The notes under the pieces: generated by a model
What the model was told of the DNA's origin: nothing
Database searches by the model: none
Seen by the model: the letters and a program-made list of their open reading frames with translations, nothing else
Shown here: one piece after another, positions 1 to 64,000 of the stretch
Layout: every line of letters starts with the position of its first letter
Position numbering within the stretch: the stretch's first letter is position 1
Source of the DNA: Collybia mongolica
Taxonomy: Eukaryota; Basidiomycota; Agaricomycetes; Agaricales; Clitocybaceae
NCBI GenBank assembly: GCA_013420905.1
Contig: JAAXNY010000008.1
Span: forward strand, 1,984,001 to 2,048,000
Reading direction: 5' to 3'
DNA: 64,000 nt
Made by a program: the position numbers and the translations under genes

Positions 1-366
1 GGTTCTGGTAAGGGTGGCCGAGGCGGGTTGGCCCCAGATACATTGGCCGAAGGAGGCTGACTGACTGACTGTGCCTGTGGTTCCGGGAAGGTTGGCTGAG
101 GCTGACTGGCCAAAGGAGATAGCTGAGACCCCATGCCTCCTTGTGCTTCAAGTAACATAGGGTCAATCGGAATGTTCTCTGGCAATGCCTCAGGTGTAGA
201 TACCTGATTGGCCGGACCCACAGCCACATGCTGAATTACAGGAGCTGTAGTGCCAGGATATGGGGGGGTTGTGTTGGATATAAAGTACAGGGGTTCTCCA
301 TCATTTGGACCATTGATAGGGATTCCTTCATGGAAGAAATAACTCTCGCCCACCATGGCCGCTGGA

Positions 367-445
367 TTGGGTACGGTAGCCGCTGGATGTATGGCTGCCG
401 GATTGGGTACGGTGGCCGCCGGATGTATGGCTGCCGTATCTGTGG
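367..445 (-). repeat. 36-nt coding minisatellite in accessory gene
   Basis: Two near-identical 36-nt units lie in the last visible exon. On the minus strand they encode AAIHPAATVPNP twice. They mark a low-complexity alanine/proline linker, not a folded domain. Confidence 0.75.
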
Positions 446-1334
446 CCACCTGATTGATGGGCTTTGTTAGAACCTCCTTCTTCTTCCCAGACTTCCTGCA
501 ATTTAATGGCTTTTTCTGTCCCTTTCCTCTCAAGGAAGTAGGGCATGCATCTGGATACTCAGCCTCTAAATGTAAGCCTCCACGTTCAACATTTGAAAAC
601 CGGAATGCTCTGGCGGCACCAAACTGTACTTGGCGTTGATATATATGTTCTAAAACTTCAATAATTTGTTGCTTTCTCATGTTTTGTGGATCATTGATTT
701 TTGCACCTGCTGGCAAATACTCCTCAGCAATAAACAACTCTGGACTTAATGCAAGTTGTCGGTAGGGGACATGTGTGGTATGATTATTGGTGGCAAGTTC
801 TGTGAATAATAGGTGGAGTTTAATATCCAGCTTCTGTTGAATATTACGCACTGTAGTGATAGCTCCAGTAGTGCCGTAGCAGATCAGTGAGTTGTAATTT
901 TTTGAGTACTGTTGAATTGGTTATGGGTGGCAACTCCGGGAAGGTGTTTGGCACTTTGATTTCCAATTCAGATGGGGTAGGTTCAATGTTTGACCCACCA
1001 CCAGACTTTTCCCGCATGCGAAGTGTTTTGACATAGTCCATCAATTTGCGTTTCAATTGTGTAACAAGGTCCTTCTCCACCTCCACGAATGTTGGATGAT
1101 CTACACCCACCTCCGAGGCCATTTGGTCATTCCTTGTTGCTACTAGTTAGTGAAAGGTGACTGACATGTGGACTTCACCTACACATCAACAATGAATTTT
1201 CCATCTGTAGTCTGGTAGGCCATGAAAGTAAGAGTCAACATTCCCATTTCTAGGTATCTCTCTGATGCCCATTGCTGGACCCGCTTGTCTCCCTTTTTCC
1301 TGGCCAATCTAGACAACAGGTGAGAAAGAGCAAA

Positions 1335-1505
1335 TATACATTCTGAACCTGATGTGGATTGGCCGTGTGCCTTGGCTCAGATGGGCCGAAGTGGTGACGG
1401 ATTGGAAATGGCCGTCTCATCTGCTTGCCGAGGCCGTCTCGGATTGGCTCCGATGTGCCAAGACGGATTGGACATGGCCGTCTCGGATTGGCATGGATGG
1501 GCCAA
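1335..1505. repeat. Cluster of CGGATTGG / GGCCGTCTC short repeats
   Basis: Within the probable intron of the accessory gene, short related strings recur many times: ATTGGCCGT, GGCCGTCTCGGATTGG and their variants. The reverse-complement core CCAATCCG also recurs in the transposase gene, especially in the repeat at 3172-3390. They may be transposase-binding repeats or leftovers of a minisatellite. Confidence 0.5.
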
Positions 1506-2093
1506 AATTGATGGCAAACAGTACTCACTCGCTTTGTTTCACAGCATCATAGCCCTCCATCTTCACCTCTTTGATTTTGTCCCAAACATGGTTACATTCC
1601 TCTTCATCCATCCTTTCATACACTGCCTTTGCTGCCCTGGTTCAATTCTGAAACACTTGCTCGGCACTTAGTTCGCCTTCCAATCCAAGCATTTCCTTGA
1701 CCTCCTTGCAAACTTCTTCCCGATGGAGCCTCCAAACCATATCCAATTGCTTGACATTGATTGTTGGGTTTGGCAATGTAAAATTTGATTTTGTTCGCCA
1801 ATTGTTTGAAATCCAAGTTGCAAGGCTCTATGTTCATTGTTAGCATTGATAATGCTTGATAAATGCCTTGACATTACCCTTGCTCGCATTACCCTATCAT
1901 CTGCATCACTGACTAACTCGCCACGTGTTTCCCAAAAATTGAACATGGCTGGTAAGATCTGAGACCTTAGGACATTTGCTCTACCTGCTTTGTCTACTTG
2001 CAAGAAGTACTGGTCCTTAAATCCATCAAGCACCTGGCGTTCCTCAGCTGTGTATAAGGAATCTTTACGTGCTTTACGGGGTGACATTGCCAT

Positions 2094-2417
2094 TGTTGAG
2101 ATTGATCAAGAAAATAGAATGGAAGTGCTAGATAAAGAAATACCAGATGGGCTCCGTGATGAATTTGTATTTAAGCAGCACTCCACATGGCCAGGATGGT
2201 CAGGAGACCCATTCAATGCCATTCCAAAAAAAGAAAAGATAACATGTGGTGATGATCAAAAGATCATCTGCTAATCAATGATATGATGGTGCCCCATGAT
2301 CAACTAACTAGTCCCAGACCGGTTTGGATTACGGGCTCTGATCATCCCAGATTGATGAACAAGATTATCCCGTCAAATATATAGAACATCCCTCATGGGG
2401 GATTCCTTTGGATTCAA
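2094..2417. promoter_or_regulatory. Divergent intergenic region between the two KDZ genes
   Basis: These 324 bp separate the head-to-head starts of the accessory gene and the transposase. Arrangement alone suggests a bidirectional promoter. I see a TATA-like stretch, AAATATATAG, at about 2376 upstream of the plus-strand gene. No other convincing site was found. Confidence 0.4.
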
Positions 2418-5400
2418 ATGTCCTATCCACCTGCAAAAAAGAGACGTACCAAGAAAAATGCCCTGCATGAAGATGATGACCTTGCAGTAGATGTTGTCAC
2501 TCTGGAACGTGTACAGGTCAAATCCAAGAGAGGCATTACTGAAAAAAAGGTGCAGGTACCACTGCGACCTGAAATACATCATGGAGGGGATTCAGATATA
2601 TATCAGGTTGGAAACATACCTGAAGCTTTTTCCAGTGGTGTTTCCTATGAAAACAATCCAGAGGATAGCCATTCAATGCCACCAGCAGCAGAGGTGAAGG
2701 TAGGAGTGTGATTTAAGGAGTTGCCACCCTCTGATACCTGGCAGAACCAAGCATTCTACCTATTACAACAAGCCAAACAGTGGGAAGACATGTTGCAAGC
2801 ATTGCTTGCACGCGAATCTTTGCCAGAAGGGCTGTGCAATGTGTGTGCCAAACGGCACGCTCAATGGCGTTGTCGTGACTGTGATCAGAGGAAAATAATG
2901 TGTCATGGGTGCTTCCGGCAGCGCCATAAAGAAAACCCTTTGCATCGAGTTCAATATTGGACGGGGACATATTTCCGGGATGCCTCACTTTGGGAGGCCG
3001 GCGGGTACATGTTGGTGGGACATATGAAGGGCCCTGAAATATGTGATAGCCTTAGAAGACAGCTGGAAATGCTGGACAGACTTGAGGAAGCTGCTGATAC
3101 TGCAGAGCAACAAAGGTTATGTGGGGACAGTGTTAGCACCTTGGCCATGCCGATGGCTGATCATTCCATTGTGGCCAGTCAATCCAATGAGGCAAGTCAA
3201 TCCGTTATGCCGAGTCAATCCGATATGCCGAGTCAATCCGTTGTGCCGAGCCAATCTGATATGCCAAGTCAATCCGTTATGCCGAGTCAATCCGTTATGC
3301 CGAGTCAATCCGATATGCCGAGTCAATCCGTTGTGCCAAGCCAATCCGTTATGCTGAGTCAATCCGTTGCACCAAGTCAATCCAGTTCGGCTCCTACAAC
3401 AGCCACTGAATTGGATGATCCAGTTTGGACAGAGTTCTTATCATGGCAAGAAAGTGGTGTCAACACTGATGAGGCAGACAAAGATGCCATACTTGAGGAG
3501 GATGATGACGAACCCATTCCTGAGGAGGTACTGGATTTCTTCTTGCCTTCCATCCCACTACAGCCCAATGAACAGAGTCAAACAACACGGCCATCAAATG
3601 AAAGACAGACGGCCAATCCGACATCAGCTCCACCGGCCAAACGGCCACCACGGCATGATGCTTTGAACAATCCATATATTCGTGTGGTTCATACAAATGG
3701 AATTCATCATCTGGCACTCGTATGCTGCTCTTGCCAAGGACCAGGCTGCCTGCCAATGGACCTTGTGTTCTCTGGTTTGATGCCAACAACTTTTGACACA
3801 ATCCGATCTGTATTTACTCTGGCTGTGCTCGATAATTTCCGGTTATGCAGCCTTGAGTTGAAGGCTTCAGCATATCAATATTTTCAGCTCCTCAGACGCT
3901 ATACTCTACCTATGGCACCATCAATGGTACCCAATTTATATCATGAGCTGCAAAGGCTTTCTCGTATTTGGCGGTGGATGAAGAAGTTGAAGTGGGCTGG
4001 ATTCGGCCATGGAAAGGCCGATCCAAAGAATCCGGCACCAGGTGAAATGGCCATATTTTGTCCTACCTGCCCACAACCCGGAATTAATCTTCCTGAAGAT
4101 TGGAAAATGGATGAGAACCGGTAAGATATATAAACATTGATAAATGCATCTTGTCTCATTGTCTAAATTGATCCAGTTGGGTCTATCGGCCCTCCCTCAC
4201 TGCCAATGGCAACTTTAAGGCTGACCATGTGCGGCAGAAGGGCAATGCAAAGGATGTATGGTTATCAGAGGGTGGGGGGATGATGGCAAAGACAGAATCT
4301 TACAACAATTTTTTACATTCAGCCAAGGAACGTCAAACAGTAAGCCCTCCAAATATCTGCAAAGACTAGTGGCTGAATGTGGCAAATGGACAGAAAGCAC
4401 CATGTGAAAACAGGTTTCGAGCTGTTGAACAGGCACTCCTTTCATCCAAAGCTTGTGATATTACAGGAATTGTGGCCATTGCATGTGCCCGCCATGGATG
4501 TTTTGTGCCAAACAGTATTGCTAACCTATACAAAGGTGAACAGCAAAAGAACGTTGATTGGTCCTTCCTGACAGCTCTCAAAATCTTGAAAATTGATCCG
4601 GATCAAGGGGTGACATTCATATATGACATTGTGTGCCAATATTGGGTCCATTTATACTGGCGGATTGGTAACCTGCTGCCGGCCGGAATGGAAATTGACC
4701 CAGCCATTGGCTTATTCCATGTTCATGGACACAAGGAACAATGTTTTTTCCGGTATGCAACCTCATTTATAAAGGGAGCTGGAATGGTTGCAGGCGAAAT
4801 ACTAGAGTCATTATGGGCAGGGCTGAATGCCGTTTCACCAGCAATGCAAACAGCAACACTGGCACATTGGGCAGAAATGATGGATGATCATGTCACAGAT
4901 TCAAATCACAAGAAAGCCTTGAACATGGGTGTGTCCATTATTGGAGGGAAATAACTATGTCCTAATGATGTCCAGTGCCCTCATTGTGCAACCGGTTTCA
5001 AGAGGCCGTTGACATGTCAAAGAATACTGATCTATATTTCAAGAACATGACAGAAGGAATACCAGTGGAGAACACAGAGGAATGGGAACAGGAAATTGCA
5101 AGGGCCGAGGAACAGCATTGTTTCAATCCGGCCATGATGGATATTCTTGCAACACGGAAAGTCAACCTAGGCTCGGAATCGGATGTGGCCACCATCGGAT
5201 TGCAATCCGTCACCAGCCAGGCAGACAAGTGGATACAGCTAGCACTTAGTGTTGAAGCACAGCAGTGAGTGGAGAGTTTGCTTCACAAAAATAATACACT
5301 CATTGCAATAACAGGCTTGATTTGCAAGAACGGGTTTGCCGCCTCCGGAAAGACCCACGGGAGGAGGATCGGCAGGAGGTGGAACGGCTTCGGCATCTCT

Positions 5401-6351
5401 TAACAGCATTGATGGAAAATTTAGATGCACTCAAAGAAGAAGTTTGCATTGGCTCTCACAATCTACACCCATATGAAGACAGTGACATGCTGGGTTACTT
5501 TGAGAATATTGATGGTGCAGATGTGGACCATATGGATCCCAACCCACCAGCAGGCACAGATAATGGCCTAGATGAGCCTGCTATAATACCACCAGAAGAA
5601 AGGGTGCTATCCATGCCATCAACAAGTCTGCCACATGGCCATTTGTACTGTGCATTGGAACTTCAGCAACGAAAAGAGTTGGCCAACCAGCATTTGTCGG
5701 CCCTGCGTGCCGCAATTGCAGATAAATCATTTCAGTACTCACATGTCATGCGAGCGGCACCACGAAAATCCGTCACAACACGGTCTAGAAAGCAAATTTC
5801 AATGCTTAACAATGAGATTGCATCTTACTGCCGTGCCTACACCCGGTGCCGATCGGCCATTGTCCGGCTTGGTGCCGATGCTGCTACCCTTCAACAATTT
5901 CAAGTGCTGCTCAAGGATGATTTGAAAAGCAGCACTGCCATTCTGGACCCTAATAGACCTGGGTCGACAACATTGAGGTTATCATGGATTTGGCAAGGAC
6001 ATAATCCAAGTAATGGGGACTCGGATTCACTGCTTGAATGTGAGCATACTTCTTTCATGACCTTTATGGATCTCTAACACTGATTTAGTTAATCGTGTAC
6101 ACTGGCTTCGTGCCCATGGACACAAGCTGCGATGGAATGAAGAAGCTATTCTAGTTGGTTATGAGATGGAATGGACTGTCCGATATTACCATCGGCAAAT
6201 CAATGTGTGGAATGAAAGAGAGGCGGATACCAATAATTCGCTGGGTGCACGCTCCTATGCTGCGCAGAAAGCGGCCACCTGGTGGGCCATGGCCGTGGCC
6301 GCACAACGGCAGTTTCAGGCCATCAATCCAGCCTTTCCATTGATCATGTGA
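2418..6351 (+). CDS. KDZ transposase with N-terminal CxC2 cysteine cluster
   Basis: This is the cut-and-paste transposase of the element, presumably nuclear (PPAKKRRTKK near the N-terminus). Six exons join in frame: 2418-4120, 4177-4339, 4394-4928, 4976-5264, 5315-6039 and 6089-6351. An in-frame TGA at 2709-2711 separates the first about 97 codons from the rest; it could be a CGA-to-TGA mutation or mark a later start. Downstream 1,124 codons are open. Domains in order: CxC2 cluster at about 2815-3030 (CNVCAKRHAQWRCRDC, then CHGCFRQRH); a PSQS repeat; an acidic linker; then the KDZ catalytic region with TGIVAIACARHGCFVP, YDIVCQYW, GLFHVHGHKEQC and GEILESLWAGLN. The C-terminal helix contains RVHWLRAHG and EMEWTVRYYHRQ. 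Family assignment is firm; activity is doubtful because of the TGA. Confidence 0.92.
3172..3390 (+). repeat. 18-nt coding minisatellite (MPSQSV/D repeat)
   Basis: About eleven degenerate 18-nt units encode (M/V)PSQS(V/D) within the transposase, between the CxC2 cluster and the catalytic region. Each unit holds the string GTCAATCCG, linking it to the CCAATCCG repeats elsewhere in this element. Confidence 0.85.
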
Positions 6352-6412
6352 TGGAGCAGAAGATGGTTTACATGAGCACAGTGGCCGCCCAATGAAACGT
6401 TTAGGCCGCTGG

Positions 6413-7630
6413 TGAAAGGGGGCTCCTGGGCTATAAGTGCGCTGATGCTATGTAATGTAATCCCTCACACACACACACCAAACCTAACAATCAACACACG
6501 AACAGTAGGAATCGCCTGTTTTGAGTTTGGGTTCAAGTGCTTAGAAGCACTAAGCTTTGAATAGTACTAGCCAAAGCCCTTTCCAATGATCTCTCAACGG
6601 GTTCGATTTAGACAAAAGCTTCAACACAGGTTCAAAAACCTGCTAGGTATATTTATAATATCTCTCGATCCAATAGACTGAGTACCAAGTGTACATTCAA
6701 TTATTAGTGATCCCAAGCGGATCTATAAGTCCAAGCGACTTATCAAACAATACAGTGCCAAGTGCACTAAGGCCAAGTGCCTAGTAATTCCAACAGACAA
6801 TACAGTACTAAGTTCCAAGTGAACTAAGTTTCTTTAATTCTGTGGTTCTCCAATCAATTCCAATCAAGACACGTTGAAGCAATCTGATCCTTAATTCGGG
6901 CACGCAATAGTGTTTTAAACAAATGTGATTTGTATACTCTATAGTCGTGCGAAGTGGGGGCAAGATTCCTTGCCTTAGCGCTACTTATCTACAGTCTATT
7001 TATAGTGTACAAACTAAATATCATACGGAATTGTAAATTTTACACGGAACCGCGCTCCCGCGCGCCAAGGATCTGTATTCAATGCTGATGCGTCCTCTAC
7101 AACTTGGCGCGCGCGCCATGCGTGCCAATTATGCCGTTTACTGGTTACTTATCAAATATTGAAAGAGCTGGCTAAACTCTTGTCAAGTCGCGACCGCGCA
7201 CTCCATTATTTAAAACAGCGTGGCACTGTCATTTACTCCTCCTGATTGTCCCGGTTGCTATTCACGGGGTCCCGTCGCTTCCGGTAGTTAACACCAAGTA
7301 CCCCCTGACTAGGATCGGGTTGTGCAAGTCCCGAATTTACAATTACTTCTCCTATTAATGATGATCCCCGGACTAATGATATCATACTACAACGGTTACT
7401 TATGAACTAAGACACCGAGGTTGTAACCGGGCATGGTGAATAGGACTAATAATAGACCGTACTCATAGTCCTCTGTACTGATAGTGTATTATCCATTAGA
7501 CTAGTTCACTCTGATTAGCCGTCTTGGAGCTCGACTCTAATCCTTTATTACCGTTTACTTGGTTATTAGAAATGATACTAATAGCCTTACTTGTCGACTT
7601 TACAAGTGCAAACAATTTCGGGCCCTATCA
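6413..7630 (-). repeat. 3' LTR of Gypsy-1
   Basis: The LTR begins TGAAAGGGGG and ends GGGCCCTATCA on the plus strand, giving TG...CA termini on either strand. It is colinear with 17819-19034, with scattered mismatches, mostly C/T or G/A. It retains CpG-rich islands (for example the CGCGCGC-rich stretch near 7100). An (AC)n run at about 6467 lies near one end. Confidence 0.95.
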
Positions 7631-8078
7631 TCTCCCCCATACCACAAATGTAGACTGTCCTCAGTCTCTCTTTGCCGGCATGTTGGTCCAATACTTCGGG
7701 TCTGCACGCGTCTAATCTTTCAGTACAAGGTTACAACAGTTCCGCTTTTAGACAGGTAGGTGCGCAATGTTGGGATCGAGCCCAGAGGTTTACTTCCCAT
7801 CAGGATTGTGACAGTTATATACATCTCCTGAGAGAATACTTGACATTCGGACATTGCTTTACAGATATTTCAGTCATCTGAACCTTTCTCTCGTTATGTT
7901 TCTGACACTTCAGCAAGAGATCGGTACTCCTGCTTGTCCTTTAGAACTTCGCAATGCAGGGTCGTGCGTTTTAAAAGCTCGCGCCCTAGCTAAGTTTTAG
8001 ACAATTTGGACTTTATAGCCCATTTCTAAATTTCTTTGCTATTTGCATCGCTCAAACACTCCAACTTCTCTAAACCAA
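7631..8078 (+). promoter_or_regulatory. Purine tract of Gypsy-1 and upstream region of the antisense gene
   Basis: Read on the minus strand, a GGGGGAGA purine tract directly precedes the 3' LTR (complement of 7631-7640), as expected for plus-strand priming. The remaining approximately 440 bp lie upstream of the antisense gene. They hold a TATA-like TTTATAG at about 8012, but I recognise no other element. Confidence 0.55.
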
Positions 8079-10016
8079 ATGTCTTCTACTTCCACTTCTG
8101 CCATGGCTCGTGCCCTGCGCTCGCCTTCCGCGCTGTCCCTCTCGCTCTCCACCGCGATTTTACCGACTGAGGGCTGTTCCCCCACTATGGTCTATGTGGA
8201 CCAGCCGGTCCCCTCATTTTCCGACCTCCTTGAAGATGCCGAGGGCGATGTCTTTGTCGCCATGGAGCAAGGGTGGATTATTATGGCCGAGGAACTCGCG
8301 CCCCGTATGGACCATCAGGGCCCCCTTGACCTCGATGAGTTGATTGACTTCGTCGATCACTGCTCCATGCTCATCGTACGCCCATCTTTTACTTATTTAC
8401 TGGTCTCAGGATGCCATCACTGGCGTGGTCCGCGGCGCGTGTTTTTTGCTGCCATATCCGGCTATTCTCCTCCTGCGCGCGCTTCACCTTCAAGTGATGC
8501 GCATCCCAGTCGACGCGCGCGAGGCTTCGTGGTCTTCCTGGCGCATGGTCATATCGACTGACCTGGGCCACAATTCCATTCTTCTGGTAAGTGACTTGTT
8601 TACTTCTTTACTCTGCCTGCCCTTGTCAAGCTGACTACCTTTTACTTTAGGGCCAGGCTCCCACTGTGGAGCAAGTCCTGGACCAGGTGGGGTCGCGCTT
8701 CGAGCGCGACAATGGTGAAAGTATCTTTCAGGATACTTTCCTCGTCCCTCCTTGCATGGTTGGCGCACCGCGCCGTTACCATCAGTACCGGGACAGTTGG
8801 TCCGCCGCGCCCTTGCCGGCGCACTCCCCAGTCTTGGTACCAGCGGTTCATCTAATACTGCTTTTTATTACTTTTCTTCTGTGGTTGACTTATTTCAATA
8901 GCCCCTCAAGCGGAAGCGTAACGCAGGGTCCAAGGGCAAAGGCCGCGCGGTTCCGCAGGTATATACCATCCTTGGTTTCACGGGTTTCACATTATTCCTG
9001 ACTTGCTTTCAAAATTCTAGTCCGACATGTCGCGTGCCCAGGGGGCTGGCAGTGATGCTGCGCTGCGTCCCTCGGAAGCAGGTCCCGTATGTCTCTTTTC
9101 TCTTCTGAACTCATTTACTTTTACTCATTTTTATCTCCTTAGTCCTCTGGGCAGCCGCCGGTAAAGGTTGAGGTCCCCGAGCTCCGGCTCTTTAATGAAG
9201 AGATTGCGCGCCAGTTGGCTCAAGAGGGGTTCGCGGAGTTGTTACCTCCCGCGGCCCCTTCTCCTCGCCGGTCACGTAAGACCACTCGTTCTAGGGATAG
9301 GGTTCAGGCGACACGCCGCAAGCACGCGCTGGTTCCCAACCGGGAGCTGATGCCGCTACAATCCCCTATTACCTCCCTGCTGGCTGACCTTGCGCCTCGG
9401 CGCTCTACTGTATGTTCATTACTCTTTTATTTCTTGTTACTGATCATTCTTACTAGGTGGGCTATCCTTGCACAATGTGCGCCACCTGCAGCGACATCGA
9501 GTGCTCCTTCAACGGTTGGGGTAAACCATGCGTTGAATGTGCCACCGCCAAGAAGGGGAAGTGCAGCTTCAGTCTCACTCCCCAGAAGCGCGCTAGGCTT
9601 CGTGAGGATCTGGGGCCTATGCTTGGTGCGGGCATTTCTAGTAAGCCATTTTCTTTCTGTCTTTTTGTTTACTAATGATTTTACTTATTCTACTAGCGGT
9701 TGCTGAAGCCTATGCTCAGCTAGGCGACGCGGACTCTCTTGCCGCGGAGGTCATTCAGGCCGCTAACCGCGCGCTTGAAATGCGCAACTCCTTGTTGGCG
9801 CGCATAGTTGGCACTATCGGTAGGTTGTACGAGGAGGAAGGCCTGGAGGGCCTTCAAAACCTCTTGCTGACTACGCCAGCCACGGAGAGCGCTCTCCTCT
9901 TCTACGCGGATTTCCAGAACCTCCCTTGGCCGCCCTTGGAGGAAGAAGCAGAGGTTGATGACGGTTCTTCGTCGTCAAGTTCCTCTTCGTCCGTGCCTGA
10001 CAGCGAGGAGGAGTAG
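8079..10016 (+). CDS. Antisense zinc-cluster protein gene carried by Gypsy-1 (8 exons)
   Basis: I do not recognise this gene by name. Eight exons join in frame with GT-AG borders: 8079-8375, 8410-8586, 8651-8836, 8902-8958, 9021-9086, 9143-9409, 9457-9640 and 9697-10016, giving about 517 aa. The introns are 34-65 nt. Features: a PLKRKRN basic stretch (likely nuclear localisation signal) in exon 4; a cysteine array CTMCATCSDIEC ... CVECATAKKGKC in exon 7 (spacing C-x2-C-x2-C-x4-C-x8-C-x2-C-x7-C, resembling but not matching fungal Zn2Cys6 clusters); and an acidic, serine-rich C-terminus ending VPDSEEE. I infer a nuclear DNA-binding or regulatory protein. It lies antisense between pol and the 3' LTR, so its introns would not be spliced out of the sense retroviral RNA. 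The start ATG was chosen as the first in frame, followed at once by an S/T-rich stretch. Confidence 0.85.
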
Positions 10017-10590
10017 CCGCGCCGCGCCCCCCCCCTATGTTTTTTTTTTTTTATCTACTTGTGTTTTCCCGGGCCCCTGTGCCCTTACATACTACTTATT
10101 CCCCCGCCTTTCGTTGGGCTTCAATTTTATTAATTGAAGTCCAACACATGTTTCTACATACAGTCCCCTGGACTATAAACAATACAATTGGTTTACCTGT
10201 TGTTCTATTGTCTTCATAAGAAAGCTTCCGCCCTTGCACCGGCTACTTAAGTTATAAATAGTACAGTTTAATTCTGGTGCAATTCTCTCGATCATTAAGA
10301 CCGTGGCGCGATCACTGACTTTTTATAGACAATCTATTTCAATCCTTGTAACCTTGGTAGGTTTTTCCAAATCGATTTTGCTTATACCCATCTCCCCCTC
10401 AACACTGACAACAACTGTCCCAGTTGTCATGCGGACACTGCCGCGCTCCACATGAATTTTTACGGAGCTCCTTTTTCAATTGGGCCCAGCATTTCAATTA
10501 GGCACGCGTCTCGGACCTGTTCAGTTGAAATGTATAGATTTTTCTGGGGATAGAACGCGCGCAACGAATGAGAGACTGGGTAGCGCTTCT
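10017..10590. other. Gypsy-1 interior between the convergent genes
   Basis: This stretch separates the 3' end of the antisense gene from the broken 3' end of pol. It contains a T-run at about 10038-10050 and AT-rich sequence suitable for 3' end formation. No coding signal was found; in particular the missing second half of the integrase is not here. Confidence 0.6.
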
Positions 10591-13157
10591 CTAGTCGTAG
10601 AGGTATAAAAAGGGCATTAGGGAACCCCATCTACAAATTACTTCTTCGAACAGCCACCTTCCCAAGGTCTTGCCATCCTCAGATTTGAGGGGCGCGCCTT
10701 CCATCCACGAAGACAGTGCACATCTTCCTTGGACAATGTATTTATAACCGTTAGACGATGGGCTCATATACATGGTGTCCGCATGCAATACTTGGAATAT
10801 AGACGGCGTGTGGGTTATGACAGGAGGGATTCTCAACAAAGTTAAGAGCCTTGTCTGACAGATGTGACATGACTTCACATACCATGATACATTGCGTTCC
10901 ATTTCTGGCCACCAAAATCTTTTATCTATTAAGGATTTTGTTGCATAGAAACCCCTATGTCCAACAGAATCGTGAGACGCCTTCATCATATATGTTCGGT
11001 GATTTTTATCAACAACAAGCTGGTGCGCGCTATCGATATTTTTCCTATACATCCTGCCTTCTGGATCCAAAAAGAAATTAGACGCCTGCCTTGCAAACTT
11101 TAGGTAGGCGCGATCTGTCATTCCTTTTGGTCTCTTTTGTGGTCTTTTTAACCATTCTTTTATTAAAGGTAGGTTTTTATCCTGTTCCTGCGCCGTAGGT
11201 GTTCGTTTAGACTCGTCATATACTTCCCTTACATTAGGGTCATATTTAAACTTTTCATCGGGTATGACAGTAGTATTTACAAGTTGCTTTAGATAAGCTT
11301 CTCTTTGGATACCGAACTGTCCTAAACCTAAGTGCTGTTTTACTTCTCCAATAAATGCTGCTTCACCAGCCCAGGCATTGTTTACTTCAACTTCAAAATC
11401 AGAGATTTCCTTCGCAAGTTGGAATAAATATCTGCCGCGCATGTCGATCTCCTCTTTAAAATCTGACAGTTCCAAAGGGTCATCCAACCCTTCCGTTGGG
11501 TTGATAAACTTTAAAGGACCTGAGGGTTCGTCGTAATCATTGTCTGGGTCTGGGTAGACCGGATCCCCTAGCCGCGCGTCTCGTCTTGACAGACCATCTG
11601 GGCCAAAGCCTTTACCAGCTTTATGAACCAGAGTAAAGTGGAACATAAGTATCCTATCAATCCACCTATTTACCGTTGCATTAGGTCCTAGACTTGGGTT
11701 TGATAACATCCCCTTAATGTACTTTGCATCCGTTTCCACTACCAAATTTTGTACTCCAATAAACCAATAATAACATGCCATTAGAACTCTCATCAATCCG
11801 AATAGCTCTCGTTTGGGTTGTGAGAAGCGCGCTTCGCGCTCATTCAGAGTTATCGAGTCAAATCTAGCATAGTGCTTTCTTCCAGGTATATCAGGGTCTT
11901 CCTGATAGATATAGTAGCCTACGGCTTTCCATGATGTATCTACTGACAATACCACTGGCGTATTCCATGGCGCCTAACACCTGGAGCACCAGGTAGCTCT
12001 TCTTCTGTTCCGTCCAGCAGTTCGTAGCACGTTGCTGGACCGCGCACAGGTACATCATCAATGTAGGGTATTGTGACATGTGGTACCTCATCCTGTAGGA
12101 TGTATGTGACATCATCATGAAATATTGGAACTGAATTCGTCCATCCCATAGGAAGTGTTACTAGTCTCAGCGTGCCAAACGGTGTTTGGAACGTGGTTAG
12201 ATCGCGCGAGGTTTCTGCTAAAGGCCTCTCATTGTATCCTACATATAGATCCATCATTCCGCCACAAGCGCGCCCTGCGAAGTGTTCTGCTAGTTCTTCG
12301 GTAGCGGGTGGTAAGCCCGAGTGCGCTATTGTGACTGCATTCAGCGGTTCTAGACTATGTACAATTCTAAGCTTCTTTCCTGGGCCTTTCTTTAATATGG
12401 TAAACCATCTAGACCTATATGATGAATTGGACCTCTCGTAGACCCCTGCATCAATTTTAGTTTTGATGATTTTACAAACATCTTCATAGATCCCTGGTGG
12501 GATTCTAATGTTCCTTTCTGTCCACGGCGTATGTGGGACTACTGGTATCTCAACGGGAGGAAAATATTCCTTCTTAAAGCTACCGCGCTCACTATCATTC
12601 CAAGCAAAACCATCATTATGTTTGCACATAAAGTCGTGGATTATATCCATCTCTTTAGGTTTTAAGAAGCTCTCTTCTTCGTGTACCCTTTGGAATTCCG
12701 CGCGCCTTTCCTCAGTATACCTTCCAGTTGGTTTAAACAGAGGTGGGTTAGGCGTTAGAACTGGTAGGGCTGCTAAAGGGTCACCCTTTAAATCTCTGAT
12801 AATTCTAAATTTATCAGGCAGGTCCGCCAGTGTTGGTTTTGTTTTCAAATGTACTGGTTTATACTTCTTTCCTACTAGCTGATCCATGGGCTCAATATTA
12901 CACTTTTCACTTGTTGCAGTTCCAAGACCGCGCTCATTGGTGCCAATTTGCCACTGCTTTAATTTACTTAAAGCTTTATTGATCATGGGCTGTTCTTGAG
13001 CGTATGTCATAGGTCTAGTGGGTGTACTTGCTGGGTCGCTGCTGTTCTGCTCGTAGTTTATTACTGGTCCATCGCGCTCATCTACGGAAGCCAAGTACGT
13101 GGCTAGTAATTCACGTTCAGGTACTGTACTATTCATGTTCACATCACTTCTAGACAA
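10591..13157 (-). pseudogene. Gypsy-1 pol: RT, RNase H and truncated integrase
   Basis: The RT part (13157-11940) shows IPYIDDVPV, the YIDD catalytic motif, and PFGTLRLVTLPMGWTNS. Close to 11960 the frame changes and the RT C-terminal (thumb/connection) part is missing: RT sequence passes straight into RNase H (VVLSVDTSWKAVGYYIYQ). Integrase follows with its zinc-binding HHCC region (HDSVGHRGFY, CHICQTR) and the first catalytic Asp in LHADTMYM. It ends at 10591 before the second Asp and the Glu. The Ty3/gypsy RT-RNaseH-IN order is clear. The protein cannot be functional as read. Confidence 0.9.
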
Positions 13158-13285
13158 AAAGACATCTCTAAGTTCTTTGTGACCAAAATTCCGCTTATCA
13201 GTAGGGTGTCTATAACCCGTTATAATAAAGTTTCCGTTCTCATCTTCAGCAATTTCTACGGCTAGCTCTCCTTGATCACTTTGGA

Positions 13286-14263
13286 TTAATTCATCGAAGG
13301 CCGAAAATCCTGCTCCGGTTGTCTTTTCAACAGCTTAGGCGGTGATCCCTTTGCATGGGTAGGGATAGTACACCTTCGTCCCGTGTTAGGGTCCGTGATA
13401 GTGACTACTTGTCCCCCATCCCGAGCATTTTTGATCTGACTTTCCGTGAGTGTATCAAACGGTCTCCCGAGCAATACTTTGTATGCGGGTGAATTTATGA
13501 TATGTACTTGGAGGTAGATGGCCATGTCATTAAACAAGAAAGGGACATTGCGCGCTAATCCCGCTGTTTTCTCAACTTGTTTATTAGCACTCTGCATGTG
13601 TATGACAACGTCCAGATCCCATGAAATATCTAAGTCTAAAGCCGTTTGTTTAGCCATTGATACTATTTGGGATCCCCCATCTAATAAAGATTCCTCCGTT
13701 CCTACCCCATTTATTACTGGATATACTGCGCGCAAAGAGGCCGATTCTTTTGCTACATACAACTGTTTGGGCTCTTCCCCAGCTGGTAAAGATTCTAAAT
13801 ACTGTAGGACTGGGTCTCCACATATTATAGATCCCTTAGGTATTCCGCCGCGGTCATACTCTGAGATGAAGAAAGACTGGAATGGGATTGACTCTACTGG
13901 TAGCGCGTCATGCCGTAAGTAGTTATCATCAAGTTCCCAGTCCCCTCCAAAGGGTAAGACGTCTTCCTCATCTATTCCGTTTATTTGCAAGTTAGCGTCC
14001 CTTTGGGTGAGGGACTTACGTCTGGCAGTTACAATATTCTTTATCCCATCTCTAATGGTTTTTGACGAGCCCATTAACTCTCCCGTGGTCAATGTGATAG
14101 GGTTGTCTAACACTTTAGCAATTATATCGCCACCTTTTAATTTTACTTCTATCGGGGACTTAGTTTCATAAGTCGGACCGCGCTTAGTGTTAAAATTAGG
14201 TAGCGGATCAACTGGTTCAGGGTTGCGTTCTGTTCTCCGGGGTATGTAGGGTACCACGGGCAC
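13286..14263 (-). pseudogene. Gypsy-1 aspartic protease region
   Basis: This 325-codon frame has a retropepsin-like core: LLDGGSQIVSM in place of the usual D-S/T-G, and YKVLLGRPFDTL as the second conserved block. It ends in a stop, while the next frame (FSAFDELIQSDQGEL) leads toward RT, so a frameshift separates protease from RT at about 13310. That shift may be programmed or a mutation; I cannot tell. The DGG instead of DTG/DSG also leaves catalytic competence open. Confidence 0.75.
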
Positions 14264-14284
14264 ATCGATGTAGGGTAATTCTTT

Positions 14285-14491
14285 TCATACTGGAGACTTT
14301 ACTGATGGTTCAACAAATTTTACTTTCTTTTTCCTAGGGGACGGCGCTACCAACTCCTCTTCACTACTATCCCGACTACTCTCCGAATCGTTACTTTCTT
14401 GACGACTATTTCTGTTTTTACTTCGGTCCTCTGGCTGTCTCTTGGAACGCGACCTAGTCATAGGTCTAGCATGTTCCTTAGCCTCCTTCAT
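14285..14491 (-). CDS. Small basic/acidic ORF between gag and protease of Gypsy-1
   Basis: This 68-codon frame has a basic, arginine/serine-rich start (MTRSRSKRQ) and an acidic middle (DSSEEELVAP), followed by PRKKKVKF. It lies between gag and protease with almost no spacing and is probably a linker part of the polyprotein, not an independent gene. No domain is recognisable. Confidence 0.45.
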   Translation of the reverse strand: MKEAKEHARPMTRSRSKRQPEDRSKNRNSRQESNDSESSRDSSEEELVAPSPRKKKVKFVEPSVKSPV

Positions 14492-16467
14492 CGGACCTAA
14501 TTGAAACCCGACTCTTTAACCTTGTTTTGGTTATTGAGTTCTGCTACCTGCCCTAATAAAGTACTCATTTGTGCTTGTAAGGCTACTATGTCAGGATTCG
14601 GCGCGCTCTTTGCCGTAGGATTATAGTTATTATTTATATATTCCTGTTTCTGCATCTGAGGCGGTACTGGCAACGCAGTTTGCACGCTCTGTTGTCCTAA
14701 CATTTGTTGTGCTTGAAATTGTGCCATTTGTGCCATTATGGCTTTCAAGGTTCCAATGTCGTTACTATTGTCTCCTGCATTATGTGACTGCATAACGGAC
14801 AATACTCCTGGAGCGGGTCCTTCCATGACATCTCCGTAATAAAGGGCCGCTACCTTCTTTGAATGGAAGTGTTCCACTTTATCTTTCAATGATACCGTTT
14901 CTGGTTCTCTTGGGATATATGATCCATCTGGTAAGCATACTCCTCCATTTGTGTTGGTTTTTATTTTCCCTTCCTCAAAATGTTTCTGTTTCTCGGGACA
15001 GGCCATTATGAAGTGTCCGGGTGTAAAACAGTAGTGACATTTATACACATTCGGTCTTTGCGGTTGTCCTTCTTTAGGCTTTCCGTACTGATTCTGATAC
15101 TGATGCTGCTGGGGTGCGCTATTCGTGGCATGGTTCTGAACAGTTGCTTGTTGAAGCGCTTTCATTACATCCTTGAATCCACTCCTCGTATTCTTCTCAT
15201 TTACTTGGAGACAGTCTAACAAATTAACTATTTGTTGTTTTATTTCATCCATCTCTACTTTGATTTTGGGCGCTGCTGTTGCTGTTATGGACGTTATAAA
15301 CGATCTATTTGTGTCTGGAATATTCATGTTGGCTACACCTTCAGAAATGCTGATTGCAGTTGCTATAACTTCCTCCAGATCATACTGATCCCCTTTTTGT
15401 CGTGTGAGCGCGGCGGCTTTGGCAATAGTATTAGGATCTGCTCGGTTGTTTGTAGCAACGGCCTGTCCTGCCTGTGTAGCATTAGACTGATTATTCCCTA
15501 GCAGGGTTAGCCTTCCTTGTACTTGGGATCTGAAGACTTCATCTAGACATCCCAAGAACTTGGTAACTAATTCTCGGTTAGAGATAATTGGTGGCCTAAC
15601 TCCCAAGAGTTTAATAGATTCTGCTTTGAATTCACACTTCAGCTTTTTCAGCGCGGCCTCATCGGTTACTCCAATACGTGGGTTGGCGCAACACACTGCT
15701 TCTAACTTGGCTACTGATCCTTCTACTTGATCGAGTGCTTCCGGATAACTAGAGATCAACTCTGTCTTGAAATCCATCCAAGTGCCTGTCTTATAGTGGT
15801 CCAATGCCCTCCACTCATTCTCTGATTGTAGGTCTGCGTATTTTCCTAACATTAACTTCTTTTCTTCATCATTTGTAATGTTACACTCCTTCCATAGGAC
15901 CTCCATTCGCTCCAGAAACCGGATTAAACCCGTGGCCTCTTTTCCTTTGAATACTGGTGCATCACGGACGCCTGGTTGGGGCATATATTTACGAGGGGGT
16001 TCAGTCATGATTACTGAACGGTTCTGAGTAGCTAACGAGTTCGGGTTTGCTACTGGGTTTACTACAGACAATCTTCCGCGTGCTACTGGTCTACTAGTAG
16101 TCGATATGTTTCCTAAGGGCTCTGGAGTTCTAAATACTTGCCTTGGTCCTGAAGATCCAAAGGCTGGTTGTGAAGATCCTCGTGTGCGCACTCGCCTAGG
16201 AGGTGGTAACGACTCTGTTACTCCAGCGTTTCTGTACTTTACACTCCCCCACATGTCCTTGCGGACTCCGCACGGACTCCGTACGGACTCCGCAAGGACA
16301 GCACAAAGTCCACACGGACTCTGCACGGACTCCGCGCGGACTCACTTACTTTCTTTTATTATGAAGCACTTACTTACTCTTTTACTTACTAACAATCTAT
16401 ATAATTAATAGAATATAACATATATTATTACTAAGTATAATACATATATGATAAAATAATTTAATAT

Positions 16468-16496
16468 AGGCGGGGGCGGGGGCCCCCGCCCCCCCG
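16468..16496. repeat. G/C-only palindrome in H8-1
   Basis: Two G-runs separated by single C mirror into C-runs (GGCGGGGGCGGGGG followed by its complement). It is self-complementary and G-quadruplex-capable. The same block occurs in H8-5 near 44812-44840 and, reduced, in H8-2 near 25562 and H8-4 near 51483. Confidence 0.8.
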
Positions 16497-16578
16497 TCGT
16501 CCTCATCGGCCCTCGCGACGTCGTCAGCGGCCTGGGTTTCAGCGGCGGCGGCACTGGCCGCTTGTCTTGTCGTTGTCC

Positions 16579-17113
16579 CCGTTGTCCTTAGTCGTCGTTG
16601 TCGTTGTCGTCCTCGTTGTCCTTAGTCGTCGTCATCCTCGTGGTGGTGGTGGTCGTCTTTGTTGTAGTTGTCGTCGTTGTCGTCGCGCCGTTGTTAGTGC
16701 CGCTGCTGTTGCCGTCATTGCTGCAGGCCTCGTCAGCACTGTTGCTGCTGTTGCTGTTGCTGTCTTCGTCGTTGTCGTTGTCATTGTCGTTGTCGCCTTC
16801 CTCACTATTGCTGTTGGCGGCCGTATCGTTTGTCTTGAGTTCCTGAAGTGGGGGGGAGGGGACGCGCTGCGTGGTGAGCGTGTGGGTGAACGGCGGTGTA
16901 TGACTCACCTGGTTCTGCCCCTCGGGGCGCCCTTTCCTCGTCGTCCCCTCGTTCCGCGTCCGTTTCTATCCTTCTCCCCACATCGTCTTGTGCGTCGTCA
17001 TGTTGATGTCGGTTGGCGTTCGATGCGTTGGCGTTGGCGGCGTGGGTGCGTTGGCGTTGGTGTCGGCGTTGGCGGTTTTGGCGGGCGTCGTTGATGTGGT
17101 TGAAAAGAACCAA
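16579..17113 (-). CDS. H8 cargo gene, copy in H8-1 (two exons, low complexity)
   Basis: Exon 1 (about 17113-16909) encodes FNHINDARQNRQRRHQRQR and ends in ERAPRGAEPG. A 66-nt GT-AG intron (16908-16843) follows. Exon 2 encodes Asn/Asp/Ser/Thr-rich repeats ending in DDNDNDD. The same splice borders and PRGAE block are found in H8-5, H8-2 and CAC-2, which supports a real expressed unit. Function is unknown, and the second exon may be only repeat expansion. Confidence 0.45.
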
Positions 17114-17217
17114 CGAAGACGTGGCAACAGTAATGTGACCATTGCACGTGCCTTGTAATCATGTGACCTAAGTCTGTTGACTTGAGGCCAGTGATTCTGT
17201 AGCTAGAAATGCCCGCC

Positions 17218-17299
17218 TTGCCCAACGGTTATGAACGCCAAACATATCACGTAATGTTCGTGCCTGTACGCGTTCGAACCTAGTCGGATGCAAGTTTTT
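17218..17299 (+). ncRNA. tRNA-like Pol III promoter unit in H8-1
   Basis: An A-box match TTGCCCAACGG (17218-17228) is followed about 42 nt later by a B-box-like GCGTTCGAACC (17270-17280) and a TTTTT terminator (17295-17299). Between the boxes AACAT and ATGTT could pair as an anticodon-like arm. The acceptor and T stems pair poorly, so it is not a tRNA gene; a SINE-like or regulatory origin is inferred. Confidence 0.45.
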
Positions 17300-17798
17300 C
17301 ACCACCGTTATGTTATGTTATTAATAACAAATAGTATATATAATTTGTGTAAATAAAATTTATATTACTAAGTCGATTAGTAATCGACTGGCCGCGCGGA
17401 CTCTGCGAGCTGTCCGTCCGTGCTGGTCCGCGTGTCCGCGTAAAATTACGCGGATTGATGCGGACTCGGCGCGGACACGGATTCTTGTCTGGCTGACGGT
17501 CCTGCCAAATGAGTCCGTGCGGAGTCCGTGTGTCCGCACGGAGTCCGCACGGGTTATGTGGCTTAGTGTAAAGACCTCCAGCGTTTTGCGAATTTTTAGT
17601 CTGCCGCGTTTTTGTAGCTACTTGTCTTGCAAGTGGCTGATTAGTTAGTCTGTTTGACAAGCTGGCTTGTGGGCATGGCTCTTGAGACAGATTGACTAAA
17701 CTTTCTCCGCTCTACTTCAATTTGTAGACGACGTTACTCGTCTTGGTATAATATTTTTCAAAGAAAGATGCTCTCTTTAGACTATTCAAAACTCTGAA

Positions 17799-17816
17799 CC
17801 CTCGCGGTGGGCTCCA
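17799..17816 (-). promoter_or_regulatory. Primer-binding site of Gypsy-1
   Basis: Two nucleotides inside the 5' LTR, the minus strand reads TGGAGCCCACCGCGAGGG, complementary to a tRNA 3' end finishing GGGCTCCA. That ending resembles fungal tRNA-Lys, but I cannot confirm the tRNA. Confidence 0.65.
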
Positions 17817-17818
17817 AA

Positions 17819-19034
17819 TGAAAGGGGGCTCCTGGGCTATAAGTGTGCTGATGCTATGAAATGTAATCCCTTACACACACACACCAAACCTAACAATCAA
17901 CACACGAACAGTAGGAATCGCCTGTTTTGAGTTCGGGTTCAAGTGCTTAGAAGCACTAAGCTTTGAATAGTACTAGCCAAAGCCCTTCCCAATGATCTCT
18001 CAATGGGTTTGATTTAGACAAAAGCTTCAACACAGGTTTAACAACCTGCTAGGTATATTTATAATATCTCTCGATCCAATAGACTGAGTACCAAGTGTAC
18101 GTTCAATTATTAATGATCCCAAGTGGATCTATAAGTCCAAGCGACTTATCAAACAATACAGTGCCAAGTGCACTAGGGCCAAGTGCCTAGTAATTCCAAC
18201 GGACAATACGGTACTAAGTTCCAAGTGAACTAAGTTTCTTTAATTCTGTGGTTCTTCAATCAATTCCAATCAAGACACGTTGAAGCAATCTGATCCTTAA
18301 TTCGGGCACGCAATAGTGTTTTAACAAATGTGATTTGTATACTCTATAGTAGTGCGAAGTGGGGGCAAGATTCCTTGCCTTAGCGCTACTCATCTACAGT
18401 CTATTTATAGTGTACAAACTAAATATCATACGGAATTGTAAATTTTACACGGAACCGCGCTCCCGCGCGCCAAGGATCTGTATTCAATGCTGATGCGTCC
18501 TCTACAACTTGGCATGCGCACCATGCGTGCCAATTATGCCGTTTACTGGTTACTTATCAAATATTGAAAGAGCTGGCTAAACTCTTATCAAGTCACGACC
18601 GCGCGCTTTGTTATTTAAAACAGTGCAGCACTGTCATTTACTCCTCCTGATTGTCCCGGTTGCTATTCACGGGGTCCCGTCGCTTCCGGTAGTTAACACC
18701 AAGTACCCCTGACTAGGATCGGGTTGTGCAAGTCCCGAATTTACAATTACTTCTCCTATTAATGATGATCCCCGGACTAATGATATCATACTACAACGGT
18801 TACTTATGAACTAAGACACCGAGGTTGTAACCGGGCATGGTGAATAGGACTAATAATAGACCGTACTCATAGTCCTCTGTACTGATAGTGTATTATCCAT
18901 TAGACTAGTTCACTCTGATTAGCTGTCTTGGAGCTCGACTCTAATCCTTTATTACCGTTTACTTGGTTATTAGAAATGATACTAATAGCCTTACTTGTCG
19001 ACTTTATAAGTGCAAACAATTTCGGGCCCTATCA
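17819..19034 (-). repeat. 5' LTR of Gypsy-1
   Basis: This is the direct copy of 6413-7630 with the same termini. Differences by eye are scattered single bases, mostly transitions at CpG positions. Confidence 0.95.
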
Positions 19035-20251
19035 TCGCTTCTCTGGGGACTTTACACTGAGCCACATGAGCCACACAGACCACACAGACAAATGCAGATG
19101 TCTGCAGTCTGAGCTCAGACCCTGTTTCACAGGGAGCCCTGCTTAATTGGCAGTCTGCATCTGAGCCAAGTCAAAGCTAAGTCTATAAATTCACACTGTT
19201 CTTGGATGCTCAGACCCAGCTTGGAACAACTCCTCATGAAGTCCATGCAGACTGTCCAGATTGCTTACTTAAATATAGTTACCATTGCTTATTTAATGCA
19301 CAAAAATACAATATTTTGGAGAATCAAATACAAGGCCTCAAGGTTACATGACATGTGCATAAAGCATGGAGATCAACCATTTGGCAATATGAGCTTGTCA
19401 GTCCAAGGTGCTTGTTTTTATAATGACCCCTGCTGCCTACTCTTGGCCATTACTGGCAATGGCTGAATATTGTTAATAGGTACTACATCACCTGTCAGCC
19501 TTTTGTCAACCTCCACCACTACATCTCTAGCTGCCCCTCCCATCACCTCCCTGCCATATGATTGTGCACAATACTGCCAAATACAATGCCAGGTCCCACT
19601 GCCATGGATACCACCACCCTCTCTCATACCCACCCCTCTCAGTGAAAATAACAACTGCCAAATTACAAGAGCTGCAATAAGAACCACAGAGGCACCTGCC
19701 ACATTACCAGTGACTGCCTGCCCACATCTGCTAGTGAGCAGCTAGCATGGTGGACATGGGTGGTGCAGTGGTGTATTCCATATGGCAGAACCATCACCTG
19801 GTGGCTGGGTGTGCACCCCTGGATGTGCTGTCTAGACCAAGTAGTGCCAATCACCTCTGTGCCCAAACCAGATGTGTGTAAGGTGAGTGCATATGTGCCC
19901 CACATCTAGTTGCTCAGATATACCTTGTTCTATTGTATATGCACCTATATGCTGCTGCATACCTTGAGACTACCTTGGTGTAATTCTATCTACCTTGTGA
20001 TATGTTTTTATTCCTTTTACAAAAATTAGTTTACTTTTTACTAATACTTTACCCCTGTACTATTTGCACAGCTCTAGTAGGCTGATATAGACTTCTGGTA
20101 CAGCCACAGTATTTATCCAATGTACCTATTTATAGATTGGACTACCCAATTGTAAAACTTAAACTAATTGTTTAAATTTTAAGACAATTAATAAACAAAG
20201 AATATACCAAATAGTTAAATCACTAAGGAAGTGATATTGATCCAAATACCT
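19035..20251. other. Decayed TE sequence with an H8 terminal relic
   Basis: At 19055 GGGACTTTACACTGAGCCACATGA-like sequence matches the H8 left end, followed by CAGACCACACAGAC-type decayed subterminal repeats to about 19190. No matching right end was found. The part at 19400-19905 is C-rich with some open frames but no recognisable protein. CpG is nearly absent throughout, so it is old TE material. I see no supported gene. Confidence 0.6.
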
Positions 20252-21153
20252 ACTTGGGTGGAGTGGGCCAACACACTGGGTGGCAGGTACTCATTCTTTA
20301 TTTCTTTTCTTAGGAGAAATAAGTCCATTCCACATTCAGGAAGTTGTAAATGACTAGCAACAATGTAGATGATAGTTTATAGAGGTCATGTGACCATGGG
20401 AAAATGTTACCAAGTAAACAAGCAATGCCTGTGCACAAAATCCAATGCCATAGCTTGCCTGGCTATGTAGAAAACACAAAAACCATCAGGACTAACTTTT
20501 TCCTAGGATCATGGACACTAAATAAGCATTCAGATTGTTGTCATGTATTTGGTATACTTATGTGGTGGAATAGATCATGTGACATGTGACAATAAATAGA
20601 GAAATCAATCCTCTTTGTATTTCAGGTAAATATAGTAGTAGTTGTTGATTATTCCAATGTTTAGCATAATTTCCCACAAGGGTTATGTTTGGTCAGGGTC
20701 ATTGTTGTTATAAGATGTTTGTTCACCCCTGGCATAACACACAGACCTTCAAAACTAGCTAATCTGGACATTTCTGATATTTCGCTCAAAATGGACCGTG
20801 GGAAAATTATGCTCAACCAGGAAATTGTAGAGCCATGTTTGTACATTCCAAATATATAAAAACAAAGTTAATAGCTTTACTGGTTATGGAGAAAATCACA
20901 AAATAAATTTTGAAATGCAACACTTTGAAATATTAGATATGCATAATTTTGATGGCATTACCAAAAGCATTATGTAAGCATCCCAAATACATGCAAATTA
21001 TGTCACAATACTTTGTATTTGTGGAGAAATGCTGTAAAAAGCCATAAGAGAAGGAAAATCCCATTATGGAAATATTTTCCTGCAGTGTTGAAATATGAAT
21101 CAATGAATGAATGAATCACCTTTCTGCCCGAAAACTGGGTTGATAAAGAACTC
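20252..21153 (+). repeat. R0.9 repeat, stand-alone copy
   Basis: This 0.9-kb sequence begins ACTTGGGTGGAGTGGGCC and ends GGGTTGATAAAGAACTC. It recurs almost unchanged inside CAC-1, CAC-3 and CAC-4 but is absent from CAC-2. It has no terminal inverted repeat, obvious target duplication or coding capacity that I can defend. It could be a non-autonomous element or a fragment exchanged by recombination. Confidence 0.75.
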
Positions 21154-21180
21154 ATCTCTAGTAAACTAAAGAACTTGTAA

Positions 21181-21895
21181 TATTGTGGGAATTTCATTAA
21201 TATTGTTTGGTGGCCAGATGTTGGCAAAGTAATATACAGATCATATTCATTTGTAATATGTAGTAAAATGGTTGTTGTTGTTAATGAGATTTGGAAGGGT
21301 ACAAACAACTACAAACACATATAAATAAACACATCATGTATTCCTTTACAATGTCTAGTAGTAGCATGCCCATCAGCTTTGTATTTGCTGAGAAAAGTAT
21401 CATCTATATTGTGGGAAATTTCTTTAGTATTATTGTTTGTTTGGCCAGATGTGTGGTGAAATGATATACAGACACTATTCATTTACAATATGTAGCAAGA
21501 AATTTGTTGTTGATGAGGTTTAGAAAAATAAAAGCAAATACAAACACTTACAAACATATACATGAGGTACTACTTCACCATATCTAACACTAGCAATTTA
21601 AATTACATCCATAGGCCTTGTTGTTATTGAGATATGCAATGATTTATATTGTGGGAACTTTGATGGTATTGTTTGTTTGGTGAGCTATGTGGCAAACTTG
21701 ATATTCATTTGTAACATGCTTGTAGTGAGAGAGCTGCTTTTGATCATGATGTTTGAAGGTGTACAAACAAATACAAATACACAGAAATATCTATATTGGG
21801 TAGACCCTCACCATATCTAGTAGTAGCAATTTAAATTTCATCCATAGGTCTTGTCATTGTTGAGATATGCAATGTTTTGTATTGTGGGAAAAGTT
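21181..21895. repeat. Degenerate ~235-bp tandem satellite, three units
   Basis: TATTGTGGGAA recurs at 21181, 21407, 21647 and 21880, giving periods of 226, 240 and 233 bp. Each unit repeats the order TTGTTTG(G)TG(A/G)...CAGA, ATTCATTTRTAA, TTGTTGTTGATGAG, ACAAATACAAACAC and a block near TCTAGTAGTAGCA. The units are diverged, so the array is old. Confidence 0.8.
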
Positions 21896-22263
21896 TGACC
21901 CAAAGCGGAACAAGTGTCTTGTAATCGTGCTTACGTTTGTCAACTACACTGTTAGAGCTAACAGCATAGTTGACAAATGTAAGCATGATTATGCAGTGGA
22001 CAGTTATTAACTAATGCTTGAGATATCCCAAGAAAAAGACCAATTAACTCGAATTTATATTATTAAATGCAGCCCATGTTAGCAGTTGCCTTTTTTGCTC
22101 AAAATCCGCATGTCAGCTAATTTTAATTTGCACAGTTAGAAAAATATTTCCATGACTACAAAGTCTTACTGATGTACTTCAAAATGTTTACTGATCATGT
22201 TCTAATGAAATCTCGGAACACTTCAAACTTACTGTCCATGGGAAAAACAACACTGGACCTTGT
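21896..22263. other. Unassigned AT-rich sequence left of CAC-1
   Basis: It includes two near-repeats of GTTGACAAAYGTAAGCATGA-like sequence in inverted orientation around 21930-21990, forming a possible hairpin. Nothing else is recognisable. The last bases (to TTG at 22261-22263) would have joined the Gypsy-2 end now at 33653, judged from the CAC duplications. Confidence 0.45.
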
Positions 22264-25128
22264 TGCACTGTGAAACTGAGAATAGATGAAATTCAACCCT
22301 GTGTTTCATCCTCTTAAATAATAGAAATAATACATTAAAAATATGAAATTCATTCACTTAACAATCCTAAAATGTAATGAATCTCATCTTGAAGATGTTT
22401 GAAAACACACCCCCTGTGGGGGGAAAAATGGATGGAAAACCCCCCCTTAAGGTATAATTTAGTGGATGAATTTCATGCGAAATTTGTCTGTATTCATACC
22501 CCCTGATTCTCGAGGCTATGGGATGAATTTCATTTCACCATAGGTGGAAAAAATAACCATTGTGGGAGGTAATTCCTATCAATATGGGATTAATCTACTA
22601 CCTTGATGGGTGAGAATGGCAACGTTTTTTGGGGTAACATTACTGCAAATTTTTGAGGCTATGGGATGAATTTCATACCATGATAGGTGAAAATAATAGC
22701 CTTTGTAGGGATGGATTTCATACCATCACAGGTGAGAATAATAGCCTTTGTGGGGATTAATTCCATGCCATTTATGTCACTTAAATTTGAATTCATTATT
22801 TCTTCCCTGTTATCAATAAACACACTTTGTTCATTTTGTACAGTTAAGGTTTAACATCCATAAGATCTAAGGTATTGTAATTTGAATGCTCTATCAACTA
22901 GTATACCTCTGATTCATATCCCTCATTCCAAAGTTCCTGATCACCAGCATTACCAACCAGACTGCAAACGCAACACTGTGATTTGTTAGAATCATGTATT
23001 GAGGTTAGTAATGAGAAAACTTACCCAAATTGCCCTATATAAATCCTTGTCATCCTGAAGCTGCGTCTGGAGACAGAACCCATTTCCAGCAATGCCGCAC
23101 AGTGGGCGTGAGTTCGGCTGGTCAGATTAGTATAATAAAGATAAAAAAAAATTAAGTAATGGGTGGAAGTTGTTGGTCTTCGTTTGTGCACTGCCAGACT
23201 GCCTATTGTCCTTGTTGACCTCATTGTAATGAAGTCATCTGTAAAACGGGTCAATGTTAATGTGCTTTGGATTAGATTGGATAGACAGACATACTGAGAC
23301 CCCCTCATTGTCCACCTGCACTGTGAGGTCAACAAAGTGGTGTACCATGTTGAGGACATTGTTGGGCATGGTCTTGTCCTGCATACCAATGACATCCTTA
23401 GGTTTCCTGTAGGATTATTATTAGCATTTATTAATATTCTTAACGAAGCCTTATAGTTTGTATTGGAATTCAAATGACTACTACAAGTATTATGATAGTA
23501 ATTGTAATCTAACATTATACTAATTGTAATCTATCAATGAAGAGTGTTTACTACGAGGGGGAGGATGGGAGGCAGCAATGGGCAATGGTGGTGGTACGAG
23601 AGCAAGAAGGAAAGCATGTGAAAGCAGCTGCCAACACATTATATAGCTCGGAATGTTCCGCCGTCGGGCATCTCGGTCAACAAAGCCATGTGATCAAATC
23701 TGAGGATGCTGACAAATATTTTTATTTATTTATTCAAATTGTATACTATTCATTATTAATAGGAGGCTGAAATATGTGCACCCACCATGTTTGAACAGTT
23801 GCAGGGAGGATCATTATGTTACGAGTTCTTTATCAACCCAGTTTTCGGGCAAAAAGGTGATTCATTCATTGATTCATATTTCAACACTGCGGGAAAATAA
23901 TTCCATAATGGGATTTTTCTTCTCTTATGGCTTTTTACAGCATTTCTCCACAAATACAAAGTATTGTGACATAATTTGCATGTATTTGGGATGCTTACAT
24001 AATGCTTTTGATGATGCCATCAAAATTATGCATATCTAATATTTCAAAGTGTCGCGTTTCAAAATTTATTTTGTGATTTTCTCCATAACCAGTAAAGCTA
24101 TTAACTTTGTTTTTATATGTTTGGAATGTACAAACATGGCTCTACAATTTCCTTGTTGAGCACATTTTTCCCACGGTCTATTTTGAGCGAAATATTAGAA
24201 ATGTCCAGATTCAGCTAGTTTTGAAGGTCTGTGTGTTATGCCAGGGGTGGATAAACATTTTATAATAACAATGACCCTGACCAAACATAACCCTTGTGGG
24301 AAATCATGCTAAACATTGGAATAATCAACAACTACTACTATATTTACCTGAAATACAAAGAGGATTGATTTCTCTATTTATTGTCACATGTCACATGATC
24401 TATCCCACCACATAAGTATACCAAATACATGACAACAATCTGAATGCTTATTTAGTGTCCATGATCCTGGGAAAAAGTTAGTTCTGATGGTTTTTGTGTT
24501 TTCTCCATAGCCAGGCAAGCTATGGCATTGGGTTTTGTGCACAGGCATTGCTTGTTTACTTTGTAACATTTTCCCATGGTCACATGACCTCCATAAACTA
24601 TCACCTATGTTGTTTCTAGTCATTTACAACTTCCTGACTGTGGAATGGACTTATTTCTCCTAAGAAAAGAAATAAAGAACAAGTACCTGCCACACAGTGT
24701 GTTGGCCCACTCCACCCAAGTCTAAGGCAGTAAAGTCATCCCATAAACCCACTATTTGTGGGATGAAATACCTTCTATGCTGAACTTAAATCATCCCACA
24801 TATTCCACCTTTTATGGGATGAAAGTTCACTCTCTAATAGATTAAAATGATCTAATAAAACCCACCCATTATAGGATGAAATTCCCCTCTTTTTCACTGG
24901 ATTAAAATTGTCCCATATAATTCACCTCTAATGGGATGAAAGTTCACACCACTAAGGGATGAAAATTTCTGAAATTATAAGAGCAGAAATTCATCCTCTC
25001 AAGGGATGAAATATCTGGGATGAAGTTTCATCCCAATTTCATACCCTTTAGATTCATCCACTAAACTTAGGAAATGCTGCTTTCATCCATTAAGTGGGGG
25101 AAAAACCTCCTCCACCAGGTGCACAGTG
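22264..25128 (+). mobile_element. CAC-1: 2.87-kb CACTG-ended DNA element
   Basis: Termini are CACTGTGAAACTGAG and GGTGCACAGTG. Both subterminal regions (about 22300-22770 and 24735-25100) are packed with GGGATGAA/TTCATCCC repeats, a hallmark of CACTA/EnSpm (CMC) elements; the 3-bp duplications seen at CAC-2 and CAC-4 agree. Flanks here are TTG and ATA, which do not match each other but are the complements of the CAC-3 flanks, implying inversion between the two. R0.9 occupies 23823-24721. No transposase is present, so it is non-autonomous. Confidence 0.88.
23823..24721 (-). repeat. R0.9 copy inside CAC-1
   Basis: This is the reverse orientation of the stand-alone repeat, nearly base-identical, with the same ends. 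Short open frames within it are identical between CAC copies only because the copies are recent. Confidence 0.85.
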
Positions 25129-25554
25129 ATATGTAAGGGTGACTCTACATTGTCTCTATCCTATATACCTAGTCTAACAATGGTGGGTAGTTCCCCATTG
25201 TGGCCACATGGCTCAGAGTCATACTGTACATTATCTACAAGCAAGCTATGTGTCCTCTGACTGAAGTCCAGCTTGAATTTGGAGGTGCAGGTGCAAGTGC
25301 TGATGTGCAGGTGTGAGTTCCAATGTGCGAGTTGTGGTTGCTGATGACAATGCCAATCTCCTGTACTTTACAGTCCCCCCACATGTCCTTGTGGACTCCA
25401 CGTTGACTGCAAAAGTCTGTGCAGCTCTGTGCAGACTCTGCAAGGACAGCACAGACTCTGCATGGACTCTGCACAGACTCCACATGGACTCCACAGATTT
25501 AGGAAATATTATATATTGATTGTAAATATCATACAATGATAGTAAATACATAAT

Positions 25555-26150
25555 TTAATATGGGCGGGGGCCCCCACCACCCCTGTCATCCTTGTTAGCC
25601 CCCACAGTGGCAGCACTGGCCACTTTTCTTGTTGCCCCTGTTGTTGTTGTTGTCCTTGTGGTGGTGGTTGTCATCTTTGTCCTCATTGTAGCCATCATCA
25701 TTGCACTGTTGTTGGTGCCACTGCTGTTGCTGTTGTTGCCACAGGCCTCATTGGCACTGTTGCTGCTGCTGCTGTTGCTGTCTTCATCATTGTTGTTGTT
25801 GTTGTTGTTGCTGTCTTCTTCAGGCCTGCCCTGCATTTGCAGTTAGGTGCACTGGAGCACCCTGGGTGTTGGCAGCCATATCCTTCTCACCTCAGGTTCC
25901 TGAAGTGGAGGGGGGGATGCGCTGCATGGTGAGTGGCAGTGTGGGACTCACCTCCCTCTGCCCCTTGGGACACCCTTTCCTCATTGTCCCCTTGTTCTGC
26001 ATCTGTTTCTACCCTTTGCCCCACATTGTTTCATGTGTTGTCATGTTGCCATTGGTTGGCATCTGGTGCATTGGTGTTGGCAGTGTGGGTGTGTTGGTGT
26101 TGGTGTTGGTGTTGGTGGTTTGGTGGGCATCATTGATGTGGTTGAAAAGA
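25555..26150 (-). pseudogene. H8 cargo gene, decayed copy in H8-2
   Basis: The same two-exon plan is seen: an exon-1 region near 26150-25955, donor GTGAGTCCC at about 25951, acceptor ACTTCAG before GAACCTGAG at about 25897, then Asn/Ser/Thr-rich repeats. Many codons are altered by CpG loss. Confidence 0.4.
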
Positions 26151-26260
26151 CCCAACAAAGATGTGGCAACAGTAATGTGACCATTGCATGTGCTTCATAG
26201 TCATGTGACCTAAGTCTGTGGACTTGAGGCCAGTTTAGCCTACAGCTAGGAATGCCCATC

Positions 26261-26323
26261 TTGCCCAACGGTTATGAATGCCAAACATATTATGTAATGT
26301 TTGTGTCTGTGCATGTTTGAACC
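26261..26323 (+). ncRNA. tRNA-like unit in H8-2
   Basis: The A-box TTGCCCAACGG at 26261-26271 is unchanged. The B-box has decayed to CATGTTTGAACC at about 26312-26323, with its TTCGAA lost by CpG mutation. Confidence 0.4.
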
Positions 26324-27065
26324 TAGTTGGATGCAAGTTTTCAGCACCGTTATGTTATATTATTAATAACAAATAGTCCTATACATTAAAACAGAATGGT
26401 GTTTTGACCCTGGCTAAGCTGACTAATAGAAAGATGACTAATATTACTAACCAACTTCAATAACTAATCAACTTGCCTCTGCTTCAAGTTTAGGTAAGCT
26501 CTGAGCACCTGATTGGTCACATGACTTGAAAATAGTGCACAAATATCAATATCAATATTATTATATATTTACCACTCTTGATATTACTTACAAGGAATAA
26601 CATTGAAATAATAATGGTGGCTATTATGTTGGAAAACTGTAGAGTTGGCAACACTGCAATAATATATTATTTACTGCCACCCTCTGTGCCAAAGGCACAG
26701 GTACTATGCTTGTATATATAATTTGAGTAAATAAAAATTACATTAGTAATCTGATTAGTAATAGACTGGCCATGCAGACTCTGCAAGCTGTCTGTCCATG
26801 CTTGTCCATGTGTCCACATAAAATTACATGGATTGATGTGGACTTGGCATGGACGCGGATTGTCATCTGGCTGAGTGTCCTGCCAAATGAGTCCATGTGG
26901 ACTCTGTGCAGAGTCCATGTGTCAGCACAGGTTATATGGCTTAGTGTAAAGGCCTCTGGATCTCCAATGTGCGAGGTTGGGTGCCAATACTGATGTTGAT
27001 TTCTGATGTGCGAGTTTGGGAGGTTTGAGTGTGGAATTGGGTGTTCCCCTTACATTAACCCCCTG

Positions 27066-28629
27066 CTAGGGGTGCGCATCCTTGCATACTGCTTGAAATG
27101 AAATGTTTGCAAAGTGAACCTGGCAGATCTGATATAGTGCACCTGGGTTTGTGCAATAGAATTCTCTAATGTGTTCATTGGCATTTACTTCATCAGCATT
27201 TGCCTGAGCTATCTTCTTAACCAAAATCCTTCCATGTAATGAGGTACTGCAGTTTGTTGTGGTAGAAATGGCTGTCCAGGATCTCTTCAACCTCATAGTG
27301 TCCTTTGCCATCAACAAGCTTGGGTTCTGGGACATTGGTTGAGCACCAACCTGGGATCAGATTGTGGGGTGCAGGGAGCAACTTGAAGACATGGAAGATG
27401 GGGTGAATGTGTGACATAGAAGCAGGGAGTTTCAGGTGGTACATGTGTGTGCCAATGCATGCTTCAACCTTGTAGGGTCTGAGGTACCAATATGCAAACT
27501 TGGCTAATGGTCAGGTTGTGTTGATGTCATGTGCATCTAGGAACATCATGTCTCCAACCTGGTAGTTGGGCATCAGCCTTTGTTGTTGGTTGTAGTACAG
27601 TGCCATGTCATCCTTTGCTTTTGCAAGTGCTGCCTTGGCTTCCTCCAGGGTGGATTTCATCCGATCATGGAACTCATTGACCATTTCCAAATGCAATGGT
27701 GCAGCCTGCAACTCAAAGCCCATGCACAGGTGCCATCTGGCATTGAGGAGGAAGGGCAAGTGTTGTGTGGAGTGGATGTGGTTGTTGTATTGGAATTCAG
27801 CAAGGGGGAGCAGCTTGGTCCAGTTGTCCTGTTGCTCACTCACAAACATGCAGAGATAGTGCTCCAGCTCTTGGTTAATGCACTCTGTCTGTCCATCAGT
27901 CCGTGGGTGGTAGGCAGTGTTTGCCAATAACGTGATACCAAGCAGCTGATATAGTTCACATGTGAACTCTGCAACAAATGGCAAGCCCTGATTGGAAACC
28001 ATTGCCTTCAGAAGTCCATGGTGTTTCCAGACATTTTGAAGGTAAAGCTGTGCAGCTCCAAGCACTGTGACTGTGGTGTGCATTTCAATGAAATGCACAT
28101 GCTTTCTGACCAAATCCACAACCACCATTATTGCGTCATATCCTTGTGACTCTGGCAGTTCCATGATGAAGTCTACACTTGTGATGTCCCATTGGCCCTC
28201 TGGTATTGGGAGTGGCTTGAGTTCACCAATTGGTGGCTGTTTCTGCGCTTTTGACTGCAGGCACAGGTCACATGTCTTGCAGTACTTGCTGATGTAGCAC
28301 AACATCTGTGGCCACCAGTATTTCCTTGAGACCAGTTCCAATGTTTTCCACCAGCCTGTATGCCCTGCAATGCACATGTTGTGGTGCTGTTCCACAATTT
28401 GTCAGTGGAGGTCAGCATTCTTTGGTACATAGATGCGGTCCCTGAAGAAGAGCAGGTCTTGCAATTCACACCATTCCACACTGCAGAGCAACTTACTGGA
28501 TGAATTCTTGAGTCCTTTCACTGCCAATGCAACCAAGTCCTCATGTGCACCTTCCTGATTTCCCTTCTAGACATTGTGCAGAATGTCATGTTCCTTGCCT
28601 TCAATGACAAGACCCTCTAGCACACAGAC
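27066..28629 (-). pseudogene. Gypsy-2 integrase and chromodomain
   Basis: The zinc-binding part shows HHNMCIAGHTG and CDLCLQSK. The core shows SVDFIMELP (first Asp), VSNQGLPFVAEF where Asp is replaced by Asn, and HPRTDGQTECINQELE (Glu). A C-terminal chromodomain follows (GHYEVEEILDSHF, YLITWKDFG at 27330-27220). Chromodomains in this position define chromoviruses and steer integration to modified histones. Frames break near 27520 and 27220. Active-site loss and frameshifts make it a pseudogene. Confidence 0.92.
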
Positions 28630-29088
28630 CACTGTGCACCTGGTGGGGGAGGTTTTTCCCCCACTTAATGGATGAAAGAAGCATTTCCTAAGTTTAGTGG
28701 ATGAATCTAAAGGGTATGAAATTGGGATGAAACTTCATCCCAGATATTTCATCCCTTGAGAGAATGAATTTCTGCTCTTATAATTTCAGAAATTTTCATC
28801 CCTTAGTGGTGTGAACTTTCATCCCATTAGAGGTGAATTTCATCCTATAATGGGTGGGTTTTATTAGATCATTTTAATCTATTAGAGAGTGAACTTTCAT
28901 CCCATAAAAGGTGGAATATGTGGGATGATTTAAGTTCAGCATAGAAGGTATTACATCCCACAAATAGTGGGTTTATGGGTAACTTTACTACCTTAGATGA
29001 ATCATTTAGAAAAGAAGAAATTGAGATTTTGGTTAGATTAGAATGAAGTGTTGTATGTAGTATGAAATGACTGTGTTAATTGACCTAT

Positions 29089-29104
29089 ATATATATATAT
29101 ATAT
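29089..29104. repeat. (AT)n microsatellite
   Basis: A short run of AT dinucleotides lies inside CAC-2. It has no particular context. Confidence 0.8.
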
Positions 29105-29209
29105 GACTAGTACTATTGGTCCATACTATGTACTTGAGTCTAAATTGTATTCAATATTGAGTACTTATAATGTACTGACTACATTTGTATAGAACTACTA
29201 CATACTAGA

Positions 29210-30190
29210 AAATGACATCTACTTACCAAATTTATGAGGAGGCTGGGGAAGGGGCCAGGAGGCCGGGCAGAAGTAGCAGCAGGCAATGGTTGTGGTATGA
29301 GAGCAAGTGCATCTGTGTCTGTCTTTGGTGTCTGCGTCGGTGTCTGTGCCTGCATCTGCATGCATGTCGATGTTGGTGTTGGTGTTGGTGTTGGTGTTGT
29401 CGTCTGTCATCAGCATCTGTGCCTGCATCTGTATGTGTGTCCGTGGTGGCATCTGTGTCTGTGTCGATGTCTGCGTCCATGTTGATGTTGGTGTTGGTGT
29501 CAGTGTCTGCGTTGTCATCCATCATCAGTGTTGGTGTTGGTGTCTGCATTGTTGTCCATCATTGGCATCTGCGCCTGCATCTGCATGTGTGTCCATGGCA
29601 GTGTCTGCATCCATGTCCATGTCCGTGTCTGTGTTGGTGTTCATCATTGGTGTCTGCACCTGCATCTGCCTGCATGTCCATGGCAGCATCTGCATCCATG
29701 TTGATGTCAGTGTCTGTGTCATTGTCTGTGTTGTCATCCATCATCAGCATCTGCGCCTGCATCTGCATGCATGTCCGTGGTGGCATCTGCGTCCATGTCA
29801 ATGTCCATGTACATTGTCAGTAGCCTGCATCTGTGTCCCTTGTCTGTGTCCTTTGGTGTCTGTCCTCTGCATCCATCGCACATCTCGGATTCCTGAGGCT
29901 TTCCTGGGGGGGTTGTGCTGCGTAGTGAGTGTGTGTGTGAGTAGAATTTTGCAATGACTCACCTCCCTCTGCCCCTCGGGGCACCCTTTCCTTGTCATCC
30001 CCTTGTTCCATGTCCTTGTCCACCCTTCACCCCACTCCCCTAGGTGTGTGCACCCTCATCACTGTTTCATGTGTTGTCATTTGCCTTTTGTGTGTCTCGG
30101 GGAGCTTCTGGTGCTTGGGGGGCCATGCGTTTGGTTTTGGTGTTTGCATGTTGACATTGGGTGGTTTGGTGGGCATTGCTGATGTGGTTG
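29210..30190 (-). CDS. Cargo gene in CAC-2, homologous to H8 cargo
   Basis: On the minus strand exon 1 encodes FNHISNAHQTTQ near 30190 and GDDKERVPRGAEGG before a GTGAGTCAT donor at about 29963. The acceptor CCTCAG precedes GAATCCGAG at about 29895. The following region carries Asp/Thr/Met-rich repeats (for example DADAATDMQADAGADT) from TGTTGGTG and GCATCTGTGTC minisatellites. Exon-1 blocks and splice borders parallel H8-5. At least one stop lies in exon 1, so this copy is probably not functional. Confidence 0.4.
29330..29815. repeat. Hexamer-based minisatellite in CAC-2
   Basis: Interleaved GTTGGT, GCATCTGT and GTCCATG repeats run for almost 500 bp in irregular order. They form the repetitive second exon of the cargo gene. 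Confidence 0.75.
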
Positions 30191-30304
30191 AAGATCATCA
30201 ACAAAGGTGTGGAAACGGTAATGTGACCTGGTCATGTGCTTTGTAACCATGTGACCACATTTGTAGACTTGGGACTACTTGTCCCCTCACTAATAATGCC
30301 AGTC

Positions 30305-30391
30305 TTGCCCAGTGGTTATTCATGCCAAAGGTATTAGTATTACATAATGATCCTCCCTGCGACCGTTCGAACCTGGTGGGTGCACATTTTT
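30305..30391 (+). ncRNA. tRNA-like Pol III promoter unit in CAC-2
   Basis: The A-box TTGCCCAGTGG (30305-30315), B-box GACCGTTCGAACC (30361-30373) and a T5 terminator (30387-30391) have the same order and similar spacing as in H8-1. In CAC-1, CAC-3 and CAC-4 only the B-box side survives and has decayed to CTGTTCAAACATGG. Confidence 0.5.
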
Positions 30392-31948
30392 CAGCCTCCT
30401 ATTAATAATGAATAGTATACAATTTGAATAAATAAATAAAAATATTTGTCAGCATCCTCAGATTTGATCACATGGCTTTGTTGACCAAGATGCCCGATGG
30501 CTAAACATTCCGAGCTATATTATGCATTGGCAGCTGCTTTCACATGCTTTCCTTCTTGCTCTCGTACCACCACCATTGCCCATTGCTGCCTCCCATCCTC
30601 CCCCTCGTAGTAAGCACTCTTCATTGCTAGATTACAATTAGTATAATGTTAGATTACAATTACAATCATAATACTTGTAGTAGTCATTTGAATTCCAATA
30701 CAAACTATAAGGCTTCTTTAAGAATATTAATAAATGCTAATAATGATCCTACAGGAAACCGAAGGACATCATTAGTATGCAGGATAAAACCATGCCTGAC
30801 AATGTCCTCAACATGGTACACCACTTTGTTGACCTCAAAGTGCAGGTGGACAATGAGGGGGTCTCAGTATGTCTGTCAACCCAATCTAATCCAAAGCACA
30901 TTAACATTGACCCATTTTACAGATCACTTCATTACAACAAGGTCAACAAAGACAATGAGCAGTCTGGCAGTGCATGAAGACCAACAACTTCCATCCATTA
31001 CTTAACTTTCTTTTATCTTTATCATGCTAATCTGACCAGCCGAACTCACCACCTTATGTAAAGTTGCTCATGCTAAAGAAAAAGTAGGGAGTCCTATTCC
31101 ATGCCCACTGTGCAGCATTGCTGGAAATGGGTTCTGTCTCCAGATGCAGCTTCAGGATGACAAGGATTTATATAGGGCAATTTGGGTAAGTTTTCTCATT
31201 ACTAACCTCAATACATGATTCTAACAAATCATAGTGTTGCGTTTGCAGTCTGGTTGGTAATGCTGGTGATCAGGAACTTTGGAATGAGGGATATGAATCA
31301 GAGGTATACTAGTTGATAGAGCATTCAAATTACAATATGTACCTTAGATCTTATGGATGTTAAACCTTAACTGTACAAAATGAACAAAGTGTGTTTATTG
31401 ATAACAGGGAAGAAATAATGAATTCAAATTTAAGTGACGTAAATGGCATGGAATTAATCCCCACAAAGGCTATTATTCTCACCTGTGATGGTATGAAATC
31501 CATCCCTACAAAGGCTATTATTTTCACCTATCATGGTATGAAATTCATCCCATAGCCTCAAAAATTTGCAGTAATGTTACCCCAAAAAAGATTGCTATTC
31601 TCACCCATCAAGGTAGTAGATTAATCCCATATTGATAGGAATTACCTCCCACAATGGTTGTTTTTTCCACCTATGGTGAAATGAAATTCATCCCATAGCC
31701 TCAAGAATCAGGGGGTATGAATACAGACAAATTTTGCATGAAATTCATCCACTAAATTATACCTTAAGGGGGGGTTTTCCATCCATTTTTCCCCCCACAG
31801 GGGGTGTGTTTTCAAACATCTTCAAGATAAAATTCATTACATTTTAGAATTGTTAAGTGAATGAATTTCATATTTTTAATGTATTATTTTTATTATTTAA
31901 GAGGATGAAACACAGGGTTGAATTTCATCTATTCTCAGTTTCACAGTG

Positions 31949-33653
31949 GACTGTGAACAGTTCTGGTCGGAGAAGCACAAGGTCCTTGTTGTCTTTGCTT
32001 CCATCACCATGATCAGCACATTGAGAGAGTGCATCTGGCTTGCCCATACTGCATCTAGGTTTGTGGTGCAGTAAGAAGTTGAAGTGTGACAAGTAGAGCA
32101 ACCACTGAGCCTGTCACCAATTTAACTTCTGTGCAGTGCAGAAGTACTCCAGGTTCTTGTGGTAGGTCCAGACCTCAAAGTCATGTCACATTCCTTCCAG
32201 GTAGTGACACCATTCCTCCATTGTGCAGATGATTGCAAGCATCTCCTTGTTGTAGATCTTGTAGTTCCATTTTACTGTGTTCAAGCTTTTGGAGAAGAAT
32301 GCAACTGGATGCCATTTGTTGTCTTCTGCACTGAGTTGTGATAGAACCATGCCTGTTGTGAAGTTGGAACTGTTGGCTTCAATGCAGAAGGGTTGGTTGT
32401 TGTCAGCAAAGGCAAGGACCAGTTTTGTGAAAAGAGCAGGCATGCATGGTGTGAGAAATCATGGAAGAAATGCTGGTAGGAATTTGTAAAGCTGAGGAAC
32501 AACTGCACTTGCTTCTTGTTTGTTAGCTTTGGCCAGTCTGCAACTCCCAAGATGATGAGGCTGAGGTACACAATGCACATTTGCTCAAACTCACACTTGT
32601 CCAGTTGGAGATAGAGTTTGCACTGCTGCAAGCATTCCATGACCAAAGCCAATACACATCAGTGTTCTTCCCAGGTGCGCATGTAGATGAGGATTATCAT
32701 CCAGGTACACACATACCATGCCTTCCATGATGAGGTCATGGAAGATGTCATTCATGGTCTGGAAGGTTGTTGGGCTGTTTGTCAAGCTGAAAAACATAAC
32801 AAGCAGCTTGTAGAGTCCTTGGTTTGTGCAAAATGCAGCTTTCCACTTGTTGCCCTCCTTGATGTGGACATTGTTGTACCCCCATCACATGTCCAGCTTG
32901 GTGAAGTACTTGGCTCTGCACAGTTGATTGACAAGGTTGGAGATGAGTGGAAGCAGGTACTTGTTCTTCACCATGATTATGTTGAGAACATGGTAGTCTT
33001 GGACAGGTTGGAGTTTGCCATCCTTCTTCTCAACAAAGAAGAATGGTGTGGCCATTGGCAATTTGGATGGTCAGATCCAACCTGATGTGAGGTTCTCTTC
33101 TAGGAATTTGTCCAACTCCTGTTCTGTGACCAATAGTGGGTAGACCTTACACAACTTGCTCTCTACACCTGGGATGAGTTCAATTCCATGATCCCATGGT
33201 TTGCACTCTGGCAGTGCATTGAACAAGGTTTTAGAGAAAACATCCTCATGGTCATGTAGGTAATCAGGAGCAGTGTTGCAGAATGATTTAGCTTTGGAAT
33301 TTTTGTGACAGGCTTCAGCAAGTCACTGCAAGATGTTCACTGTTGTGTGGATTTCTTCAGGCTCACTGCCAAAGTGTACCACAAACATCTGATCACCTTC
33401 CTCAATTGGCTTGTCAGTTGGGTCTGCAGACAGGTCGGCATCATCATCAGAGTTGTTGGAATCCTGCGGTAAGTTGGGAATGTCTGGAGGTCATTGCAAG
33501 TGGATGGAAGGGGTCCAGCACAAATGGCTTGGATGCAGTGAGCCTCTGCATGCTTTTCCCATTGTTCTGCCTTGACTTCATTATGAGTCCTTATGTTTAC
33601 ATAAGTAACTTGTTCATCATCCTGGGTTTGCAGGGAATATTCAGTGTACCCAA
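31949..33653 (-). pseudogene. Gypsy-2 reverse transcriptase and RNase H, fragmented
   Basis: RT is recognised by SLTNSPTTFQTMNDIFHD and VCVYLDD (Y-x-D-D) at 32797-32690. RNase H is recognised by PFCIEANSSNFTTGMVLSQ and VAFFSKSLNTVKWNY at 32400-32240. The 33600-33340 part is the poorly conserved region upstream of RT (VGYTEYSLQTQDDEQVTYV). Several frameshifts divide the frame. Upstream sequence is cut by CAC-3 at 33654. Confidence 0.88.
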
Positions 33654-36516
33654 CACTGTGCACCTGGTGGGGGAGGTTTTTCCCCCACTTAATGGATGAA
33701 AGCAGCATTTCCTAAGTTTAGTGGATGAATCTAAAGGGTATGAAATTGGGATGAAACTTCATCCCAGATATTTCATCCCTTGAGAGGATGAATTTCTGCT
33801 CTTATAATTTCAGAAATTTTCATCCCTTAGTGGTGTGAACTTTCATCCCATTAGAGGTGAATTATATGGGACAATTTTAATCCAGTGAAAAAGAGGGGAA
33901 TTTCATCCTATAATGGGTGGGTTTTATTAGATCATTTTAATCTATTAGAGAGTGAACTTTCATCCCATAAAAGGTGGAATATGTGGGATGATTTAAGTTC
34001 AGCATAGAAGGTATTTCATCCCACAAATAGTGGGTTTATGGGATGACTTTACTGCCTTAGACTTGGGTGGAGTGGGCCAACACACTGTGTGGCAGGTACT
34101 TGTTCTTTATTTCTTTTCTTAGGAGAAATAAGTCCATTCCACAGTCAGGAAGTTGTAAATGACTAGAAACAACATAGGTGATAGTTTATGGAGGTCATGT
34201 GACCATGGGAAAATGTTACAAAGTAAACAAGCAATGCCTGTGCACAAAACCCAATGCCATAGCTTGCCTGGCTATGGAGAAAACACAAAAACCATCAGAA
34301 CTAACTTTTTCCCAGGATCATGGACACTAAATAAGCATTCAGATTGTTGTCATGTATTTGGTATACTTATGTGGTGGGATAGATCATGTGACATGTGACA
34401 ATAAATAGAGAAATCAATCCTCTTTGTATTTCAGGTAAATATAGTAGTAGTTGTTGATTATTCCAATGTTTAGCATGATTTCCCACAAGGGTTATGTTTG
34501 GTCAGGGTCATTGTTATTATAAAATGTTTATCCACCCCTGGCATAACACACAGACCTTCAAAACTAGCTGAATCTGGACATTTCTAATATTTCGCTCAAA
34601 ATAGACCGTGGGAAAAATGTGCTCAACAAGGAAATTGTAGAGCCATGTTTGTACATTCCAAACATATAAAAACAAAGTTAATAGCTTTACTGGTTATGGA
34701 GAAAATCACAAAATAAATTTTGAAACGCGACACTTTGAAATATTAGATATGCATAATTTTGATGGCATCATCAAAAGCATTATGTAAGCATCCCAAATAC
34801 ATGCAAATTATGTCACAATACTTTGTATTTGTGGAGAAATGCTGTAAAAAGCCATAAGAGAAGAAAAATCCCATTATGGAATTATTTTCCCGCAGTGTTG
34901 AAATATGAATCAATGAATGAATCACCTTTTTGCCCGAAAACTGGGTTGATAAAGAACTCGTAACATAATGATCCTCCCTGCAACTGTTCAAACATGGTGG
35001 GTGCACATATTTCAGCCTCCTATTAATAATGAATAGTATACAATTTGAATAAATAAATAAAAATATTTGTCAGCATCCTCAGATTTGATCACATGGCTTT
35101 GTTGACCGAGATGCCCGACGGCGGAACATTCCGAGCTATATAATGTGTTGGCAGCTGCTTTCACATGCTTTCCTTCTTGCTCTCGTACCACCACCATTGC
35201 CCATTGCTGCCTCCCATCCTCCCCCTCGTAGTAAACACTCTTCATTGATAGATTACAATTAGTATAATGTTAGATTACAATTACTATCATAATACTTGTA
35301 GTAGTCATTTGAATTCCAATACAAACTATAAGGCTTCGTTAAGAATATTAATAAATGCTAATAATAATCCTACAGGAAACCTAAGGATGTCATTGGTATG
35401 CAGGACAAGACCATGCCCAACAATGTCCTCAACATGGTACACCACTTTGTTGACCTCACAGTGCAGGTGGACAATGAGGGGGTCTCAGTATGTCTGTCTA
35501 TCCAATCTAATCCAAAGCACATTAACATTGACCCGTTTTACAGATGACTTCATTACAATGAGGTCAACAAGGACAATAGGCAGTCTGGCAGTGCACAAAC
35601 GAAGACCAACAACTTCCACCCATTACTTAATTTTTTTTTATCTTTATTATACTAATCTGACCAGCCGAACTCACGCCCACTGTGCGGCATTGCTGGAAAT
35701 GGGTTCTGTCTCCAGACGCAGCTTCAGGATGACAAGGATTTATATAGGGCAATTTGGGTAAGTTTTCTCATTACTAACCTCAATACATGATTCTAACAAA
35801 TCACAGTGTTGCGTTTGCAGTCTGGTTGGTAATGCTGGTGATCAGGAACTTTGGAATGAGGGATATGAATCAGAGGTATACTAGTTGATAGAGCATTCAA
35901 ATTACAATACCTTAGATCTTATGGATGTTAAACCTTAACTGTACAAAATGAACAAAGTGTGTTTATTGATAACAGGGAAGAAATAATGAATTCAAATTTA
36001 AGTGACATAAATGGCATGGAATTAATCCCCACAAAGGCTATTATTCTCACCTGTGATGGTATGAAATCCATCCCTACAAAGGCTATTATTTTCACCTATC
36101 ATGGTATGAAATTCATCCCATAGCCTCAAAAATTTGCAGTAATGTTACCCCAAAAAACGTTGCCATTCTCACCCATCAAGGTAGTAGATTAATCCCATAT
36201 TGATAGGAATTACCTCCCACAATGGTTATTTTTTCCACCTATGGTGAAATGAAATTCATCCCATAGCCTCGAGAATCAGGGGGTATGAATACAGACAAAT
36301 TTCGCATGAAATTCATCCACTAAATTATACCTTAAGGGGGGGTTTTCCATCCATTTTTCCCCCCACAGGGGGTGTGTTTTCAAACATCTTCAAGATGAGA
36401 TTCATTACATTTTAGGATTGTTAAGTGAATGAATTTCATATTTTTAATGTATTATTTCTATTATTTAAGAGGATGAAACACAGGGTTGAATTTCATCTAT
36501 TCTCAGTTTCACAGTG
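33654..36516 (-). mobile_element. CAC-3: near-identical inverted partner of CAC-1
   Basis: It is 2,863 bp, almost base-identical to CAC-1 and CAC-4 but in the opposite orientation to CAC-1. Flanks are CAA (33651-33653) and TAT (36517-36519). CAA is the complement of the TTG left of CAC-1, and TAT of the ATA right of CAC-1. R0.9 lies at 34061-34959. Confidence 0.9.
34061..34959 (+). repeat. R0.9 copy inside CAC-3
   Basis: Same ends as the stand-alone repeat. It is flanked by CCTTAG on the left and GTAACATAATG on the right; the corresponding CAC-2 region is replaced by the cargo segment. Confidence 0.85.
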
Positions 36517-36660
36517 TATATATGGACTGCACTAGGATAGATAATATGGATTGTAATGTGGATATTGAGGTGAAGTACTTGGATTACTAATCAGTCCAGG
36601 GTCATACCTAGCCATAGCCAAACAACACCAACCTGCAGAATGCAATTCTGCATAAAAATG
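36517..36660. other. Short unassigned spacer between CAC-3 and H8-3
   Basis: It is AT-rich and CpG-poor. Before the inversion it would have followed the Gypsy-2 3' LTR, so it is the original flank of that element. Confidence 0.5.
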
Positions 36661-37440
36661 GAGATCTTTACACTAAGCCACATAACCCATGCAGACTCAT
36701 TTGGCAGTATGCTCAGTCAGATGACAGTCTGCATCCAGACCAAGTCCACATCAATCCATGTAATTTTACATGGACACACAGACAAGCATGGCCAGACAGC
36801 TTGTAGAGGCATGGACTCCATGTGGACTCCATGCAGACTTTGCAGTCTGTACTGACTTTGTTACAAATTCCCTTATCATGCACCCCATCTATCTTTTTCT
36901 TCTTACTCATTGTTGCTTACTTGCAATTACTAATATTGGTTTATATTACCCAGACAATTCTCCATTAGTCCTATTTATCTCATGCTTACTCATTATAGTA
37001 CCAAAGATGACCTATAGCACTAATCCCTCTTATCTATATGACCAATAGCATAAACCACACTTATCTATGCTTATTGGACCAATACATATATATAGGGACA
37101 TTCTAGCATACTTAGCTTCCTTAGCTTGACCTAGCTGAATCAACCTCATTCACCTACTCTTGACTCTCAATGCAAACTCAATCCTACTTGCCTTATGAAG
37201 GGAGTAGTGTATCTTGAACAAATGATCTGACTTAGCCCTAAAGAGCAAGTCAGCAGACGTTAGACTTATAGAGTCAACGGTCTTAGAATAAACAAATGAC
37301 AAACCAGACTGACTTGGTGGATAAGGCCTAAACAACTATAACAGATTTATATTATTTATATGGTGTCCTTGCAGAGTCTGCATGGTTTTTTGCAGTCTGT
37401 GTGGAGTCTGCAAGGACATGTGGGGGACTGTAAAGTACAG
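36661..37440 (+). mobile_element. H8-3: short H8 derivative with different interior
   Basis: Ends GAGATCTTTACACTAAGCC and GACTGTAAAGTACAG match H8 termini. Flanks TAAAAATG and TAAATATG agree at seven of eight positions. Subterminal GGACTCCATGCAGACT-like repeats are kept, but the 500-bp interior (about 36855-37360) is AT-rich and unrelated to the cargo interior of the other copies. It lies next to the xylulokinase promoter region. Confidence 0.85.
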
Positions 37441-37861
37441 TAAATATGAAATGAACATGGTTGTAACCTTGAGCTTGAGGCCTGGGGCCCAGAAGTTGAA
37501 CAATCCTCTTCAATGCATGGACAGATGATAACGGAACTAATAAGAGCCAAACTCGAACTGGTGTATCAACGTTTGATATCTGCCCCAACATTGCCACCCC
37601 TCTGCACTTAAAGAGGTGGAAGCTGTGGCCACGCTGGTGGCTGAGAACAACAACCTAAGTACCTCGGGATCGGGTACCTTTGATGCGGAAAATTCGATCA
37701 AACTTGGCGCAAACATTTGAAACACCTTTTCGCACACCATTCTTGGCGCGACAGAACTGACACGCCCCGGACCTCTTGTTCGGCCCGACCACGGAATATT
37801 GTCGATATGTAAGTGTAGCCTTATCAATTCAGATGAACGCAATCGCCCCTCTACTATTGCT
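37441..37861 (+). promoter_or_regulatory. Upstream region of xylulokinase gene
   Basis: This 420-bp region regains normal CpG content, marking the end of TE sequence. No clear TATA box is seen. A GTAAGT...TTCAG pair at 37809-37831 looks like a splice pair but is too short for an intron. H8-3 ends exactly at its left border. Confidence 0.5.
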
Positions 37862-39720
37862 ATGTCTTCTCAAGGCGCAGGGCCACTCTTTCTCGGACTT
37901 GATCTCTCGACGCAACAGTTGAAGGGTATCGTTGTCTCACGAGACTCGACTTTGATACACGAATCTGCGGTCCACTTTGATAATGATCTACCCAGCTACG
38001 GAACGACGAACGGTGCAATTCGTGGACCAGGAGAGGGCGAGGTCACTTCCCCAATCACTATGTGGTTGGCAGCAATGGACCTCTTAATGGAACGCATGAA
38101 ATCCGCGGGTGTCGATTTTCCATCGATCTTGGCAATATCAGGAGCAGGCCAGGTAGTGCTTTGGATTCTTTGACCTCCTGAGAACTGATTATTCCCCAGC
38201 AACACGGTTCTGTCTATTGGTCGCATGATGCAGCAGCCTCATTGTCGTCATTGAATCCCAGTCGGTCACTGAAAGACCAGTTGTCGCCCGATGCATTTTC
38301 ACTAGCTAATGCTCCGATCTGGCAAGATTCATCCACAGGGAAGGAATGCAAAACCTTAGAAGGCATCATTGGGGGGGCCCAGGCGTTGGCTGATTTGAGT
38401 GGAAGCCGGGCGTATGAAAGATTTACAGGAAATCAGATTGCCAAGGTGCCAGTTCCATTGACGTCACGTCTCTTTTCTAATCAAGGAATATGTTTAGATT
38501 CGGCGCTTGCATCCTGACGCCTATGCCGCCACTTCACGAATTTCGTTGGTTTCGTCGTTCATGCCCTCATTGTTTCTTGGTCGTATTGTACCCATCGAAA
38601 TATCGGACGCAAGCGGGATGAATCTTATGAACGTTCTTACCTGTAAGTGGGATGATACCCTTTTACAGGCATGTGGTGGGCCAGAACTGCGCTCCAAACT
38701 AGGACCTGAACCAGTTGGAGGGGGTACTGTTCTGGGCACGGTTAGTAACTGGTGGACAGAGAGGTGGGGTTTAAATCCGGGTGAGCCCCTCGAGCACCGT
38801 TCCAATGGAATTTTATCATTAACGACGACCTTAAAACCAGCCTGCATCGTCGCACCGTTTACTGGCGATAACCCAGCCACAGTTGTTGCATTTTCAGCTC
38901 CTGGAGACGCACTCCTCTCTCTAGGAACATCGACAACATTTCTTCTCTCCATCCCCCCCGCAGATACACCGCCCAAAATGTTCACAACGTCTCACCTTTT
39001 GTCACACCCCACAAACCCTGATGCTCAGATCGCAATGCTTTGTTATAAAAACGGAGCCCTCGCACGTGAACGGGTTCGTGATCGATATGCTGGTGGTGAC
39101 TGGTCTCGATTTAACCAGCTCGTGGGACAAACACCAGCTGGAAACAATGGATATTTGGGATTATATTTCCCCCTCCCTGAAATTATCCCCCCAAATGTTG
39201 CAGGAGAGTATTTCTTCTACACTGCAAAACCTGGGGACGTCCCCCTTCCTGTCGACAGCATCCCCTTAGAGGCCCACCCTCGGGCCATTCTCGAATCCCA
39301 GTTTTTGTCCATCCGTTCCCGCATCGCTGCCATCCTGCCGCATAATTCTCCTCCTCTTCAACGCCTTGTGGCAACGGGAGGTTCATCGGCAAATCAAACT
39401 ATTAGACAGCTTGCAGCGGTTAGTGCACAACAGACCCTTTGAATATCCCTCATCTAACCCTTCTAATGCAGGATATCTTTGGAATGAAGGTTTATGTTTC
39501 TACCACAAAAGAGGCAGCGGGTATGGGTGGAGCACTGCTAGCTAAATTCGCATGGTGGCGAGCACAAAATGGGGATGCTGGTTCATTTGAAGAAATGGAA
39601 GGAGGTGAGGTCGCCGGTTTGCAATGTGTAGCAGAACCAAGGCAGGCAGTTACTGACATATTCGAGGGCCTTGTTGAGGCGTATACTGCTTGTGAGATGC
39701 AAGTTATTGCTCTAATGTAG
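37862..39720 (+). CDS. XKS1: D-xylulokinase (FGGY carbohydrate kinase)
   Basis: It phosphorylates D-xylulose to xylulose 5-phosphate with ATP, feeding pentose catabolism into the pentose phosphate pathway in the cytosol. Four exons join in frame: 37862-38152, 38200-38445, 38498-39418 and 39472-39720, giving 568 aa, the usual fungal length. The N-terminal FGGY motif is FLGLDLSTQQLKG. AISGAGQ/QHGSVYW spans intron 1. The C-terminal domain shows FTGDNPATVV, LSLGTSTTFLLSIP and VATGGSSANQ before the last exon, and GGALLAKFAWWR near the end. The ATG was chosen because it precedes the conserved strand closely; upstream frame has no ATG. All exons are intact and CpG is not depleted. It is the only ordinary host gene in the window. 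Confidence 0.95.
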
Positions 39721-40524
39721 TTTACATGGTTCGAATCTTTCAATTTTTAGGCTTGCTGTCTATTTGTATTTCGTTGTAAAGGTTGTGTGTCGTTCGAATT
39801 TTGTAACATACAGTGTGAAACTGCAGTCGTGTTTTTCAAAAATTCCTCAGGGTCCAGGCTCCCAGAACCATCCCTTTGTACCACTTTACTATCACTGATC
39901 AAGCTTTGCAAATATTTACAAGATTAGTGAATTACTTGACATCCGCTTGAGAGAACCCTTCAATTCTCGCATCAACCACAAGCCCAATATCACAGCTTTA
40001 ATAACCTACAATTTCTATGTTTTAAAGGAAGGGGAAGGTGGATGCTGGTGTGCAATTCCATTTTCACTGGGTTTTGCAAAAATCATAATGCTCAGGTCAC
40101 ACCAGGATTTCAACCTCAGTTGCCACAACTGCTCAATTTTTGATGGCAATATGTCAAATCACTTACAGGAAGGGTGTTGATGGGGTGGAGTTAAATTTTG
40201 GCCAGGAAACCAGATCCATTTGTCACACCTGAATTTCAATGTGCTCAGGTTCAACCATTTCAATCAAGACAATCCCAGGGAAATTTTTCTGGCTTTATGT
40301 GTTTCAAGATATGTTAGACCCTCAAAGGTTTAAGAGAGCAATATATCTTCACAGCCTCTGGAGGATTACAAAGTGAAAAAATGCAACATTTTGGTATATA
40401 TCTGAACATTGATTTTTACAAGCTGAATATGAATGAAGAAAAAGGATCTGAGGCATAAACTCACCTGATCTATGAGTTTTTTGGAATCAACAATATTCTG
40501 TGCAAGAAGAATAACCAAGCAGTC
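39721..40524. other. Downstream flank of xylulokinase
   Basis: It includes the 3' untranslated region. From about 39900 the sequence becomes CpG-poor and AT-rich with no recognisable gene or TE. It may be an old, unclassified TE. H8-4 begins at 40525. Confidence 0.5.
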
Positions 40525-40601
40525 CTGTACTCTACACAGAGCTACATGCCCTTGTGGAGTCTGTGTGGACTGCAAGGACTCTGTGCAGACCACACAGACT
40601 C
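40525..40601 (-). mobile_element. H8-4, left fragment
   Basis: CTGTACTCTACACAGAGC followed by ACATGCCC and GGACTGCAAGGACTCTG repeats is the H8 terminus in decayed form. LINE-a is inserted at 40601/40602 with a 15-bp duplication, and the element resumes at 51270. Confidence 0.8.
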
Positions 40602-40729
40602 ATTGCTTCTTGACTTGTTACTCCCACGTGCACAGCCACCTGGTCTACTCGTCAACACCGTCTTGCACACCCAGCTGCCTCAAAACTCCTCTGATCCCCT
40701 GATCTCCCATATACTGCTGTGGTTATACC

Positions 40730-42775
40730 ATGGCCAAAGACAAACCTCCAACCCGATCTCAGCGATCGGCGGACCGTATGGCAAAACCGCCGGATTTACG
40801 TGAACTTTTGCACGGATCCATGTCCCCAGCCCCCGTCTCCGAGCTGGTAGCCAGCCTGCATCCTCAAGCAGGCCCCTCCCTTGCGTCACAGGTCTTTTTC
40901 AGGCCCACGACTCCCACACCCATCGTAGAGGACGACGACGATGACAATGACAACAATGCCACCAACCCTGACCCTACTGTTACCGGCCCTCCTGCCAATC
41001 CCCCTGCTTCTCCTGTCCAAGACCATGACGTTGTCATGGCTGAGGTAGAGGGGGATGCTTTCATGGACGAGTTTAAGGATCCGGAGACATTTCATGCCTC
41101 TGGTGCTAAGGATAAGGTCCCAGTTGACCTTGAAGCTGCCACTACATCCATCCACAATGTCACAGAGATGCTCAACCTCTGGGCCATCAATGGCTATCGT
41201 GTCCCAGACAAGGCCTCAGTCAAGCTTGTCCAAGAGCTCCTCCAAGCTGTCTTCACAGTCTCCGAAGCTGGTCTCGTTGAACATGCCGTTACGGCGGATG
41301 CTGAGTCCAAGAGCATCGCTCTCCAAGCCCTCATTGAGAGTCTCCGTGTGCAGGCGCCTCCGGCCCCTGTCCCCATCCCTTCCAACCAACCACCTCGTCC
41401 TGGACGCTCTCTGCCCCCTCAATCCACCAATGCTACTGCGGACCCAGCTGGCCTTCGCCGTCCCTCCAAGAAAGTCATCTACACATGCTCTACCAAGCGT
41501 TCCCTTCCTCCTAGATCAAAGACCTTTGTGTCCGCAGCATCTGCTGCAATCTCCACCCCTCAGCCTCCCTCTGCGAAGAAGGCGAAGGGCCCCGCCGCAG
41601 CTCAGGCGGGGCTTGTCCAGATGGCCAAGTCCTTTCCCTCAGCACCCATTGCCTCCATTGTGCGCGCTCAGCAGGTCGTGTCCGGTGATATTGTCCCTAC
41701 CCCTTCGGACTCGGCCCGAGCGAAAGCTCGATGCAAGAGATCCACCACACACGGCCCCTCCTGGAAGGAGGTAGTTGTCATCACTTCACCCCCCACCCAC
41801 TGGCCTGATACACCAGTGGTTGGGCCGCTGAACTCTCACCTTGGCAATCATAAGAGGGCCATTTGCGTCGTGTCTGAGACCCAAAACCACCTCGGGGGCC
41901 TGGCCCTTGTGTGTGATGTTTTGCCAGTCGAAGATGACATCCAGGTCATGCATGCCTATTTTAGCGACACAGCTAAAAAGATACACAAAGACAACTCCGT
42001 GGAAACGCGTGTGGAAGTAGGCTCATCCAAGTCATTCCTTCGCATCCCCGACTTCCCTTACTTTGGAGCGCACATCAAGTACGCCGCCAATGGTACCCCC
42101 ATTCCCCTCACACCAGACGACATTGCCGAGATCCTTGGTAAATGCCCCTGGCGTGAGGCCATCCACTTTTACCAAGGGTCTAGGCCCCGGATGGTAAGAA
42201 ACTCCCAGACATCAGACACCAGCATGGTGTTCTTCAATATCTATGACTCGCGAGGTGGACAGCACCTCCGTAGCCTCAAGGGCTGAAGCTTCATGCTTGG
42301 GTCCAAGAAACTCACCATCCTGCCCGCTGAGAAGCAAGTCGGAGTCCCCATATGTCCCCGCTGCTGGAGGTATGGACACTGTACAGAGGTTTGTCCATTC
42401 AAGATGCAGCTGTGCTCCATCTGTGCCGGCCCACATGAAACCGACCACCACCGCGTGTTAGCCGCGTGCTGCAAAAAACAGCCCAAGGCCAACCCCCCTC
42501 GAGAGGCAACCCCTGCAGGTCACCCTTGCCCACACCCAGCTCGATGTGTCAACTGCACGCTTGCGCATGCATCTGACAGTCATATCTGCTTGTTCTGGAA
42601 GAACCGCTACAATCCAAAGTGGGTCTTCTCCAAGTATATCGCACAGAAGGTAGGCAATGAGCTGTTACGCTTCATTCCCGCCCCTAACTCACCTTTTCCC
42701 AATGTCACAGGAGGCAGGCTCCTTAGACGCCAGGTGAACCCTCAAGAAGTTCAACAGTTGTTGACTCATGCATAG
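40730..42775 (+). pseudogene. LINE-a ORF1 protein with CCHC knuckles
   Basis: This gag-like, RNA-binding protein of about 680 codons has one in-frame TGA at 42284-42286 where LINE-b has Lys. The N-terminus (MAKDKPPTRSQRS) is disordered; an acidic stretch (EDDDDDNDNN) and a Pro-rich linker follow. The C-terminal part carries knuckles: CPRCWRYGHCTEVC, CSICAGPHETDHHRVLAACC and CVNCTLAHASDSHIC. Its stop TAG overlaps ORF2: the ORF2 ATG at 42768 lies five bases upstream of the TAG, which suggests coupled translation. Confidence 0.9.
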
Positions 42776-43703
42776 TACAACCTCTGTAGACACTTTATGT
42801 ATTTATTGTCAGAATGTGGGACGCAAGCACAATTGGACAATCAACCTTCTGGAACGTATGAAATCCGTCTCAGATATCTTATTTCTCCAGGAACCACCAT
42901 GGTCCACTGTGAGATACACCGCCTCCCTGACAGAGAAGGACAGGGTCCCTGTTAAAGGGCCGCCGAACCACCTGGACTGGATAGCTATGTACCCTAAAGG
43001 GTTTGACGGGGCCAATGAAAGGCCACATGTCCTCGCTTATGTTAATTGGGCCATGCGCATGATCAAACCTAAGCTCCGATCTGACATTGTGAATCATCGC
43101 GATGTCATGGTCATCACTGTAAAAGGGCATCTTGGCCCCATACATCTGATGAACACCTACTTTGATGAGAACGGCTCGGCCATTTGGTACATCAAAGACC
43201 ACCTGGACACACTACCAGATTTGAGTTATATGGGGGGGGATTTTAATTGCCCTTCATCTCACTGGGACGTGACACTTACATGCAAACACCCCATGGCCTC
43301 TAGGCTCATGGAGTGTGCTGCAATACTTAACCTGGAGAGAGTGGCCCCGACATCCGGAGGGGTCACCCATCGGCCATATAACGTGGCGCTCCGTGGTTCG
43401 ATTCTCGATCTGGTGTTTGTCCCGATGTTCTGGGGCTACACAGCTGATCTAACGTTAGGAGACAAGGGGGAACCCGATCACCTTCCGTTATTACTGGATA
43501 TCCCCCTTAAGGTCTACTGGCCTGAGGGGAAAATGTCCATCAAAGTTGACTCCGAAGAAGAGGTGGACTTCCTCAGTGAAGTCTCCCTCCTCCTGGGTCA
43601 GATCCCGATCCCGGGCGCTATGTCAGCTGATCAAACCCAAGCCATTGCTAGGGCTATATCCGTTGCTTTTGGTGTGGCATGGTCTCATCACGCTAAGGCT
43701 AAC

Positions 43704-45124
43704 GAGGTCTTTACACTAAGCCACATAACCCGTGCGGACTCCGTGCGGACTCCGCGCGGACACACGGACTCCGCACGGAGTCCGCACGGACTCATTTGGC
43801 AGGACCGTCAGCCAGACAAGAATCCGTGTCCGCACCGAGTCCGCATCAATCCGCGTAATTTTACGCGGACACGCGGACTAGCACGGACGGACAGCTCGCA
43901 GAGTCCGCGCGGCCAGTCGATTACTAATCGGATTAGTAATATAAATTTTATTTACACAAATTATATATACTATTTGTTATTAATAACATAACATAACGGC
44001 GGTGAAAAACTTGCATCCGACTAGGTTCGAACGCGTAAAGGCACGAACATTACGTCATATGTTTGGCGTTCATAACCGTTGGGCAAGGCGGGCATTTCTA
44101 GCTACAGAATCACTGGCCTCAAGTCAACGGACTTAGGTCACATGATTACGAGGCACGTGCAATGGTCACATTACCGTTGCCACGTCTTCGTTGGTTCTTT
44201 TCAACCACATCAACGACGCCCGCCAAAACCGCCAACGCCGACACCAACGCCAACGCACCCACGCCGCCAATGCCAACGCATCGAACGCCAACCGACATCA
44301 ACATGACGACGCACAAGACGGTGTGGGGAGAAGGATAGAAACGGACGCGGAACGAGGGGACGACGAGGAAAGGGCGCCCCGAGGGGCAGAACCAGGTGAG
44401 TCGTACACCGCCGCTCACCCACACGCTCACCACGCAGCGCGTCCCCCCCTCCCCACTTCAGGAACTCGAAACGAAGGATACGGCCGCCAACAGCAACAGG
44501 AGGAAGGCGGCAACGACAACGACAACGACGAAGACAGCAACAGCAACAGCAGCAACAGTGCCGACGAGGCCTGCGGCAACGACGGCAACAGCAGCGGCAG
44601 CGGCGGCACTAACAACGGCGCGACGACGACGACGACAACTACAACAAAGACGACCACCACCACCACGAGGATGACGACGACTAAGGACAACGAGGACGAC
44701 GACGACAACGACGACTAAGGACAACGGGGACAACGACAAGACAAGCGGCCAGTGCCGCCGCCGCTGAAACCCAGGCCGCTGACGACGTCGCGGGGGCCGA
44801 CGAGGACGACGGGGGGGCGGGGGCCCCCGCCCCCGCCTATATTAAATTATTTTATCATATATGTATTATACTTAGTAATAATATATGTTTTATTCTATTA
44901 ATTATATAGATTGTTAGTAAGTAAAAGAGTAAGTAAGTGCTTCATAATAAAAGAAAGTAAGTGAGTCCGCGCGGACTCTGTGGAGTCCACACGGAGTCCG
45001 CGCGGAGTCCGTGCAGAGTCCGTGTGGACTTTGTGCTGTCCTTGCGGAGTCCGTACGGAGTCCGTGCGGACTTTTGCAGTCCGCGCGGAGTCCGCAAGGA
45101 CATGTGGGGGAGTGTAAAGTACAG
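43704..45124 (+). mobile_element. H8-5: CpG-rich H8 element in LINE-a
   Basis: The duplication AGGCTAAC lies at 43696-43703 and 45125-45132. Ends are GAGGTCTTTACACT and AGTGTAAAGTACAG. It is the best-preserved copy: subterminal GGACTCCG arrays at 43730-43915 and 44965-45105, the tRNA-like unit at about 44019-44105, the cargo gene at 44191-44718 and the G/C palindrome at about 44812-44840. It is nearly identical to H8-1 in reverse orientation. It is non-autonomous and recent. Confidence 0.93.
44191..44718 (+). CDS. H8 cargo gene, best copy
   Basis: Exon 1 (from about 44191) encodes FNHINDARQNRQRRHQRQR, a basic Ala/Asn-rich part and ERAPRGAEPG. A 66-nt intron with GTGAGT donor at 44396 and CTTCAG acceptor at 44461 keeps the frame whether spliced or not. 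Exon 2 starts TRNEGYGRQQQQ and runs into Asn/Asp/Ser/Thr tracts, ending DDDDNDD at 44718. I recognise no family. Conservation of exon-1 blocks and splice sites in CAC-2 argues that it was once under selection; the composition argues for caution. Confidence 0.5.
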   Translation: MVLFNHINDARQNRQRRHQRQRTHAANANASNANRHQHDDAQDGVGRRIETDAERGDDEERAPRGAEPGESYTAAHPHAHHAARPPLPTSGTRNEGYGRQQQQEEGGNDNDNDEDSNSNSSNSADEACGNDGNSSGSGGTNNGATTTTTTTTKTTTTTTRMTTTKDNEDDDDNDD

Positions 45125-46074
45125 AGGCTAACCGGGCTTGCGCCCGGTCTAAGTCTTGGTGGGATTCTGACTGTGCTAATGCCAAGGCGGTCGCGATGGA
45201 GTCCGATCTCCCAGCTGACTGGTCAACCTTCAAGAAGGCCACACATAAGGCAAAACGTAAGCATTTCGACGAAAGAATCAACGAGATTGCTCACAACAAT
45301 CTCCGACCCTGGGACCTTATGGACTGGGTTGGACCATGCAAGACACCCCCAGTCAAGGCAATCTCGTACCAAGGAGTGCCCTGCACATCTGTGGATCAAT
45401 TGTGGAATGCCCTCCACTCCACCTTCAACTCAGCTATGGACAGGCCCGTTGACCTGACCAAACTGGGTAACAAATGGGAATCCCCAACTGTTAGGGTGTG
45501 GGTCCCATACTCTGCCGCCGAGATGTCAGATGCCCTTATGGGCACCTCGAATAGATCCGCCCCTGGGCCGGATCACATCACATGGCACCATCTTAAACGG
45601 CTCATCCAGGACGAGCACACGAGCTGCCTCTTCTTGTGGCTGGCCAACTCTTGCGTCCGGACAGGCTGCTGGCCTGCTGAATTCAAGGCTTCTACTACAG
45701 TAGTATCCCAAAGCCCAGGAAACCTTCGTATGACACCCCCAAGGCGTTCCATCCAATTGTTCTTCTGAACACATTGGGCAAACTCCTCAAGAAGATGCTC
45801 TCCACTAGACTGCAATTTGAGGCTGCAGAACATGGAGTCCTCCACCTGAATCAATTTGGAGGAGTTTGTCAGAACTCCACTGAGGATGCTGGGTGCTTCC
45901 TCATGCACACCGTCCGCACTGGATGGCGGGTGGGTCTTAAAACAAGTGTGGTCGCTTTTGACCTTGCCCAATTCTTCCCCTCTATTAATCATGAGGTCCT
46001 TCTCTCCGTCCTGGAAAAGCAAGGATTTGCGCCAGAAGTGGTGCAGTTCTTTAAGTCTTATCTAGTCAATCAGA

Positions 46075-48937
46075 CACTGTGAAACTGAGAATAGATGAAA
46101 TTCAACCCTGTGTTTCATCCTCTTAAATAATAGAAATAATACATTAAAAATATGAAATTCATTCACTTAACAATCCTAAAATGTAATGAATCTCATCTTG
46201 AAGATGTTTGAAAACACACCCCCTGTGGGGGGAAAAATGGATGGAAAACCCCCCCTTAAGGTATAATTTAGTGGATGAATTTCATGCGAAATTTGTCTGT
46301 ATTCATACCCCCTGATTCTCGAGGCTATGGGATGAATTTCATTTCACCATAGGTGGAAAAAATAACCATTGTGGGAGGTAATTCCTATCAATATGGGATT
46401 AATCTACTACCTTGATGGGTGAGAATGGCAACGTTTTTTGGGGTAACATTACTGCAAATTTTTGAGGCTATGGGATGAATTTCATACCATGATAGGTGAA
46501 AATAATAGCCTTTGTAGGGATGGATTTCATACCATCACAGGTGAGAATAATAGCCTTTGTGGGGATTAATTCCATGCCATTTATGTCACTTAAATTTGAA
46601 TTCATTATTTCTTCCCTGTTATCAATAAACACACTTTGTTCATTTTGTACAGTTAAGGTTTAACATCCATAAGATCTAAGGTATTGTAATTTGAATGCTC
46701 TATCAACTAGTATACCTCTGATTCATATCCCTCATTCCAAAGTTCCTGATCACCAGCATTACCAACCAGACTGCAAACGCAACACTGTGATTTGTTAGAA
46801 TCATGTATTGAGGTTAGTAATGAGAAAACTTACCCAAATTGCCCTATATAAATCCTTGTCATCCTGAAGCTGCGTCTGGAGACAGAACCCATTTCCAGCA
46901 ATGCCGCACAGTGGGCGTGAGTTCGGCTGGTCAGATTAGTATAATAAAGATAAAAAAAAATTAAGTAATGGGTGGAAGTTGTTGGTCTTCGTTTGTGCAC
47001 TGCCAGACTGCCTATTGTCCTTGTTGACCTCATTGTAATGAAGTCATCTGTAAAACGGGTCAATGTTAATGTGCTTTGGATTAGATTGGATAGACAGACA
47101 TACTGAGACCCCCTCATTGTCCACCTGCACTGTGAGGTCAACAAAGTGGTGTACCATGTTGAGGACATTGTTGGGCATGGTCTTGTCCTGCATACCAATG
47201 ACATCCTTAGGTTTCCTGTAGGATTATTATTAGCATTTATTAATATTCTTAACGAAGCCTTATAGTTTGTATTGGAATTCAAATGACTACTACAAGTATT
47301 ATGATAGTAATTGTAATCTAACATTATACTAATTGTAATCTATCAATGAAGAGTGTTTACTACGAGGGGGAGGATGGGAGGCAGCAATGGGCAATGGTGG
47401 TGGTACGAGAGCAAGAAGGAAAGCATGTGAAAGCAGCTGCCAACACATTATATAGCTCGGAATGTTCCGCCGTCGGGCATCTCGGTCAACAAAGCCATGT
47501 GATCAAATCTGAGGATGCTGACAAATATTTTTATTTATTTATTCAAATTGTATACTATTCATTATTAATAGGAGGCTGAAATATGTGCACCCACCATGTT
47601 TGAACAGTTGCAGGGAGGATCATTATGTTACGAGTTCTTTATCAACCCAGTTTTCGGGCAAAAAGGTGATTCATTCATTGATTCATATTTCAACACTGCG
47701 GGAAAATAATTCCATAATGGGATTTTTCTTCTCTTATGGCTTTTTACAGCATTTCTCCACAAATACAAAGTATTGTGACATAATTTGCATGTATTTGGGA
47801 TGCTTACATAATGCTTTTGATGATGCCATCAAAATTATGCATATCTAATATTTCAAAGTGTCGCGTTTCAAAATTTATTTTGTGATTTTCTCCATAACCA
47901 GTAAAGCTATTAACTTTGTTTTTATATGTTTGGAATGTACAAACATGGCTCTACAATTTCCTTGTTGAGCACATTTTTCCCACGGTCTATTTTGAGCGAA
48001 ATATTAGAAATGTCCAGATTCAGCTAGTTTTGAAGGTCTGTGTGTTATGCCAGGGGTGGATAAACATTTTATAATAACAATGACCCTGACCAAACATAAC
48101 CCTTGTGGGAAATCATGCTAAACATTGGAATAATCAACAACTACTACTATATTTACCTGAAATACAAAGAGGATTGATTTCTCTATTTATTGTCACATGT
48201 CACATGATCTATCCCACCACATAAGTATACCAAATACATGACAACAATCTGAATGCTTATTTAGTGTCCATGATCCTGGGAAAAAGTTAGTTCTGATGGT
48301 TTTTGTGTTTTCTCCATAGCCAGGCAAGCTATGGCATTGGGTTTTGTGCACAGGCATTGCTTGTTTACTTTGTAACATTTTCCCATGGTCACATGACCTC
48401 CATAAACTATCACCTATGTTGTTTCTAGTCATTTACAACTTCCTGACTGTGGAATGGACTTATTTCTCCTAAGAAAAGAAATAAAGAACAAGTACCTGCC
48501 ACACAGTGTGTTGGCCCACTCCACCCAAGTCTAAGGCAGTAAAGTCATCCCATAAACCCACTATTTGTGGGATGAAATACCTTCTATGCTGAACTTAAAT
48601 CATCCCACATATTCCACCTTTTATGGGATGAAAGTTCACTCTCTAATAGATTAAAATGATCTAATAAAACCCACCCATTATAGGATGAAATTCCCCTCTT
48701 TTTCACTGGATTAAAATTGTCCCATATAATTCACCTCTAATGGGATGAAAGTTCACACCACTAAGGGATGAAAATTTCTGAAATTATAAGAGCAGAAATT
48801 CATCCTCTCAAGGGATGAAATATCTGGGATGAAGTTTCATCCCAATTTCATACCCTTTAGATTCATCCACTAAACTTAGGAAATGCTGCTTTCATCCATT
48901 AAGTGGGGGAAAAACCTCCCCCACCAGGTGCACAGTG
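46075..48937 (+). mobile_element. CAC-4 in LINE-a, 3-bp TSD AGA
   Basis: AGA lies at 46072-46074 and 48938-48940, so the duplication is exact and 3 bp. The 2,863-bp element is almost identical to CAC-1 and CAC-3. Removing it rejoins the LINE-a RT. With CAC-2 it fixes the element's borders and duplication size. Confidence 0.95.
47632..48530 (-). repeat. R0.9 copy inside CAC-4
   Basis: Same position and orientation as in CAC-1, with the same ends. Confidence 0.85.
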
Positions 48938-50902
48938 AGAGTACATGTTATGCATGGGATGACAATCTATCCCCAGAATTCCCCTCCAGTGTCGGTGTAG
49001 GCCAGGGCCCTGCCCTGTCCCCCATCCTCTCTGCTCTCTGCCTCTCCCCCTTCCTCAAGGAATTTGAATGAAGGGTCAGAGAGTCCACTCTCATCTCCTA
49101 TGTTGATGACGGCACAATTATTGCGCAGTCCAAGTCATGGGACACAAACCTAGCTAAGCTCAAGAGAGCATACAAGGTCGTATTTGAACTGACCCAGGCC
49201 ATGGGCCTAGTCCTCGAACACAGCAAGTCTGAGGGATTTCACTTCTCTCGGAAACACGGTGACGCTAACCCCGACATTGACTTAGGCTATGGACCCTATA
49301 CAGGTGATACATCGCTCCACCCTGGCACCATATGGCGCTATCTGGGCTTCTTTTTTGACCGGCCCCTCACCTTCAGGGAACATGTCAAATGCTACACGAA
49401 CAAGGCCCTCACATCGGTGCGGGCCATGCTCGCCCTTGGCAACTCAGTTTGTGGGTTTAGGCCCAAACACAAATGAGTGCTGTACCGTGCCTGTGTTCTC
49501 CCCATAGCTACATATGGGAGCAGGCTATGGCTATACGAAGGAGCCCACATGGTAGGCCCCCTCGACTCCCTCCGGAAAATGCAGCGGCGTGCGTGCCTCT
49601 GGATTACTGGCACCTTCAAAACCAGCCCCATGGGGGCAGCAGAAACAATTGCGGGCTTACCTCCGATTCACCTTCATGTTAAGAAGCTGGTGGAACGCAG
49701 TCATGTCCGCACCCGAGCGCTACAGGCAACCCATGCCTTTCGCTGTCTAGTCGATGGGAAACACAAATTCTCAGTTGAGACCCTCAAAAATAAGATCAGT
49801 GGTGATCTGAAGTCCCCTGTCATGGAGGCGTGGTCTAACCTCAACCTCTCATCCCAGGATCTGGACCCTGTCCATCCTCTTAACCGCCCTGGCTCTCACC
49901 CCAAGGATGTATATCCGAGGCGTATTGTCTATGATATTGTTTCCCCTCCGTCAAAGGCAGATAAGGAACACAAAAAGTTTATGGAAGATTGTTCCACATC
50001 CCTCAAGGGGGCTGTAGACGCGGCCTCCCACTCTCCCAACCACATCTGTATCATTACAGATGCGTCGACTCCTCCACTCCCTCTTCAGTCAGTCTCGGTT
50101 TACCAGGCATGGCATGAGGGCGATCTATATGAGGACTGGACTGTGGCCGGTCTCTCCACATCTGATGGTGCTGAACTGCAAGCAATTGCAGAGGGCATTA
50201 CTCAAGCCAGGGATATCGGACTTGATGATGTACAACAGATACACATCTTTTCCGATTCTACAAATGCGCTCCATCTGTGCATGGATGCATCTCACCACTC
50301 CAGACAACACTTGTCCCTTGCCATCTGTTGCGTGCTGGTGCCTTGGCTCCAACATGGACCTGGTAACTCTGTCCACTTTCACCACATCATGCCTGGTGTG
50401 GAGATAGAGGACCACCAACTGGCACACATCCTTGCCACCTCAACACGCATCGAGGCGGGGGGGGGCGCTGGTTATATCTGCTGACTTTGCTAGGAGCGGG
50501 GCAGTCACACGCATGCTTGGCGGCTGGAAGTCCCTATTCCAGTCCTCAAAGTACATTGGCAAGAACTTCCTCCCTCTCTATGAGAAGAAGGACACCCTAC
50601 TCACTCCAACCCATGTCAATAGTGGGCCCTGGATGCGTAAGACCGGACATAGTCATGGTCTCACTGCATGCTTAACACGCTGCATAACTGGACATGCCCC
50701 CATAGGGACATTCCAATCTCGGTTCTTCCCCGAAGAGCCCACAGCCTGTAGGTGTGGATTCCCTATGGAATCTGTGCCACACGTACTTCACCACTGCCCG
50801 TCTCACACACGGGAAACACCCCCAAAACAACAGCTGCTGTACAAGTGGCTGGTCGATTTCCTTGAAGCAAACGAGACTGCATTTGCATTTGATGTTCCTT
50901 AG

Positions 50903-51254
50903 TCCAACTCAGGCTGGGGGCGGTACACTGTGTTAGGTGGATTTGTGTTATGAGGTGCACCTCGTGTTTCTTCCGGACTGGGATAATCAGTGGACTTGAT
51001 CCACTTCCTGCTGCAGTGCACCGTGGCAGGGGGCCAACCCCCTGGCGTAGCTTGACCCTTACCGGTCTGCGTAAAATGGGTCTTTGACCCGCGACACTCC
51101 TGGTGTGACTTTGGCCACCCTGGGACACCTCAGCTTGATGGCGCTTTGTCTTTTGTCCCCTCCACCCTCTATCCCATAATTACTTTGCGAAGTGAGCAAC
51201 ACATGTATTAGGTACAATCGCTATATAAAATGTTGAAACAAAAAAAAAAAAAAA
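50903..51254 (+). other. LINE-a 3' UTR and poly(A) tail
   Basis: It follows the ORF2 stop. The last part, TATATAAAATGTTGAA before the A-run at 51239-51255, is shared with LINE-b, so it is a family-specific 3' end. Confidence 0.8.
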
Positions 51255-51269
51255 AGACCACACAGACTC

Positions 51270-51704
51270 CACAGAGACTGCATGGACTCTGCATGGACTG
51301 CACAGAGTCCATGTGGACTCACTTACTTTCTTTCACTATTATAAATTACTTATGAGGCCACATGGACTCCATATAATATTACTTACTTGCTTACTTTCTT
51401 ATAACTCTTTATTTATTATAACTTACTTACTAATAATCCTACATACAATGATAATGAATACTAATGGCTACTTAAAATAATATGGGCAGGGCCCCTGCCA
51501 CCCCCATCACCCCTGCTGCCCCTGTTGTCCTTGTCAGCTTCCATGATGGTGTGCATGGGCCCCCATGGCATTATCAGTGGCCTGGTTTTTGGCAGCAGTG
51601 GCACTAGCATGGTCCAGTGCTGGTCACTTTTCTTACTGTTGTTCCCGTTGTTCTTGTTGTCCTTTGTTGTCATTGTCTTCATCATCCTTGTGGTGGTGGT
51701 CATT
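51270..51704 (-). mobile_element. H8-4, middle fragment
   Basis: It continues the element broken by LINE-a: decayed subterminal repeats, AT-rich block, reduced G/C palindrome near 51483 and the start of the cargo repeat region (TTGTTGTCCTTTGTTGTC type). Copia-1 is inserted at 51704/51705. Confidence 0.75.
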
Positions 51705-51966
51705 TGTTGAAATGAGTGTTGAAATGAGACCTATAGTAGAGTGCGATTTGGTAACCTCAGTCTGTGTATAAGTGACTGAGGATGTTTGTATGGTATGGTA
51801 CACTATATATAAGTATGTAGGACAAAGGACATTTGTGGTGAATGGGATGATAAATGGATTATATTTGATGCAGCCTAGGACAAAGGGCATCCGCATTACC
51901 AGATCAAGTCTTGAGCAATGCGACCTAGGACAAAGGAGGTCCATGGTGTCAAATCAAATCCTAACA
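51705..51966 (-). repeat. Copia-1 3' LTR
   Basis: See the element entry. The ACCTAGGACAAAGGAGGTCC block and ends match the other LTR. Confidence 0.88.
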
Positions 51967-52005
51967 CTCCTCACTGTGGATGTGCTCCTCCTTGCATGGA
52001 ATTGG

Positions 52006-52684
52006 TCAGCATCTAGAAGAGGCCAAGGGAGTGACAAAGGTGGGTGAACTTCTTGTAGTCAAGGGCTTTGGTAAAAAGGTCAGTGATATTGTCATTTGTG
52101 TTGATGTAGCAGATTTTGACTTCCTATGACTGGATGCATTCACATAAGAAGTGATATTTGCTCTGGCCCCCAGGGTCCACACATATCCCCCTATGCTGTG
52201 ATGAGTGTCTAGGCAGTTTGCCCAGTCAGAGTTGATGAAGGCAGTGAGGCTGATCTGGCTCAAACCTCCAAGGTGGAGTTTGAGGTTCTGAGTTCCTTTC
52301 AGATAACAGACAAGGCATATGGCTGCATTCCAGTGGACAAAGGAGAAGCAGTCAAGGTATTGTGGTAGTTGTTGTACAATGTAGGCAACATTGGGGCAGG
52401 TGGAGATAGCAAGGTAGAGTAGGCATCCACCAAGCAACCTGTAAGGTAGCTTTAATAGTTTGCCTCATTCTTCTGGGGTCAGAGTTGTATGGTCAACACA
52501 CCTGAGTTTGAGTCCTGGGTCAATTGGGATGGATAGCAGTGATGTGTTGGCCTGACCAAATTGTTGGATGATCTTGTTGATCAGCACAATCTGTGATAGC
52601 ATGGCACACATTTGACCTGTTTTCAGTCCCCTGTCATTTCCAGTTTGGTAGATTCCTACATGAAGCCCAGTTTTGGATTCATGC
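52006..52684 (-). pseudogene. Copia-1 RT C-terminus and RNase H
   Basis: The typical copia tail: SIPIDPGLKLR, LLGGCLLYLAISTCPNVAY, YLKGTQNLKLHLGG, FINSDWANCLDTHHS and GYVWTLGA. An in-frame TGA lies at 52467-52465. Just upstream, an integrase-like stretch (ESKTGLHVGIYQTGND) runs straight into the RT end at about 52600, marking an internal deletion. Confidence 0.9.
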
Positions 52685-53362
52685 TGAAAGGGGGCTCCTG
52701 GGCTATAAGCATGCTGATGCTATGAAATGTAATCTCTTCCACACACACACACCAAATCTAACAATCAACACACAAACAGTAGGAATCACCTGATTTGAGT
52801 GTGGGTTCAAGTGCATGAAAGCACTAAGTTTTTAATAGTGCTAGTCAAGACCTTTTTCACTGATCTCTTGACAGGTTTGATTCAGAAAAAGCCCTAACAC
52901 AAGTGTTTAGACCTTAGGTATATTTTATAATATCTTTCAATTCAATAGACTGAGTACCAAGTGTATGTTCAACTTTTAAAACAAAAGTGCCCAGTGCACC
53001 AAAGGCCAAGTGCCTAATAATTCTAATGGACAATATGAGTACTAAGTTCTAAATAAACTGAACTCTTCAATTCTGTGATCTCCTTAGCCAAGTGCTTTGA
53101 GATAATTCTAATCAAGACAATTGAAGCAACCCAATCCTTAATTTGTGCATGCAATAGTGTTTCAACAAATATGATTTGTATATCCTATAGTAATGCAAAG
53201 TGGGGGCAAGATTCCTTACCTCTGCACTACCTATCTATGGTCTATTTATAGTGTACAAATTTAATATTATAAAGAATTGTAATTTTATGTGGAACAAGAC
53301 CTTTCCATGCCAAGGGCTTGTGTTTTAATGCTGACTTGTCCTCTACAACTTGGTGTGCATGC
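52685..53362 (-). repeat. Old Gypsy-1 solo LTR, left part
   Basis: It starts TGAAAGGGGGCTCCTGGGC like Gypsy-1 LTRs but is CpG-depleted and diverged. LINE-b interrupts it at 53362/53363; it resumes at 60966. Confidence 0.9.
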
Positions 53363-53488
53363 AACGCTTCTTGACTTGTTACCACGATGTGCACAGCCAC
53401 CGTCGTAGTCGTCATCGTTGTTCTACGCACCCTGCTGCCCTAGATCACCCCCGATAACACTCTACCAACCAAGCCCCGTGCCTCTGAC

Positions 53489-55535
53489 ATGGGCAAAGAC
53501 AATCCACCCGGCCGATCCCAGCGATTGGTGGAACGCGCCTCAAAACCGCCGGACATATGCGACTATCTTTGTGGGTCCTCCTCCCCTGCTCCATCCAGGA
53601 GCACAACTCCTCAGAGACCCCCGGGTCTCCCCACTATCGCACAACGGGTCTTCTTTTGACCACCCATGCCTGCACCTGCATCGGAGGCGGATTCCTCCAC
53701 TCCGATGGACACTGCGGCAGACGACGACACCATTACACTGTCATCCGCCAAAGGCAAAGCCCCAGCCCCACCCCCCCAGGACCGAGAGGAAACCTTGGAA
53801 GGGGTGGAGATGAACTCCTTCCAGGAGAGCTTTGACGACCCTGCTGATGCCTTCCTCCCAACCGGTTCGAAAGAATTGGTGGAGGTGGACGTCCAGGCAG
53901 CTACCTCATCGCTCCACAACACAACAGAGCTTATGAACCTCTGGACTGAGAAGGGATATCGCGTCCCTGCACACCTCACTGACACCTTTGCCACTGAGCT
54001 CCTCCAGGTCATATACTTGGCCTCTGAAATTGGCCTCATCCGGCATGTTGCCAATGGGACCTCTCAAGTCGCCGCCCTACAACAGGTCATCGACAGCCTT
54101 CGGAGCCAGCTCCCCCCTGACGCTCCCCCCGCCCCTAAGTACGGTCCCCTTGGATCAGGGCAGCGGCCCCCCCACTCGTCCAATGCTACCTCTGACCCTG
54201 CAGGTCTCCGCAGGCCCCAAAGGAAGCTTATCCCGGCTTGGTCATCCAGATGGCCTCCGCCTCCCCCCCCTAGGCCGACCCCGGCCTCGTTTGCATCTAC
54301 GGCAGCTACTGCTGCCTCTCTCCCCCAACCTCCCCTTTCCAAGAGGAGAAAGTGTGCTGCTGCCACGGCGGAGGGACTAGTCCAAATGGCCAAGTCGTTC
54401 CCCTTGGCTCCCAATGCATCCATCGTCCAAGCGCAACAGATTGTTGTGGGTGGGGCTGCCATCTCCCACACAAATGCTGAACGAGCCCACGCCAACGTGA
54501 AGCGTTCCACCACCCACGGTTCCTCTCGGAAAGAAGTTGTGGTTTTCTGTTCTCCGCCGGTGTACTGGGACAACGCTCCTGTTATACCAACGATCAACAG
54601 TACTCTCGGTTCTAATTGCCAAACCATCCGAGCCATTGTGGAAACATGGAACCATCTTGGGGGTCTGTCCCTCATCATGGACTCTGTGCCTTCCAAAGAT
54701 GATCTCCAGGTCCTCTACCAGTTCTTCGACACCAAGGCGAAGGAGGCTTGAGGGGCTGATACAGAGACACGGGTTGAGGTCGGGTCCTCCAAGACCTTCC
54801 TCCGCATCCCCAACTTCCCCTTCTTCGGTATGACCATCACATATGACGAAACCGGGAAGCTCATTCCCATCACTCCGTTGGAGGTCAAGACTATCCTTGA
54901 AACCTGCAAATGGAAAGGTGCGATCCATCTGTACCAAGGGGCGCTCCCCCGCGTGGTCAGAAACTCCAAAACGTCAGACTCATGCACTGTGTTCTTCGAC
55001 ATTTATGATTCTTGTGGAGGCACCCACCTCCGCAGCCTTTGGAACAAGAGCTTCATGCTCGGGTCCCAGTCTTTGACCATCCTGCCCGCTGACAAGCGAA
55101 TAGGGGTCCCTATCTGCACAAAGTGCTGGAGGTTTGGCCACCGCAAGGAGGTCTGTCCCTTCAGAGCTCAACTGTGCTCCTACTGCGGCGGACCTCATGA
55201 TGCCTGCAATCACCACGACCTAGTGGCGTGCTGCAAGGCCGCCCCCAAGGCCACCCCACCAAGACTTGCAACACCGGCAGGTCATAAGTGCCCCCACACC
55301 TCCCGATGCGTCAACTGTGGCCTTGCCCATGAGTCTGACAACAGGAAGTGCTCCTTTTGGAAACACTGCTATGATGCCAAATGGCTAGCGGCCAAGTACA
55401 CTGCCCAGAAGGTAGGCGATGAGCTCTTACGCTTCGCACCATCTGCTAATACCCCCTTCCCCACCGTTACAGGAGACAGGCTCTGAGGACATAGGGAGGG
55501 TACTTGAGCGTTTTGACAAAAAGTTACTTGATTAA
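53489..55535 (+). pseudogene. LINE-b ORF1 protein
   Basis: Colinear with LINE-a ORF1: MGKDNPPGRSQRL start, Pro-rich linker, and knuckles CTKCWRFGHRKEVC, CSYCGGPHDACNHHDLVACC and CVNCGLAHESDNRKC. TGA stops interrupt at 53657-53659 and 54749-54751. A small deletion near 55483 shifts the frame; read past it, the protein ends LERFDKKLLD with TAA overlapping the ORF2 ATG (TAATG, 55533-55537). That overlap suggests stop-start coupled translation. Confidence 0.88.
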
Positions 55536-58500
55536 TGTCTAGTACAACTTGTAATGTAAATATGCTCAGAACCTACTGCCAAAATGTCGGGTGCAAACGA
55601 CACTGGACAGTTGACCTGTTAGAACGCTGCAAGGACGTCACTGACATTCTCTTCCTGCAGGAGCCGCCATGGGTCACTGTATGGTATACAGCCTCCTTGA
55701 CCAAAAAAGACGGGGTCCCCATCAGGGGACCCCCCGTCCACCCGGACTGGATTCCCATGTTCCCCAAAGGGTTTGACGCGGCCGATCTTCGGCCACGCGT
55801 CATGGCCTACATCAACCAAGCTATCTGCTCAGTGAAACCTAAGCTCCAATCGGACATTGTTAACCATCGCAATGTCATGCTCATCACTGTTCGAGGGCAC
55901 CTTGGCCCAGTGCATTTGATGAATGTCTACTCAGATGAGAATGGATCAGCAGTCCGATTCCTCGAAGACCACCTGGATGAGTTCCCCAATGTTAGCTACA
56001 TGGGGGGTGATTTTAATTGCCCCTCAGCGCATTGGGATGCTACCCTCAATCATGAGCACCCCATGGCCAACAGGCTCATGGAGTGCACAGCTGCCCTCAG
56101 CCTTGAGAGGATTGCCCCCCCCTCGGGGCAGGTCACGCATCGGCCATATAATGTGGCCCTGCACAGCTCAGTCCTTGACCTTGTGTTTGTCCTGGCATTC
56201 CGGGGTTACACAGCTGACCTGACGATAGGTGATAAGGGTGAACCTGATCACTTTCCTCTACTCCTAGACATCCCCCTTAGGGTCGAGTTCCCCGAAGGGA
56301 AGATGTCAATCAAAATCGACTCCGAAGAAGAGACCGCTTTCCTCGCGGAAGTGTGTTCACTTCTCAGGCTCATCCAAATCCCTGACATCTCATCAGCAGA
56401 ACAAACTCAACTGGTTGCTCAGGCAATAGCTAAGGGCTTTGAAACGGCGTGGTCCCACCACGCTAAGACTAACTGGGCTTGCGCCCAGTCTAAGTCTTGG
56501 TGGGACTTGGACTGCGCCCAGGTGAGGTCTGAGGCCATGAACTCTGATCTCCCAGAGGACTGGAAGGCCTTCAAGGCCACCACGCATAGAGCGAAACAAA
56601 AGCACTTTGACGAACGCATCGACGAAATTGCTAATACTAACCTCAGACCATGGGATCTCATGGACTGGGTGGGCCCACGCAAGACACCCCCGGTTGAGGC
56701 TATCTCGTACCAAGGCGTGCCATGCAGCACCACAGAGTCGCTATGGAACACATTGCACTCCACCTTCAACTCAGCTATTGATAGGCCAATTGACCTTGAC
56801 AAGCTGGGCAACCCTTGGACCTCACCCACAACGCGGGTGTGGGCCCCCTACTCTGCTGCTGAGATGTCGGATGCCCTTTCAGGCACCTCGAATCGATCCG
56901 CCCCTGGGCCGGATCACATCTCATGGCGTCACCTTAAACGGATCACCCAAGATGACCTGTGCAGCAAGCTACTCTTGTGGCTTGCAAACGCTTGCCTCTC
57001 GTCAGGCCATTGGCCTACCGAGTTTAAAGCATCCATTACTGTGGTCATACCCAAGCCAGGTAAACCATTGTATGACACTCCCAAGTCGTTTTGCCCAATA
57101 GTTCTATTGAACACACTGGGCAAACTTCTAGAGAAAATGTTGTCCACCAGGATGCAGTTTGAAGCTGCTCAACATGGTGTACTCCACCCCAATCAGTTCG
57201 GAGGAGTTCGTCAGAACTCCACCGAGGATGCTGGCTGCTTTCTCACACATGTTGTCCGCTCAGGATGGCGTGCCAAACTCAAGACAAGTGTCATTGCTTT
57301 TGACCTAGCTCAGTTCTTCCCATCCATAAACCACGAGGTCCTCCTACACATCCTCGAGAGACAGGGATTCGTGCCAGAAGTGGTTGCATTCTTCAGGTCA
57401 TACCTCGTTGATTGTCATACTAGATACACGTGGGATGACAAATTGTCCCCGCTCTTCCCATCCGGCATGGGTCTGGGACAGGGCTCCGCCATGTCCCCCA
57501 TCCTCTCTGCCCTATGCCTCACACCCCTCCTCAAGGAATTCAAACAGAGGGTCCGCATAGCTTCACTAATTTCCTATGTGGACGATGGCACCATTATAGT
57601 GCAGTCGGACACATTCGAACAGAACCTTGTTAAGCTCAAAGGGGCCTACAAAGTCATATTCGAGCTCACCCAGGCTATGGGTTTGGTTCTTGAACACAGC
57701 AAGTCAGAGGGATTCCACTTCTCTCAAAAACACGGCAATATCAACCCTGACATCAACCTTGGCTATGCCCCATATACTGGGGACACCCCCCTCCGCCCTG
57801 GCACCATTTGGCGCTACCTTGGATTCTTCTTTGACCACCCCCTCACATTCAGAGAGCATGTCAAACAATACATGAACAAAGCCCTCACCTCTGTAAAGGC
57901 TATGCTCTCCCTTGGCAACTTGGTGCGCGGACTTAGGCCCAAGCACAAACGAATGCTATACCGAGCCTGTGTTCTTCCCATCGCTACATATGGGAGCAGG
58001 CTTTGGATGTACGAAGGGGCCCGCATGGCAGGCCCTCTCGATAACCTCCGGAAGATGCAAAGACGAGCGTGCCTTTGGATCACTGGCGCCTTCAAGACAT
58101 CCCCAAACGGGGCTGGTGAGACCCTCGCAGGCATACCCCCTATCCACCTCCATGTCAGAAAGCTGGTGGAAAGGAGTCATGTCCGCTCCCGTGCGCTCCA
58201 GGCCTCACACGCCTTTCGACGCCTCATCAATGGGAACCACAAATTCTCTGTTGAAACCCTCAATGCCCGCAACCCAAGCCATAGGCTCGGTAAACTCGTA
58301 TTGCCCATTGTAGAGGCCTGGTCTAACCTTGGCCTCTCTTCCCTGGATCTGGACCCTGTCCACCCACTTAACCAACCAGGCATGCGCCCCAAGGACCTGT
58401 TCCCTGGTCGCATTGTCTACGACATTGTCACCTCCCCACCTAAGGGCAGTGATCACTGCGAGGAATTCATGAGAGACCGCATCACATCGCTGAAGAGCGC

Positions 58501-60606
58501 TGTTGATGAGGCCTCTCATTCCCCATGGAGCATCTGCATTATCACTGATGCATCCACCCCCCCTCCTCCCATGCAGTCAGTCACGGTTTACCGCGTCTGG
58601 CACGATGGAGACTTATATGAGGACTGGTTTGCTACCAGCCTATCCACGTCTGATGACGCCGAGCTGCAAGCGATTGCGGAAGGCGCCCAACAGGCAGCTG
58701 ACATTGGACTAGAGGACATCCATGATGTCCATATCTTCTCCGACTCCATCAACGCCCTCAGGTGTTCCCTCGATGCGTCGCACCACTCAGGTCAAGCATC
58801 AGCCCTCAAAGTGTGCGATGTGCTGCTGCCTTGGCTGCAGCTCCGCGCCATCCACAAGATTCACCTCCACCATATTACAAGTGGTGTGGAGATTGAAGAC
58901 CACCAACTGGCACACATCAGCGTCTCAACTCGTGTTGAGGCAGGTGGAGCGCCGGTTATATCTGCTGACTTTGCACGACGCGAAGCAGTTACACACATGC
59001 TTGATGGCTGGAAGTCTCTCTTCCAGTCCAAGAAGTACATTGGCTCCAATTTCCTGATGCTCTATGTGAAAAAGGACACCCTGCTCACTCCGACCCATGT
59101 AAACAATGGGCCGTTGATAGGGCCCGAAATTGTTTGCACCTATAAAGTCGACAAGTAAGGCTATTAGTATCATTTCTAATAACCAAGTAAACGGTAATAA
59201 AGGATTAGAGTCGAGCTCCAAGACAGCTAATCAGAGTGAACTAGTCTAATGGATAATACACTATCAGTACAGAGGACTATGAGTACGGTCTATTATTAGT
59301 CCTATTCACCATGCCCGGTTACAACCTCAGGGTCTTAGTTCATAAGTAACTGTTGTAGTATGATATCATTAGTCCGGGGATCATCATTAATAGGAGAAGT
59401 AATTGTAAATTCGGGACTTGCACAACCCGATCCTAGTCAGGGGTACTTGGTGTTAACTACTGGAAGCGACGGGACCCCGTGAATAGCAACTGGGACAATC
59501 AGGAGGAGTAAATGACAGTGCTGCGCTGTTTTAAATAACAAAGCGCGCGGTCGGGACTTGATAAGAGTTTAGCCAGCTCTTTCAATATTTGATAAGTAAC
59601 CAGTAAACGGCATAATTGGCATGCATGGCGCGCGCGCCAAGTTGTAGAGGACGCATCAGCATTGAATACAGATCCTTGGCGCGCAGGAGTGCGGTTCTGT
59701 GTAAAATTTACAATTCCGTATGATATTTAGTTTGTACACTATAAATAGACTGTAGATGAGTAGCGCTAAGGCAAGGAATCTTGCCCCCACTTCGCACTAC
59801 TATAGAGTATACAAATCACATTTGTTAAAACACTATTGCGTGCCCGAATTAAGGATCAGATTGCTTCAACGTGTCTTGATTGGAATTGATTGAAGAACCA
59901 CAGAATTAAAGAAACTTAGTTCACTTGGAACTTAGTACTGTATTGTCTGTTGGAATTACTAGGCACTTGGCCTTAGTGCACTTGGCACTGTATTGTTTGA
60001 TAAGTCGCTTGGACTTATAGATCCGCTTGGGATCATTAATAATTGAACGTACACTTGGTACTCAGTCTATTGGATCGAGAGATATTATAAATATACCTAG
60101 CAGGTTTTTAAACCTGTGTTGAAGCTTTTGTCTAAATCAAACCCATTGAGAGATCATTGGGAAGGGCTTTGGCTAGTACTATTCAAAGCTTAGTGCTTCT
60201 AAGCACTTGAACCCGAACTCAAAACAGGCGATTCCTACTGTTCGTGTGTTGATTGTTAGGTTTGGTGTGTGTGTGTGAGGGATTACATTTCATAGCATCA
60301 GCACACTTATAGCCCAGGAGCCCCCTTTCACCGTGGATGCGCAAGACTGGTCACAGCCATGCTCTGACTGCCCGCTTGGTGCAATGCATCACCGGACATG
60401 CTCCAATTGGGGCATTCTGATCACAATTCTTCAAGGAAGAATCTGTCTCCTGTAGGTGCGGTGCTCCCTTGGAAACCATACAACACGTCCTATTCGACTG
60501 TCCAAGACACGGACAGGAAGACAAGCCCAGCCGCCAGCTGCGCTATGTGTGGCTGGTGGAATTCCTCTTGGAGAACAAAAACGCATTTGCGTTCGATGTT
60601 CCCTAG
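55535..60606 (+). pseudogene. LINE-b ORF2: endonuclease, RT, RNase H, interrupted by LTR
   Basis: Segments 55535-59114 and 60335-60606 total 3,852 nt, a multiple of three. Endonuclease: YCQNVGCKRHW, LFLQEPPW, YMGGDFNCPSAHWD. RT: IPKPGKPLYDTPKSFCPI, FDLAQFFPSINHEVLL, GQGSAMSPILSAL and ISYVDDGT. RNase H: IITDAST, AELQAIAEG, FSDSINAL and EDHQLAH. The tail has CRCGAPLETIQHVLFDC. One TGA at 60418-60420 (LINE-a has CAA there) lies after the LTR. Apart from the LTR and this stop, the frame is intact. Confidence 0.95.
59115..60330 (+). repeat. Young Gypsy-1 solo LTR inside LINE-b
   Basis: It starts TGATAGGGCCCG and ends CCCCCTTTCA, 1,216 bp, with CCGT duplicated (59111-59114 and 60331-60334). CpG-rich and close to 17819-19034, so recent. 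A solo LTR implies that an inserted element lost its interior by LTR-LTR recombination. Confidence 0.95.
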
Positions 60607-60950
60607 ACCTAAACAGGCTAGGGGCGGTACTCAGTGTTCTAAGTGATGGCTATAGGGTGCCCCCTGCCCGAACATGTGAACCTGGATAATTGGTGGACCT
60701 GAAGCCACCACCTGCTGCGGGGCACCGCAGCAGGGGGCCCACCCCCTGGCGTAGATTGGCCCTTCCGGCCTGTGTATAACAAGCTCTGGCTCCATTCGCT
60801 AGTCCAACCCCAGTTGGGCGAGCACCCTAGCCCTGCAGCGCTTTGTCTCCTGCCCCCCTCTCCCCCCCCTGCCCAATTACTACTTGTAGTGACCAGCACA
60901 TGTATTATGTACAGTTGGTATATAAAATGTTGAACCCAAAAAAAAAAAAA
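60607..60950 (+). other. LINE-b 3' UTR and poly(A) tail
   Basis: It matches the LINE-a 3' UTR, including CAGGGGGCCCACCCCCTGGCG-like sequence, which can form a hairpin, and the terminal TATATAAAATGTTGAA before the A-run. Confidence 0.8.
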
Positions 60951-60965
60951 ACTTGGTGTGCATGC

Positions 60966-61484
60966 CATACATGCCAATTATGTTGTCACTTATTACTTGG
61001 CCAATATCAAGAGAGCTGGCTAAACTCTTATCAACACTCAGCAGCATGCTTGGTTATTTTAAAACAGCATGGCACTGTCTTTTACTTCTCCTGATCATTC
61101 CAGTTGTTATTTATAGTGTCCTGTCTTTCCAGTAGTTAACACTAAGTGCCCCTGATTAGACTCTGGCCTTGGGTTATGCAAGTCTCAAATTTACAATTAC
61201 TTCTCCTATTAATGATGATCCCCAGACTAATGATATCATACTACAATGGTTACTTATGGTTTAAGATACTGAGGTTGTTACCGGGCATGGTGAATAGAAC
61301 TAATAATAATCCATACTCATAGTCCTCTGTACTGATAGTGTATTAATCATTAGACTAGTTCACTCTGATTAGCCATCTCAGAGCTTGACTCTAATCCTCT
61401 ATTACCGTTTACTTGGTTATTAGAAATGATACTAATAGCCTTACTTGTTGACTTTACAAGTGCAAACAATTTTGGACCCTATCA
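60966..61484 (-). repeat. Old Gypsy-1 solo LTR, right part
   Basis: It completes 52685-53362 and ends GGACCCTATCA. The 4-bp duplication ATGC lies at 52681-52684 and 61485-61488, so this was an independent solo LTR in Copia-1. Confidence 0.9.
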
Positions 61485-63051
61485 ATGCACAAGCTCCCAA
61501 GCTTTTAATTCTGGAAATGTGTCACTTTTCAGCTTTAAAGGGATGGCCCATGGCATGCTTGTGAAGTCATCAACAATATTCATTATGTATTTGTGTCCTG
61601 AATGTGCAGTTACATCTTGAGGACCAGTGAGGCCTTCATCTCATATCTTGGGGATGGATGTCTTGGTCTGTTTCCCAAGGATGCAAGATTTGCATTTAGG
61701 TGGTTTTGATGATGGAGATGTGGGTATACCTGCAATCATGCCATTTCATGCCATTTCTGTGATTGCCTGGTAGTTGGCATGTCCTAAGCAGCAATGCCAC
61801 GTTTCCAGGTCAGGGACATGTTGAGTAGAGAAGGCATGTTTGGCTTGTGCAGATTGTAGGAGTAAGTGAGTAGAGACATTTTGATGGAATGAGGGGACCA
61901 CTGGCAATGAATGTGCCAGTGGTTTTGCTCATGATTTTAACAACCTCATCATCAAAATAAGCTGCTAACTGGTTTGTAATGGCCAATGTGCTAACAGAGA
62001 TGAGTCAAACAGTAGAATTTGGGACATAGAGTGCATCTTTCAGAATGAGGTACACTCCATGCACAATGCATAACCTGATGTCACCCATGCCTATTGCCAC
62101 TATCTTAGTGCTTCCAATGCCTTTGATGGACTGAGCAGGAATGGCACAGAGTGAATAGAAGTCAGAGTGTTTGGGAGATATGTGGATGGAAGCACCAGTG
62201 TTGACATAGAATGGATTGTGTTCCAGGTGTATGATAGTGCATGTTGTCTGTTGGAGTGGAGTGATGGAGGCATAGGTAGTGTCATCAACTTTTTGTGAAT
62301 ATTTGTCCCAATCTATGCCAACCTTGAGTTCCCCAAAAGCCATAAAGCCAACCCATTCAATTTCTTCAAGCTGTGAGTGTGTTGGCAGAGGTGTGGATGT
62401 GAGTCCTGCAAATTCTGTGGTGGGGGCCTTGACTTTGAGCTGTTTAGGGTCAATGTACACAATCATAGCACATCTGTGCTTGTCTTTTACAGTATGTTTA
62501 GACTGATCATGTTGTCCCCGCTCCTTCCAGGAAATTGTCACCACTGAGAGTGTGTAAGATAGTGATACACTTGAGAAGGTCAGGTGTAATTGTCCCAATT
62601 GCAAAGGTGCAGTCAATGGCTCAGACAGAGAGCAGTTGGTAGATAGGTCAGTCTGTAACAGAGTGACTTGCTTGACAGGTCCTTCCTTTCCATGCCTATC
62701 TTTTAGTTGGTCCCAGCATGCCTTGGCACCCTTATCCTGATCAAGTAAGTCTTCTTTGGTGTCTGATACCACTCCAGTGATGAGGGCACACACAAGATGG
62801 TCATTGTCTTTCCAGTTCTTGTGGATGCGTGGTTCACTATCTTTTGAGGGGCACAACAGTGGGTCAAAAATGTGATCATGAAGGCTGGCAAGAGTGATGT
62901 AATTCTTGAAGTTGTGGACCCACTTTGGATAGTTCCCAGCCTGTTTGTTGAGAAGTGATCTGCTAAATTGCAGCTTCAGGGATATCAGTGTAATACTCAG
63001 GGCAGTTGCGTCAGTCTTTAGGATTGTTGTGGGTGAGGGGGATTTGGACAT
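61485..63051 (-). pseudogene. Copia-1 gag, protease and integrase start
   Basis: Minus-strand gag starts MSKSPSPTTILKTDATALS at 63051 and continues in one frame to the protease region: FYVNTGASIHISP, where the catalytic DTG has become NTG, and LKDALYVP. After a stop at about 62005 further frames give LGHANYQAITEMA and KCKSCILGKQ (GAG-pre-integrase) and NIVDDFTSM (integrase core start). The old LTR cuts it at 61485. No intact enzyme is left. Confidence 0.88.
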
Positions 63052-63244
63052 GATGACTGTGTAGGGGTGGAGGGGTTCTGAGGGATAAAAGGGGTCTGGC
63101 TTGAGGGCACAAGGGAGTCAAGTCACAACACAATGATTAGATCTGGTGAATTAGTTGTGTCAATAACATTTCCAGATGGCATGGCCCAGGTTCTAAGTCA
63201 GGTCTTAATGTCATCACTAGAGTGTACAACAATGGCCCATAACC

Positions 63245-63545
63245 TGTTGAAATGAGACCTATAGTAGAGTGCAATTTAGTAACTATGTTGTACAGTAAGT
63301 AATGATCTGAATGATATGTAAGAAGTGGCTCACCCTCAGTCTATGTATAAGTGACTAAGGATGTTCATATAGTATGGTATACTATATATAAGTATGTAGG
63401 ACAAATGACATCCATGGTGAATGGGATGATAAAGGGATTATATTTGATGTGGCCTAGGACAAAGGGCATCCACATTACTGGATCAAGTCTTGAGCAATGT
63501 GACCTAGGACAAAGGAGGTCCATGGTGTCAGATCAAATCTTAACA
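63245..63545 (-). repeat. Copia-1 5' LTR
   Basis: Matches 51717-51966 with about 50 additional bases near 63290-63335. The minus strand continues directly toward gag. Confidence 0.88.
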
Positions 63546-64000
63546 TCATTGTCTTTGTCCTTGTTGTAGTTGTTGTCCTTTGTTGTCATCATTGCACCAT
63601 TTTTGGTACCACTATGGTTGGTGGCAAGTCCATGGATAAACTTCACATGGGCAACCATGACATCATGAGCTATGCATCCACCAGGCATTGGTGTGGACTG
63701 AACCTCATTGCTGCCTGCTGGCTTTTTACACTGAAAAGTCACCTTGAGTATGACTATTTGGAAGGAACTGACTCATCTGTTTCAATTCTAAGAGGCTCAT
63801 TCTATGTAAGTATGATGTGGACACACAGATCAAGTATGTATTTTCTGTTATGATCAGACATGAGGGGTGGTCACACTGCTGGTTGGCTGAGCTCTTCTTG
63901 AATTGAATTAAAAGGCCTTGCTACTCTGAGATTTGCACTGGCAACAAGTTTCCCCCTCATCATTTATTACTGGGCTCTTATTCAACAAGTCAGCTTTCTC
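63546..64000 (-). mobile_element. H8-4, right fragment, then unassigned sequence
   Basis: 63546 to about 63620 continues the trinucleotide-rich H8 interior (TTGTTGTAGTTGTTGTCC, CATCATTGCACC, GGTACCACT), resuming from 51704 once Copia-1 is removed. Beyond that the resemblance fades. I see no H8 right terminus and no gene up to the window edge. Confidence 0.55.

Follow-up and report, generated by a model that had tools for sequence, protein, structure and literature searches.

Two antisense genes with predicted introns in a Ty3/Gypsy-type retrotransposon family of Collybia mongolica are candidate regulators of the element

The stretch of DNA analysed here, hereafter the window, comprises 64,000 nt of a Collybia mongolica contig (JAAXNY010000008.1, positions 1,984,001 to 2,048,000; assembly GCA_013420905.1) and carries a Ty3/Gypsy-type LTR retrotransposon on its minus strand. 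The 3′ LTR (6413-7632, minus strand) is 97.2% identical to the sequence at 17819-19036, which LTR comparison delimits as the 5′ LTR on the same strand. Between the two LTRs, all on the minus strand, lie ORFs for gag (14497-16341), with a zinc knuckle just below the Pfam cut-off, for protease (13286-14284), with a weak gag-asp_proteas match (E 0.025), and for reverse transcriptase (11940-13334), with a YIDD motif and a weak RVT_1 match (E 0.085), followed by an RNase H and integrase H2C2 domain (10617-11973), the rest of pol being deleted in this copy. The Ty3/Gypsy assignment reflects the LTRs and the order reverse transcriptase, RNase H, integrase, in which the RNase H and H2C2 domains match well and the reverse transcriptase weakly. 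The upstream end of the gag ORF is altered by an apparent insertion at ~16.25-17.56 kb, and repeats in the 5′ leader fall inside an apparently inserted stretch. A KDZ/CxC2 transposon lies in the neighbourhood of the element and, like the short introns described below, fits a fungal and likely basidiomycete genome. No 5-bp target-site duplication was found around the window copy, the flanks of which differ (GCTGG and TCGCT), and this copy is likely rearranged.

Because the gag, protease, reverse transcriptase and RNase H/integrase ORFs occupy the minus strand, a gene on the plus strand at 8079-10016, termed aORF1, is antisense to them, and its slot between pol and the 3′ LTR is the one described by an earlier sequence-only reading. 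The same reading proposed eight exons, seven GT-AG introns and a 517-residue product; the coordinates indeed join in frame, giving a spliced length of 1554 nt (517 aa plus stop) with introns of 34-65 nt, and comparison of copies (below) confirms the model. Exon 1 (8079-8375) encodes 99 aa and is followed by intron 1 (8376-8409), which measures 34 nt in the window copy and 51-64 nt in the other copies having this intron; it is 17 nt shorter than the commonest form, and without these 17 nt it may splice poorly. Exon 2 (8410-8586), intron 2 (8587-8650) and exon 3 (8651-8836) precede intron 3 (8837-8901), whose donor (GTACC at 8837) is absent from four old copies of the element (L039-L042). An alternative GT lies in frame 6 nt upstream of 8837, so the 3′ end of exon 3 is uncertain by 6 nt, or two codons. 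Exon 4 (8902-8958) encodes the basic stretch KRKR (in PLKRKRN) and, after intron 4 (8959-9020), exon 5 (9021-9086) and intron 5 (9087-9142), exon 6 (9143-9409) encodes an Arg/Lys-rich segment, RRSRKTTRSRDRVQATRRK. Beyond intron 6 (9410-9456), exon 7 (9457-9640) holds a six-cysteine array, C-x2-C-x7-C-x8-C-x2-C-x7-C, and beyond intron 7 (9641-9696), exon 8 (9697-10016) holds a conserved segment and then an acidic, Ser-rich tail; both this tail and KRKR had been pointed out previously and are found in the window copy. GC content in this copy is 60% in the exons and 34% in the introns. A TATA-like box, TTTTAAAAG, lies on the plus strand at 7969-7977, 110 nt before the aORF1 ATG.

The deletion junction of the window copy, at 10616-10617, marks the loss of ~2.5 kb comprising the end of pol and the whole of a second antisense gene, aORF2, which was therefore invisible to the sequence-only reading. 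This stretch is present in five of the six copies compared (L010, L016, L018, L024 and L028); the sixth, L017, matches on one side of the junction only. In full copies it holds the end of pol in the sense direction, as in L024, and aORF2. The integrase core of L024 gave no Pfam match, SH3_Tf2-1 alone being detected (E 0.012), and we take this segment to be integrase by its position and motifs. Like aORF1, aORF2 lies opposite gag-pol, with five predicted exons and four introns encoding 383 aa; in L018 (oriented) it spans 4352-5734, with introns at 4490-4555, 4760-4821, 5155-5206 and 5307-5357. A second TATA-like box, TATAAAAA, survives in the window at 10604-10611 (plus strand) as a remnant of the deleted gene.

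Searches of the genome (45.97 Mb, 26 contigs) revealed many copies of both genes. Exon 1 of aORF1 occurs at no fewer than 119 places, none with an internal stop and with long matches extending down to 76% amino-acid identity; exon 7 occurs at 110 or more, with stops in 3 of the 110. Exon 5 of aORF2 was found at 113 places or more, with stops in 4 of 113. These exon counts are lower bounds that include fragments and do not depend on the choice of aligned copies. On the same strand, aORF2 exon 5 lies 3.3-4.0 kb downstream of 85 of the 119 aORF1 exon-1 places, and aORF2 lies within 2.5-11 kb of 96 of them; the partner gene is absent from 23 of 119 aORF1 places and 20 of 113 aORF2 places, some of which are fragments. 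The check proposed by the sequence-only reading, a search of other element copies for aORF1 in this slot, was positive: the remaining full copies that were compared have it there, and it recurs at many further places.

For alignment, 40 full-length places for aORF1 exons 7-8 were scored, best first, out of 117 candidates, and 30 slots were assembled from the window copy, 19 others of the 40, and 10 hand-chosen divergent places; the four old copies were added afterwards. The spliced aORF1 frame is intact in 27 of the 30 aligned copies, a figure that, given this choice of places, favours intact copies. The exceptions are L017, which lacks the 5′ half, and the decayed copies L037 and L038, and in three of the 27 intact copies (L013, L018 and L020) AT replaces the GT of a donor. 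Length changes are confined almost entirely to introns: among the intact copies, 15 distinct gap runs fall in the 384 nt of intron and one, of 30 nt, in the 1554 nt of exon, where L023 carries 30 extra nt in exon 1. Of 19 aORF2 copies, 15 retain an uninterrupted frame, among them L012, which has a changed donor; in these intact copies frame-shifting gaps occur in introns 1 and 2, and the exon gaps are of 3 nt (L010) and 6 nt (L016). In the old copies, which are 10-13% diverged from L018, aORF1 is broken in all four and aORF2 in one, leaving three with an intact aORF2 frame. Breakage of aORF1 is as expected of dead copies, and is also consistent with looser constraint in this subfamily.

Both reading frames show a deficit of replacement changes, strong for aORF1 and weaker for aORF2. 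The NG86 omega was 0.220 for aORF1 (27 copies, 351 pairs), with the strongest constraint in exon 1 (0.075), and 0.364 for aORF2 (15 copies, 105 pairs); L017, L037 and L038 were excluded from the aORF1 rates, and L017, L021, L025 and L026 from those of aORF2. Replacement/silent ratios were compared with a null model that relocates every substitution at random among sites sharing its base and CpG context. For three divergent aORF1 pairs, counts of 40/80, 33/62 and 49/55 correspond to ratios of 0.50, 0.53 and 0.89 against a null of 2.2-2.3, with 0 of 1000 simulations as low for each pair, and when read in frames +1 and +2 these pairs gave ratios above the null. The dN/dS comparison among copies that the sequence-only reading had named as a check returns a low value for aORF1, and its replacement/silent counts are about a third of the context-matched null and near those of the element's integrase. 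Specifically, the end of pol (16 copies aligned, of which the 11 measuring exactly 1079 nt were used, 3 with an internal stop) gave 0.67 against a null of 1.87, compared with 0.69 for aORF1 in the same 11 copies and 1.13 for aORF2 in 10 of them. Comparisons of young with old copies gave aORF1 ratios of 0.80-0.98 against a null of ~2 (0 of 1000 simulations each), and those between old copies gave 1.00-1.33 (0 of 300 simulations as low for five pairs and 2 of 300 for the sixth). Shared changes in aORF1 are less often replacements (95/105 replacement/silent) than singletons (72/45), as selection on the replicating lineage would predict. The decayed pair L037-L038 has a ratio of 1.29 against a null of 2.06 (3 of 1000 simulations as low), and we read the deficit in decayed pairs as inherited.

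For aORF2, the ratio over all 105 pairs is 1.22 against a null of 1.94, a value that, like the other pooled pair tests here, is descriptive, since copy pairs are not independent; one single pair gave 1.11 against 2.23, with 12 of 1000 simulations as low. Comparison of L018 with the four old copies yielded 0.84-1.06 against a null of ~2 (0 of 1000 each). Among the six pairs of old copies, 0, 2, 15, 25, 84 and 129 of 300 simulations were as low, the two highest counts (129 and 84) marking pairs at the null, and those of 25 and 15 borderline cases. Shared and singleton changes do not differ in aORF2 (31/21 and 41/28).

The proportion of variable sites in aORF1 is 0.168 and 0.156 at codon positions 1 and 2, 0.322 at position 3 and 0.168 in intron cores, and 2 of 28 splice dinucleotides vary. 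Intron cores are therefore less variable than third codon positions, which is unexpected for simple neutral introns; possible causes include splice or branch signals in very short introns, a scarcity of CpG in AT-rich introns, or constraint on the sense RNA. Genomic RNA of the element would read the other strand and carry only the complements of the splice sites, so that splicing would not remove the introns during retrotransposition. Exact removal of an intron was seen in none of the 30 aligned aORF1 copies, consistent with the suggestion in the sequence-only reading that antisense placement explains intron survival; in the old copy L042 a deletion runs across intron 7. If this explanation is true, seven plus four introns in one retroelement would provide a clean case of intron persistence despite replication through RNA.

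Upstream of aORF1, TTTTAAAA is present in all 19 stretches that reach the box, and L033 lacks the aORF1 leader. The box TATAAAAA lies ~106 nt before the aORF2 ATG and is present in all 25 stretches holding the aORF2 upstream region, among them L037, the four old copies and the window, from which aORF2 itself is gone. CGG motifs showed no clear enrichment in the LTR, leader and two antisense promoters tested, and no 11-mer was shared between these regions.

The six cysteines of aORF1 exon 7 are conserved in 30 of 30 copies. The sequence-only reading had counted a seven-cysteine array; the additional residue, at exon-7 position 11 (the third Cys), is C in the window copy alone, R in 28 of 30 and H in one, and was rejected as part of the motif. 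The canonical Zn2Cys6 pattern is C-x2-C-x6-C-x5-12-C-x2-C-x6-8-C. Like the Zn2Cys6 (Zn_clus, PF00172) regulators, aORF1 has six cysteines in two C-x2-C halves, a basic segment and an acidic tail, but it does not match the PF00172 profile, and its spacing between the second and third cysteines is 7 rather than 6, the rest of the pattern fitting. None of the 20 Zn_clus places in the genome coincides with an exon-7 place. AlphaFold models of exons 1 and 7 are of low confidence (mean pLDDT 54 each). The exon-7 model has short helices at its two C-x2-C halves, as a zinc cluster would have; at this pLDDT we do not count the resemblance as evidence, and the model gave no useful match in the PDB. Searches with aORF1 itself returned no Pfam family at E ≤ 0.1 and chance-level PDB matches alone. 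With no Pfam, PDB or confident fold match obtained for aORF1, the nuclear regulator put forward in the sequence-only reading stays putative.

The aORF2 protein has a KKRTR stretch, a basic middle, a conserved C-terminal segment and an acidic tail; its only Pfam hit, SPECT1 at E 0.2, is at chance level. A common origin of the two proteins was rejected, there being no BLASTP similarity between them. Among 7997 candidates from a database that is possibly poor in fungi, so that absence carries little weight, the full aORF1 protein had no homolog at E ≤ 1. Profile searches matched short JGI metagenome contigs: 1 of 505 candidates for aORF1 exon 1 (P0002, 95% identical), and 1 of 304 for aORF2 exon 5 (P0003, 99% over 69% of the query). 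Viral contigs searched with the reverse transcriptase and exon 1 gave no match.

We consider the chances about even that the two antisense genes, kept by selection in this Ty3/Gypsy-type family, encode nuclear DNA-binding regulators of the element. A more specific scheme, which we advance tentatively, is a two-gene, intron-bearing antisense module, each gene with its own promoter, in which a six-cysteine DNA-binder and its partner would together form a transcription switch private to the element and the introns would persist since unspliced sense RNA alone is copied. On the broader reading as nuclear regulators, transcription of aORF1 would start from a TATA-type promoter belonging to it (7969) and that of aORF2 from another ~106 nt before its ATG, and both transcripts would then be spliced and translated. 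The aORF1 protein, by virtue of its basic segments, six-cysteine array and acidic tail, would enter the nucleus and bind element DNA, most simply at the LTR or internal promoters, and this binding would set gag-pol transcription. With its basic middle, conserved C-terminal segment and acidic tail, the aORF2 protein would be the partner of aORF1. Its mode of action would resemble that of HTLV-1 HBZ or maize Grande gene23.

A different role for DNA binding, unlikely but credible, is anti-silencing, whereby the aORF proteins, once bound to DNA of the element, would remove silencing marks set by the host, as VANC does for VANDAL, a DNA transposon of a plant. Sequence-specific anti-silencing proteins encoded by transposable elements do exist, and VANC, like the aORF proteins an extra transposon-encoded product, acts on its own transposon (PMC10398659); two conserved extra genes of no recognised family at more than 100 places would also fit an arms race with the host. 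However, the described targets of VANC are noncoding tandem repeats (PMC10398659), and a search for exact 11-mer repeats, which diverged repeats would escape, found a CA run in the LTR alone and none in the antisense promoters.

A role of the proteins at a post-transcriptional step, such as bringing the cDNA complex into the nucleus, exporting RNA or choosing insertion sites, is in our estimation improbable. The basic stretches and acidic tails of both would suit such a role, and the CERV protein of Cer1 is described as needed for nuclear export of genomic RNA (PMC10309623), but nothing ties the aORF proteins to Gag or integrase, and a promoter-like box of their own is easier to reconcile with independent regulation than with a function in the particle.

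We give little credence to the genes being captured host genes that ride along as passengers. Multi-intron genes with TATA-type boxes do look host-like, and capture in antisense orientation would keep the introns. A passenger predicts neutral evolution, however, and the aORF1 deficit against the null contradicts this for aORF1, the constraint on which is near that on the end of pol; the aORF2 frame, moreover, is intact in three of four old copies despite their divergence from L018. A close single-copy host gene, which according to the sequence-only reading would indicate a chance insertion, was not found: with exon 1 or exon 7 as query the genome holds no host paralog or distant match that could be a parent, and no exon-1 match of useful length falls below 76% identity. 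This result covers exons 1 and 7, the whole-protein aORF1 search having returned at least 251 matches.

The likelihood is slighter still that what counts is the antisense RNA, the protein being a by-product, with sense-antisense pairing feeding small-RNA silencing or self-limitation. Transcripts antisense to LTR elements may themselves be regulatory (PMC7264820), and the introns here vary less than third codon positions; yet the aORF1 replacement/silent ratio is far below the null and behaves oppositely in the other frames, indicating selection on the protein, and the single exon gap in aORF1 keeps the frame. Finally, although the splice sites were first picked by eye and the intron-3 donor is uncertain, chance stitching of ORFs has a negligible probability and was rejected, given the frame kept in 27 of 30 copies, the lack of stops at the 119 exon-1 places, the intron-confined gaps, the purifying selection and the contrast in GC between exons and introns.

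LTR elements with extra genes in antisense have been described, though not what these genes do (PMC7264820), and bdelloid rotifer LTR elements are also described as carrying additional ORFs (PMC5408684). Genes in antisense orientation between pol and the 3′ LTR are reported from plants and from Boty of Botrytis and Sclerotinia (PMC7264820, PMC8365987, PMC4227169). The claim in the sequence-only reading that no fungal case is known was therefore too strong, as Boty of Botrytis carries the antisense gene brtn. Boty/BcGypsy1 brtn (Botrytis cinerea, Sclerotinia) resembles aORF1 in belonging to a fungal LTR element and lying antisense in the slot between pol and the 3′ LTR; the descriptions of Boty name one extra gene, whereas the present element has a pair, one predicted to contain seven introns and the other four. 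Maize Grande gene23, rice RIRE2 and Silene Retand (aORF-3R) belong to plant elements, unlike the fungal one here. As in aORF-3R, aORF1 occupies the slot between pol and the 3′ LTR on the opposite strand and is conserved in most copies. Cluster representatives of Retand are reported to hold 104 antisense ORFs, at least one each (PMC11963269), which implies that some hold more than one; most Retand clusters carry a TRP28 domain thought to bind DNA (PMC11963269), and this domain (PF04195) gave no Pfam match in aORF1 or aORF2. Neither of the sources used for the Grande and Retand comparisons (PMC7264820, PMC11963269) uses the word 'intron' in its main text. Our limited search of the open-access literature brought up no paper that we could recognise as describing a fungal LTR element with a pair of spliced genes in antisense.

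Gene23 of Grande is described as having its own promoter and a nuclear product (PMC7264820); the present genes have TATA-like boxes, and their promoters are putative. Among retroviruses, HBZ of HTLV-1 and APH-2 of HTLV-2 are antisense-encoded nuclear regulators of sense genes (PMC8622228), and spliced antisense transcripts occur in deltaretroviruses (PMC11963269, PMC8622228). HBZ is a bZIP protein, whereas aORF1 has a six-cysteine array and neither aORF1 nor aORF2 matches bZIP; unlike for HBZ and APH-2, the promoter in the present element is likely internal rather than in the 3′ LTR. Judged by its predicted genes, what appears to be new here, beside these systems, is the presence of two multi-intron antisense genes with unmatched proteins in one element. 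With more than 100 places carrying the two genes, pol-like selection on one of them and a clear exon/intron pattern, their function is directly testable.

Third codon positions of aORF1, the antisense gene between pol and the 3′ LTR of the element, vary more among genomic copies than do the cores of its introns (window 8376–9696), and because the intron cores are the less variable, these introns may be subject to constraint beyond splicing. In copies L013, L018, L020, L037, L038, L040 and L042, several splice donors have changed from GT to AT, which is a G-to-A substitution on the strand of the antisense gene and resembles cytosine deamination on the opposite strand. Methylation or RIP-like mutation may lie behind the donor changes. 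The aORF1 leader is absent from copy L033, where LTR-like sequence lies immediately 5′ of the ATG; aORF1 in this copy would therefore have lost its own promoter.

The second antisense gene of the element, aORF2, is found in copy L018 at oriented positions 4352–5734 (raw 1327–2709, on the minus strand of the raw sequence), with five predicted exons and a product of 383 aa. The window copy is without aORF2. The gag leader of the window copy contains a stretch (window 16250–17560) with GGACTCCGCACGG-type repeats at both borders; this stretch seems to have been inserted separately into the window copy. At ~43.9 kb of the window, a repeat similar to the GGACTCCGCACGG type seems to be translated.

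Other mobile elements of the window include a gene (2712–4954) for a KDZ transposase that carries a CxC2 cysteine cluster; inside this gene, an 18-nt tandem repeat (3125–3412) encodes SQSVMP-like repeats. Judged by eye, a non-LTR element with endonuclease–RT-like ORFs is present twice (53660–59158 and 40703–50484): one copy carries an uninterrupted frame of 1208 aa, and the other is broken up.

Across the searched genome, several copies of the LTR element lie no more than ~12 kb from a contig end (contigs C2, C6, C7, C9, C12, C15, C20 and C24; for example, C20:3402, C15:1208, C6:4862, and C7:350798 of 357283). Given this placement, the family may be subtelomeric, or situated where the assembly breaks.

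Only two outside relatives came up in the search of the protein database, each a single predicted protein on a JGI metagenome contig: P0002, matching the aORF1 exon-1 profile (95% identical; contig of 3869 bases), and P0003, matching the aORF2 exon-5 profile (99% identical; contig of 3612 bases).
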